Shown piece by piece: positions 1 through 64,000 of a DNA stretch of 64,000 nucleotides. This stretch comes from Lunularia cruciata (taxonomy: Eukaryota; Streptophyta; Marchantiopsida; Lunulariales; Lunulariaceae). Where the stretch lies: the NCBI GenBank assembly GCA_948567375.1, contig OX419758.1, positions 66,245,965 through 66,309,964 on the forward strand, in the 5' to 3' direction. The position numbers and the translations under genes are program-made. Each line of letters starts with the position of its first letter. Position 1 is the stretch's first letter. The notes beneath the pieces are model-generated. The model saw only the letters and a program-made list of their open reading frames with translations. It did not search any database and was not told the DNA's origin.

Positions 1-1931
1 AGTAGCACTCTCTACCCCGGGCGGTGTCCCTTTTGCAACACTCTGCTCCTCCTTTCTGCCACCCTGGCCTCCATCAGTTTCTGTGGAGGGTACTGCTTTG
101 GATGGAGACTTTGTTCTTTTAGGAGAGGTTAACTCTGTTGCCGTTAGTCCTTTCTCGTTACTAGCTGGTGAAGTCGACACTCTATTAGCTCCTTCCAACC
201 TCTCACGACCAGCTTCCATTTTCTTTTCAAATTCAACGGGGTCCACAGTTAGAGATGAAGAGTCTAAGTTCTTGATAAATGACTCAGCTGAGACCAGGTT
301 CGTGTAAAAATAAGCTGCCTCTGAAACAAGTCGTCCCTCATGGCGATAGCGCTGGATGTATAAAAGATTTGAGTGCAGCTGTGGAGGGTTCGCCTGCACC
401 ATACGGGACTCCTTTATGTCAAAACTGAAGTTCCCCATTAAGCTCGAACATTCAAGGGGCTCATTGAGGCATAGCTGAGCGGAGGCTGATCAAATCATGC
501 TTATGGCAAGAGAGTTTTCCTTTTACCTTGATGACAACATATATGAGGACCGGTAGAAAGTCATCGGCTCCAGGAGGATTTTCATTGGATGCCATTGTAA
601 CATTCACCAAAAGATTGTTGATAACTCGGCAGCAATTGAGTATGCACACCAACTTGTCACGGGGAGCCTTGTAAGTGTTTATCTTTTGTAGCTCTTTTTG
701 TGCCAGCTGCAAAACCATCCAACCACCAAAACCGTACAACACCTCAAAGTGAGTGACCCATCACAGAGAAGGTTGTAAGTGACAGGCAAGGAGAAATACT
801 TTAAATACAGCAGAAGAAAGGGTTGCACCCGTAGCACCTAGGTGATGTTATGCGTCCATTACTGCTGCGGGAAGGAAATGAATCTCAGACAACCATCCAG
901 TCGTACTTTAGGACATACTTCAGTCCTACATGGGCCGCAGAGGCCAGAACAAACATATAAACAGCAACCACCAATCTCATAGCTCCCACTCATTCCATAC
1001 CAGCCAAGATGTCTCATTTTGTGAATTCTTGGGTATATCCAGATGCTCTGGGCGAATAAATTCTTGCAGGATGGTCATCTTCTCTGAGAGTTGCTGGTCT
1101 TGTTCTGCATCTTCTGGAAGTGATGCAAACGCCCGTGAGAAGAGCTTAGTCATTAAGTACTTTTCAAGACCCTGCAACAAGTGGCATGACAGTAAATCAA
1201 CAACCCATCCTCAGGAGGTAGTATTGGTTCTCCACCTACAATTGAATTCAAGACTTGAGGCCAATATCAAAAAAGTAGGTAGCAAATGGCTCCCCTTCAC
1301 TAGATCTACGACATTGCACTTTGCTTCTCCTGAGCTGCTCACAAATAGATCTTTGTCTTCTTACCTCACCAGAACTTTCAAGCTCTTCGGCGGTTGCACC
1401 GGCCCAAAGGGGATGAGCCTTGAAGGCATTCTCAGTGATTGCGAGGAACTCTTGTACACTTTGACTATCCCTTTCAGGGTCGGGAGGATTGCTAAGGAAT
1501 TTGCTAATAAAACTGCATAGAACACCCATAAGATCCCGTATGTTAAAATTATCGGAGATGAAGCTTAGTATTGTTTCTTATAAAACATGCAGGATGCAGA
1601 CTTCCCAAATATTCATTCATAAAGCACGATACAGCTCATCGACATCGTGCTGGTTACACGAAAGTGCATCACTGCTTACAATAGAAAATTGGCAAAACTG
1701 TCTCCAGGGATGTAGAATTTGGGAGACAGGGATGTAGAATTTGGTTCTCGAGATCAGTAAAGGTAAAGATGTAAATGACAGGACCAAAACCAAATTTATT
1801 CGCTCATAATATACCCACTTCTTAATTGACCGGACGAGATCAGCGGCAGACGGATCCCGCATGCGATCCAGAAAGTTGTGAAATGTGAGCGGAGCAGTGG
1901 CATTATCGAACATGTTCGTATTATCACCCAT
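1..1931 (-). CDS. VPS9A: VPS9A-like Rab5 guanine nucleotide exchange factor (5' part, runs off left edge)
   Basis: Exons read on the minus strand at 1931-1819, 1512-1365, 1171-1001, 706-527 and 393-<1. All four introns are GT-AG and the joined frame is open for 335 codons. The start is the ATG at 1931-1929 in an AAAATGGG context; the frame continues upstream only through a GTG. The N-terminal helical bundle (HNFLDRMRDPSAADLVRSIK, then HPLWAG near residue 70 and GLEKYLMTKLF from 88) leads into the VPS9 catalytic core. The core contains YKAPRDKLVCILNCCRVINN around 156-175 and ASNENPPGADDFLPVLIY around 183-200; the Asp of GAD(D) and the Tyr are the residues that act on Rab5 in this family. ANPPQLHSNLLYIQRYR follows. 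After about residue 265 the frame turns into a low-complexity Ser/Thr/Pro/Lys tail, as in plant VPS9A (about 520 aa), so the C-terminus is outside the window. It should activate Rab5/ARA6-type GTPases on endosomes. Family assignment is very secure; the exact exon ends are inferred from homology and splice consensus. Confidence 0.95.
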
Positions 1932-3431
1932 TTTGGCCGCCTTCACGTGGCTTTGATCTTAAACTTTCCAGCACTTCCGAACCTCCTTGTTGTCTTATCC
2001 AGTGACGTTCGGCAAATCCTTTACACTCGCTATGATTCTTTTTCTGCACCACCCCACCATTTTAACCTTTCAGAAAAGATTAACAAAACCTCAGCACTAA
2101 CTACTCCACACACCGAAAACCTTAACGAAGAGGCGAATGCTCTTGAAGAAACTGGACGACTTCCCTTTAGTACACATGACTCCTGGAATAATTACGCAGT
2201 CAACGAAATGGTAAAGTTCTCTCACAATGTTTCCAAGTCCCGCCCGCTATACACAAGATTTTCAGCCCGAGCTTTTAATATAAACAGCGAAGAAGGGAAA
2301 ACCATTCGAACAAGAGGTTAATCCTCTCAAGAATCCAGTTGGTTTTGTGCTTCAGTTTTAAGTACATGCACTCATCAGACAAATGTTTCTCTTTGGTACA
2401 TGGGTAGGTTTCCTGGAAAATGTGGGACAAAGAGATTTGCCTGAGGTCGCTTCGCAACGTTCAGCGTTCAGAGGTGGTGGTGGGCGTAAGAACAGGAAAT
2501 ATACGCGCACTGCCTTGAATCCTCCGGATCCTGCTCATGGCATTCCTCTGTGGAATGCGACAGACCATCAGCCATTCTTTCTCTGTCCCCACTCCATCTT
2601 GACTCCCTTCCTCCCGTTTCTACCTGTTCTCCAGTCCACTTCAAATCCCCAAACACGAGCCCAGCAATCCTACTCTGCCTACACATACGCAATCCCGTCA
2701 CGTCAAGGTCAAGCGCCCCAAACTCCTGATCACCTCACAAGCCACGAAGATTCTTACCATTGAACCACCCTATTTATCAAACCTTGTTCCCCATCAAACA
2801 TTCACATCTACACATGCCCTTTCCCCTTCGTAACTAACGGAGCAATAAACAACCGATCAACCCATGTGAGATCTTCTCGAACTTCCGATCACCACTCACT
2901 CTTATGATCTGGGCTGTTCAAAGGAGGACCCGTTGAGCTCCGCTCTTGGCAGATAATCAACACGCACCATTTCCTTTGAAATGGTGTCTATCGAACACAG
3001 GTTGAAGCTCAGCCCAGAAGTGGATCAAACCCAATTCTTGACCCACGAGCAGTACCCCATAGACACACTTTCCAACTCTCTGTCTCTCTTTTGCTTACTC
3101 TGCATTCACCGCGTCCTGCTTCCTCTGAAGTGCGTATCCCACCTCCTTAGACACCATTTACTGTGCTGTATTAACTATGAGGGCCTCGCATCGTCACCTG
3201 TCTGGATGTATACAGCAAACCCGAGGTCAAACTTCTTGGAACTACTCCAGAGGGAACTACCTTTCAAATCCTCCTCCTCCCTCACTTGAAAATCAGACGA
3301 TTCAACTTTTCAAAATCCTCTGTCGTCTCCTTCTGAAGCCACACTGCTGTTCCTGCATCACCAGCGCTCTTTGGGGTGGATCTTCGTGGGACTATACTTG
3401 GGGGTTTCAGAAATCTCTTTATGAATACCCG
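1932..3431. other. Gene-free stretch upstream of VPS9A
   Basis: About 1.5 kb upstream of VPS9A. Around 2500-3300 it is C-rich on the plus strand (CCTC/CTTCC runs), as expected for promoter or 5' leader DNA. Open frames here (for example 2383-2763) show no recognisable domain and biased, low-complexity translations. I see no convincing gene. Confidence 0.5.
1944..1949. promoter_or_regulatory. G-box (CACGTG) just upstream of the VPS9A start
   Basis: A palindromic CACGTG lies 12 bp upstream of the VPS9A ATG. G-boxes bind bZIP and bHLH factors in plants. Being this close to the start, it may lie in the 5' UTR and have no role. Confidence 0.3.
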
Positions 3432-3934
3432 TAAGTATCCGAGTAAGTCACGGATAAAATCCCCGTAACCGTAAAAGATACGGGTAACAAAAATCGCGAC
3501 CCGTACAAAATTTACGTGTTGGGTATGGGGACCATACAAGTTAATGGAGGCATTATGTAGTATTAGGCACTAATTCAAAGCATTACTTGAAGCTTTCTCT
3601 TGCTTGTAAACTGTACGTGTATCATTGGATTTCTTTTTCCCCTTACAGGCATTGGTATCTCTTTTCCACGTGACGGGCACAGATTTTGTATCAATTCGTC
3701 AGACGATCCATTAATTTCGTAATCTTCTCTTAATATTTCGTAATCCTCTCTAGAATCCAGGTCGTAATTTTAATGAGGTAACTTTGAGAACTGAATTTTG
3801 AAACTGTTCTTGAGACTTTCATCACCCGTAAATTATTTTCCGGAAAACTTACGGAAAACCCAACATCACCCATAAGTATCCGTCGTTTGTTTTAATCTAA
3901 ATGGGATTTTAGAAATAGAAACGACGGATACTTA
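3432..3934. mobile_element. Candidate small DNA-transposon derivative (MITE-like) with TAAGTATCCG ends
   Basis: TAAGTATCCG at 3432-3441 is matched by its inverse CGGATACTTA at 3925-3934, enclosing about 500 bp. The right end also folds on itself: a perfect 16-bp inverted repeat at 3873-3888 and 3919-3934 with a 30-bp loop. The interior is littered with CCCGTA/TACGGG and CCGTAA words, for example at 3421-3520 and 3830-3860. No open frame and no clear target-site duplication is visible, so the transposon reading is tentative. Confidence 0.4.
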
Positions 3935-6900
3935 GAGGTGGAAGCAGGCATTCAAACAGAATCAAACGAACTCTCCATCTTGTTGAGTAAAATGGTGGAA
4001 TGCAGAGAACACAACACAGAGGTCTAGTTGGTAGAGTTAGGCAGACAAAGTCTATAGATTGCGTGCGCTTCAACTGTAGTATCCTTGATCTTTTTCTTGT
4101 CTCTCAAGCCAGTGATAAAAGCGCACTAACTTTCCAAGTAACATTGGTGAAATCACTAAGTAAATTAAAATAGAAATTAAAAAAAAATTTGGAGCTTCTT
4201 CATCAAGAGAAATTTAAAATATACTGGTTTTTCTATAGAAAGAATTTATTTTCATGACAAAAAATGTGGGGTGTGACGGGTGTGAGGTTGCCAAATTTAT
4301 ATCTTTATCCTAATTTATCCTGTATATGTATGTAGAAAGTATATGTAAATACAAAGTGTATGTCTTGGATACAAATGCCAAATCCAAGAATATGTAAGGT
4401 AGATTCATTCCCCGGCCTCTACTACATTAAGTCTCCATTTGTAAGGTCTTTGCATATTGGATGTAAAAAATCGTTTTCTTCCTCAACATTATTTCAAATA
4501 GAAAAATAGATACTTGAAATAAAAGTTGCGTCCTTAAAAGAAATTTACTATATTTGACTATAATCTTAGAAGAGTGTTGAGATATATAAGGAATTAAAAT
4601 GCAATCATTTTTAATAACATGATTTACCTTCTACATTGCTAACTTGTATTAACAAGAAATATCTTATTATTTAACAAGAAAATACAGTATTTGACTTTTC
4701 TATTTTTTTCTACAATATTTAAAGATCAAAGCCACTCTTATTGAACACTGATGGTATTATTCTAATTAATTTTGAAAACTTACTTTTCTTGAGGTTATAT
4801 TATATAATATTATAATATACTCTATAAATATGGAATTTTATTGTAATTTTAAATACCTCATTGATAAGCCTTCACAAATGGACAAAAAAATTTACTATTT
4901 GATCAAAGTTAAAAGTATTAAAATTTTATAAAACTTCTCCTCATTGAAACCTTCAATATTAGACTTCATAAAATTATATATAAAAATAAATAAATGGAGA
5001 AAATAGGATTTAAGAAACAAGATAATTAGAAGATTTAGAAGCAGAAAATTATCTTTACTGAAATTAAATTAAATCCAATTTTATGTGTTATATTATAAGA
5101 TGCTGATATTTTACATCTTGATGGATTTAAAATATTTATGTGTACATGAACACTAACATAGAAAAGGAAAAGCATCTAATCAAGTATATTAGTAGTATTT
5201 TCTTACAGACTCATTAAATCTTCCAATCAAATGAAAAAAATTATAAAATATATATAATTATACAATTATTAAAAAGAAGAATTTCAATTTGAAGAAAAAA
5301 ATTAATAGATTCTTTCTAAGAGCAATTAGAAGAAATAAAAGTGAAAAAAAATACTCAGAAGCAATATCATTAAAAAACTATTCAAAATAGATACATAATT
5401 AAATATCTATAAGAAGACCTACACACTATGATTTATCTATCAATACATTTGATGTGCCTTTATTTAAAGAACTTTCATATCGTTTAAGATTCTTCATACT
5501 TGTATTTTAAGCCAAATAAGTGTTATGGAAATCAAACAGATCTATTTATTAGCCAAATATATAAAATTACCTTACTCACTATCCTTTTTAATTCTTTTCT
5601 CAAATTTGGATCTGATGCTCTTTTGACTTCAAAATTTATAACTTTCATGGTGCTAGTTGAGGTTGAAATACAATTAGCAAGACTAATTTACCTTAAAGTG
5701 AGCTCAAACAAGCCTTCCTCGTGCAAAGTTGTATACTAGACTAAATAATTTGTAGTAAGAAGATATAGCTTGATCTAAGTATAAGGTTCATACATGCCCA
5801 AGTTTATATGTTAGAAGTTTCCCTTTAGATTCAAAAGTTAAGGGTATAATTTTATCTTGTTACCTTATGGAGAAATAAGCACATCTTTGTGCATTCCAAG
5901 GTGACCATAGAATTTGCAATATATTGTGAGTTGCATAAGGCAAGTTCCATCGCAAGGTTGCATTAGAGACTATGCACATCAAAGCTATAGGTTTTAGGGG
6001 TGCTTATGATATTTAAGCTACTTATGTAAGTTGCATGACTTGGATGTTGCTCACTTAGAGCTTGTAAGTTGAGAATGGATTCATATCATGTTAAGAGCTA
6101 GTTGCTATATTGAGAGGTCTATTAGCTTTATCAATCTACAATATGATCCAAAATAAGTATCAATGACACATGCTCATAAAAGTAAGACTCATGAGAAAGA
6201 AGAGGAAAATCTTTAAAGTAGTAAAATGGCAAAAATATGATGTACATAGATAAATAGGATTTTGAATGTCAATTTATATATAGCCTGTGTTTTGAATAAA
6301 TGATAAGCATAGGTATAAGTAGTTGTAATCCTTTTCACAATCTAAAGCATCTATGATGTACATAGATAAATAGGATTTTGAATGTCAATTTATATATAAC
6401 CAATGTTTTGAATAAATGATAAAGCATAGGTATAAGTAGTTGTAATCTTTTTCACAATCTAAAACATCTATGTATTATTTTCACTTGATATAAATCCAGC
6501 TAAATCAATTATTTACTATAAGCCTATTTGTGGAGTGAAAGCAATCCTATGTAATCTTCTTCTTTTGTTCTATTTATATCTTGGTTGTTGCCTTTTGGGC
6601 TTCTATTATTTTAAGTGAGCTAAAATATAGAATCAATTTGTGTACCCAAAATATATACTTGAAATTAAGCCACTATTACTAGTAAGCTCATCCAAAAGTT
6701 AAGTATCTAAGGCTATATTTTGATTTTAAGAAGTGCAACTTTCCATAAACAAGGTAAAAAGTTCTACCACACTTACCCTATTTTGTCATAAGTGTATAGC
6801 CTTTCCATTACGGATCCAACTTCATCAATTGCCTCATTTAGATTTTTCCTACAAGTTCAAGATTGTGAGACCTTGCTCTATCATCAACATATGACACTAT

Positions 6901-7779
6901 TCCACAATGAGACTAGCAACTAAAAAGTGTTCTTGCTTGTGACTAGTAGTGCAATTTAAGATATATGCATCAAGTACATCTATACTATTTAAAATTCTCT
7001 ATTTCAATCACATATTTTCTCTTATAAATTAACTGAATCTCCTCATGAATCCAACATCAAAAGACTAAAATCTGACAATAGTGTTTGATGCAAAAGATAA
7101 TCTAGTAGGAGTTTTTGATGAAAAATGTAATATGCAAGAAACAAGTGCAATAACTAGTTTCTTTGCTAAATACAACCAAATATGCACTAGAGAATTATTT
7201 TCAAGTAGCAAAACTTTCTTCCTCCCACTATTCTTTATGGTTTGTTAAACTTTAGTAATTATGCTTAGAAAACTTGTCATATATTTATCCTTTTGATTTT
7301 GGAACCAATGATTCTTATGTATTATTTTCTTATTAGATACTTCCTTTCTTTTGGAGAGAGTAGAATGAACAGAAGAGATAAAAGGGAGGCTTCAAGTGAA
7401 AATATACTATACAATTTTAGAGAGCTTACCTGCATACATCATATGAGTGGATAGTTGCTTTTGTTCATTTTTCAATTTTGGTTCTATTGGTACCTAGATT
7501 GAAAGCTATGGAGAATTGAGTAGAAAGTTATGAGTACTTTTAGATTTTTTTAAGGTTTAGAGTGATTACTTCATATTGAGAGTGATGGATCAGGATTCTC
7601 ATTTCTAATCTCTTGGTATTCATGCTTGAGTTCCATGGGAACTTAGTTTGAAAATTTCTGCAATGAAGATTGTTATGAGAATTTATAATTTTTAGGGTTT
7701 GGAGAGATAGCATTTACTCATGTGAATTGGGATGTGAGTGGTTGTGGTTTTCCATGTATGGAGAAATTATGGAGAGGAG
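3935..7779. other. AT-rich intergenic DNA without a supported gene
   Basis: Strongly AT-rich with many A/T runs and stops in all frames. The only longer frame (5500-5739) has no recognisable features. The one clear structure is the tandem repeat listed separately. Parts of 6500-7000 may be very old retrotransposon sequence, but I could not assign a domain. Confidence 0.6.
6237..6471. repeat. Two-copy tandem repeat, 116-bp unit
   Basis: A unit beginning ATGATGTACATAGATAAATA occurs at 6237-6352 and again directly after it from 6353 to about 6470. There are only a few substitutions and a one-base insertion in the second copy. It is a recent local duplication in non-coding DNA. Confidence 0.9.
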
Positions 7780-10700
7780 CATAATGTGTTATGATTGTTA
7801 TTCTTGTGCTAGCCATGGCAACACTTCCTCATGTAGGGCCGCCTAGAGCTTCTCTGGATACACCATGCTTGATGTGTCATCAACTCTCTACTTTGCATGG
7901 GGTAAAGACCCATGTGAGAAGGATGCACAAGGACTATGATTGGACCACTTGGGATACTCATGTGAGGCAAGCAACCTTATTGATATTGGCAACAATTGAG
8001 ATTGTGCACTTATGTGATATCGGCGACAATTGAGATCTATCTCTTTGTTGATTGTTTCAAGGATATTGATCAAGTTGTGGGAGTGGTTAGCATCTCAAGC
8101 AGGTTGTATCTTGGGATTACTTGAGATTAATTTTCCATGTCCATATCTATTCTCTTCCACTCTATGATGAAGCTAGACAAGCTTTTTGCATACCGCTTGA
8201 TCTTTTGGCACGTGATCCCTTGGACAAGTTAACATGATTCTTATTCCTCTTACTCCCTTGATGGTGCCTTCATTATGCTAGAAGGAGATGTACGTGGCAT
8301 AAAGATTTGACTACTAGACTTCATTGATTTTGAATAGGGGATTGGGTTGCCCTACAAGAAGAGTTGGTTAGGGCTGCACATTTCAGGAGATAGGTTCTAC
8401 CATAGGATACCATAGAGTCCAATCAATTACAACGGTGTAGGACATTGAGTCAAGCATGAGAGTTTAGTAGAGCATCATGAGCACTACACCCTTTGTCTAT
8501 GGCTAGTCCCATTGATGAGACTATCTCTTGCCTATGCTCACTACATCCTATGGTAGGAGAGGGAGTACCATTAGAGGTCTTAGAATATCAGCCTGAGCAG
8601 CTTTTATATCTTGATAGGTCAATTTTTGCATAAGAATTGTGCATTGTCCCTTGCCTCTCCTCAAGGGGCTTGTCAAGGATGGTATATAAGCAATTAGATA
8701 TTGCTTTTAGGCATGTGATCTTTCTAGTAGATTTTACCAAGTTGTTTCAAGTGGTTGAGATAGTAGCAAAGAGAGATTAGGTGTTGGGAGCTAGTCTACT
8801 TCTCATGATGGAGAAGGATACAAGGAGCATTAGATAGATTGCTATTGGAGAGATCTTTTTGTGCTTGGTTAGCTGCACCATTGTCTTTTAGTATCAATCT
8901 CACTTCTAAGAGCACCTTAGTCCATATTAGTTTGGAGTAGTTACACTTGGAGGTTGTAAGGCTATTTTTCTAAGCATTTGGGCACTCCTAGATATCCATT
9001 TGGAGTGGGTTGTCCTATAAGTGGATGTTGAGAATGCTTTTAATAGCATCTTTTGAGCATCTATCTTTAGAGAGCTTAGGGAGGCTTGTGGATCCTTGGA
9101 AAGTCCCATTCCTTTTGTGTAGTCATTTTATTGCTCTCTTGCTTCCTTTTACTACCAACATGGATGGTCACAAGAAGGAGTCACCATCTTGGATTCAATT
9201 GTTGGTACACGATAAAGAAATCCTTTAGAGGAAGCTTTGTTTTCCGTGGCTCACTTCAAAGCTCTCTTATCTATTACTTTGGCCATGCCAGGTTTTGTAT
9301 TTCCATCCTTGGCAAACAATGCATATATTATGGACCCCACATATCAGATTAGGCATGCTTTTTATCATTTGACTACCAAGCTACATCTTGTGGGCTTGAG
9401 AGTCAAGGCGTCAAAGTGCAGAGCATGGTCCCCTTTAGGTATCACCACTTTGAGCTTCCAGAGAGGTGTGTCACATCTACAAATGGACTACATTTCTTGG
9501 AGTGATTGTAGGATCCAAGGATTTTGTCATATGCTTCTTAGATGCTACACTTGTAGAGGATATTCTGCATATGGATGATCTTTCTCTACTAGGAGATCCG
9601 TAAGTGGCATTTGGTAAACTCTCCTCTAGTATTGCCCATCAACCAACTTATTTTTTTCACATGGTTCCTCTTTCCTTCAATTTATTATCATGATTAAGAG
9701 CTTTTGATAGGAGTATTATAGGAGTCTTTGGTGATATCATTAGACCAAGGACATTTGAGTATATGATAGGGGATTTGTGTAATACCAATAGCTAGACATA
9801 TTAACTAGAGGTGAAAATTGGTGTGGTAACATCTAGAATGATTTTATGTGTGATGAGGTATATTAGATAGAGGTGTCACCAAAAGAGTACTTTATTAATA
9901 GGGCAAAAGTTAAAAATAACCTAAAGTTGTAATACCAATAGCTAGACATATTAGCTAGAGGTGAAAATTGGCTTGGTAACAACTGGAAGGATGTTATGTA
10001 TAATGGTTTAGGTAGATCAGATAGAGACGGTACCAAATGAGGACTTATACTAATAGGGTAAGAGCCAACAATAATCTTAATTTCAAAGCTAATTTTGGAG
10101 GCCTAAATAAATGAATTAGGCCTCAAAAATATATAAATTCCCTCTCCAATGGAGGCTGTATTTCCCTCCACCCTAGTTTTTCTCATCAAGAGCTTTCCAA
10201 TGGTACCTCACCCATGCAATTTGGAGATTCATATAGGAATATTCCTTAAGTTTCCCTTTGGTCAAAGGTGGTTTGAGCAACCAGATAAGATCATGATTGA
10301 CATGTCACCCATGCATGCAACTAATCTAAGAGTAGAGATCACTAAATGTCATCCATCCACGTATCTGATCCAAGGGTGGAGCTTCCTTTAGGTAGTCCCC
10401 TTTGCTATATAAGATAGTCAAGGTGCTTCTTTGGGGCATCAGAGGTTTGAGTGTGAAATTGTGTGTTTCTTATTATGTGTTTCTCTTAAGGTCAACTATC
10501 CTTGGAGTATTATAATTTGGCACGTAGACAAATATTTCTACTAATTGTGTGGCAAGGGGTAGGCTTATTACCTATAGAGGAGATGGCACCTATAGTGTTT
10601 TTGGGTAGTTGGGCTCTCTGAACATCCCTATTTTCCTCCCATTTTGTGGTTGTTGATAGGCTAGTTTTGGAGACATATGTGACCAAGATGGAGGAGGGGT

Positions 10701-10990
10701 CCTTTTCTCTCCAAGTCTTATTGCGCCAAATGAGAGATGGTCTATCACCATGGGCATGGGAGGACTTCACATCCTTTGTTTGTGGGAACGAAAACTTTTA
10801 TGCAAAACACTATGACAGACATTGCTAGGATGACATAAGCATGCAAGTTGGGATAACATAAATATGCATACAAGTTGGGATAGGATACTAAGTGTTATAG
10901 GGCAGATTCCTCTTACCAAGACGTAACTATTTTACCCCTAATATTTTTCTATATAGGGCTTGATGTGGACTTCTCATCTTCTTGTTATCT
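7780..10990 (+). mobile_element. Non-LTR retroelement copy A (zinc finger, RT, 3' tail), decayed, split by a solo LTR
   Basis: The most complete 5' end of this family. An ATG at 7815 (AGCCATGG) opens a frame with a CCHH finger at residues 18-38 (C-x2-C-x11-H-x4-H: PCLMC, then HVRRMH). After a degenerate linker, reverse-transcriptase blocks appear from about 8830: IAIGEIF, LGGC, a DVENAFNS-like motif A near 9020, and the block around the catalytic Asp pair near 9300, all broken by stops. The frame resumes after the inserted LTR (9778-10514) with the thumb-like segment FLGSW and LQVLLRQMRD at 10600-10750. The nuclease region is deleted, and a degraded 3' tail (GGGCAGATTCCTC) lies at 10900-10990. 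The element is inactive. Homology to copies B and C is plain along most of its length. Domain naming is from family knowledge; the exact 5' boundary is uncertain. Confidence 0.8.
9778..10514 (+). mobile_element. Solo LTR (family 1, 737 bp) nested in non-LTR copy A
   Basis: It starts TGTAATAC and ends GTATTATA, which is the inverse of the start with one C-to-T change (GTATTACA expected). It is flanked by a 5-bp duplication ATTTG at 9773-9777 and 10515-10519. The empty site is preserved in non-LTR copy C near 52317 (GTGGATTTGGCACG), proving the insertion. A TATATAA box lies at 10406-10412 about 100 bp from the 3' end. The first 150 bp are tandemly repeated inside the LTR (second start at 9928). 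No internal retrotransposon domain is present, so it is a solo LTR left by recombination. Confidence 0.88.
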
Positions 10991-11259
10991 TGTAACATAA
11001 ACATTGTTAAATTGGAAAAACATAAATGTGCAAGTTGGATGAAAATTGCCTTCTGGGGTTGAGGCTCAAACTTTTCTATTTCCACTTTCCTCTCATTGTG
11101 TTCAAAGACAAGCAATAGACTAGTTTACCAAATATAGATTTTGGTATGTATTCAGATCCGTTTTTATGTTCCAAGTAAAGAACTCCAAAAAGTAGATAAC
11201 TCTAATAGTAAAAGGAGATCATTCTCTCATAAGATTTCAGGTGGTGAATGGGATCTAAG

Positions 11260-14200
11260 AGATAGGGGCGATTGTGTAGAAAACTCAAAGGATGGGAAGA
11301 CCCCATCAAGGCGTACAAAGGTGAGACAAAATAGGTAAAATGGGGCTAAGCCTCAATAGAGTCTATATGAGAAATCTGCCCTACAACACTTAGATATCTG
11401 AGCTATGCACGTCATACCATGACACCCCTTTATGCATGTATGTGTTATTATGATATTTAGCTTGGTGTTACAAGTACTTGAGAGTGATATTATTTGTATG
11501 GAGATAAAAAAATGGTTATATATTAGTTATAATTAGCTTAAGTTAGTAATAGTTAAAATAGAGGGAACCTTACTTTAGAGGAAGTGCAAAATATGAGCAC
11601 TAATATTTTGGATGCTAGTGCATGACTTGGTATTATTCTTGGATGTTCATCTTTGAAGAAAGAGTTTAGAACTCTTGGACCTTTTTGTTTCAGATTCTTC
11701 TATAGTCCAAGGATAGCCCATGTGAAGAAATCTTTGACTTAGTGGTTGGGTCAAGATAAGACCACATTCTTAGGAAAGTATTCCCATGAATATAGATATT
11801 TTGTTAGAATTTTGACATTATTTGACTTTTAGCCTAGTAACTTGAGTTACCCCTGTAATTAATAACTATTTCATAAGTATATAAAGTAGCGGTGAGGTGG
11901 TACTCATCATCTTTTCAATTGCAACTATCTCTCTCTCTCATTGAGTTCTCTAGTGAACAATGGTTTGAGTCTTGGAGTGTTAGCCTTTAGAGGAGTATGA
12001 TGGAGTTGGGGTTTCTTGCCTTCTTAGTCCATGGTAAACTACCATAATAGCAATCAAAGATTCATCCAAAGTGAGAGACAAGTTGACTCACAGTACTGTC
12101 TACAAACAACTAGAGTACCCAAAGAAGCATCATGTAGTGTGATTGTGCTCTCATGGATTGCACTAGCCATTTCTCTCTATAGAGCAATGTACACATGCTA
12201 TCTAAAATATGCTACAAAGTGTGAGAGTGAGAGTGAGAGTGGTACCCTATGGCACCTAACATGATAAGCTCTTGCACACTCCTTGACAAATGTATCAAAT
12301 GTTGTGTCCATTGCTCCATATAACTCCAAGGCTAGAGGAACAAAGGGGTGACCTTGCTATGTATTCCTATACTTGGAGACCTTACGAGCTACTATTTCAC
12401 TCACCGCCCATCCAAGGAGATGGGTAATCACTGCCTTCAAAATTGTATCATGCATAGGATCCGTAACCATGACATTCGTTCTCATCACTTGATCATCTCA
12501 GACCAAGTATAAGTCTACCTTGACACATGTTGTATGCAAAGCATATGAACGCTCCCTCCAAGCCAAGTATCCACTCTCTTATGCCATAGTAAACATTATG
12601 TCCATAATACCATCATGGGTAGTTATCCTCTATCCTCCAAAAGGACACCATACCATATAGATAGCTATTACATCTAGTGTAGAACCATACTCACAAGTGA
12701 GTAATGAAGATGCATATGGATGGAATACACCTAAGAAAAATGTCATTGATGTAGAGAAAGTAGTTGGTGCAAGTTGGAATGTCCTAATGCATGGTCGAGC
12801 TAGGATCCAAAAGCCTACACCCTTGCTGGAGCAAGAGAAAATATGGGCTCTAGTAGCTTGAGGAATGGACAAGTCAAAAGAGAGAATGTAGCATATGTTG
12901 ACATTGTTGTTCCATCAAGGAAGAATGTAAACCTCTAGTCCAATCTAACAATAGTGCAGAAAAAAATAGAAGGTCCTTGTGTGCCTATGGAGATAGACTA
13001 TCTGTTGTCTATCACAATAACATATGGAGAGAATGAGATCTCTCTTCTATCTCTGCCATATAAGTCATCAAAACCAACCTATCAACAACCACAAAATGAG
13101 AGGAAAGTAGGGTTTTTAAGAGAGCCCAACTACCCCAAAATGCTGTAGGTGTCGTCTCCTCTATAGATAGCAAGCCAACCCCTCCACCTAAGATTGGTAA
13201 AACTATCTATTTATGTGCCAAATCCCCAATCACAAACTCAAATGTCCTTGGTCCAATAATATCACTAAAGACTCCCATAATCCTTCTATCAAAGGCTCTC
13301 AAACATGATAGGAAGGTCAAGGAGGAGGATCTATATGGAAGAGGTAAGTCAGTCAACGAGCAATACTAGAGGAGAGAGTACCAAATGCCACTTGCGGATC
13401 TTCTAGTAAAGGAAGGTCATCCACATGGAGAATATCCTATGTAAGAGTAGTGTTCAAGCAACATGTGACAAAATCCTCGGATCCTATTGGCACTCCAAGA
13501 ACATGTAATCCATTAATAAATGTGATGCATCCCTATGGAAGCTCAAGGTGGGGAGGGATACCTAAAGAGGACCATGCCTTGCACTTTGACACCTTGACTC
13601 TAAAGCCTACTAGATGTAGCTTGGTAGTCAAGTGGTCAAAGGCCTGCCTAATTTGATCTATAGGGCCCATGATATGTGTATCATCTACTAAGGAATTAAA
13701 TACACAATCTAGCATGGCCAAAGTAGTAGATAAGAGAGCTCTAAAGTGAGCCATGGCAAATAAGGGTCCCCTTAAGGGATCTCCCTCACGTGTACCAACA
13801 GTTGACTCCAAGACGGTGACTCCCTGCCGTGAACAACCATGCTGGTGGTAAAGGGAAGCAAGAGAGTCATAAAAAGACTGAATAAAAAAGAATAAGACTT
13901 GCCAAGGATACCCCAACCTCCCTAAGCTCTCCAAAGATGGACACTCATGAGATGCTATTAAAAGTGTTATCAACATCCACCTATAGGACGATCCACTCCG
14001 GGTGGATATCTAAAGAATGCCCTAATACCTAAAGATAAGCCTCACATCCTCCAAGTGTACCTACTCCAAAGTAATGTGGATTGAGGTGTTATCGGAAGTG
14101 AGAACAATGTTGAAGGATAATGGTGCATATGACCAAATGCAAAAAAGATCTTTTTAATAGCAATTAGTCTAATACCTCCCGTGTCCTTCTCCATAGTGAG

Positions 14201-15000
14201 AAGTCAATTAGCACCTAACACCCAACTAAAATACATAGGAATGTCTCTTCTCGCTACTACGGCAACCACTTGAAACAACTCGGTAAAACCACTAGAAGAA
14301 TCATTTGCCTGAAAGCAATCTCTAAAATATGTAAACAATCTCTAAACAATCCTTGACAAGCTTCTTGAGGAAAGGCGAGGGGCAATGCACAATGCTTGTG
14401 CAAAAAGTGACAATCATGACATAAAGGCTACTAAGGCTAATAATCTAAGACCTCTAGTGTTAATCACTCTCTTGCCATAGGATGTAATGAGTGTCAGGAA
14501 AGATAGTCTCATCAATAGGACTAGCTATAGACAATGGGTGTAATACTCATGCTGCTCTACTAAACTCTCACGCCACACCCAATGTCCTACACCGTTGTAA
14601 TTGAATGGACTCTAGACTCTATGGTATCCTATGGCAAAACCTATCTCCTCAAACATGCAACCCTAACAAACTCCTCCTATAGGGCCGCCCAATCCCCCAT
14701 TTGGAATTGCCAAAATCTAGTAACCATTTCTCTATGCCCTACATGTCTCCCTCTAGCATAACATAAACACCATCAAGAGAGTAAAAGAAATAAGAACCAA
14801 GCTAACTCGACCAAGGGCTCACGTGCCAAATGATCAAATGGTAAGCAAAAAGCTTACCTAACCTCATCATGGGAATATACGAGATAACCTAAGGAATATA
14901 TGTGGACATGGAAAATTGATTTCAAATAACACCAAGATGCAACTCGTCAGATAAACTAACTACTCCCATGAGTACATCGACATTTTTGGAACAATCAACA
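11260..15000 (-). mobile_element. Non-LTR retroelement copy B (RT and nuclease region), decayed, split by a solo LTR
   Basis: Read on the minus strand from about 15000 down to 11260. The best piece is the frame 13976-13533. It carries palm motif B (TREGDPLRGPLFAMAHF) and the catalytic block SLVDDTHIMGP, where VDD replaces the usual (Y/F)ADD, followed by LVGFRVKVSKCKAW. Downstream come the thumb, a Cys/His knuckle region (12900-12600) and the PD-(D/E)XK-like block with VDLYLV and KVSKYR equivalents near 12520-12370. The 3' tail lies at 11419-11260, beyond an inserted solo LTR (11420-12092). Stops and indels interrupt every domain. Its 3' end faces that of copy A about 270 bp away, so the two form a tail-to-tail inverted pair. 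Confidence 0.8.
11420..12092 (+). mobile_element. Solo LTR (family 2, 673 bp) nested in non-LTR copy B
   Basis: It aligns along its whole length with the solo LTR at 41105-41795. It starts TGACACCCC and ends GACTCACA. A TATATAA(A) box is near 11880, and a CTCTCTCT tract follows. The sequences on both sides are consecutive parts of the non-LTR 3' region (compare about 53420-53450 in copy C), so this is an insertion. No clean target-site duplication survives. Orientation is judged from TG...CA and the TATA position. Confidence 0.8.
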
Positions 15001-15494
15001 AAGGGATAAAAGAAACATGAATAATACTCAAGTGTCATTATTATCAATATGATTGTACAATTCATATGAGTATCTCAAATGGTTTAATCATAGTGAAATC
15101 ATCCAAACCTTCTCATATGAATTATAATGGATCATATGAATCATAAAGTAAAACATCTTTGTCACACTACACCCAACATAGTGTATCCCAAGTTGCTCTA
15201 GTCAATATCACATGGAAAAATATACCCATGGTTAATACAAGGGTAATGATCATAAGACATGATTTTTTTTCCCATCTTTTCCCTTTCTCGCCCTTGCAAG
15301 ATCACAACTCCTCACATCACAACTCACATAAATATTATCTCTCCAAACATTGAAATCTATATACTCACAATTTTGAATTTTAATTTTCTTAATTATTTGA
15401 CTTAAATAAAAAATTAAAATTAAACACTCTCCTCATATTTTTCTTAATGTTTAAATCATTAAGAAATCATTCTAAATTTTAAAAAAATAATTTT
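15001..15494. other. AT-rich spacer, nothing identified
   Basis: AT-rich DNA between non-LTR copy B and a 3'-tail stub. I see no coding signal or repeat boundary here. Confidence 0.5.
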
Positions 15495-15633
15495 AGAGGA
15501 AATAGACTATGCATAAACAAATCAAAGGATGGGAAGACCCATCAAGCCCTGCAAGGGTGAGAAAAAAAGGTAACATGGGGCTAAGCCCCAATATATACGA
15601 GAAATGAGAAATCTGCCCTGCCAAAAAGATAAT
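15495..15633 (-). mobile_element. 3'-tail stub of the non-LTR family
   Basis: On the minus strand it reads through the conserved tail: CAGATTTCTC, then GGGGCTTAGCCCC (15577-15589 palindrome), a TTACC-pyrimidine stretch, then GGCTTGATGGG and TCTTCCCATCC. Only the terminal part is present, as expected for 5' truncation during target-primed reverse transcription. A short (AACTTT)n run sits beside it at 15646-15667. Confidence 0.7.
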
Positions 15634-17037
15634 TTAATGGACATAACTTTAACTTTAACTTTAACTTATTGAGAATTTTAGATCCGAAGATCAATATTAA
15701 GAAATTGGATAATTTTCAACCTAGTCTAGATACCAATGGTACCGCCATTGAAAATTGAACAAAATCGCCTATTCGCTCCTGTGCTATGCGACGGACGAGG
15801 GAAAGCACCAAAAGATGCATCTCTCCTCTCACATCTCTCCCTCCCCTCTCCCATCTCCACTCTCCCGACCTCTCTTCAAGCCTTACATGTAGAAATTGAA
15901 CGGGATTTCCGGATTTAGATTGCAGTAGATCCGTCTCTCTTTCAAGGTGAAGGTGAGCTGAAAGGCAAGAGAAGAGATACTGATCCCGAATCATGCACTG
16001 CAAAGTTGGTGGCAAGGTGAAATCAACGAGACAATTTGATTTACGCTAAGAAGTGCACATGAATGTCCTATTTCCTCGTCGTTCCTCCATCTATACCATA
16101 CCCAACCAAGACTCGTTTCCATATTCCGGCCGCGGAATAAAGATTGAAGTGATGAACTTGAAATCGGAGAGATCATCTCATAATATTTGACACATCCAAG
16201 ATTTCAGAAGGTCAAGCACTTGGCCGTCCTTCGTCTTCTAGTCAGTAGACAACTTCATCCACCTTTCAATGGATGAATGAAACTCGCACTTCCCTTCTCT
16301 TCTCTTCTCTTCCTTTTACCGCTGCATGCGTCCTTCCTATCACTAGCTACAAAAGAATCACCAAAAATGTGCAACACTTGCTACCTGAATATTTGTTTAC
16401 ACGTCTAGATCTATAAAGTATAAATCTCAAACAAGGCTGGTTATCAAAACGTCCCATCCTGTACAGGTGTTTGTTTTCTAGTCTGTCAATGGTATGATAT
16501 AATGTTGCCGACGGGTCGGTCGGTCGGTCCTTGGGTATTTGCTCGTGGACTGTGCTTGGGCCCACAGCTTCCTTGCTTGCCTGCCTGGTGCCACAGAAGC
16601 TCTGAATTTCTTGTCTAGCAAGAATGACAAAGAGTTTGTCTTGTGAGGACGCTGCACATTGAAGTTATATCCGGCCGTCTGGTCCTCCCTGACAGCATCC
16701 TGCATGCATATGCAGTATAGAATAGTCAATGATTGACATCAACCGATAGACCCAGAAAGACAAACAGAAATTATTGCTGATTATCAAAGATACCGAAGAA
16801 TAAGCGCCGTCTGGATGGATCTCAGTGGTAATCACATTTGATTTGATTTCATAGCACGCTACATTGAACCCATACTTTGGCTAAGGACAAACTCCTCGAC
16901 TGAATAACTTTCAGCAGCATGTTTAGACAGCTCAAAGATACGGCTCAAATGGAACCTAGAAATTTGTACATGTGCTTGGAAGGACAAGGGAGGACGGAAC
17001 TTACGAAAAAACGAACTGACTGGAAATTGGTCATTAT
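15634..17037. other. Gene-free stretch downstream of the receptor kinase
   Basis: Mixed-composition DNA with CTTCTC/TCTCTTC tracts near 15830 and 16290 and a GGTCGGTCGGTCGG run near 16515. Short frames on both strands lack recognisable domains. The part next to 17037 should include the 3' UTR of the kinase gene. No separate gene can be supported. Confidence 0.5.
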
Positions 17038-19588
17038 TCAGAGGTTGAAGGGGGAGTCGTGACCAGCGAAATCTTCTGAGTGACTCTCAAACGACTCTGA
17101 AGGTTCAAATGAATCCACTCGTATTTCCTCGATCAACTTGACCACTTGAGGCATTCTGGGACGCTGCTCCGGATTCTCAGTCACACAAGCCATCGCAATC
17201 TGAAGCAAAGTCACCATCTCATCCTCCCCATGCCTAAATGACTTGAGTTCAAGATCGAAAACTTCCGCAGTCCACTCCTCTCGTACCACTGAGTGCACCC
17301 ACTTTGGCAGATTGAGTTCACCTCCCTGTCCCTGTTGTTGTAATTGAGCAGGCTGACGTCCTGCAGTTAGGATCCGAAACCAATGTCAGCGCCAAATCAA
17401 GTTCCTACATTTGTAAACTAATCATATCATGAGATATAAAACGTGACAACTTTCGGGTAATTCCTCTCGTCGAAAGAATTCAGGAGTGCTCAAGTGCAGT
17501 ACCACGACATGGTGTTATTACTGTTCCGTTGAAGAATAGCAATAACATTTCCTCAAGAGACTTTGATTAGGCTGTAGTAAAGGTGCGTACCTGTGAGCAG
17601 CTCGAGCAGCAGAACTCCGAAGCTGTAGACGTCAGCTTTGGAAGTTATTCTCTTGGTATGACTGTACTCTGGAGCTCGGTATCCGGCCATACGTTGCGCG
17701 GCAACCGTAGGGTTCATGAGTCCCACGAGGCCTACGTCTGAGATGCATATTTCGAAGTTCTTCCCCACCATGATGTTGCTAGACTTGATATTACCATGAA
17801 AGAATTTCTGGGACTCACACTCCTGGTGAAGATAGGCGAGCCCGACTGCCACTTCATGTGCGATGCGAAGACGTGATATCCAGTCGATTGGTGTCCGGCC
17901 GGAACCGCGGTTTCCTGCGAGTCCAGGCATTCAGAGCTTTAGCACAGACATAGTTTCTCTCGGTACTGAAATCCCAGCGGGTAGCGGCTTCTACTACGTT
18001 AACTGTTCAACATTCAAAATAGTGCCAGACCCAATAATGGCTTGGATGAAGAGCGAATGTCTGCCGGACTAATCATGAGAAGCAGAGCAAGAGGACACTA
18101 CAGTACAAAAACCTGCCGCAAATGTCAAATGCTTTGCATTGGGTGTACTTTCAGCGACCAAGCTACTCGATTGTCCCCAACGAACAACTCTGGTGATCTG
18201 AAACTCGCAGACACTCGAGTTCTGCGCAGTTACAACTCACCGTGAAGCATCGAGAAAAGGTTTCCATTTGCCATGTACTCGTACACGAGCAGTTTCTCCT
18301 CCTTGGCGTAGTAGTAAGCTGTCAGCGTCACGAGGTTAGGATGCTTGAGTTTTCCCAGCAACTGCATGTGCTGCTCAAAATCAGTTCTGCTTACGTCTTT
18401 AAGATCCCTCAGTCGCTTTACAGCAACAATCATTCCAGAATCCAGCACAGCCTTGTATGCAGTCCCGAAACTTCCCTTGCCCAGCATTTCAGCAGAGGCC
18501 CGTAACAGGTCTTCGAGCTCAAACCGTGCATGCGAGCTGTCGAAGAACACAAGCTTCGACATATTCTCGTCTGGGTCCCTGAGTGTAGCGAACTGTGCGG
18601 ATGACTGACTATCCATGCTGGATTTCACATCTCCAGTCTTAGATGCCGGCTTGTCGTCCCCATCCTTTGAGTACTTCCTCCAGTAGTAGACGAGGAAAAT
18701 GACTGTGAGCAATATTAGCACCAGAGTATCCCCTATAACGATGGCAATCACCGCTGGTGTACTGAGCTTCTGCTGCTTCTTGTGCCCCACAACTCCAGGG
18801 GCAGGCGAAGGTGGTAAGCTTAGACGTGATTCCGAACAAAACGCTAGAGAAGGACCTCCACACAAGCCAGTAGAACTGTAACTGTCTGCTGAGAAGTTTT
18901 TGTCTAACAGTGCTTGAGGAACCGGGCCAAAGAGAGGGTTGTTGGAGACATTGAAGGAGTTCAATTTAGGATTAGACAAAGAAGGGAGGCTACCGGTTAG
19001 GTTGTTGTGGTTGACGTCAAGGGAAATGAGAGAAGGTAGGCCACTCAAATCAGGAATTGGCCCGACCAACTTATTGTTTGAAAGATCTAGTCTTACCAAC
19101 TTGCGTGCGTTTATTAAGAAGTTGGGAATTGGACCCGAAAACTCGTTCTCCTGAAGCCATAACTGCTCAAGATTTGTGCATTTCCGCAAATCGGGAATTT
19201 CTCCGGTTAGTTGATTAAAGGACAGGACAAGTAATTTGAGCTCACTGAGCTTGCTCAACGAGTTTTCTGGGAAAGTTCCCCTCAAATTGACATGGTCCAG
19301 CTTGACCTCCGTCACTCGGCTCCTCTTGCACGTTATTCCTGCCCATGCCGCAGTTGAATTACAGCAGTCGTTTCCCACCCAGGACTGAAAGGCAATGTTA
19401 CTTCCATCCGCCTCTGCCTTGAATGCTAGGAGGCCCTCAGCATCAACCGTGAGTTGAGCATCGGATAGCCCCAGCAAAGCTAGATTTTCGAGCAGCAGAA
19501 TATATACAAGTTGGAGAGTGATCATCACTGTGGCTATCCCTGGAGCCGAGATGGTTCCTGCCACCCTCCTTCCTCCATTCTTATCCAT
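17038..19588 (-). CDS. LRR-III-type receptor-like kinase with degenerate catalytic motifs
   Basis: Three exons: 19588-18241, 17914-17591 and 17360-17038 (TGA). Both introns are GT-AG and the total is 664 codons. The start at 19588 is the first ATG in frame (the frame upstream opens only with GTG). A second ATG at 19525 would give a tidier signal peptide ([11 protein letters not shown]). Order: signal segment to about residue 45, LRR N-cap with paired Cys (DCCNS, WAGITC), about five LRRs (residues 95-225), CGGPSLAFC, Pro-rich linker, membrane span near 280-303, then a kinase from about 358. The P-loop [11 protein letters not shown] and VAVKRL (Lys about 391) are intact. The catalytic loop reads HGNIKSSN instead of HRDxKxxN and DFG is replaced by DVG, as in many LRR-III receptors. 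It is probably a plasma-membrane receptor acting through scaffolding or weak kinase activity. The ligand is unknown. Confidence 0.93.
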
Positions 19589-22500
19589 GAGATACGCGCA
19601 TGTAGTAGTAGCTCCCACAATATGCTAGTTAATTCTTTCAAGTCGCGGACTCCGATGCAGTATTATCCGATCTTGGTTGATAGCGAATGGCCGAGTCAGG
19701 ACAACTTACACGTCTCTCTCTATTCTGCACATGACGAGCATCTGGACGTCAGTTTGTGCTATCTCCGGTCGATCATAATAAAACCATTCTACGAGCTAGT
19801 TCGATGCATCCATGTGATTCCGGACTCGCGGGGTATAATAACGACTATTTTCTTGCCATTCACTCAAGAAAATGCTGTTGGACTCGAGCCCCCTAGTCAT
19901 GCCAAGAAATCGCAATGGTCCACGACACGAGTCCAATTCGAGAATTAGCACAGTCGATTCCTGCCTACCTACCGACATTACCAGCTTACAAGTTCTTGTT
20001 AGGCAATTTCTGACAACTTTGAGTGTTAAACTTCTATTTTTAAGGCCAGAAGTACAGAAGTACATACTCCGGGAAAAACAAGCTTAAAACAGGTGAGCTG
20101 TGGAGTTCTCACCTCAATTCCTTCACCTGTTGTGTTAGCTGAGCTGAGCTTTACACAGTTACAATGTTCTCTCGTCCAGCTAGCTGCCCTGTTGATTCGC
20201 TAATTTCATGTTCTGTCACGTCTACTCTTTGATCCTTCTCGTACTTCAGTTCAAATTGTCATCAACACACTGCCAGTGCCCCTTCTGCAATAACCCCTTC
20301 AAACACCATTGATATCCTTGAATACCATCGAGCGAGGAGATGAATTCTCGGCACAGAACGACCCTTATCCACAGATTAGGAGCGAAATCGTCTTCCCCGC
20401 AGACATGCAACGATTGGTCAGTCTGACGAGGTTTCTCCGTGTTCAACAGCTCAATGTTTTTCTCTCTTTCTCGGCGGCTGCTGAGGGCAACTCGGGCTGA
20501 ACACGACTGGTGCCTCGGACTTCCGTTTCACATTCACTGCAAATTCAGTGTTGAGTTCCACGGCCCCGTAGTCCTACCTTTCAGAAGGACACAAGCCGTC
20601 GTCCCAAAACACGCTTTGTTCTTCGTTCTTCCTACTGCAGGGCAGGCCCTTACGAGGAGTTGAACTCTCTGAGCTCCGTCCGATGCAAATCCTAGGCCTG
20701 GCAAGCATCCGAATTTAAATGGTACAGTTCCTTCTGGCCGTTGGTACAGTACTCGGTCCCCAACCTTGAGCAGTACGGTGGCATCTAGTACAGGAGCTAT
20801 ATGTACCGTATGTGTCGACTTACACATCATCTTTTGTCTGAATACCTTGGTTTGTCCTCCAGGTGGTGACGTGGTTGGAGTTCTGCCGGGGGAGTTGAAA
20901 GGATCCGTTCGTCCAGCGAACTCCCGCAAAGTTCAGAACTTTCTTTTGCGACGGCGCCAACTTAGAGGTCTGGCGAGCTTTATGCATAGAGGAGATCGGC
21001 CGCGACACCGGCAGGGAAGTCGCGAAGAATTTTGTTGCTGGAAGAGCTGTCACGGGCACTGCACAGCGAGAAATAGCTCAAATTTAGTGAAGATGAACAG
21101 AGAAGTTTCGATATGATATCGCGAGTGCCACTCCCAACCTTGCTTTGCGTCGTTAACGAAGAAGTTTCGCGACCAAAGAGGCCGCTCCGCTAATAGCCAA
21201 GAAAACGGCAGAAGGGAGTGGAGCTACTTTCCACTGCCAAGTGGAAGGATTCTGCCCAATTGGTCATTTCCAACCGCGCACCAGTTTGAGGAGTTCGTTG
21301 CATTTCTGTATCGACTCCACTTTGACAAGAATCCGAGGTACTCCCAGCAGGGATGACAAGCAGAAATTATACAAACGTAGACTGTAGATCTATTCCAAGA
21401 CGCTTTCGACACATGTTACTGGGTAAATTTTACGCGTGAGTCACTGGAAATAAAGAAAGTAATTGAAAACACAGACAAGTAACTCAAATTTATATTTCGC
21501 TATACTGAGGCTTCGCCTCATTACACCCCTTAGGTTTTATAAAGGAAGACCCTATCAAGAACACACGTCGTAGGAGGTGAAAAAGGGACTAGGCTTCAAT
21601 TTTCTTGTTATTCTTAGAGGCTTTATTCTTGTTCAGCTTGCTTAACAGAGTCTTTCCGTCCTTGTAATTATCCTATTGGTTTTGTCGCATTTCCCGAATT
21701 CTGACATATTAAACTGTAAATGGATCTTATGTGGATACCCGTTCTTTGAAGTAAACAGCTTCACATCCGAACGGTTATCGACGGTTAGCGATCAGAACTG
21801 TAGAGTTATCAATCGATGTAGTTCTCGATGAATACACTCACTGTCAACATATTCATCAGGAGATGCCAAAACAAGTATTCACAACGATAATACATTAACA
21901 TGGACGTCCGCAAATTCCTTTCGTTTTGCCTCCTGTGGAATAAGTGTACCAAAAGCAATACCATTGGACTGATGAAGAAGATAAGCCTTGCTAGCAACCC
22001 CTCGAAGAGCCACAGTACAAATTACTAATCGGTTCTAAAGTACCTTCCAGGAATCCCTTGTAACGCACTAACAAATTCCTACTACATACCTTCAACACCA
22101 CCAGCTCCAATATTCAAATCATCAATATTCATACCCTACCTGTTAGCATTTAAGACAACACGATAGTTTGTTAGATGATGGTTGCTGAAACGAAACGGTA
22201 ATCATGATTTTGAAATAATCACCTGTTTATATCATGCATTATACTATCGATGAGCTACGGACGATTCATAAGTTTACACGCCTGGTAGTAGACAGCTTGT
22301 ACCGGCTGTTAGTAATAGTATAGAACGTGGGGCCCAACAGTGGAAACGATACGGTAACCGCAATGATAAGCAAGGGACAATGGAAGGAGGCATGTGACCG
22401 TTATCTAAAGTTCGCCAGCGTCGGCTTTCTTTCCTTTCCAAGTTCTCCTTGCAAAGGACCAGTCGAGGTTACCTGTGGATACCGAAGACGAGGCTTTCGA

Positions 22501-23454
22501 TAAAGCAATTACGAATTCCATAGTCCCATAGTAAGTAGTTTTATGAGTGAGCGCGTAAAAGCTTCCGCTGTCCCATGAAACGTTTAAATCATAATAAATT
22601 TTACCATTTTCTAAACCATTTCGGAAGTTTATTATATTTCGTGTAACTTATTTCGTTTCATTTCTCGAAAAAAATCTATTACTCTAATAACTTGTGCAAT
22701 TCGAAGAGCGTGTGATCTTTATGAGGTGCATTGTGCAATTAACTATAAGAAACTCGGTCAATATCAAACCGTGTGAGCTTTATGGGATTTACTGCACATT
22801 TTTATGATAATTTTAGTCCAGAGACATTTCTGTAAAATCCAGAAATTAAAACCTTTACCTATTAAAACCTTTACCTATTCAAGGTACTACTTGACTTCCT
22901 TGCAAACAAACTACATTTATATGTAAATTATGAACAATTAGCTGTCTCATTATAGTATCATGTGCCTTGTATACATTACAGGGTTTCAATTTCAGATGTG
23001 ACTAAGAATTTGCATAAATCTGGAATGAGCTTATTATTACCATGGGAAAAGAGGTTATTACCCCACTAATTGTGGATATCCATGAAAACATAAACATCAA
23101 AGTTGAACAAGGTCAATATTTTAAATCTCGAATATTGTAGAATCAAGGAAGAGAAATCAATATAAAAATAGTAACTATTTATAAAACTAGAATAAATTTG
23201 GTAAATTTATATATGACATTATACTTCTATAATATTTTACAAGAGCACATGTGAAATGATTTATAAAATCATTACTAAATCTATCAATTCCCAATAAAAC
23301 ACTTTATTGCTCCAAACTTTCATGTGGTAACTTCAATATGTTACTTGAACATATTGAAATGCATTTAACATGAATATCTACTATGAGAAGTAAATGTTTT
23401 GGAAACATGAAGGTGAAAATTGAGAATAGCCTACTTTCATCAATGTTGTACTCT
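19589..23454. other. Long stretch upstream of the receptor kinase with no confirmed gene
   Basis: 19589-20100 is the likely promoter and 5' UTR of the receptor kinase. 20200-21250 is less AT-rich and contains a weak candidate exon (listed separately). From 21400 on, composition falls to AT-rich and translations are unremarkable. A 16-bp unit ATTAAAACCTTTACCT is duplicated in tandem at 22845-22876. Confidence 0.5.
20840..21059 (-). other. Weak candidate exon with a plastid-transit-like N-terminus
   Basis: A minus-strand frame from a CAG splice-acceptor-like site near 21060 reads ALPATKFFATSLPVSRP and continues to about 20845, where AAG|GTATTC could be a donor. The first 50 residues are rich in Ser, Thr, Ala, Arg and Lys with no Asp or Glu, as in chloroplast transit peptides. 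No ATG opens it, no downstream exon could be matched, and I do not recognise a mature protein. It may be coincidence. Confidence 0.15.
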
Positions 23455-23730
23455 ATAATCCCCTCCTTGATTCCGTTCGCCCACTCATTCTACGCTTGTT
23501 GTATAATCATCATACTATCATAGTAGACTTTACATTGCTTGCATTTGTTGAGTGTACATGCTATAGGGATCCACTTGGAGTACCTCTTTTTGCCATAGCT
23601 CACTACATCATTTTACGAGAGGTGGTACTTGCTTTTCCATTTTGTCTCTTTCTATCCCTCTTAGAAGATATTCACATTTTAGGCCATTTAGAGGATGTGA
23701 TTCATGCTATAGTTGTTATTACATGCAGCA

Positions 23731-23818
23731 TAGAGATCTTGGGTTTACAAGTCAAGACTCTTGAATGTAAGGTATAGAGATCTTGGGTTTACAAGTCAAG
23801 ACTCTTGAATGTAAGGTA
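23731..23818 (+). repeat. Perfect 44-bp tandem duplication inside the RT of copy D
   Basis: TAGAGATCTTGGGTTTACAA and the next 24 bases occur at 23731-23774 and again at 23775-23818. The unit is not a multiple of three, so it shifts the frame, and GLQVKTLECKV is read in both units in different frames. It is a post-insertion event. Confidence 0.92.
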
Positions 23819-24078
23819 TGGAGTCCATGTGCAATTCTCACTCCCTCAAACTTTCCATCAAGGTTCCAATTCCCATTAGGAGGCTTGAGAGTGTTTAGTT
23901 CTCCACTAAGAGTAAAAGATTACTACAACATGTTCATATCTAATATATCCGTGCATGCCACAACTCATGTTCACTTATTCCCTAGGTAGGGGAACACACG
24001 TGAAGCTTACTCCATCTAAGCACATTGCTATCTCTCTTGAGCCTCCTATCTAGCTCATACATACCCTCTCCTACATAG

Positions 24079-24815
24079 CATAATATTCCAAGGATAGAGA
24101 AGCATCATAGAGAGAAACATGAATTCCACACTCAAACTCCGATGCCCCAAAGGAGCACCTTCTCTTTATTATATAGCCAAAGAGGACCTCCTCCAAAGAA
24201 GCTCCACCATAGGATTAGGTACATGGATAGGTGACCTATCAGCAAGCTCCACCCTTAGATTACTTTGCTTGGATAGGTGACATGTTGGTCCTGGTCCCAT
24301 CTGGTTGGTCAACATGCTTTGACCAAGGGGAATCTTTTAGGGAATCTTCCTATAGGAATTTCATAATCACATGGGTGAGGTACCATTGGAAAGCTCTTGG
24401 TGAGACAAACATGAGAGGAGGGAAGGCTAACCTTTCCTTTGTTGGGGGGACTCTGCACATTCTTGAGGTCTAATTCATCCGTTTAGGTCTTTGAAATTAC
24501 CTCTAAAGTTTTTAGGCCTATTTTGGCTTCTGCACTATTAGTAGAAGTGATCTTTTGGTGATACTTCTATTTGATCTACTTTCTCTATCATGTGTAACAT
24601 TCTTCAAGATGTCAACACCCCAAATTTCACTTTTAGATCATATGCCTAACTATTGATTCTAAAGTTTCCAAGCATGTTTTGGTTTTTGGCCTATTAGTAG
24701 TACTCTTTTGGTGATACCTCTGTCTGCTCTACTTAGTCTATCATGTATAACATCCTTCCAGATGTTACCAAACCAAATTTCATTCTAGATAATTTGTCTA
24801 GCTATTGGTATTACA
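24079..24815 (-). mobile_element. Solo LTR (family 1, 737 bp) nested in non-LTR copy D
   Basis: Reverse-orientation relative of 9778-10514 and of the same length. On the minus strand it starts TGTAATACC at 24815 and ends near 24079. The flanks CATAG (24074-24078) and CAAAG (24816-24820) agree at four of five positions, a worn target-site duplication. A TATATAA box lies on the minus strand at 24175-24169. The RT reading frame of copy D runs up to one side and resumes on the other. Confidence 0.82.
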
Positions 24816-26010
24816 CAAAGGCACTTCTACCACACTAACACATATTTGATAGTACCATTTGTCACACTTTCTACACTTTGTTAGGGCCATGTATGTTGTC
24901 ACAACTACAAGAGGAGTGGTGTAGTTTACATATAGCCTTACTCATAGTTATGGGAGGATGTGGTCTCTTACTAGGGAGAGCATATCTCCAATAGCCTTTA
25001 TAGGTGCATGGGTCCTAGTGGGTCTCTGCTCAATCAATAGGTCCTATAAGATGGTCAACATTTTCTGTTTTCACCTATCATAACAATGGATTCAAGTACC
25101 CATGACTTTCAAATTTATCTATGATTGGCTTGTGACGTTTTATCCAACATTGCATGCACATTATCCCAATGTTTGCCAACTTTTGTTTCATTAGACTCCA
25201 TGAAGATTTAGGGAACCATCAATGAGCATGTGTACACGCTCCTTCACCAACATCCTCCCTAACATGCCATTATTTGATAGAGGTAGGATTCTTTCCTATG
25301 GAGTGAAAGGCTCTAGAGCTTGGTTCCATGCCTCTCTTTTGATAGAGGATTTTTGTTTCATTTTTGAGGAGATTTCTACTAAACTCCACCTATATTTAGG
25401 TTTTCCTTATATAGCATTGCTAGGGCTCTCATTATAGCATTGCGGTGCATCTATGTGTACACATTTGACACACATGGCATATATCTATTATGGTGTGCTA
25501 TAATAGGAGAGCACACTAGAGTTCATAATGTCATTCAAGATATAGTTGCTCAACTCATCTACATGGTCCTAGATATAGATTGAGTGGTGGTTGGATTAAC
25601 CCAAACCACCTCCACGGAGTGATTGTAGATATCATCACATTCATAAAGGGTTGGTGAACTTTGTATGATGTGGTGGTAGCAAACCCCCTACAAGCAAAGA
25701 CACTAGCACAAGCAAGTATTTAGGCAAAAGCAATAACCACCATTGTAGCTTGAGGATAGGAGGTCATAACACACCATGGCTCACTTTTGAGACATTTGTT
25801 CCTTTGGCTGTGGAGATTTTTGAGCATCTTCATCACCATTTTGGCAGACTGCTTAGAGAAGCAACAAGAGGTTCCTCACATAGGTGAGAGGCTATGGCTA
25901 TCTCCCAAGCCATTCTCATTGCCTACTTTTGACAGAGAGTCTCAATCACACTATAGCTCTCTTAGGCCAAGAGTCTTCATAGATGGCGGCCATAAATAGG
26001 AGTGCTCATC

Positions 26011-26795
26011 AAGTCTAGGTCCCTCCCCTCCCACTTACCAGATATACCATTAAAGGATCTCTATCACATAGTCCAATAGTGGTTTTCTAGTTACTTTTCA
26101 GCTGGTTGCATTGTAGCCTCCTCCTTGGGTTGGCTTGCGGACCATGGCTTTGCTTTGGTTTGTGATCCTTGGTTTCTTTAGGTACCATGCTTGGTTTTCC
26201 TTTTGCATCCCTTGGTACTTTGTACTCTTATCTTGTACCTTCAGGATGTATATTTTTGTGTGTGTTCCATGGGATACTCTATGCTTGTCTACCCATGAGA
26301 ACAACAGCAGACGAACACACGGAAGGAAAAGAGCAAATCTTCTATGGTTGAAAGTTTTGAACAATTTGACTCTAGAATCCCTTTAGCATCTCACGAGTAT
26401 ATTCTACCATTGGTCGCAGGAATTTTGGCAAAGATAACTAAGCTAATTTCTCTTCGCTATAGTACACAAAGGTGATGTCAACCATTGCACAATTTGTACT
26501 TAGCACACGACCTGATTAACCAGTTTTTCTATCTGTCCATTTCTGCTCACGAAGGTACTCATACTCCACTCTAAACGTTTCTTAGTCGTTGGCGTATGTG
26601 GTGGAGACGCTACATCACCCACCTTGCGCCAGGAGATGTTGTTAACGATTCTACTAGTGAGATCTCCAGAGGTAGCACTTGGAGAGCATAGATTGATGCC
26701 AAAGGAAGACCATATGTATGCTCCAAGTTAGAGCAGTTCAGTCAAATTGTATGTGCACAAACCCATGTGTACCAGTTTGGTTACATTTTAATACT
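26011..26795. other. Spacer, no gene identified
   Basis: Follows non-LTR copy D and may contain its degraded 3' end. Open frames near 26098-26386 are low-complexity and mutually overlapping on both strands. I see no supported gene. Confidence 0.45.
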
Positions 26796-27107
26796 AAGTC
26801 AAAGCTGTCGTTCTTTTGGCTCTTCTGTACAGCACATTTTGTCACCCGCCGATAATTCTTCTGAACCTTCATTCTCTTGATGATTCTTCAAGAAGAAAGG
26901 CGACCGCGTAGGATACTAAGATGTTTGGAAGACTCGTATCAATCCGTACAAATAAAAAACATAAAAAAGTAAGAGGTAAACCTAGGGGCTAAGCCTCAAT
27001 AGTATCGATATGAGAAGTCAATGCTGTCCTTGTTTTGGCTCTTCTGTACAACACATTTTGTCACCAGATGATAATTCCTCTGAGCCTCAATAGTATCGGT
27101 ATGAGAA
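26796..27107. repeat. Imperfect segmental duplication carrying a non-LTR 3'-tail stub
   Basis: The segment from 26796 (AGTCAAAGCTGTC) reappears at 27016 (AGTCAATGCTGTC) for about 72 bp, then jumps to AGCCTCAATAGTATCGGTATGAG, which also ends the first unit (about 26992-27015). The first unit is thus a 220-bp block and the second is the same block with its middle deleted. The deleted middle (26895-26990) is a minus-strand non-LTR 3' tail (GGCGACCGCGTAGG, then GGGGCTAAGCCTC at 26985). Confidence 0.7.
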
Positions 27108-30100
27108 CCTGTACTACTGCACCTTCAAGAAGACTAAGGATCCGTCAAAAGAACACCGTACAGATTTAAAGAACCATGTAGTATTCCACTTCATCAGAAT
27201 GACCAGGCACACACGAAGAAAGGATATGATCCCCCTAAGAAATATATACAACAGAGATAGATTATGGAGTATCTAAAAACGCACTGTCTAAAGCACTTTG
27301 TGCTAAATATCAAGACGACGAGAACGATGAGCTAACTAACATAGCCTCGAAATGACAAAGAGTACATTTTCATATTTCTAACGACACAGCTCCTCAGAAA
27401 ATTCAGCATGCAGGCAAAAACTTTGGAAATTGTCTCTATCCCTATCATAGGATATGAGAACGACATTACACCATGGGTGTTCTAGACACATTTTTTTGCT
27501 TTTTGGCGTATATAGATGTTTGTAGATATGATTCGCATAAGGTAATGGAATGAGGATAATTTGTGAGGAATCAATCATTATTCTCATTCCATTTCATAAT
27601 CAGCCCAAGGAATCAAAGTCGCACGTGAAGATTGATAAACAAAAGTCTAATAGTACTTACTTCTTTCTAATATTTGATACTTTGCCTGCCCTTCATGTTG
27701 CTTGCATATTTCCTTGATATGGCGGATTCCTACGACATATTCCATAATCCGTAGTGCTGGGCGTGTTGTCCCAAGAAGTGAATGAGAAGAAAATCTATTT
27801 TGTTTCGAACACTTGCTCTTATTTCAATTTGGATTTTCATCCCTTCTAAGACTAAATGTACTCTCTTTTACAAGTCAAGAGCAAGTATAGTATGTGTCAA
27901 CCATGAGTGAAATATGATAGTGAAGGAAGTGGCCTTGCCACCTTGTGCCAAGTGGCATAGGTTGGTTGTCAACGTTCACTCTTATATCCAAATTTTATTT
28001 AATCATTTATTCATCCCTTTTCAGACTGAATGCCCTCTCTTTGTTTAGGTGAAGAGCAAGTATATACAGTTATCCCTTCTGATAACAGTACATGAATTCT
28101 ATGATGAACTAATTTAGTTTTTACCAAGAACGGATAAAGTATGACATTGAAGAAAATGGAAGCAAATGGACTTTGCATGTAGATACCTGCAAGTATGCTC
28201 CATGACAAAAACTGATGACAAAAACGATTTCACTCAAAGATGGAAATTATATGTGTACTTGGGGTTTTGGTAGTGACAAAAACTGACAATAACGAGTTCA
28301 CCCAAAGTTGTTTCTTATGTGTGTGTATTTGAGGTTTCGGTAGGCCGTCATATTCCTTAATCATCAATGTGACTTGACTGTCTGTGAACGGGATCTATAT
28401 CTTCGTGACTTGTGGAGCACCCATCAAATGCGTGTGAAATCTCTATTATAGTATTGACAATTGATACCGTGTACAGATGAAACGAATGAAAATTTGTTTA
28501 TTTAATTCTGAGTACAGGTCTAAGTAAATTGAATTTAATCTGACCCATCTAATCTTCATCTTGATAAGATTGCATATCAACCTTATGCACCTGGTAGAAA
28601 ACCATAGATTCTATATTGAATTTATAATGCTCTGCCGGGTATGTAATGTTGGTACGTTATACTATACAGAATTTTCTTGTACATCCTTCTCTTCCTCCCT
28701 CTGTTGTACGTAAACACTACACGTTTTGGGTGTTTACATACAGGATTACAGAAAGGAGGAAGTAAAATTACTTTTGTGAGGTAAAATGTACCTTTGATGC
28801 TAATAGGACTCTTAAGTTCCATTGCATCCAAATCTTGCTCCTTGATTTTCTCTATATTCTCCTAGATTTTATTCTTATCAACTACCATATATGATATACT
28901 TAATATATTTTTTATAGGTTCTTATTTGTCCATCTAGCATATTTGGTGTACATAATTTGATTGTGAATGGAATTCAACCCATCAACAAGGGAAAGACCTT
29001 GGTGCTCTCCAAATTAGTCCAATCTTGATTACATTTAAGTTCTTGGATATCTTTTTCTATAGATAAACAAGTGAGAATATATGAAAACATGAAGAAATCT
29101 CACTCTTCTTACTTAATCCCTCCTTAAAAGCTTTTAACGTCTACATTCTCTTTCTCTTTCAATCCAATGAGCAAAATAAGCCTATTTTCATTGAATTATG
29201 CTTCTTTAAGTGTTCTCTTAATGTTATCCAAAGCAAGTCCTCTTCAAAAACCCATCAAAAGTACCTCTAAATTGAACTCTTCATTTAATAATATCATGAC
29301 TTCATCAACTAATATTTTGCTGTAATAAATATATATTTTTTGGACTATGAATATCCTTCAAGATTTAGTTCTAATTGGTTTCCAAAAAACATCAAAAACC
29401 ACATTAATAAGAACTATAACACATATTGTAACAACAAAGATTAAATCAAAGTATACCAACACATATTGATATATCCTACAACATAATAAAGAAATATATT
29501 AAAATACACCAACAAACATAAGATATTGATACATACAAGCTTACATAAATTCATCAAATACTAATTTGCTTCAAAGAATCTCTTTACTTCACTCCTCTAT
29601 TTTGACCAAAGAATAAATACTTTTAAAACATTTCATGTTGGTTATCCTAGCATCTCTATATATACACACCAATTATTATCATTATAGAGTGAATGATGAA
29701 GTAAAATAGATTCAAGATTTTGAATGAAGAACCATCTGTTTTTATAAATTACTATCATACACTTATGATCATAATTGCTTAGCAATTTGTGGATTATAAA
29801 TTTTGATTATTTTGATATAATTATAAATTATATATTTATAAATATTATATATTTTTATTATTATCAATTTTATTAATTCAGGTTTTGCTATGGATTGTAG
29901 GTCTTTAGGCAAGAAGAGAAAGAGATCATCTACTAGACTTATATATTTAAATAAATCTATTTTGAGCAAATGAGTTTGAAATCTTAACTCTCTCTTGAAA
30001 ACTACTTTTACTTCTCATCCAAGCCATTATAAAAAAATTATGATCTATTTATATAACAACGTATTCTATTTCCTTATAAAGTTAAAACCTTAGTACATTT

Positions 30101-32589
30101 ATTCCTCAAAAGTTAAACTTTAACTACACATTCTTTGAATCTACAATGGCTAAATCTATGAAGAGCCACCAACTACTTAATCCATACAAGTGATTATATT
30201 TCTTTACTCTTTGACTTGCAAATATAAAACAAAAATCATTGATAAGATCTACTTATACACTAAATGATTTAATTTCTAGCTTGATGAGTTGTCTAAGCCC
30301 CATAAGATTCAAATCTTTAAATTATTTCTTCATCAAAATTGATGTTGCTTAATTCATAAATTCTTGATGATACAAATTCTCTCTAACAATATCAAAATAT
30401 ATCATGATAAGAACTTTAATTGAGTTCACAATTATTCCCCTCTTCATGTTAATTCATCTCTTGTCACTTGCACTCTAATAATCTTCATCTGCAAACATCT
30501 CATAGATTTCTTCATGGATACAAATTCTCTCTAACAAATCAAAACATACCATGATAATAACTGAAATTGAGTTCACAATTATTCCCTTCTTCCTCTCAAC
30601 TTAATTCTTAACTCAACTCTTGTCACTCACACTCTACTAATGTTCATCTAACTACATCTCATAGATTTCTTCATGTATTGGTGCTTTGAAATCTTGTACT
30701 TGTCTCAATAATTTTAGCTATTTTATCAGTGTATAGTAATCCAATGTGTTTTTAAATCAACTTAACATCTTGAAGGTAGTAAAAATTTATAAATGAAAAA
30801 GCGAGAAAGAAAGTAAGAATTTATATTATGTTCTTCTTATATCATAAGGAATATAATCTTAGAGATCCAATACAACTACCTCTTATTTAAAATTTAACCT
30901 CTTAATAACTGTTATTGATATTTATAAGAGATATTATAGCCATGCAAATTATGCTAAAATATGCCTAATCTCTCTTAAGTATAAGGTCTCATCTACTAAG
31001 TTTTCAAAGGGGCTTGATACTATACTCATGAATTTATGACCATCCAAAAAAATTTTATTGGAATTTTATAGATATCCATTCAAGGAAAATTGGAATACCT
31101 TAGTATAGTTAACAGAGAAGTGATATAGAACATGCACTTCTTGGAGAGCTTTTGTTATGTTATAGTTTTTTTAGTTCTCTAATTTATGCTTACCTTAGTA
31201 TACCTAATGAAAAAGTGATCTAGAAATAATATTTATCTGAAATTTTATGTTATAGTTTTATCGAGTTCTCTCATTTATGCTTTCTTTTCATAAGTAGCAT
31301 GTCATTTTCACTTGGATTATTTAACAAATATATTATTTATATATACATGTATATACTGAAATGATCTAATGTTACTAATTCAATATCAAAATCGAATTAT
31401 ATTATAGTAAAATAAATTTCCTATGAATTAAATATTCAAGTTTGAATTCTCTTTAAGATTGGATTGACACATTTTAACATAATTGTTAGGTGGTATACTT
31501 AACTATTTGAAACGTTTGACTAATAAAATCTTGTAGAATAGTTAGTAAGGAAGTTTGGTAAAAATCTATAGTCAAATTATCTTAGTTACTGGGTGGATAT
31601 CTAACTTACACTCCTTTGGAGAAATTATAAATGACCGATAAAAAAGGAAAATTTAGTATTATTATGAAGTAGTTCAAAAGTCAATATCAAGTTACAAATC
31701 AATACAAATTTACAAGGGTAAATATGGGTAAGATATTACTGGATATTGATAAGTACATTGAGTATTATTCAGATATTATGAAGCACTTAGACTAAATAAA
31801 AATGTTTATTCTATCTCTTATATGGTTGAGTAGATGATAAATTTTTTGTGTTTATTTGTTGCAAATATCACAACATATCAATTACTATATAACTTTTGTT
31901 TTAGACTTAAAACTAACTTTCAACATACCTCAACTTGAAATATTTAAATAAATAAAATAATCTATTTTTTAAATCCATCAATATAAAACTAGTAGGTTAT
32001 AGAAGAAGTAGTAAGCTAGACTAGTCTTGGAAGTTATATACTTCTAAAACATAGGAATAATTATTCATTCAAAATCTATGCATGATTAACCAAAATCTTA
32101 AGCTAAACCATAAATAATTTCTATACTTATTACTACTAAAGAATAGGTATAGTGATCTACCGTGGCTCTCTTGGAAATTTTCTTCTTCTTATTAGTTTAG
32201 TAGTTTCAATACGTAGCAATGCAAAAGTTATGAATGAAGCTGAAAAAATGTCATAAGTCATTAGACTAGCACCTCAAAGTGAGTAAATCCTTCATACAAT
32301 GACTATGACCTAGTTCAATGGCACTAGTATCAAGTGTTTGTATTGGGACATTGTTTTCTTTGAGGCCTATAATTCTTAGAAAGATCAGCAATACAAACAA
32401 TCCTAAGAATACAAAGATAATAAACATGATTTTGTTATGAATTTTTGTCATTACAAAGTTCTATTAGAATTTTTGTCATACAAACTTCCACCATAAGACA
32501 AAGTGCTAAAATATGCCACACCACACAAATTCATACCCCTGTATGAACTGGTACAAAACAACAAACTCTTGACTATTTGGGGCATGACC
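27108..32589. other. AT-rich gene-free DNA with several degenerate tandem repeats
   Basis: No domain or exon structure found on either strand. Local repeats visible: diverged direct repeats around 27823-27935 and 27985-28165; a roughly 70-bp pair around 28204-28345 (TGACAAAAACTGA context); a 148/157-bp pair at 30372-30676; and a pair near 31100-31275 (CTTAGTATA...TTATGTTATAGTTTT). The rest is A/T-rich DNA without structure I can name. Confidence 0.55.
30372..30676. repeat. Two-copy tandem repeat of about 150 bp
   Basis: ACAAATTCTCTCTAACAA starts both units (30372 and 30520), and both end in CTCATAGATTTCTTCATG. They differ by scattered substitutions and a short insertion in the second unit, so the duplication is fairly old. 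Confidence 0.8.
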
Positions 32590-35500
32590 GTGACCTTTCA
32601 CCAACCGGGGTGATGGATGATGGACCGCATTTGTAAACACTATAAAGTGATGATTCCACCTGGCAAGAAGGATGTTTTTTTACTTTTCATTTTTCCACAA
32701 TCAAAATTTCATCATTTTGTGTATGGGTCCATACTTTCTATTGATAGGAGTCACTTTTTCACAAGCAAAGTGCTAAAACTTGAGAGTCTATGGAAGAAGA
32801 GGTTGTTGATAGAGTAGATTCTAAGATAAAAATATTTAGCAATGGCACAATGAGTTTTGAAGGAGGAAAGGCAAGAGAAGTCTACAGATTTTATCAAAAA
32901 ACCTCTAAATTTTTTTTGAGTGCGGTTATACTATAGATCAGATTACCTAAAGAGTTAGAATCTAGAGTTCTTGCTACGGGATTGGCCTTTGTTGGATCTC
33001 TTTTTGCTAGAGGAGATTTATGATACCCCTACATGAATGGCAAGATTCTGAGAGGGAGTCTAGCATTTTGGATAAAAGACGATGCTGGGAGAGGAATGGT
33101 TCTTGTTTGACCACGTACACATGGATGCTTGATAGGACCCACTTGCATAAGGATCTGAAGGACAAAATTGCAAACTCATTTGTTGGTGGGAAGTCAAAAA
33201 ACATATCCAAGATAGACAAATTGAATAATGAAATCTTCTTGAAGTTTTTCCCAATAAATAACTTGTAAGTTTGAATAGGATGTTCCAAGAATGAGTCATC
33301 AAGCTTTTGGATGATATGGCCGAGTGCACAATCACAGTCAAAGCCTCCTTTGTTCTACCTTTTCACATAGAGATGAACCTCTTGATGTAAGAAGAGATAG
33401 AGAAAGACCCCAACCACTTCTACCATCCAGCATATTTTAGTGGACATCCGAGCATTCCAAAAGAAATAATGAAATATCATAAGGTAGATAAGGAGTTTTC
33501 TCACACAAAGAAGTTTGTGCCAGTTGCCAAAACATACAATCCAATAACTATTTGCAAGAAGGTGATTGGAGCAAGAACAAAGATTCAAGCTTCTAAGAAA
33601 AAAAGATGAGTTGTTTCTATGGTCAATGTATCATCTTGCAAGAGTGGAAGTAGAGAAGCTCCAAGAGATGACATGGAACTCAAAACAAGGTCAATCAATC
33701 CACCTCACAAACAAGTAGGAGAGAAACCGCATTAGATAATATGGAAATAAGAAGTGATTACTCCTTCACCTAGATCTTATTACCCATGAAAAACAATGAG
33801 ATGGACATTGGAGATTGTAGTAACAAAGTATAATCATTACCTAATGTCAAAAAATGATATAAACATGGGGTTATTTTTGTTCAAAATGAAGGGATCATAG
33901 GAAGAAGACAAGGAGATCTCTATGTCCAAATTGAAAAAGACTTAGTCAAAGACATTAGCTTTTGTCAAATTTGTCTTAAGGATGCATAACAAGGAGGAAG
34001 GATTGTTTGAAACAAGAAAAACCATTAAAAAAATCAATGGAGCAAGAAATGCCTAAACCAAAATGTTGTCCAAGTACAAAGTCACTCACAAGTACAAGCA
34101 TAGTGAACATAGGGAAGAGAAAGTCCACAATAGGACAATGGCATGATGATCAAATTTAGTCTATGAATGCTTGACCAAACAATAGAGAAGAAATGAATAC
34201 AAGTATAACTAAGGACTTCTTAAGCCGCATGAATGAAAAAAAAATTGCTCTTGTGGTTGATGGCAATATATACCATGAACATTATGACATCCACAATGGA
34301 GGACTTGGAGCAATTCTTGATGTTCTACAAGGAACTCAACCATACTATGGATGACCCATCAACACTAATACAATATTTGCATAAGCAGGCACAAATGATG
34401 ACCAAGAAGAGGGCCTTTCTTTGTAACAAATTGATTTAGGCCACGGAATGGATTAGGAGAAAGACAAAATTTTAGAGAAGTTACACAAGGATGAGGTCAT
34501 ATGACAAGAGCAATACAAGGCACTTATTCTATGGCTGAAATCAGAAGTCGAAGACTAAAATAGCAAAGTCTTCCACCAACAAGAGCATCTTAAAGACAAA
34601 TTATGGTCTTAAGATCACAAATTGAGGACTCTACCAGCTAAGCTAGAGGAGGCCCGTACTAGGACACAATAGAAACATGATATGAGAACTTAGAGAAGAT
34701 CACTAAACTTTGTATCTTGGACCTCAATACAAGCTTCAAATGCCAACAAGAGAAGGAGAACAAGCCACAAAAAAAATGACAGTAATCCAGGTAAATTCAT
34801 GCTCCATATGCTCCATGCTTGCCTTACGTTGCTCTCAACTTTCTCCAGTCCCTCTGTCTGGGAGCAGGTAGCAATACCAAACCAAATGAATGTTTAATAC
34901 TGACCAAGATGAAAACAATCCCTTCTAATAGTGCCTGCATCATAGTGGATTCCACTGCACACTTGCACAAGAACACCTTTGATCCCTGCAATCTAATAAT
35001 GAAGTTTTCCCTTGTCATATTCTTTGATCCTCCTCTCCACAAGGATGGCCGCATGAGAGACCTGGTGCTATTTGTCGACAAGTAAAAGATGAGCGTTCAA
35101 GACGGACGAAGCAAAAACCACACTTACCTCCAGCTACCTCTTCTCTTGCTGATCAGCAAGACTGACCATTCCCTGTTTTTGTGTATTTCCGGTGCTGGTT
35201 TTTGGTGAAGACTAAGTGGAGCTGTGGGTATCAGTCACAGTAGAAACACGATATGAGAATTTAGAGAAGATCACTAAACTTTGTATCTTGGACCTCAATA
35301 CAAGCTTCAAATGCCAACAAGAGAAGGAGAACAAGCCACAAAAATAAAATGAGACAAGCTATTTCACAAACTCTAAAGTGAAAAAAAAGTCTAGAGAACA
35401 AATAGACAAGGCTACTTGCAATGACTTGGCATATGGCAATTCAACTTTTGAACCAATTGGAATGCACCAACAAAAAAAATCTCCAATGTACAAAGCTAAA

Positions 35501-35640
35501 GGACCTAAGAACACAAATTGATGCACGAAAGAAGAAGGCTTATACAAACAAACAACTCAAGGTATTGACCATCAAGCTGCAAGGCCATACTAACTCCAAG
35601 TTCAAGGAGACACAACTAGCTTCAAACAAGTAGTTGATTG
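32590..35640 (+). pseudogene. Unrecognised decayed coding region
   Basis: A series of plus-strand fragments (32617-32817, 33020-33268, 33305-33610, 34233-34439, 35421-35633) share codon-like composition but are separated by stops and frame shifts. One reads FHIEMNLL, then DPNHFYHPAYFSGHPSIPKE and FVPVAKTYNPI. Later pieces are Lys/Gln/Asn-rich and could be coiled coil. I do not recognise the family. It may be the gag-like or accessory region of a transposon, since dense stops and AT-rich flanks resemble the other dead elements here. Function cannot be inferred. Confidence 0.4.
34670..35348. repeat. 108-bp direct repeats flanking a distinct 460-bp insert
   Basis: TAGAAACATGATATGAGAAC and about 88 further bases at 34670-34777 recur at 35241-35348 with about three differences. 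The DNA between them (about 34785-35240) has a different, less AT-rich composition. It has overlapping open frames on both strands (34819-35085 plus, 35081-34824 minus). It looks like foreign DNA inserted together with duplication of the flank. Confidence 0.8.
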
Positions 35641-36988
35641 TTATAGGAAGGAGCTTGGAGAAATCATCCAAATATGAAAAGGAGTAGGTAGTTTGTTACA
35701 AGTGGTGCCAAGTCTTCTCATAGATGAATAACAATCCTGACAGGTTCATATGAAACAAAAATAGTCAATTTTGTCAAGAAAAACTAAGAGCTATCTCCTA
35801 GATAAGATAGGGTAGTTTATGTACTCTTAGTACAAGACCTTTCATATTTTGACATAGTTAATTAGGTTGGATGCAAAAACTTTTTACCATAGTGGACACT
35901 TGACACTTGACATAATAATAGTAGATGATAAGTTACAAGGCTGAGGTGGTCATACCACATAGCCCGAACCTATGTAAGATTAGGTTAGAAGGAGATAAGT
36001 GATAAGAAATGATTAGCATTGAGTGCCTTAAATGTCATTAGTAGATTTCTAATGTATTATAGCCATTAGATTTCTTTGCAACTAAGTAGGAACATATAGA
36101 AGGCTTAAGCTTGATGTTCATGAAATCCATTTGGTACATCCTTCTTTTGTAGTAAATGAAATTTATACCAATCAAGACTCTTGAGTCAATGTATGTGCAT
36201 TAGTCTGTACTTGCATGAATGAGTATATGCTTAATTGAGGGAGAGTGAGGAATCTTGATGTATGAGCAAAAGCAATCTTGATGTATGAGCAATTGAGTGA
36301 GTAGGATCATTCACGTGGAACTAGAGTTTTCAACTCTAGAGGCTCTACAAATATCATGATCAATATAGAGATAGGTTGCCAAACACCTAGAGTGCGATAA
36401 AGTAACACTACCTTGTAAGATTCAATAATGTAGTTGTTCAAGACTCTTGTGATGTTGTGCTTTCTAGGAAGGGTGGAACACAATGTCATAGATGCAGTCT
36501 ACATAGTGATTATACCCTTGGAAGATCTTACTCCCTCTTAGTTTTCACATTCTAGGACACTATTTGTAAGACACCTTAATATGACTAATCTCATATGAAC
36601 TTCATAATATGAATATGGACTGTAGTACTTATGAATGTCTTGATGATAGCAATGAAGAACTTGGTTGGGCAACAAGGAAGGTAAAGAAATTCCTAGGTGA
36701 AGTGGCCTTTGTTATGAATGAATCATCACCTTTAGGAATCCTTTGGATTAAACCTATAGTGAACTTGAATTTGTTTGTTTGTCTTTTTGTAGTGCCCAAG
36801 AATGGTGACATTACACTCTTATGAAAAATGATTATACCCAAGAGGTTAAATAAAAAACAATATATTGACATCATAGTCATACTTTTATCTCATTTTTAGT
36901 CATACCAGGCTCATATCCTTGTAAGAATGACTGGTTCTTACCATACTATTATAAATTTGCATGACATTAGGTCATCACAATAGGTATT

Positions 36989-37057
<69 letters not shown>

Positions 37058-37719
37058 CTATTTCTTTAATTTAAATATCTCATTTTATAAAAAAATTCAT
37101 TAATTTATGATTTATCTAAGATAATATATTTTAATCTACTGATGTTTATTTTTATATGTTGATGAAATTTAAATTTGACAAAAAATAAGTTTCTCAACTA
37201 AAACATGATATGAAAGCACTCATTATTGGATGTATTTGTATACTTGAGAACTTAAGCCTTAGGAACCCATCAATTTTAAGAAAAATGGATGATAATTATC
37301 ATGCATATATACATTGCTACACGACATCATACACTATAGTGCCACAATATCATGAACTCTAAAGTGCCACAATAATAAGTTCATTCTTCTATTCAAATCA
37401 TACTCAAATTAGATCTATACTCAATCCTCACTCAACAATCTGCCAACAATTAGACATTGATTACAATCAAGCTACATCAACTCTAGCTAAGAGACTCTAA
37501 GTAATGCTTATTGGCTGCTGTCCACCATAGCTAGGAACTCAAAGGCTCAAAATCAGAGAAGTGAGCTCTTTGGAGCTGCATTTTGAAAGTATACCCTTTA
37601 CTCAACCTAAGTCTCTAGCCCTAATGACCTCTCTGATGGCACATCAGATGGTGCAAACGGTGCAAGTGAAAATTGGTTCCACCATGTGATCAATAGCCCC
37701 AACATGAAATATAGCTACC
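35641..37719. other. AT-rich spacer next to the retrotransposon cluster
   Basis: No supported gene. Contains the compound microsatellite at 36992-37054. Around 37290-37370 there are words (ATACATTGCTACA, TAGTGCCACAAT) that recur near 37830-37930, suggesting a degraded repeat linked to the adjacent gypsy element. Confidence 0.45.
36992..37054. repeat. Compound microsatellite (AG)n(TA)n
   Basis: About 16 AG units (36992-37024) run straight into 15 TA units (37025-37054). It is uninterrupted, so likely length-variable. Confidence 0.97.
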
Positions 37720-40700
37720 AACAAGTAGTCCATGAGTAACTACTAAAATAATTGTGATTGCCAATAGTACTTCTCCAACATTTGAGCAACCTAGCTTTGG
37801 TGCTACAAATATCGTGATAGCTATCATGTTTATATACATTGCTACATAAATACATCATTTTCAACATCATATAATGTAGAATCACAACTCACATATAAGT
37901 CATACATGAACTTTATAGTGCCACAATTGCACTTCCTGGTTGGTGGGTTAGGTCTATCTAACTCCAAATAACAATCTACTCCAAGTATGCAATATGCCCT
38001 AAGGTGTGCAAAGCTTAGGAGGATGAGTGCTATCAAGCTCCATCATTAATAGCATGTTTGAAATCTATACATCATAAAGGGTGAACTAGCTATATGTCAA
38101 GTACATCTATGACATAACCATTGTCCTTGAGGAACCACCATGAATGGAGGAATCAAACATGCCATATGCTATCCTCTCAAATTGATATCACGCAGCAAAA
38201 AAGTAGTAGCTCCACCAAAGGAGTCACATAACATACACTTCAAGCTTACACATAAAAGTATCAAGCTTGGATCATAGTGCAATCAAGGTTTGGGAGGTGG
38301 CATGGTGCACAATTATGTACATGATCCTTCCAATGCAAGGACTTTGGAAGGCAAAACCTCATGCACTCTCAGAGAGTGTGGTCTATAGTAACATCAAGTG
38401 TCATCGGTGCAATTTCCTATAGATATACATATTCTCTTGGATGGATTGATAGATTGAGGATCTATAAACTCCTCTTTGAATAATAGCATAGCGTAAGGCA
38501 TCCCTATGTTAAGCAATTGCTAAGTTCTCAAAGGCCATCAACATCATTCTTCAAAAGATCTCTGCCCATTAAGAGCATGTGTCCACCCAATATTTGAATC
38601 ATCCAAGTCCAAAACTACAATATCATCATGAAAAATGGTTGTAAGTAAATATGGATCTCATCCCTAGTGTAGAAAGTAAGGAGAGAAGGATGCTAAGGAG
38701 GCTTGCTGGTTGAACCGATAGCCCATGGCCAACAAAGGTAACTAGATCATCAACCTTTGTATATATCATCTAGTTAGTATCATTAATATATCATGGAGTG
38801 AAATCCAATCCTGTTAGGATCATATCCATGATCCTTTGGAACTCGGCAAGACCATTCTTTGACCCAAATGGTAAGAACCTCAACTAATATAATACAATCC
38901 TTACCGTGAGGATCAATAGCCCAAAATGCTATTTTGGACTTGTGCTTCTCCTTGATCGGTAATTGTTGATATCCTACTCAAAGATCCAAAGTATTGAAAA
39001 CCTAGGCATGCCCAATCACATAAAAATACTCCAATGTAGGCATGGCGTACCGATTAGCCTAGTATGTTGATTGATAAGATAGTAATCTCCACACATTTGC
39101 CTATCTATATAATTGTCATGCATATCCTTCTTGGCTGGCTGATGCTAGCCAAGAAGGATGCTTATAATTGAAGCATAATCTCTATTTGGAATCTCCACCA
39201 AACCAACCTCAAAAAGGTCTTTACTCCAACTCTAGATCAATACTCTCTCCATATCACTATATTTGTAGGGATGTAAAAAAACTAGTGTATTACTAGTAAG
39301 CTCAATCCAAATACTAGGTCCTTTTAGAGCACCCAAATCCTTCATATGAAAGAAATCAACTCATGTAGCTCCTCAAGAACCTCCAAACTCCATGTCCTTC
39401 CCCTCTTGCAAGCTTGGGTCCACTATTTAGCTCCCAATTATCCTCTATAATTGATTTAGGAGTGGAAGATGTATTGATTGGTTGCTACATCGGGCCCTTG
39501 GGAGTAATAATGTCAATCCAACCACTAGAGTTCCCAACCTCAGTGTGAAAAACTCCCCCTACTCTGGCTACAAGCTCCATATGTCCTCTGGTTGCATCCC
39601 AAATGGATCACACTCACCAAGATGGACCCCAAGTAGACCACTCTCACTAGTAGCCATTGGTTGTGTCCCAAGAATACTCTACCCACTTGGTTAATCACTC
39701 CTAGCATATGCTTGAATCCCTTGATAGACACATAGTTCATAAATGTTCAATTGGTGATGTCTATCAAGCACATCCTACATTGCTCTGCCATGCCAAGGCT
39801 CACAATCCAAGTCAAACAATTTAGTCCATAGCTTGACCTAACATTTGACACTTGGATGCCTTTGATACTACTATAACATTGGTAAAACCGGTATGAAAGC
39901 CCATTGCCTACTCCCTCTCACTAGCATTTAGCTCTACCAACTACTATAATCATGAGTCCAAAACAAGTCCAAGACCTCCTTCTCAAAAAGCATAGGAGCT
40001 TAGGAAATGCATAAGTAAAGGTAAAGCGGCAAAAGATGATCTATCAATCACTATCATTGTCTAAGATTGGTGCCTAACATAAAAAATGTCATCAATAGTA
40101 AGGTGGTCTAGTTGTTGAATTCAATCATAAACATGTTATAAAACCTCTTTAAATAAGAGGTTAGTCCACCAAAGACAAAGACAGCCCATGATCCCACTCT
40201 AGTTGCATCTAACAACACAATAGGTCCTATCCAAGAATGGACCTAATGTGTACTTGCCACCATCCGTGTACAAGAATAACCCATCAAAGGGATGTTCTCC
40301 AAAATGTAGGTTGGACCAATGGATTGATGAACCTAGAGATGTTGTAATAAGTAACATCTCCTAAAACACCCCAAAGTGGAGATCCTATAAACCTTGACCT
40401 TGGCCAGCATGGGTATGTCCTTGACATCGCCATCCAAAAATCACCAAATGAATGGGATCATATCTCTCCAAATCCTTTACCTCTAGCAATGAATGTTTGC
40501 TTGTAAGGTCCTCTAATAACCCTTGATTGTTGACATCAATAAGAACTCAAGATACCAATAGGCCAAATGTGCCACATGATATAGAGAAACTTGCCTAGTA
40601 GTCTTATCTCTCTCTACATACAAGTACCTTTGTACTTGTACACTTGCTTGTAGTACCATAGCTTATCTAGCACTAATCCCACCAAACAATTCTAATGGAC

Positions 40701-41104
40701 ATACTACTTCTACTAGACACCACCAAGCAATGAGTGTGGTATATAAACGTGAAAAGGTAATAGACTATGGAGGCTCATCTTCATATTGGTCTCTTGGCGG
40801 TACAAAGGCTCCACTCCAAGCCTATAACACCAATTGATCTGCATGCTGTTGTAATGCCTCCTCAAAATTCTACAATGGAACATCCAAGGTGGATGGAATG
40901 ATCCCACTTGTACTCCAAATCCAAGTGATCTCCTCTAGACTTAGATTATCTTTTGCATGGACATTCCCATCCAATAAATCACCAAGCCAAGTAACAAAAA
41001 CCATTGAATTTGAAACTAATGCTATGGTCCATGACTGTAGTGAGCTAAGACTACCACAATTAAAGCATACTGGTAAGTGAATACTTGTCCCTCACTTGAC
41101 GGCC

Positions 41105-41795
41105 TGTAACACCCATTTGTGCATGTGTGTGGTATTGTGATATTTAGCTTAGTATTACAAGTACTTAAGAGATATTATTTATATAAAGATAAAGGATGGT
41201 TCTATATTAGTCCTGGTTAGCTAAAGTTAGTCATAGCTAAGATAGAGGGGACCTTACTTTAGAGGAAGTAGAAAAGATGAACACCACTATTTTGGATTTT
41301 AGTGTGTTGACTTGGTATTATTCCTAGGTGTTTGGCTTTGAGGAAAGAGTTGAGAACTCTTGGGCCCGCAAGCTTTTTTGTTTTGGATTTTTCTTTAGTC
41401 CAAGGATAGCCCATGTGAAGGAATCCTTGACTTAGTGGTTGGGTCAAGATAAGACCACATGCTTAGGGGAATATGCCCATGTGAATGGATATTCCTTTCT
41501 ACTTTTTGACTTTACTTGACTTTTAGTCTAGTAACTTGAGTTACTACGATATTAGTAACTTTGGTACATAACTATTTCACAAGTATATAAACAAGGGGTG
41601 AGGAGGTACTCATCATCCTTTCATTTGCAACTATCTCTCTCTCATTGAGTTCTCTAGTGAGCAATGTCTTGAGTCTTGGAGTGTTAGCCTTGGAGGAGTA
41701 TGATGGAATTCTGGTTCCTTGCCTTCTTAGTCCATGGTGCGCTACCATAATAGCCATCAGAGGTTCATCTTGAGTGAGAGACATGCCGGCTCACA
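41105..41795 (+). mobile_element. Solo LTR (family 2, 691 bp) nested in the gypsy element
   Basis: It starts TGTAACACCC and ends GGCTCACA, flanked by GGCC on both sides (41101-41104 and 41796-41799), a likely 4-bp target-site duplication. A TATATAA box lies at 41584-41590, and a CTCTCTCTC tract follows. It aligns end to end with 11420-12092. Confidence 0.85.
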
Positions 41796-44208
41796 GGCCA
41801 ACCTAATCTATAAGAGGCTATCTCTTCCCAATAGTCAATATTGAAACCCATGGGTTTCAATATTGACTATTGGGAGGAGATAATATTCAATATTGCTCCA
41901 CCAACTAGCACATCATATAACTTTGCTATTGTCATAATGGCTCAAGCTCTCACCCATAGAGCTATAAATCAAATGACCGGGCTAAATCTAGACAATGAGC
42001 TCTCCACATTTGATGTACTCCCTAGAGATGTTTGGATATAAAATAAACACCCCTCCACATTGGTCATCCGTAGCTCAAGACCAATACCTAAAGCTTTCTT
42101 TAACATAAAGGGTTGCACACCAGAATCTAACCCTCTATGGTGTATAGACCTTCCTTAAGGGTCTCACCAAAAAAAAAATCCCCCTTTGGTTATCCAATAA
42201 GACAACTCTAGGTGTGAACCAAGCTTGTTCAAAGGCAGGCCTAGTTGGTAACTCCTCCAACCTAATTGTGTTGCTTGGCATAAACCATTGGTCATTAAGC
42301 AGATCCCATGCTCCTCAACCAAGTCAACTCCACTATCAACCACCTTTATAGGAAACACATCATTCCTAATCTCGCAAAGTGTAGCAACCAACTAAAACAC
42401 TAGAGTTAGGTCAACTTCTAATGTAAACATGCCATTGGTTGAGAAAAAAAGGAAGCATATAATCAATTGAGTTGCTCTTGATAGTATGCTAAACTCAATC
42501 TATGTAGTAGCAGGTGGCTCACTCACATCTAGTCCATCATGCACTCCATTCCCACCTAACATACTTGCATTAGGATGTCTAAGAGCCATGAATGTCATCT
42601 AGAGTGCCTCAAAGAGTGTGAAAGATTGTGGAAATTTGACCAATCTACCAACCTCTCTTCTTTGTGGATCCAACTCCATTGATGCTCTTCTAGGCTCTAA
42701 AGCATGTATTACATTCATAATCAATACAATAGATGCATCTACTTGTGTTACTCTCTACATAAAGTGCAAGACATCTTTATTACCAACATAAGAAGTGGAA
42801 GTCTCAACAGCCAATTCTGATCTCATCCAAGCTATGACTATGCTAGCCAATCTCTACTCCAAATGCTCAATTTGAGTAGCTAAGGCTATATCAAAAGCAA
42901 GGGCATGTATTGCACTCCTACCAAGTTGGGTCCTCTACCACCATCTCCACAACCTTGTCTTCCATGACCTAGAGCTCCTCTACCACCTACCATAACAACC
43001 CTACCATTGCATAACTTTGGGTGAAGGTCAAAGCATTTATCACTAGTGTGACCAAATCTATGACAATGGTTGCACTATTTTTGTGCTGGTTGTGATGCAC
43101 CAAAGATACCATGTCTAGTTCCTTGAGTGCACTCTTTCTTGTGGTGAGGTCCACCACAAGTCCAACAAGCAACACCACTACTCATTGGCTACTATTGACT
43201 TGAAAATGAAAGTAAAGGTCTAGCTACATTAGGCCTTCTACTTGCTCCATAAGATCTAGGTTGTCCACTTTGGCCTCAAAAGCCATCTAGTGTGGTGCAC
43301 TTTGTTGTACTTTAGAAGAAGTAATAATTGTGGATGAGATCTCCTACCAAGTCTAGATGTCACCACTCTCTTCTCTACCATGTTGAGCTCAATATGCTAA
43401 GCCAAAATAAAGATCACTACCAAAATAGGTAGGTAGCTTGTAACAACATCACATACTTTATGTTGCAACTCTTTGTCCAAGATCCTATACCAAAATTGGA
43501 CTACTTGGGCCCCAATAATTCCCTAAGTGAAATTAATAAGCCATCTAATGCAAGTGTATTCCTTGAATAGGCTCTCTCTAGCCTTCCATTGGAACTCTTA
43601 CAAGCTCATCAACTTGTTAGTCCATACTCCTTGGTAGTTTTGCCTCAAACATTAGAAGAACTCCATCATGGAGTTAAACCTTGGTATTATATCACTTCTT
43701 ATAGCAATACCTCCACTCGTAGTAGCCCGTCTCCAACAAGTGCACCTCCACTAGATACACCAATGCTACTAGAGCTAAAACTTGTGGGTACTATTGACTT
43801 ACCCCTAGCAATTGAGCTTGAAGTGATGGAGATGTAGTTTGGAGACCAATATTATCTCTATAGCTTGATCTCCTCCAAGTAAGCTCTCCTAAACTCATGA
43901 TAGTCATCCATTGGTAGACCCTCCTAGTGCTAAAACAACACCTTCCATGCCATGAAGGGTGTGGACAAAGTCAAGTTATGCATCTGTTCCAAATCACAAC
44001 AACTATCAAACTCTTGGATGAAGTTATCCAACTCAATGGTACCTACTATACTAAAGTAATGCTTAGGGTCTTTGGTGGCCCAATAAATCTTACCATGTCA
44101 CACAACAAGAATGTGTACACCCTAGGTTTATTTTCAACTAAATCAACTCCTATATCAAACTCCAAATCAGATTTAATTTCCTCTCACTAAGACCTAAGAT
44201 ATAAGTTG

Positions 44209-47200
44209 TGTAACAATATGAAGTTAACGGACAAGTTAGTTAAGACTAATGAAGTAGAAAATAGGCCAAATTAGCCAATAATTTAAAAAAAAATTAGAAG
44301 CATCTAGGAAGCTTCTTTCTACCTACCAAGTATTAGGTAACATGTATGTCAAGTGGTAACTTTTAGGAAGAAGTTTCTTGGAAGCTTCTTGGCTAGCTTA
44401 GCTTGCATCCCAAGGAGGTGGTTTCTAGAAGAAAAATTCTTGGGAAGTTTTCTGACTAGCTTAACTCGCATGCCAAGTAGGTGGTTTCTAGAAGGAAGCT
44501 TCTCAAGAAGCTTATTGGTCAACATACCTTGCACTCTAAAAATACAACTATTAGGGAGCTTCTCAAGAGTCTTGTATGTCCACTATAAATGCCTAAACCC
44601 AAGCTCATGCTATGCATTCAAAGTTTTGCTTATTTAAGAGTCCTAATGTGATCTTTTACTTTGATTTCTATTCTCATTTCTCCTTGGACTTTTATTTGAT
44701 ATAAGAACAAGAAGGGATGGATAGAATTTATGGACCACCAAATTCATTTTCCTTGAACCATTGATATTTTTGTGTCTATGTACTATCCAAACATTATTTC
44801 ATGTAATTCATCATTGCACATTTTGGGTAGAATTTTCTAAATATGATCACCTTGTTTGATGAACCTTTTGTTTGATGATACTTCTAATTGTAACTTGCAT
44901 AGAATGGTGGGTATGTTGCATCTACATGTTTACTTAGATAATTGTAAGTAGTTTGATAGAGTAGTAGCCATGGCAACAATACCCAAAGTTATTATTATGT
45001 AATAACAAATCAAACATCTTACTTGATTGTTGGAAGAAAGAGATTATCAACAACAAGAGCATGTAAAGAGAGCACCATTTTGAGAAGTAGAAAAGCAAAT
45101 CAAATTTCCAAAGCCCAAGGTATTTGAAGGTAATAATTTCTTGAAAATAAAAGAATTTTTTATTTGATTGTGAATGTCATTTTGAAGCTAAAAATCTTCA
45201 ACATGAATAGAGATAGATTCTCTTTGTTTCAACCAATTGGATAGAGTGGCAAAACTATGTTAACAATTCCAAGTAGAGCAAATTGAATGAAAAAAATTTC
45301 TACCAATCTTAACATGGGAAGAATTCAAGATCACAATAATTGGGCAATTAAAAGCTTTAAACTACGCACAAGATAGATTGGCAAAATTGAAGCATATTGG
45401 TTATGTAAGGAGCCATATCACTCAATTCTAGACCATTAGAAGGCAAATCCTAGATATACTAGAAGATGAAGCTTTGGATCAATTTTTAATGTACTTAATT
45501 GGAAGTGACCATGTGGGAACCCAAACACTTGGAGGAAACCATGCAATTGGCTTAGTACTTTGATTCGTTGGTTTTGACAACTTTGTCTCAACCTCAAATT
45601 TTATTGAACCTACCAACCATTGCACACAAGTGGAAGAGCCAACACCAATGAAGATTGATGCCATCCAACAGAGATCACTTGGCATTGGAAATAGGGAAAG
45701 ATTGTAACAAAACAATGGTTGCTTTTATTGTTATCAAATTGGACATTGCATTGTTGAGTGTCCACTCAAGAATGGACAATCCTAAAAAATTAATCAATTG
45801 GAGTTTGTGGAGCATGATGATCAAGAAATCCAATAAAAGAGTTCGAGTCACCTATTGAGACCTTGATTAGTTCCAATGGGATTGAAGGCTCAACTTATGC
45901 AAGTTTGCTTCACTTGCAAAGTATGATATCTTATCATGATTGTAAGATTTTACTTGATTCTAGAAGTTCAAAGAATTGCATGTCTATGCAATTAATAAAG
46001 AAATTAGGTATTTTTATCAAGCTAATAATTAGTATTAGATTGATGATAGTAGATGTTAAAAATGGTTTTGCATTTTGTACTTCATATCTTATTACATTCA
46101 AGATTGGAAAGGAGTATTTGGAATGCATGAGGTTTGTAGTGACACCTCTACACTTGATGTCATTCTAGGTTTACCTTGGCTTGAATATAATAAGGTTCAA
46201 TTTGTTTGGACCCATTAAAAATACAAGTACAACACCAAGGTAAAAAATACCAATTAGGTTTTTTGGCACCTTTGAGTATGATACCTAAGAATAATCAATT
46301 TCAAGATGAAAAGTTTGTCAATAAAGTAGCTATAAATCAAGCTTTGGAGGAAGATATTCCTAGTTTTGTGCATGGAGAATCTAATGAGGGCCAAAATCCT
46401 CATCAAGCAATGGTTGATTAGATAGTTCAAGAATTTTTAGATGTGTTTTTGGATGATCTACCAAAGGTGTTATCCTCCAACAATGGTATGGCCTTCAAGA
46501 TCAAGTTAATGCTAGGAAGTATTTTAGTGGATAGACCAATCTATCGGCTCTCACCAAAGAAGTTGGAAGAGCTTTGAATAAAACTAATGGAATTATTGGA
46601 GAAGGATTTCATACAACATAGTACATCTCCTTGGGAAGCACAGGTACTACTTGTCCCAAAGAAGGATGGAAGACTTTGCTTCTGTATTTATTATTTTGGT
46701 CTCAATAAACTAACATTGAAGAATGAATATCTTTTGCCTTGAATTGATGACTTGCTATATCAATTGAGTGGAGCACAATACTTCCCCAAGTTGGATCTTT
46801 GAAGTGACTATTTGCAAATCCCATTCACAGATAGGATGTACAAAATATTACCTTTTGCACAAGGTATGGCCATTTTGAATGGAGAGTCATACCTTTGGGT
46901 TTCACTAATGCTCCAAAAGTCTTCATGGATCAAATACATTGGGTGTTGGTTGAGCTATTGGATTGGCATGTAGTGGTGTTCTTGGATGGTATTTTAATCT
47001 ATAAGAAGACAAAGGTAGAACACAAAAATCACATGCAAGAAGTCTTCAGACAACTATGTCAATGGAAGATTTGCTACAAGAAGTCAAAGTGTACCTTTTG
47101 GTAGAAGGAAGTTACCTTCTTGGGTCATCAGGTATCAATAGAGGGGATGAAGATGGATGAGGAAAAACTCAAGGTCATTATTGGTTGGCCTACTCAAAAA

Positions 47201-49424
47201 GAGGCCACAAAAGTGTGGGCATTTAATAGATTGCCAAGTTTTTACCAATGGTTCATCTATTATTATGCTCATGTTGCTACACTATTGACCAATATCTTGG
47301 AGAAGACCTCAAGCTTTTAACGGATCATCAAGCACAAAGAAGCATTGTAGAAGTTGAAGCATATGGTGTCATTAAGATCTATTCTTCAACCATATGATCC
47401 TCAACTACCTTCTATGGTTGATTTTGATACTTCTAACTTTGCTATAGGAGCTATGTTGTAGTAGGAATTTCTAGATGAGTTACATCCCATAGCCTTTGTG
47501 TCTCACCAACTAAAGACCACAAAGAGGAAATACTCTACTCTATTAAGATCAAGATCAACTAGCAATGGTTTATGCCACCAAGGTATGGAGACATTATCTC
47601 AAGAAACAACTACAAATTTTTTGACATTCAACTTGAGTACAAATTCAACATATTCCATGTCATTCCCGATGTCCTATCACACGGACTTGATTTAAGACTC
47701 TTCATGAACCTCTCATCATGGTTGCAATTACAATAATATCAATTGACTCAAAAGTCCAAATTGAGTTTAGGATTGAGTTACAATAAGACCCCTTCTTTTA
47801 GATAGTACAAGGTCATCTTGCAACACATGATAAGAAAACAACACCTTCACCTTTAAGGTCTTCTATTCTATGTGAACCAGATCTATGTTCCAACCAAGAG
47901 TGATCTATGAGTTGTGCACCTTCAATAAGACCATGACTTACCAAGCATTGGTCACATGAGTGTGGACAAGACTTTAGGTACCCCAAATGCCAATGGTGGT
48001 AGCCTAACATAGAACAAGAGGTTCAAGAGTTTGTTTGATCTTGTGAGAGCTACAATGCAACAAGGCCAATAGTGAAGTTGAGTGGATTCCTTCAACCACT
48101 TCCCATCTCTTTTGCTTGATGGGAACACATGAGCTTATATCTCATCACATCCTTGCCAAAAATAAAGCAAGGTCATACAACAATCATGGTGCTTGTCAAT
48201 AAGCTTAGTAAGCAAATCCATTTGGCCCCAACTTTTGATACAATGGATGCTCCAACATAAGCCCAAGATCTACTTCAATAATGTCTTCAAGCATCATAAG
48301 ATGCCTCATGTACTCATCTCTCACTATAATCCTTGATTCATTGCTAAATTCTGGCATGCACTCTTCAAGTTACTTGACACCAAGCTTGCTTTGTCCATGG
48401 CCTATTAGTCTCAAATTGATAGGTAAACCAAATGAGAAAATTGCACCTTGGAGGATATGCTTTGTGACTTTGTCAACATTCACCATACCAACTAGGATGA
48501 ATACATTATGACTATTGCATTTGCCTACAATAACTCCAAGCAAGCAAACAAGCATTGGATTCTCTCCTTTCTTCCTTAATTTTGGTGATAAACTACTTGT
48601 TCAAGATTCTCTTCTTGCTCCTCTTTCATCTCACCTCCCTCATACTTCCACCTTCTTGACCACAATATCCCACTCCTTACAACAAGCCAAATCTCATCTC
48701 CTTATTGCTCAAAATCATCAAAAGTAATACCTAAATCAACATCATCACGATCTCACCTTTCAACTTGGTGATAAGGTCATGCTTTGTTTAATAACCTACC
48801 CTTCACACTTGGTACCCAAATCAGTAAACGTGCTCCTAATTGGATAAGTCAATTTGATATCACCCAAATCAATTTTCTTGTTGCTTATTGCCTTGCTTTG
48901 TCATATGAAAATCCACCTTATCTTTCATATTTCCAAGTTGAAACCCTTTGTTTCTAATCCATATTCCTTTTCCACTAGTGTCCAACCCCCCCTTCCTCCC
49001 GTCCTTGTTAAAAATCATGAGGAGTATGAAGTTGATCATATCATTGTACGTTGCTGCCTTGGTATGGTGGCTCCAACACCATACCAAATACAAAGCACTT
49101 TAGAAAGGATATCCTCTTCATGATGCCACTTAGGAGCCTCTGTCTCATCTCCATAATGCACAAGAAACCATCTAGGAGTTTGAACCTTCCATGGTGATGA
49201 GGACTTCACTAACTAATGGTGAGATAATATGTAATAATATGGAATTTTTAGACAAGTTAGTTGAGACTAAGGAAGTAGCAAATAGACTAAATTAGCCAAG
49301 AATTATAAGAATATTCTAGAAGCATCTAGGAAGCTTCTTTGTACCTTCCAAGTATTGGGTAATGTGTATGCCGAGTGGCAACTTCTAAGAAGAAGCTTCT
49401 TGGGAAGTTTCTTGGTTAATTTAG
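44209..49424 (+). mobile_element. Chromovirus (Ty3/gypsy with chromodomain), decayed, 3' LTR truncated
   Basis: Direct repeats begin at 44209 (TGTAACAATATG, 5' LTR) and 49230 (TGTAATAATATGG, 3' LTR, cut at 49424). Between them, in order: gag with one zinc knuckle CFYCYQIGHCIVEC near 45710-45770; a protease block LLDSRSSKN at 45945-45975 (DSG changed); RT at 46560-47100 with LPKKDGR-like, LPFAQ, GFTNAPKVFMDQ and a mutated FLDGI where FIDDI is usual; and RNase H near 47410-47560 (DFDTSNFAIGAML). These are followed by an integrase zinc region (47810-48060), an integrase core (48120-48600, EDML, FAYNNS, TSIGFSPFFLNFG) and a chromodomain at 49020-49130 (YEVDHI, then KGYPLHDAT). Most in-frame stops are explained by C-to-T type changes. 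It cannot be active. It sits inside the minus-strand gypsy element, so it is the younger of the two. Confidence 0.88.
44310..44510. promoter_or_regulatory. Heat-shock-element-like cluster in the chromovirus LTR
   Basis: TTCTAGAA occurs at 44423-44430 and 44486-44493, and GAAGCTTC-type two-unit motifs (GAAnnTTC) recur near 44310, 44378 and 44495, all within 63-bp tandem units of the LTR. A TATA box (CTATAAAT) follows at about 44583. Spacing upstream of the TATA box suits an enhancer role, but some three-unit matches have an extra base. Function is inferred. Confidence 0.4.
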
Positions 49425-50439
49425 AAAACCACTTTGTAAAAAACCACAACATACTAAAGCAATACCTCCTTGTGAATCCCCAAAGAACTCTATAGTGACA
49501 ATGTTACTCAAACCACAACCTTAACCACCACAAGTATCCCACCAAGGATCACCATCAAGTGCCACCACCAATTGAACACCACTCACTACTGTAGCTCTGA
49601 CTATGACAACTACACTAGGAGAAGGGTGACCTCTAACCTGCAATCACAGCATGCACTCTCACGGTTTGCATGTCATCACTTCTTGCTTCATTGGAGAGAA
49701 ATATAAATAGTTTGATTGATCATCATTCTAACCTCACTACCAAGAGCACATTAGAGCACCAACACTCTAAAGTCAAATGATGCACAAATAAGAAGTAGAG
49801 AATGGAAGAGGTCTAATCATAAAAAGTCTGAAAAAAATCCTCCATCTCATAAATCAGCACTAGATTGACTCTATCACCATTTGGCATTTTACATAAGAGG
49901 AGTGTTTACCTACTACTATGCTACCAAGATCACTAAGGATGGGATCAAACTGTCTCTCCTAGCAAAAGCTACATGTGTATAAGTATCAATTGACTTGTCA
50001 CCAAGTCAACAAGTGAAGGTGGACCAGTTGCCTATGGCACCAGTCTAGGGACATGAGATTTGGGGGTCAAACCCTATGGCGTACAATCCAGAAGAGTGTA
50101 GATTTTGCTAAATGATGACCAAAACTACCAAAAATTCATCTAAACTTGCTAGCCTCACACTAGCAAGTTGTCCCTTCTAGGCCTTTGTAGCCTCTCTAGC
50201 ACATAACCATATGCCTTGAAGCCTCTAAATGCCAAATGAGGTTTTTCTTTTTGCCAATTTGAACCCTCTCCAAATTTGGCCACTCAAATCAAATATATAC
50301 TCTATCTTTCAAGCAACAATCTACAAAAAATAGACCGCCAACAAATAGTTCACAAGCAACTACCAAAATAATGATGATTGTCAACATTACTATTCTAGTG
50401 TCCAAACAAACTAGCTTCTATGCAACAAATATCATGACA

Positions 50440-51510
50440 TAATTGTTTAGTCAAATTACAATAAAAAAGTTGCTTGGATATCCTATGAATGAGTAGTTCT
50501 CTTGAGCACTAGAAATTGAATGTTCTTTTGAACTAATTTATTATCATCTATAATAGATTCTACAACGATAAGATATCGGAATCATGCTATTATTGATGTC
50601 CTATGATATTTGTCTAAATAATAAGCTTCAACTAATTTTATTGCATAATTATTCCAATTATTGTTTACTTTCTCATTGTATAAGAAAATAGCATCTTAGG
50701 ATTTATCTGATATTTTAGACTTAATATAAAATGAAGGTTATTAATAATATAATTTAAAAATAACCAATCACATGAAAAATTGAGTGATCAATCTAAACAA
50801 TACTACCTTTTTTAGGGGTGTTAATCCTTCTTTATTTAGATAAATTTCCATCTAGCAACAATATTATTGACTTAATGAAAGATAAGATTCTCCATTGTCT
50901 CCATTTTCATGGAGATTTATGAACTTTATGTTTGGTTTATATACTTTGTAAGTATTATTCAAAGATTTCAATAACAATGTATGTTCTTTTGAGTACATAA
51001 TAGGATACAATTTAAGAAGTTACCTAAGACATAAATGTACTATCCATGGTAAATTAGGTCTCTGAGTGGATCATTTTACCATGGCGTGCAGATTAAAGTT
51101 TAAAGTATCGGCCTCCAAAGTAGAGAATGGTACAATAACTAAATTCAAAGCACAAGAATATAAGAATTTCATTCTTGATATTAAGGAATACTATGAGAGT
51201 TAAGTTTTTGCAAAATTTTGAAACGGAATTGCCAAGCATGGTCATAATATTAAGTATGAAAATCTCAGAAAATTGAAAAAATTAAATTTATTGTTGTGAA
51301 ATTGTAAACAACCCTAAAATTTATGAATCACGTTGGTATACACCTCAAAACCACCTATAATATGATTTATAGATTCACTACAGAATTTTGGTAATTGTCC
51401 TTTGAAATCCTTAATATTTCATTACGTAAAATACTTAGCGCTAGGTTGCTGAGAAGTTCAACACGAACCCAAATTAGTTGAAGAGCAAAGACACAATAGT
51501 TCACACAATA
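50440..51510. other. AT-rich spacer, nothing identified
   Basis: AT-rich DNA between the gypsy cluster and non-LTR copy C. I found no gene, repeat or element boundary. Confidence 0.5.
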
Positions 51511-53590
51511 TCTAGTCCTAGATATCCATCCGGAGTGGGTCGTCCTACAGGTGGATGTTGAAAATGCTTTTAATAGCGTCTCATATGCATCCATCTATAG
51601 AGAGCTTAGGGAGGCTGGTGGATCCTTGGCTAGTCTCATTCCTTTTGTGCAGTCTTTTTATAGCTCTCTTGCTTCCTTTTACTACCAGCATGATGGTTCA
51701 TAAGAGGGAGTCACTGTCTTGGAGTCAATTGTTGGTACACGTCAGTGAGATCCTTTGGGAGGGCCCTTATTTGCCATGGCTCACTTTAGAGCTCTCCTAT
51801 CTACTACTTTGGCCATGTAAGGTTGTGTATTTCTCTCCTTGGCAAATGATACACACATCATAGGCCCTATAGATCAGATTAGGTAGACCTTTGACTACTT
51901 GACTATCGAGCTACATCTAGTAGGCTTGAGAGTCAAGGTGTCAAAGTGTAGGGCATGGTACCCTTTAGGTATCCCTCCCCACCTTGAGCTTCCAGAGGGG
52001 TGTATCACATCCACAAATGGACTTTGTGTTCTTGGCTTGCTAGTAGGATCGGAGGATTTTGTCATACGCATCTTAGACGCTACCCTTGCAGAGGATGTTC
52101 TCCATGGGGATGACCTTCCGTTACTAGGAGATTTGTAGGTGGCATTTGGTATACTCTCCTCTAGTATTGCTTGTCGACCATCCTACCTCATCCGCACAGT
52201 TCCTCTCTCATTGTCCTTCCTTTCACTTTTGAGAGCATTTGAGAGCATTTGATAGGAGGATTATGGGAGTCTTTGGTGATATTATTGGACCAAGGACTTT
52301 TGAGTGTGTGAAAGTGGATTTGGCACGTAGACAAACGGCCTTGCCGATCTCATGTGGTGGGGTTGGCTTGCTATCAATGGAGAAGACGACACCTATAGCA
52401 TTTTTGGGTAGTTGGGCTCTCTTGGCACCCCTACTTTCCTCTTGTTTTGTGGTTGCTGATAGGCCAATTTTGGAGACTTATGTGATAGAGGTGGAGGGAG
52501 GATCCTTTTCTCTCCAGGTGTTATTGCGGCAGATGAGAGATAGTCTATCCCCATGATCACAAGAGGATTTCCCACCTTTTGCTTCACTATTGTTAGATTG
52601 GACTAGAGGTTTACAATCTTCCTTGATGGAGCGACAATGAGAGCATACGCTACATTCTTTCTTAGTCAACTTATCCATTAGCTACTAGAGCACGTCTTCG
52701 CTCTTGCTCCGGCAAGGGTGCAGGCTCTTGGATCCTAGCTCTATTGTGCATTAGTGCATTCCAACTCGCACCAGCTACTTTCTCTACAACGATGAGGTTT
52801 TGCCTAGGTTTGGTCCACCTATCTGCATCTTCATTACTCACTTATGAGTGTGGTTCTACACTAGATGCAACAACAGTCCACATGACATGGTGTTCTTTTG
52901 GAGGACAGAGGATAGCTACCCATGATGCCATTAGGGACATAGTGTTTGGTATGGCACGAGAGAGTGGATACTTAGCTTGGAGGAGCGTTCGTATGCTTTG
53001 CAGACAACACGTGTTAGGGTAGACTTATATTTGGTCCAAAATGATCAGGTGACAGTAGCGGATGTCGTGGTTACAGACCCTACACGGGATACAATTTTGG
53101 AGGGAGTGATTACCCATCCACTTGGATGGGCGGTGAATGCAATAGTAGGTTGCAAGGTCTCCAAGTATAGGGGCATGCAGCGAGGTCATCTCTTTGGTCC
53201 TCTAGCCTTGGAGTTATATAGAGTGATGGACACGACATTTGATACATTTGTCAAGGAGTGTACGAGAGCTTATCATGTTAAGCGTCAGGGATACCACTCT
53301 CACTCTCATACTTTGTAGCATATTTTAGACCGCATGTGTACATTGCTCAACAAAGTGCATTGGTTGGTGCAATCCATAGGAGAGCAATCACATTAGATTA
53401 TGTTTCTTTGTATGTTCCTATTGTGTGTAGGCCAGACAACTTGCATAGCTTGGATATTTTAGGTGTGATAGGGCAGATTTTTTATATAGATTCCATTGGT
53501 GCTTGGCCCCATGTTACCTTTTTTGTCTCCTCCTGGTGGGGCTTGATGGGGTCTTCCCATCCTTCGTTGTTCCTACGCGGTCGCCTTTTC
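51511..53590 (+). mobile_element. Non-LTR retroelement copy C (RT palm to nuclease and 3' tail), best-preserved C-terminal half
   Basis: 5'-truncated at the RT palm. Read with a few stops and shifts: PEWVVLQVDVENAFNSVSYA (motif A, 51530-51590), DPLGGPLF-like motif B near 51760, SLANDTHI (motif C, Asp changed to Asn) near 51840, LVGLRVKVSKCRAW, the thumb (FDRRIMGVFGDIIGP, ALPISCGGVGLLS, FLGSWALLAPL), then TYECGSTLD...CSFGGQRIATHDAIRD (Cys/His knuckle, 52840-52945). Next is the PD-(D/E)XK-like block VRVDLYLVQND...VADVVVTDPTRDTI...GCKVSKYRG (53010-53180) and PLALELYRVM. The 3' tail runs to about 53590 (CCTACGCGGTCGCCTTTTCC). Possible target duplication: TCACACAAT near 51501 and TCACACACAAT near 53591. 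The order RT, knuckle, REL-like nuclease resembles R2/REL-type elements; that link is inference from motif order. Confidence 0.82.
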
Positions 53591-54643
53591 CTCACACACA
53601 ATCGAGCACTCATTTCGGTGTATTATAGTTGCGGGCTTTGCACCTTTAGACGGATAAAGTCTCGAGTATGGGAGTCTGTACGTACAGAACGTGCAAGTTG
53701 ACTGGATTCTATTTGAACGGCAAGTTGAAACGGAAAGTCAACGGTAACGTACGTAGATCCCATGTTCCTCCTATCCATATTCGAGCGAGAACGGACTCGT
53801 CTCGAGTGAACGTCTCCCACGAGAATTCTTACTCACAACACGGCTTCGTTCAGCTGCACGACTGCTTGTGTAAGGAACAGGACTCTCCAAACTCGACCGA
53901 GGATTCACTTCAAGCTAAACACTCGATTATAAGCCGTTTGATTAAAATCGACCGTTGAGATTCCGGAATCTTCCATATCTATGTTAATGTTGGGTTTCAA
54001 TGATCGACTAAGTCGGTACTAGGTCCCCCTACATGTCGGTATGTCCCGGTCACCATACGCTGGTTGGAACATGTGTCTCGGCCATGACCGGGAGGATACC
54101 GGCGGAAGGAGGCACTGGGGCGGCCGGGAAAGGATTAGTGGGGAATCAAGGCGGGAATCAACAAAGGGAGGGGACCAACTGGGGCGCACCGACTGTCAGT
54201 GGAGAGGGGAAGGAAGGGAGGAAGAAGAAGGGGGGATAGTGGTGGCAGAACTTCGCGGATTCCATCTCTTCAAGCGATTAATTTCGCGCAGTAGTTTTCT
54301 TCCTTCTAAATCTTTCCCGTTGTGACATTGCTGCTGTGGTGTGCTGGCTACTCGTGCATTTTACGGATGGGAGGTGGATGACAGGAAAGAGGCAGCGGTG
54401 CATGGAGCTGGTCTCCTGAGACCATCGATCGATTTCCAAGCAACCCCGAGCGTTTTTGGTCGAGGGGCTTCTCGGAAGCTTGTTTGGATTTCTGGTGGAG
54501 TACGTGCAGCAAGAAAAGGGGAATAATTAACAGGTTCAAAGGAGCTTTGATCTAAATAGGGATTGAAGGCTTGTATATGGTCGGAGTTCAGGGGATTAGG
54601 ATTGAGGTTTCAAGGTGGCAATTGGACGGGAGAACTCGGGAAG
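53591..54643. promoter_or_regulatory. Upstream region and 5' leader of the IPUT1-like gene
   Basis: About 1 kb between the non-LTR tail and the IPUT1-like start. The half nearest the gene is G-rich (54090-54240, GGGAAAGG/GGAAGGA) and contains no domain-bearing frame. A 5' UTR intron is possible (GTACGTGCAG at about 54500, CAG near 54534) but cannot be shown. Confidence 0.4.
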
Positions 54644-57600
54644 ATGAGTGTATTTAGTGTGAAGCAATGGATTTGCTTCGTGCTGGTGAGTATTTTGAAA
54701 TTAGGAGCTACCTATGGATCGCCTGTATCCGAGCGGGAGTCTGCCCTAAGCCTGGTTCATGGAAAGACTCGGAAGCAACAAAGCACTCAAGCTTATGCAA
54801 CGTTGTTGTATGGTGACGAGTTCTTATTAGGGGTGCGTGTACTGGGAAAGTCCATCAGGGATACAGGGGCTGACAAGGACATGGTAGCGTTGGTTTCGAA
54901 AGGGGTCACACCAGCAGCTATGGAACTACTCGAGGTCAATTATATTCTTTTCCCCTTCTTCGATCGTTTTCATTGATTCACATCATAAGTTCGGGCCAAA
55001 GCTGGCATGTATTCGCCAAATATTTTAGCTGAGGACTATGGCTGCAGCTCGAGCATGTTTGTTCTAGCCGTAGTGATTTGCTCTAGGAGATTCACAAGAT
55101 TTTATTCACCGTGAATCTTTTGTTGCGGTGACAGGCAGATGGATGGATAGTAGAACGAATAGATCTCCTCGAGAATCCTAATTCAAAATCCAAGCGACCA
55201 GCGCGTTTCTGGGGTGTCTACACGAAATTAAAAATCTTCAACATGACAAACTACGAGAAAGGTGCCCCCTCGCGGCCCAAGACTTACTATACAGGATGAC
55301 GTCAATCTGTTCATTATCACCTTGCTTCAAATGGTTCGAGTGTGTCGAGTCGTTTGTAGTTATGCTCCAATTTCAGCTTTAGTGCAGTGGTTTGTGCGAG
55401 ACATATACAGTGGCGCAAGGTTATTTGAAAAACTGCTGGTGTATTTGATTTCCACAATTTATCTGATTCTTTTGAGTAGGAAAGTAGACATAGATTGGTG
55501 AAGTCATTTTTAATTTTTAATTTAGTGCCTTTTGTTTATGACAGTGGTGTACCTGGATGCCGACACAATCGTGACCCGGAGCATAGAAGATTTATTCCTT
55601 TGTCAAAAATTTTGTGCCAATTTGAAACATTCGGAGCGACTTAACTCCGGGGTCATGGTTGTGGAGCCATCTCGGGAACTTTTTGCGGACATGCTGGCTA
55701 AAGTAACGACTCTGAAGTCGTACACTGGAGGTTGTATACTATCTTTAGATGATACTTAAGACTGTTTTCTCTCGAGTTGTCAGCTAAGTCGTTTCCGGTC
55801 ATTAGATGCATTGGAAGAGATATTCAATGGGAGATTCAGCAAAATCTGTTAGAAAATACAATTTTTTCTCCAAGAAGTGGGCTCAAGACTAACTAATACG
55901 GTTGTATTTTCCAGGTGATCAGGGTTTCCTGAATTCTTATTACGAGGACTTTGCCAATGCGCGACTTTTTGAGTCGAACATGTCACCGGAAGATAGAAAA
56001 AATTACAAACCAGATATGGAACGTTTGTCCACGTTGTACAATGCGGATGTAGGACTGTACATGCTTGCAAACAAGGTATGCTCTTACTCAAGTCTTACTG
56101 ATTCTGGTGTTTGGCAAAAGGAAAGGATGACCAAGAACTCCATGTATTAATTTAACACGGTTCTGTATTCCATCAGAAAATATGTGAATTTAACAAAAAA
56201 TAACAAAGAAAGGTGCTACCCTAACCTAACGGCCTACCGGACCGAACTAGATAAATACACGTACCTACAAGTAGTAGAGCTGATTCGGTCATTTTTCATT
56301 ACGTTACTGAATGATATGGCCTTTATTTGCATATGGCTGGCAATGGTTGGTTTCTCATTGTGCCGGTGTGCTTTTGCAGTGGATGGTGGACGATGAGAGT
56401 GAGTTACGTGTAGTGCACTACACTTTAGGACCACTGAAACCTTGGGACTGGTGGACTCATTGGCTTCTGAAACCTGTAGATCTTTGGCAGGTAACTGCTA
56501 CTTGCTTGAGTTCGTTGTAAATTCTGGAGATGGCTGAACTTTCAGGAGCGCAACAGTTTCGATTTCTGGCACCGTGGACTTACTTATGGAAATATCTGCT
56601 TTGCAGAACGTACGTGTGACTCTGATGGAATCTCTACCAGGGACTAGAGGTGGTCAAACCTCTCATACGCGCCTCGTTGTTCGAATCCTTTTCTTGATAC
56701 CATTGATCATCTTGGCTTTTTGCAATCGCCGTTTTCTCTGCCAGGTTTGTGCTAACTGCCCTCACTATTTGTCTGTCCAGGTGAGATAGTACGTGTTGCA
56801 GGAGTTCAACAAGTAGTATTTTCTTTATAGTCTTGCTTAGAAAGCTGATACGCTAAGGGGACGTATTGAAGGTGGAAGCCCTTACTGAAGCCCAAGGAGC
56901 TCCAGTAATCTGCAGAAGATGTCCAACAGTAGTGGGAAGCGATCGAAGCATATTTTGCCATAACTTTGAATTACTCATACCTCTGCAGATCCATCAAGAT
57001 CTTTGTGGGCTTTTGTGCACCGGTTCTTTCTGTGGTTATGCCCGTCAGTTGTGGTACAAATACACTGCTGGGAGTGTTTTGCCAATCTACTCTAAGATGA
57101 CTGGGAGTCCTTCAAATCCTCCAAGTGATCAGGTATGGTGTTTGCGTGCCTTCTCCGACTTGGCCTTCTCTTTTCCACCACTAGCCAGGTGGTTGTGTAC
57201 AAGTTCCTCCTTAAGTTTACTCTTAATGGTCTGGATTGACTTTTTACGGACACTATTTAAGTCTTCCGGCTTTTTGTCATGCTAATAGAGCTTGATGGTG
57301 GCGTGAGTGCAGTATGCCGCTGGTGGTGGAGGAAGTACCGGAAATTCCAGATTGCCCACTTACATAGGCAGTCTCTCGGTCGTCATCTGTTTCTTTTGTG
57401 CCCTTGGCTCTGTGGCAGTTGCAGCTCTCCTTATACCCCACCAGGTGAATATTTTCAATCTCATTGCTAAGCTACGTCATTGTGTCTGGATCTTCATGCA
57501 TACAAGGTGCCGCCATTGAGGTTCGATAGCTGTGTGTTATAAGTTTTGGACAAACACCTGTGTAGTTAGGGTTACGCACTTTACAGACTTACGTCGCTTC

Positions 57601-59305
57601 GGTTTTTTTTCTTTCTTCAGTTGGATTTACTTTAGGGTTACATTGTCAATGTAATGACTTAGTGGTTCAACCATGGATGGCGGAACAGGTGATGCCATGG
57701 ACTGGAATGATCTTGGCATACGAGTGGACATTCTTTTTGTTTATCATATTGTTCGGGAAGTACTTGGACGTATTGTACGGACTTGGTAGATCCTCTGCAG
57801 CAGTGACGTTTGCTTCAAGTCCAGATGCCTCTGCGTACAATTCTGCCAAGGGTGCGTAGTCCTTGTCTTATTCTTCTAGAGGTGTTGCATAAGATGTTCT
57901 ATATTGTTTGTTCTGATCTCTTTCAGATCACTACAGCATTCAGACCTTATGCTGGCCATTCCGTTTCGAGATATACAAGTGTAGATCGTTGGAGGTTCGA
58001 AGGTCGAAATTTTGTACATATCTAAAACATATGTTTAGCGTTCCAGGACTCAAGTGTCCATAGTGCTTGTTGCAATATACTCTATCCAGTCCTCTCTCGC
58101 TTCGCTCTTGCTCTCGTTACACTGGTACACTTCGATATGTCTTAGAGACAACACCATCCACTCCACTCCCGCATTGCTCCACTCCTCCCTTCCTCAGCTA
58201 TTTCCCTCCCTAATATCTTTCACTTGCTCTTTGCCTGCTTCATGGTTCATACCTGACTTTCGATCTCCAGAGTTCCTACCTGACTCCAGACTACAATTTA
58301 TTTTCTTCGTTCTTGCGATTGCTTATTGGTGCCCAATTGCACAATCTTTTATATTTCTCGAATTCTGTTGCATAGGCGTTATCGAATGCACTTTGTTTAC
58401 TAGTTCTTTAGATAGATGTTGTTCTCGATATGTTGCCATTATGCCCTTGCTTCAGGTTATATTCGATGCATTCTACTTTGGGGATTTATCACCATTCGCA
58501 TTGAGCATTGGGCATATCTTGGTTACCGTCCAAATGTACTTAATGAGTTCTGGATCACCCGTTCCTAGAACGGCTTCTGCTCTCATCTACCAATATCTAA
58601 AATATCCTAAATTACTTTATTGTGTTGAGATTAGATTGATAAGTACCTGCTGTCAGACAATGAAAATTCCCTCATCATCACCTGGTTACCTCAGATTCTC
58701 CCTGGTCGTCTCTCTGATCATCCAGAAGTAAAAGCGGATTACGCAGTGTCATAAAAAAAGAACTTTATTTGGATCTTCGTATGTTACTTGTACTCAAAGT
58801 CGTGACCAATTCTTTGGTTCTGACCTATGAATCTTATATGTGCAGGTCATAGTCGTCCTACGGTGCTTTGGAATGGACCAACCGCGTTCTATGGCCTTGG
58901 GATGGCGATTCTCGCGATTTCCATCCCGGCTGTTCCTTTCATGTTGGGAGTCAGTGCTTTGTTTGCAAGGCAAGGTTCTTTACCTTCTGAATTCATATTG
59001 ACTCCTCGATGTTTTAATGTTCATATTCTTAAACTTACCACTCGAGGTTTTCTTGATTTTTTCCATCTCAATGACTCTTCAGGATTCTAAGAGCTATATT
59101 TTACTTTTCGTACTGCAAGGACTTTCAACTCACATCTGACTTACTTGTGTTCTTTGTTAGCAGATTGGGTTTGATGATAACTATGGGATTGGTGTTGGCT
59201 GCTTTTATGACATACGCTGCGGAACATCTTGCAATTCAGTCGTACCTCCGAGGGCGGGATGAGTGGAATCAAGCTCGGGCACAGTCTGTTTGTTGTGGTA
59301 TCTGA
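54644..59305 (+). CDS. IPUT1: Inositol phosphorylceramide glucuronosyltransferase (GT8, IPUT1/PGSIP6-like)
   Basis: Eleven exons: 54644-54934, 55135-55261, 55545-55730, 55915-56075, 56380-56490, 56607-56744, 56989-57132, 57313-57444, 57689-57851, 58846-58969 and 59164-59305 (TGA), 573 codons including stop. The start is the ATG at 54644; the frame upstream has no ATG. Residues 9-25 are a hydrophobic signal/anchor. The GT8 domain follows: YATLLYGDEFLLGVRVLGKS (51-70), RFWGVYTKLKIFN, YLDADT with the metal-binding DAD at about 144-146, HSERLNSGVMVVEPS, TGGDQGFLN, LYNADVGLYMLANK and HYTLGPLKPWDWW (His 268 and Lys 275, nucleotide-sugar binding). The C-terminal half has about five membrane spans (315-331, 405-426, 437-460, 499-523, 528-548). 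Plant IPUT1 adds glucuronic acid to inositol phosphorylceramide in the Golgi, the first sugar of GIPC sphingolipids. All introns are GT-AG except intron 10 (GC-AG). The frame is intact and homology extends over the full length. Confidence 0.95.
58970..59163 (+). other. GC-AG intron with NAGNAG acceptor in the IPUT1-like gene
   Basis: The only donor that keeps the frame is AG|GCAAGG at 58969/58970. The nearby GT (58975) would lead to a stop within four codons with either acceptor. AG|GCAAG is the strong consensus of the minor GC-AG class. The acceptor is TTAGCAG, so splicing at TAG or CAG would add or omit one Ser; the family alignment (ALF.RLGLM) favours the CAG. Confidence 0.8.
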
Positions 59306-60654
59306 TAAATTCTCAAGAACAATGCAGCCTGAGAAAACCAGTTGTTGGAGGGTGTTGTCTTTGCTCTGGGATGGCCTGCAAGTTTGTAGTGGCTCAATGA
59401 GCATGGCAAGAAGAGCCAATACGTCTCTAGTCTGGGTTGATGTATAGCAAACCACCTTAAAAAGGGAGCACATAGAAGTTCAAATGCCTTACAAACAGAT
59501 CACAGAAGTCCCCAGCACTCGTGGTCCTTATCATCTCAAAGAGTACTTTCGCTGGGTCCAGTTCAGAAAAGGGAGTCCCTCAGTGTCGTAGCGCTAGAGA
59601 AGAATCTAGGTTAATTTTTTGGAAAGCATTATACAAGCAGATTTGTATATTATCATGGTTATAAAATTAAGTAAACTCAATTCGTGGTCGTATGGCAAGG
59701 AATTTAACTGAAGACTCATAATGTGAGGCATACGTATAGACTCGTGTTTGGTATCCTCTGATTTCCCAATCTGATACGGTAAACCGTTCTTTATTTCTGC
59801 TCGATAAAGATCAAAACAGGAGTTTATCAAATCTTTGATGACATGCTTCATGATTCCTGGCCAACTGCCATTCTTATTTTTGGCCATTCCATATCTGAAG
59901 TATGCTCGTCACTAGGACGAATGCTTCAGTTGTCTGTAGTAGGTGTAGTTAGCGCCAATACAACACACTTTAATCGCCACTCTGGACGATAAGAAAGTTT
60001 TCGCCTCTTCCTGAGTTGTTCTTTCGTGCCCTCAGATTTGAAAGGTTTCTAGAACTGTCAACAGTTACGATATGAATCCGGTCGTCTTTCAAGGATCATG
60101 TTCGCTGAGTATGTTCCATGTCCCTAATGACAAATCACAGGATAATTCGAACAGCTTAATTGGATAATACAAATAATTATCTTAATAGAAGAAAATCCGT
60201 AAAAATAATTCAACAAGCTTTAAAGGGTACTCTGGAGGACCTTACGACAATGTAAAACCACGACGACTTAGTCAAGGAAAAACATTCATAGTGGAATTCG
60301 TTTGAATATCAATTATAAGTAAAATACCTTCACCAACTTTTAATTAACCTAAACAAGAACACTATGGCAAGTCCGGGTGGAGGTTGAAAAGGGATAATGT
60401 GTACTTCACTTGGATTACTTGGACGCAGCGTTGATCTGTATTGTAGACGATAAGAGTTAACACAGATTTGTATTTGGTTGTAAATGATTGGTTTTTCGTA
60501 ACGGATGTTGTGTTGTGGTTATGGATAACTTTCGTGTGATTATTCATCCTTTTCGATATACAAATTACATTAGGAGATGATGTGCTTATGGATGCAAACA
60601 TTCTTGATATAGTTGGGGGTGATCATTCATCTTTGAATATGCAACAGGCAGAGC
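59306..60654. other. Downstream of the IPUT1-like gene, no supported gene
   Basis: 59306 to about 59600 should hold the IPUT1-like 3' UTR. A minus-strand ATG frame at 59887-59606 (MAKNKNGSWPGIMKHVIKD...) is 93 codons but has no recognised homologue or flanking exons. The rest is AT-rich with no features I can name. Confidence 0.45.
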
Positions 60655-61370
60655 GGCAATCAAGGTCTCTAAGTCGCTTTTTATTCCTTTAGAATTAAAA
60701 AAAAATTTCTTCTAGCTTTGAAAAGGTATGGAACTATAGATCCTGCATTTGATATATTTGTCAAGGATTGTGCAAGACTTTACCATACGAGACAAAAGGA
60801 CATCATTTTCAATTATTTAATAAAACGTGACCGCATGTGAAAGCAAGAAGGAAAATACAAGGAAAATATAAAGCAAGAAAGATTGGAAGACCACATCAAG
60901 CCTTACAAAGAAAAGACAAAGGGGTAAAATGGAGCTAAGCCCCAATAGGATGGGGGCAAGAGGAATCTGCCCTAAGATTCCTGAGCTATGCAAGTTGTAT
61001 GGTCTGTAACAAATTGGAGTTATCTGGTCAAGTATCACCTAGTGTGATTGTTTTCCAATGGATTGCACCAGCACATCATTTTCAATTACTTCACTCTATA
61101 ACTTTCATTTTCTTATTTATAATTTAGTTAAACAACTTGTGCCTCTTGTTTTAAAGATGGATATAATCCATAAAAGAGTAATTACACTAAGTAAAATTTC
61201 TTGGTATACTTATTCTAATGATGTGTAAATATTTTAACTTATATATCTCTGATATTATCTGATATTCTAGGTATGATAAAATAGATTTCTCTTTCCGATG
61301 ATATTGAGACTTAGCCTCTTAAGTTTTATCCTTATACAACTTGATAGAATCTTCCTATACTTATTGTTAT
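60655..61370 (+). mobile_element. Non-LTR retroelement copy F (very old 3' part), interrupted by a younger relative
   Basis: Matches the end of copy C in order: the GCKVSKYR-region DNA (CAAGGTCTCTAAGT), then DPAFDIFVKDCARLYH at 60739-60786. After the nested insert it resumes with ATCCATAAAAGAGTAATTAC, TTTCTTGGTAT and a degraded tail (GATAAAATAGATTTCT, TTAGCCTC) to about 61370. AT-rich drift is far greater than in copy C, so the copy is old. Confidence 0.7.
60819..61072 (-). mobile_element. 5'-truncated non-LTR insertion with 19-bp target-site duplication
   Basis: A 254-bp minus-strand 3' end (from GGTGCAATCCATTGG to CATGCGGTCACGTTTTATTA) flanked by ACATCATTTTCAATTATTT at 60800-60818 and ACATCATTTTCAATTACTT at 61073-61091, 18 of 19 bases identical. 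This is the expected product of target-primed reverse transcription. It sits inside copy F, so the family moved at least twice at very different times. Confidence 0.88.
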
Positions 61371-62319
61371 CCTCTTCTTGTCACTCTTCAATATGAAAAC
61401 AATATATATCATATCTTAGTATATAAAATAATGTATAAATATGATGGAGAATTAGTATAAATTTAAACTAGAGTGTACACCTTACTCATTCTAAGTCATT
61501 TGTAATGCTAAACTAGATGCTAATGTCTTTAAAGTTAATATATTAATGTTAGACTTAGACTTCATGTGAATATAGTGATTTAATGAATGATTATGTTCGC
61601 GTCCATTGAAGACCGTCAAGGTAAAAGGCAAAACATTAGAATATTTACATTATATATATATATATATAAAATGTAAATATATAGAACATCAAAAAATAGG
61701 AAAAATCATAGTATTGGTATCTTGAAAATCCCCTACTAAATTGAACGATAGTCAAAGTGTCACCACGATATCCCCTTTACCTCCAAGCAAGTAGACGGTT
61801 TCATAAAATGGACTGGTCTTTATTCAAGATGAGTTTCCATCACGAGTCGATATTCCAAAGTATAAAGAATCATCCTCATCCCCTTGATCCAACGACCATC
61901 ACCAAATTAAATTTCAGTATACTTAGTTGAAAATTTCATTTAAAAGTACTTATACTAATATTATTAGAAAATTAATTCTATTTCATTAAAAAATTCATTA
62001 AATAAACTAGTATAAATAAATCTTAACTTCAAATAATATTCTATACAACATAAAAAAAATTGGAACCAAACTATCATAATCTATCATCATTAAAAGAAAG
62101 TCATAAACATTTTATTTCAATTTCAAACACAATATGGGATGAGAACGATTATGCATAAATTCTCTACGAAAACAATTACTAAACTGTTTATGTCGGTCAC
62201 TTCCAACCACTGTAAAGTGCAGTGTATGTACTACAAAAATATCGTCGAAACGTTATATGGTGTACCACACAATGAACTTTCCCCTATCATAAACTACACA
62301 TCTCTTTGGCTGTTATTTC
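61371..62319. other. AT-rich spacer with a TA-rich palindrome
   Basis: No gene seen. At 61641-61680 a 40-bp near-perfect palindrome (ATATTTACAT, TA run, ATGTAAATAT) could extrude a cruciform. Confidence 0.55.
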
Positions 62320-62416
62320 GAGAGAAAACGATACCGCGAGTGAAATCAAGAAGGATGGGAAGCCCATCAAGCAGGACAAGGGGAAGGAACAGACAACGGG
62401 TTAAAATGGACCCCAA
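62320..62416 (-). mobile_element. 3'-tail stub of the non-LTR family
   Basis: On the minus strand: TTTGGGGTCCATTTTAACCC, a pyrimidine/CCTTG stretch, GCTTGATGGGCTTCCCATCC and CTCGCGGTATCGTTTTC. This parallels the last 110 bp of copy C, with a partly lost GGGGCTTAGCCCC palindrome. It is a short 5'-truncated insertion. Confidence 0.65.
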
Positions 62417-63600
62417 AGCTGTTGTTTCCAAATCGGTTGATGTGCGCTTGCGATGAGTATACATCCATCCACGACAGTGGAGGTGGTGAGAACTTTATCA
62501 GGCAAAGAGTGAGGGCAATCTATGGTGAAGCTTCCGCCAGTGGACACCCACCACCCCATGCTTCTCATTTTTTCATGTACAGTTGCGATTCTCCATAGCC
62601 CACGGGGAAGTGTGTTGGCCACTGTCAACGAGAATCGTTTCCTACACCCCGGCGGAAATGTGGGCTAATGACCTTCCGGTCTCCATGGAGTCTCTCTTTT
62701 CAGATAATTGCGGCACATTTTACACTCTCAGCTGAATAATCAGATTGAGTCAATGCCCGGATCAATGATCGCGTTTCAATTTGTTTCTATGGCGAATGTG
62801 TATCATGACCCAACACGAAGGCTGTGACGGGAGAGTGAGCAGTTTCAGGAAGACGTTGAGAAGAATGCAACGGACCATAGCTAGCTAGGGTCGATCCAAA
62901 GGAAATCATGACGCGAGTCACGACTTCCTTTGGATCATGACCGTGGAGGAAAACTTCTTCAGGATTGAACTTCTCCTCTGCTGAGAAGACTGTTGCACTT
63001 TGCACAAGGATTCTGTGCTTTCCCATAACAAAGTTGTGATGACGCAGCGCTTTCACTCTCCAGCATAGTTGTTAAAATGCTGTTCTTTGTCAAGAAGATC
63101 AGTGCCCATTCGAGTATGAAGCATTTGTCATAGGTCGGTCTTCTTCACAAGGTTGAATTCCCGGCTGCACAAAAATTTCAGAGCGGTGGAATGCGGAAAG
63201 AGAACGATCGTGTAAACGTGGAACGCAGAAAACTTGTGTATGTGTGCTTGTCACACAGGTCCCGGGACATAATGTACTTATCGCCATCTTCAAGAATAAG
63301 TTTGTCGACCGAAAATTACGCAATCCAACACCCATCCATATGCATGATGTACAGTGTACATCAGTGTCCGCAGGACTAGTTTATCGGCGGTCCAGCATCT
63401 CATGCCGTCTCTCCGGTACATACCGCACAGGACAAGAGGCCTGTTCGAGCACGACAAGACGAAAGGGTTGCAATTAACTGTTTACTGGATAATTTGAGCA
63501 AAATCCCAGCACCACCGTACAACATGCCTCTAGGATCATGATCGTGACTTGAAGTTCCACGTGAGAAAGCGGATTGTGGGAACCTTGGCCATAGAGGCCG
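62417..63600. other. Gene-free stretch upstream of the PR-1 gene
   Basis: Moderate GC. Open frames at 63056-62787 (minus) and 63191-63477 (plus) lack recognisable domains. The one clear structure is the inverted repeat at 62893-62946. Distal promoter of the PR-1 gene is the likeliest role for its right half. Confidence 0.45.
62893..62946. repeat. Perfect 12-bp inverted repeat (hairpin)
   Basis: GATCCAAAGGAA (62893-62904) and TTCCTTTGGATC (62935-62946) are exact inverses with a 30-bp spacer that itself holds GACGCGAGTCACGAC. No terminator or transposon context is evident. Confidence 0.85.
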
Positions 63601-63608
63601 TATATATA
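63601..63608 (+). promoter_or_regulatory. TATA box of the PR-1 gene
   Basis: TATATATA at 63601-63608 lies about 140 bp before the ATG, with no other TATA element nearer, which suits a leader of about 110 bp. Confidence 0.55.
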
Positions 63609-63745
63609 TGAAGTATACTTGAAGCGTTCGGTATGATCAGCTCTCACTCGATTAGCTTCATGCATCGTTTAGATCTATGACACTCAGCATCTGATGCTCT
63701 GCGGCCTTCCGAAGTGACTCAATCTGTATTCGCGTTGCTTCTGAG

Positions 63746-64000
63746 ATGGATACCCGAGTAGCTTTCCTCGTTTTACTCGCCGTTACGGCTTCGATTGGCA
63801 CAGTCGCTGCTCAAACATGGGAACAAAAGTTTCTTGATCCCCACAACGCAGCTCGAATGGCAGTCAATGTTCCCAGATTGAGTTGGGATTGGAATCTAGC
63901 TAAGTATGCTCAGACTTGGGCCAACAGGCAAGCCAATCTCTACAACTGCCAGCTGAGGCACTCCAACGGACCATATGGAGAAAATATCTATTGGTCAAGC
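63746..64000 (+). CDS. PR1: Pathogenesis-related protein 1 (CAP superfamily), 5' part
   Basis: ATG at 63746, open to the right edge (85 codons seen of the usual 150-170), no intron so far. Residues 1-22 form a signal peptide (DTRVAFLVLLAVTASIGTVA, cleavage likely after AAQ or before QTW). The CAP domain begins with FLDPHNAARMAV (conserved HN at 33-34), then LSWDWNLAKYAQTWANRQA, NCQLRHSNGPYGENIYWSS with the diagnostic GENIYW at 78-83. PR-1 proteins are secreted to the apoplast, bind sterols, and are induced by pathogens in plants. Family assignment is firm. Defence use is inferred from the family; a developmental paralogue is possible. Confidence 0.95.
   Translation, partial: MDTRVAFLVLLAVTASIGTVAAQTWEQKFLDPHNAARMAVNVPRLSWDWNLAKYAQTWANRQANLYNCQLRHSNGPYGENIYWSS

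What the first reader, a model, noticed from the sequence alone, without database searches (positions are those of the whole stretch)
51511..53590. Plant non-LTR retroelement family with CCHH finger, RT, Cys/His knuckle and PD-(D/E)XK-like nuclease
Piecing copies A (5' end), B (palm) and C (C-terminus) together gives an R2/REL-like layout: N-terminal CCHH finger, RT with VDD/AND-type catalytic block, C-terminal knuckle and a VDLYLV...DVVVTDP...KVSKYR nuclease signature. Plant non-LTR elements are mostly of the L1 and RTE kinds, which carry an apurinic-type endonuclease upstream of the RT. No such domain is visible here, so this is a plausible under-described plant lineage, possibly site- or motif-guided.
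Basis: partly seen in the sequence, partly recalled or inferred. Interest (0 to 1): 0.75.

Follow-up and report, generated by a model that had tools for sequence, protein, structure and literature searches.

The report
Plant jumping gene with R2-type nuclease
The stretch is a worn-out copy of a repeated land-plant jumping gene whose intact copies make one protein with a zinc finger, a reverse transcriptase and an R2-type restriction-like nuclease; plant elements of this class are usually described with a different nuclease, and this one inserts at scattered places rather than at one chosen site.

Summary
Confirmed. 51516-53589 (+) is a 5'-truncated, frameshifted copy of a 3.74-kb non-LTR retrotransposon. 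Two intact copies read here (99.3% identical) encode one 1,055-aa protein: C2H2 finger, reverse transcriptase with a normal ADD box, CCHC knuckle, restriction-like endonuclease (REL); no apurinic endonuclease (APE) was found. REL rests on a collinear profile match to R2Tg (E 1.8e-44), a REL-only profile match to R2 (probability 97.8, E 1.1e-12) and conserved catalytic columns; the best structural matches of a confident model are R2 proteins, with L1 close behind. In an RT tree the family is split (100/100) from 16 R2 and 10 APE-type rows. Named streptophyte relatives: Riccia, Diphasiastrum, Closterium; a sponge protein belongs to the wider clade. The host has NAC genes, so a land plant is likely.

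Copies share a fixed 3' end. Of 39 testable insertions, 21 have flanking duplications of 9 nt or more (20 above their shuffles) at unrelated sites without a shared motif, so 'possibly site- or motif-guided' is not supported. 'VDD/AND' is decay.

Membership of HERO, NeSL, R4, CRE or Dualen could not be tested by tree, so a new clade is possible but unproven. My open-access searches found no paper on REL-only LINEs in land plants.

The parts
51516..53589 (+). Copy C, the finding: 5'-truncated element (element positions 1665-3735), frameshifted
   Evidence: 89.6% to the element in L040; five frame blocks
51515..52243 (+). Copy C: RT part, residues 394-636
   Evidence: tblastn 85%
52215..52670 (+). 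Copy C: end of RT/thumb and linker, residues 624-775
   Evidence: tblastn 82%
52843..52893 (+). Copy C: CCHC knuckle, residues 835-851 (first Cys is Tyr here)
   Evidence: placed from the ungapped block 52636-52986; reading; columns
52971..53291 (+). Copy C: REL nuclease block, residues 878-984
   Evidence: tblastn 81%; REL profile match to R2
53285..53503 (+). Copy C: C-terminal end of the protein, residues 983-1055
   Evidence: tblastn 67%
53504..53589 (+). Copy C: stop, 3' UTR and fixed 3' end ending CCTACGCGGTCGCCTTTT
7445..9777 (+). Copy A, 5' and middle part (element 112-2461, 78.6%)
7866..7928 (+). Copy A: N-terminal C2H2 finger
   Evidence: reading; tblastn block starting at 7815
10515..10781 (+). 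Copy A, continuation after an interruption (element 2457-2723, 78%)
12093..15380 (-). Copy B (element 334-3583, 80.2%)
11267..11417 (-). 3'-end piece (element 3580-3731)
15525..15622 (-). 3'-end piece (element 3613-3710)
26892..27019 (-). 3'-end piece (element 3622-3738, 69.5%)
60877..61072 (-). 3'-end piece (element 3509-3711)
62322..62382 (-). 3'-end piece (element 3677-3738)
23496..25983 (+). Older, diverged relative of the same clade: RT pieces 23496-24067 and C-terminal piece 25795-25983
   Evidence: tblastn 38%, 29%, 38%; BLASTP 38% over 92 aa

Best explanation
A restriction-like-endonuclease (REL) LINE resident in a land-plant genome, here as a dead 5'-truncated copy. Shown by sequence: one 1,055-aa protein with a C2H2 finger, helical N-terminal part, RT, CCHC knuckle and REL; a fixed 3' end with a short T-rich tail; 5' truncation; flanking duplications, mostly 9-13 nt, at unrelated sites. 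Inferred from R2, not shown: the protein binds its own RNA, REL nicks one target strand, the RT copies from the RNA 3' end off that nick, and a second staggered cut gives the duplication. Unlike R2, it does not use one target sequence.
For: Intact ORF in two copies and 30 of 71 listed matches in stop-free frames of at least 1,055 aa (my count). Profile match to R2Tg E 1.8e-44 over profile positions 207-918, with knuckle and REL collinear. REL-only hhalign to R2: probability 97.8, E 1.1e-12. D895 invariant, E882, D908 and K939 at least 90% in 26 rows. AlphaFold2 model pLDDT 85.5, pTM 0.83; first seven Foldseek matches are R2 chains. No APE. Fixed 3' end and target duplications.
Against: VIA Z barely separates R2 (19.2) from L1 ORF2p (17.9), and an APE LINE of this genome also matches R2 better than L1 in its RT, so RT or fold scores alone do not decide. 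The REL was not folded alone. 18 of 39 testable copies show no repeat of 9 nt or more (one of these, at 8 nt, exceeds its shuffles). No activity was tested.
Confidence: 0.92

Rival explanations
1. It is a plant-resident member of an already named REL clade, most likely HERO, whose members often insert without a fixed target; then only the host is new. (This refines the best explanation rather than opposing it.)
For: HERO is described as holding many non-specific elements (PMC4640811 passages; PMC3636483 passages), as seen here. The wider clade also holds a sponge protein.
Against: None gathered; no labelled HERO, NeSL, R4, CRE or Dualen sequence could be fetched, so it was not tested.
Confidence: 0.5
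2. It prefers a weak sequence motif at the cut site.
For: Pyrimidine in 17 of 20 at position -2, T in 13 of 20 at +2, and C or T in 16 of 20 at the last duplicated base.
Against: The strongest column (chi-square 14.4, 3 df) gives about 0.07 after correction for 31 columns (my arithmetic); 6-mers are shared no more than in shuffles; duplication edges may be shifted by microhomology.
Confidence: 0.15
3. It is a member of the R2 clade proper.
For: R2 proteins are the best PDB matches by sequence and structure.
Against: RT tree: family and 16 R2 rows are separate, 100/100 and 100/97; A-box NAFN in 32 of 32 family rows, in 0 of 16 R2 rows; insertions are dispersed.
Confidence: 0.03
4. It is an L1- or RTE-type LINE that lost its APE and looks R2-like by chance.
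For: RT and fold scores overlap between the two types.
Against: A REL domain is present and the RT is outside the APE rows sampled.
Confidence: 0.02

Closest known systems
R2 (R2Tg, R2Bm, R2 of Platysternon megacephalum; PDB 9nl3, 9dou, 8gh6, 9nl2)
   Same: One ORF; N-terminal zinc finger, RT, CCHC knuckle, REL in the same order; collinear profile match and best structural match
   Different: Dispersed instead of 28S rDNA insertion; no Myb domain found by Pfam at E<=1, while some R2 relatives list one; separate RT clade and NAFN instead of KAFD/QAFD/RAFD
HERO and other non-specific REL LINEs (HERODr, HEROFr, EhRLE3, YURECi, BLAG)
   Same: REL layout and non-specific insertion, as described in PMC4640811, PMC3636483 and PMC7650587 (passages)
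   Different: Those named there are from animals or Entamoeba (the host of EhRLE3 is recalled); relation by tree not tested
Dualen/RandI LINEs of chlorophyte algae
   Same: Green-lineage LINEs with a REL (PMC4640811 passage; presence in Chlamydomonas relatives, PMC8226300 passage)
   Different: Dualen also encodes an APE; none found here
Proteins of Riccia fluitans (P0007), Diphasiastrum complanatum (P0008) and Closterium (12 rows)
   Same: Nearest named homologues, 31-52% identity over 40-97% of the query; one group with this family at 100/98
   Different: Partial, unannotated database proteins; structure of their elements not examined

Membership tests
REL-type (R2-group) non-LTR retrotransposons | One ORF with N-terminal zinc finger, RT, CCHC knuckle | tested here: met
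   Intact ORFs; alignment columns
REL-type (R2-group) non-LTR retrotransposons | PD-(D/E)XK-like nuclease after the knuckle | tested here: met
   whole-model match. REL not folded alone
REL-type (R2-group) non-LTR retrotransposons | No APE before the RT | tested here: met
REL-type (R2-group) non-LTR retrotransposons | Fixed 3' end, 5' truncation, no LTRs | tested here: met
   comparison of two copies shows no terminal repeat, only a 25-nt repeat at the 5' end
REL-type (R2-group) non-LTR retrotransposons | Target-primed reverse transcription by REL nicking | not testable with these tools
   Needs protein
R2 clade | Insertion into 28S rDNA | tested here: not met
   Unrelated flanks and duplications
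R2 clade | RT within the R2 clade | tested here: not met
   16 R2 rows
L1/RTE (APE) LINEs | APE before the RT | tested here: not met
L1/RTE (APE) LINEs | RT nested among them | tested here: inconclusive
   Outside ten APE-type rows, but no labelled RTE and only one L1-like element of known host
Dualen | Both APE and REL | tested here: not met
   No APE
HERO | Insertion mostly non-specific | tested here: met
   clade description from PMC4640811 passages
HERO | RT within the HERO clade | not testable with these tools
   No labelled HERO sequence could be fetched
CRE, R4, NeSL/Utopia | RT within that clade | not testable with these tools
   No labelled sequences could be fetched

The most novel reading that the evidence does not exclude
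The streptophyte elements belong to a deep, unnamed clade of REL-only LINEs, marked by an NAFN RT A-box, carried in the green-plant line since before the split of Zygnematophyceae and land plants; it inserts without a fixed target and is a recently amplified parasite in a bryophyte-like genome.
Probability: 0.35. Interest if true: 0.65.

Novelty: new member of a known kind. Interest (0 to 1): 0.48.

Why it matters
A REL-only LINE with near-identical intact copies in a land plant, and relatives in a liverwort, a lycophyte and a zygnematophyte, would extend the older LINE type to streptophytes. It would also give a natural REL protein that inserts without one fixed target, which bears on how R2-type proteins, now being engineered for DNA insertion (PMC12222951, abstract), choose their sites. 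Repeat annotation of such plants may leave these copies among unknown repeats.

Tried and rejected
Site specificity: the long copies among 30 loci (two places fetched twice) end at window-equivalent 53587-53595 and run into unrelated flanks; 20 duplicated sites show no motif that survives correction. A SINE borrowing the 3' end: the short tails begin at varied points, and their upstream pieces match each other only where they overlap one another or are LINE sequence (my reading), so I take them for 5'-truncated copies. A conserved 3' hairpin: 11 pairs predicted in 16 rows but a covariation term of 0.09, so unproven; Rfam finds nothing in L040 at E<=0.1. Selection among copies: changed codons are 7 synonymous and 10 not (L039/L040), 20 and 24 (L030/L040), too few to say and not tested against a model. 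RT similarity alone as a test of R2 against APE: rejected, because L145 also prefers R2. zf-RVT search: no match here and none in the controls, so no absence is claimed. Literature: searches showed no paper on REL-only LINEs in land plants; the library lacks most subscription papers. Passages only were seen of PMC4640811, PMC5348765, PMC7650587, PMC12222951, PMC12203849, PMC5678591, PMC3636483, PMC9985172, PMC10294476 and PMC8226300; every other paper only in search listings.

Full report
WHAT IS THERE. The finding's coordinates are right to within five bases. The copy runs 51516-53589 (+) and matches positions 1665-3735 of a 3,738-nt element (taken from L040) at 89.6%. Its coding part covers residues 394-1055 in five blocks that switch frame, so it is a dead, 5'-truncated copy. 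Two longer copies lie in the window, A at 7445-10781 (+), interrupted, and B at 15380-12093 (-), with five 3'-end pieces and an older relative at 23496-25983 seen at protein level. The REL query had 151 matches in the genome, itself included.

THE INTACT ELEMENT. For the 623-aa RT-to-REL query, 30 of the 71 listed matches lie in stop-free frames of at least 1,055 aa (my count; the list is the top of 21,733 first-look candidates, hence biased to intact copies). I read two, L039 and L040. They share 3,738 nt at 99.3% without gaps. The ORF gives 1,055 aa from the Met before the finger. Order: C2H2 finger (C18, C21, H33, H38), helical N-terminal part, RT with ADD at 503-505, helical linker, CCHC knuckle (C835, C837, H847, C851), REL, C-terminal helices. 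The finger's own model confidence is low (pLDDT about 30-55); it rests on the sequence pattern and on like patterns in some homologues (P0004, P0006).

NO APE. Pfam finds only RVT_1 above its cut-off in the full protein, and the model has no strand of three or more residues before 330. APE LINEs do exist in this genome.

TREE. With 58 RT rows the family (32) is one side of a branch at 100/100, R2 (16) at 100/97 and APE-type rows (10) at 99/97. P0244 was dropped because its RT is cut short; 8 of the 10 APE-type rows have an EEP domain on record, P0246 and P0254 do not. The program warned of long branches (P0254, P0062) and of uneven composition in 13 rows. The root is unknown, so which pair is closest is not settled. 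The A-box reads NAFN in 32 of 32 family rows and KAFD, QAFD or RAFD in the 16 R2 rows. A second tree of 31 rows joins this family, Riccia, Diphasiastrum, 12 of 12 Closterium rows and six unnamed rows at 100/98; this family, Riccia, Diphasiastrum and the six sit together at 98/92. Other rows outside include a sponge (Ephydatia) protein, so the wider clade is not confined to plants. An APE LINE also matches R2 better than L1 by phmmer, so RT scores alone should not be used here. HERO, NeSL, R4, CRE, Dualen and RTE references were not available.

INSERTION. The long copies end at the same 3' end, about CCTACGCGGTCGCCTTTT with a short T/C tail, and run into unrelated DNA. I fetched both ends of 50 further copies and added L039 and L040. 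Of 52, 13 lacked a recognisable end motif and were dropped. Of 39 tested, 21 share 9 nt or more between flanks; 20 of these exceed the best of 20 shuffles of their own, one (L113) does not. Of the other 18, one 8-nt repeat (L089) exceeds its shuffles and 17 do not. The 20 lengths are 9-13 in 18 cases, 16 and 28 in one each. No 6-mer is shared beyond shuffles and no base bias survives correction for the 31 columns tested. Nicking by REL and priming on the nick are inferred from R2.

HOST. The genome has 566 Mb with eight contigs of 60-85 Mb among those seen. It has 15 NAM (NAC) domain matches, with none in the 14 control genomes, and the window holds a receptor kinase with LRRNT_2, LRR and kinase domains. 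The nearest named relative of its L1-like family is a liverwort protein, Riccia sorocarpa. I infer a land plant, perhaps a liverwort; the species is unknown.

NOVELTY. The layout is that of known REL LINEs, and non-specific insertion is on record for HERO and others (passages). New, as far as my searches reach, is a recently amplified REL-only LINE in a land plant. I file it as a new member of a known kind; a new clade is possible and untested.

Noticed in passing
G000: C1 46.28-46.50 Mb, C2 33.2-34.3, C6 25.25-25.64, C7 46.54-46.88, C8 39.42-39.66, C10 20.29-20.76, C11 25.99-26.45, C12 25.25-25.61 (L145, L146): A two-ORF, APE-bearing L1-like LINE family is clustered in one short interval of each of the eight large contigs, with few listed matches elsewhere on them (146 matches, capped list). 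It looks centromeric, like the ZeppL elements of Chlamydomonas (PMC8226300 passages); named relative in Riccia sorocarpa. Centromere identity and ZeppL kinship not tested.
   Followed up: partly
L041-L140, 5' ends of full-length copies: Between the upstream target duplication and the common 5' core lies a variable leader (15 to 103 nt in the 20 supported cases). Some copies share leaders, e.g. L057 and L067, or L040, L045 and L047. It may reflect transcripts begun in upstream DNA or template jumps; unexplained.
   Followed up: no
L040 5' end: The 5' UTR carries short GGAGCTGCGGG repeats that differ in number between copies.
   Followed up: no
window 17038-19624 (-): A receptor-like kinase gene in pieces: LRRNT_2, LRR and kinase domains in 18233-19624 and kinase in 17553-17927.
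   Followed up: partly
window 11507-12093 and 41191-41796 (+): Two copies, 82-91% alike, of another dispersed repeat (families D4, D6, D7, D13), not identified.
   Followed up: no
window 45821-46168 (+): Open frame that looks like the protease of an LTR retrotransposon (ILLDSRSSKN, by eye).
   Followed up: no
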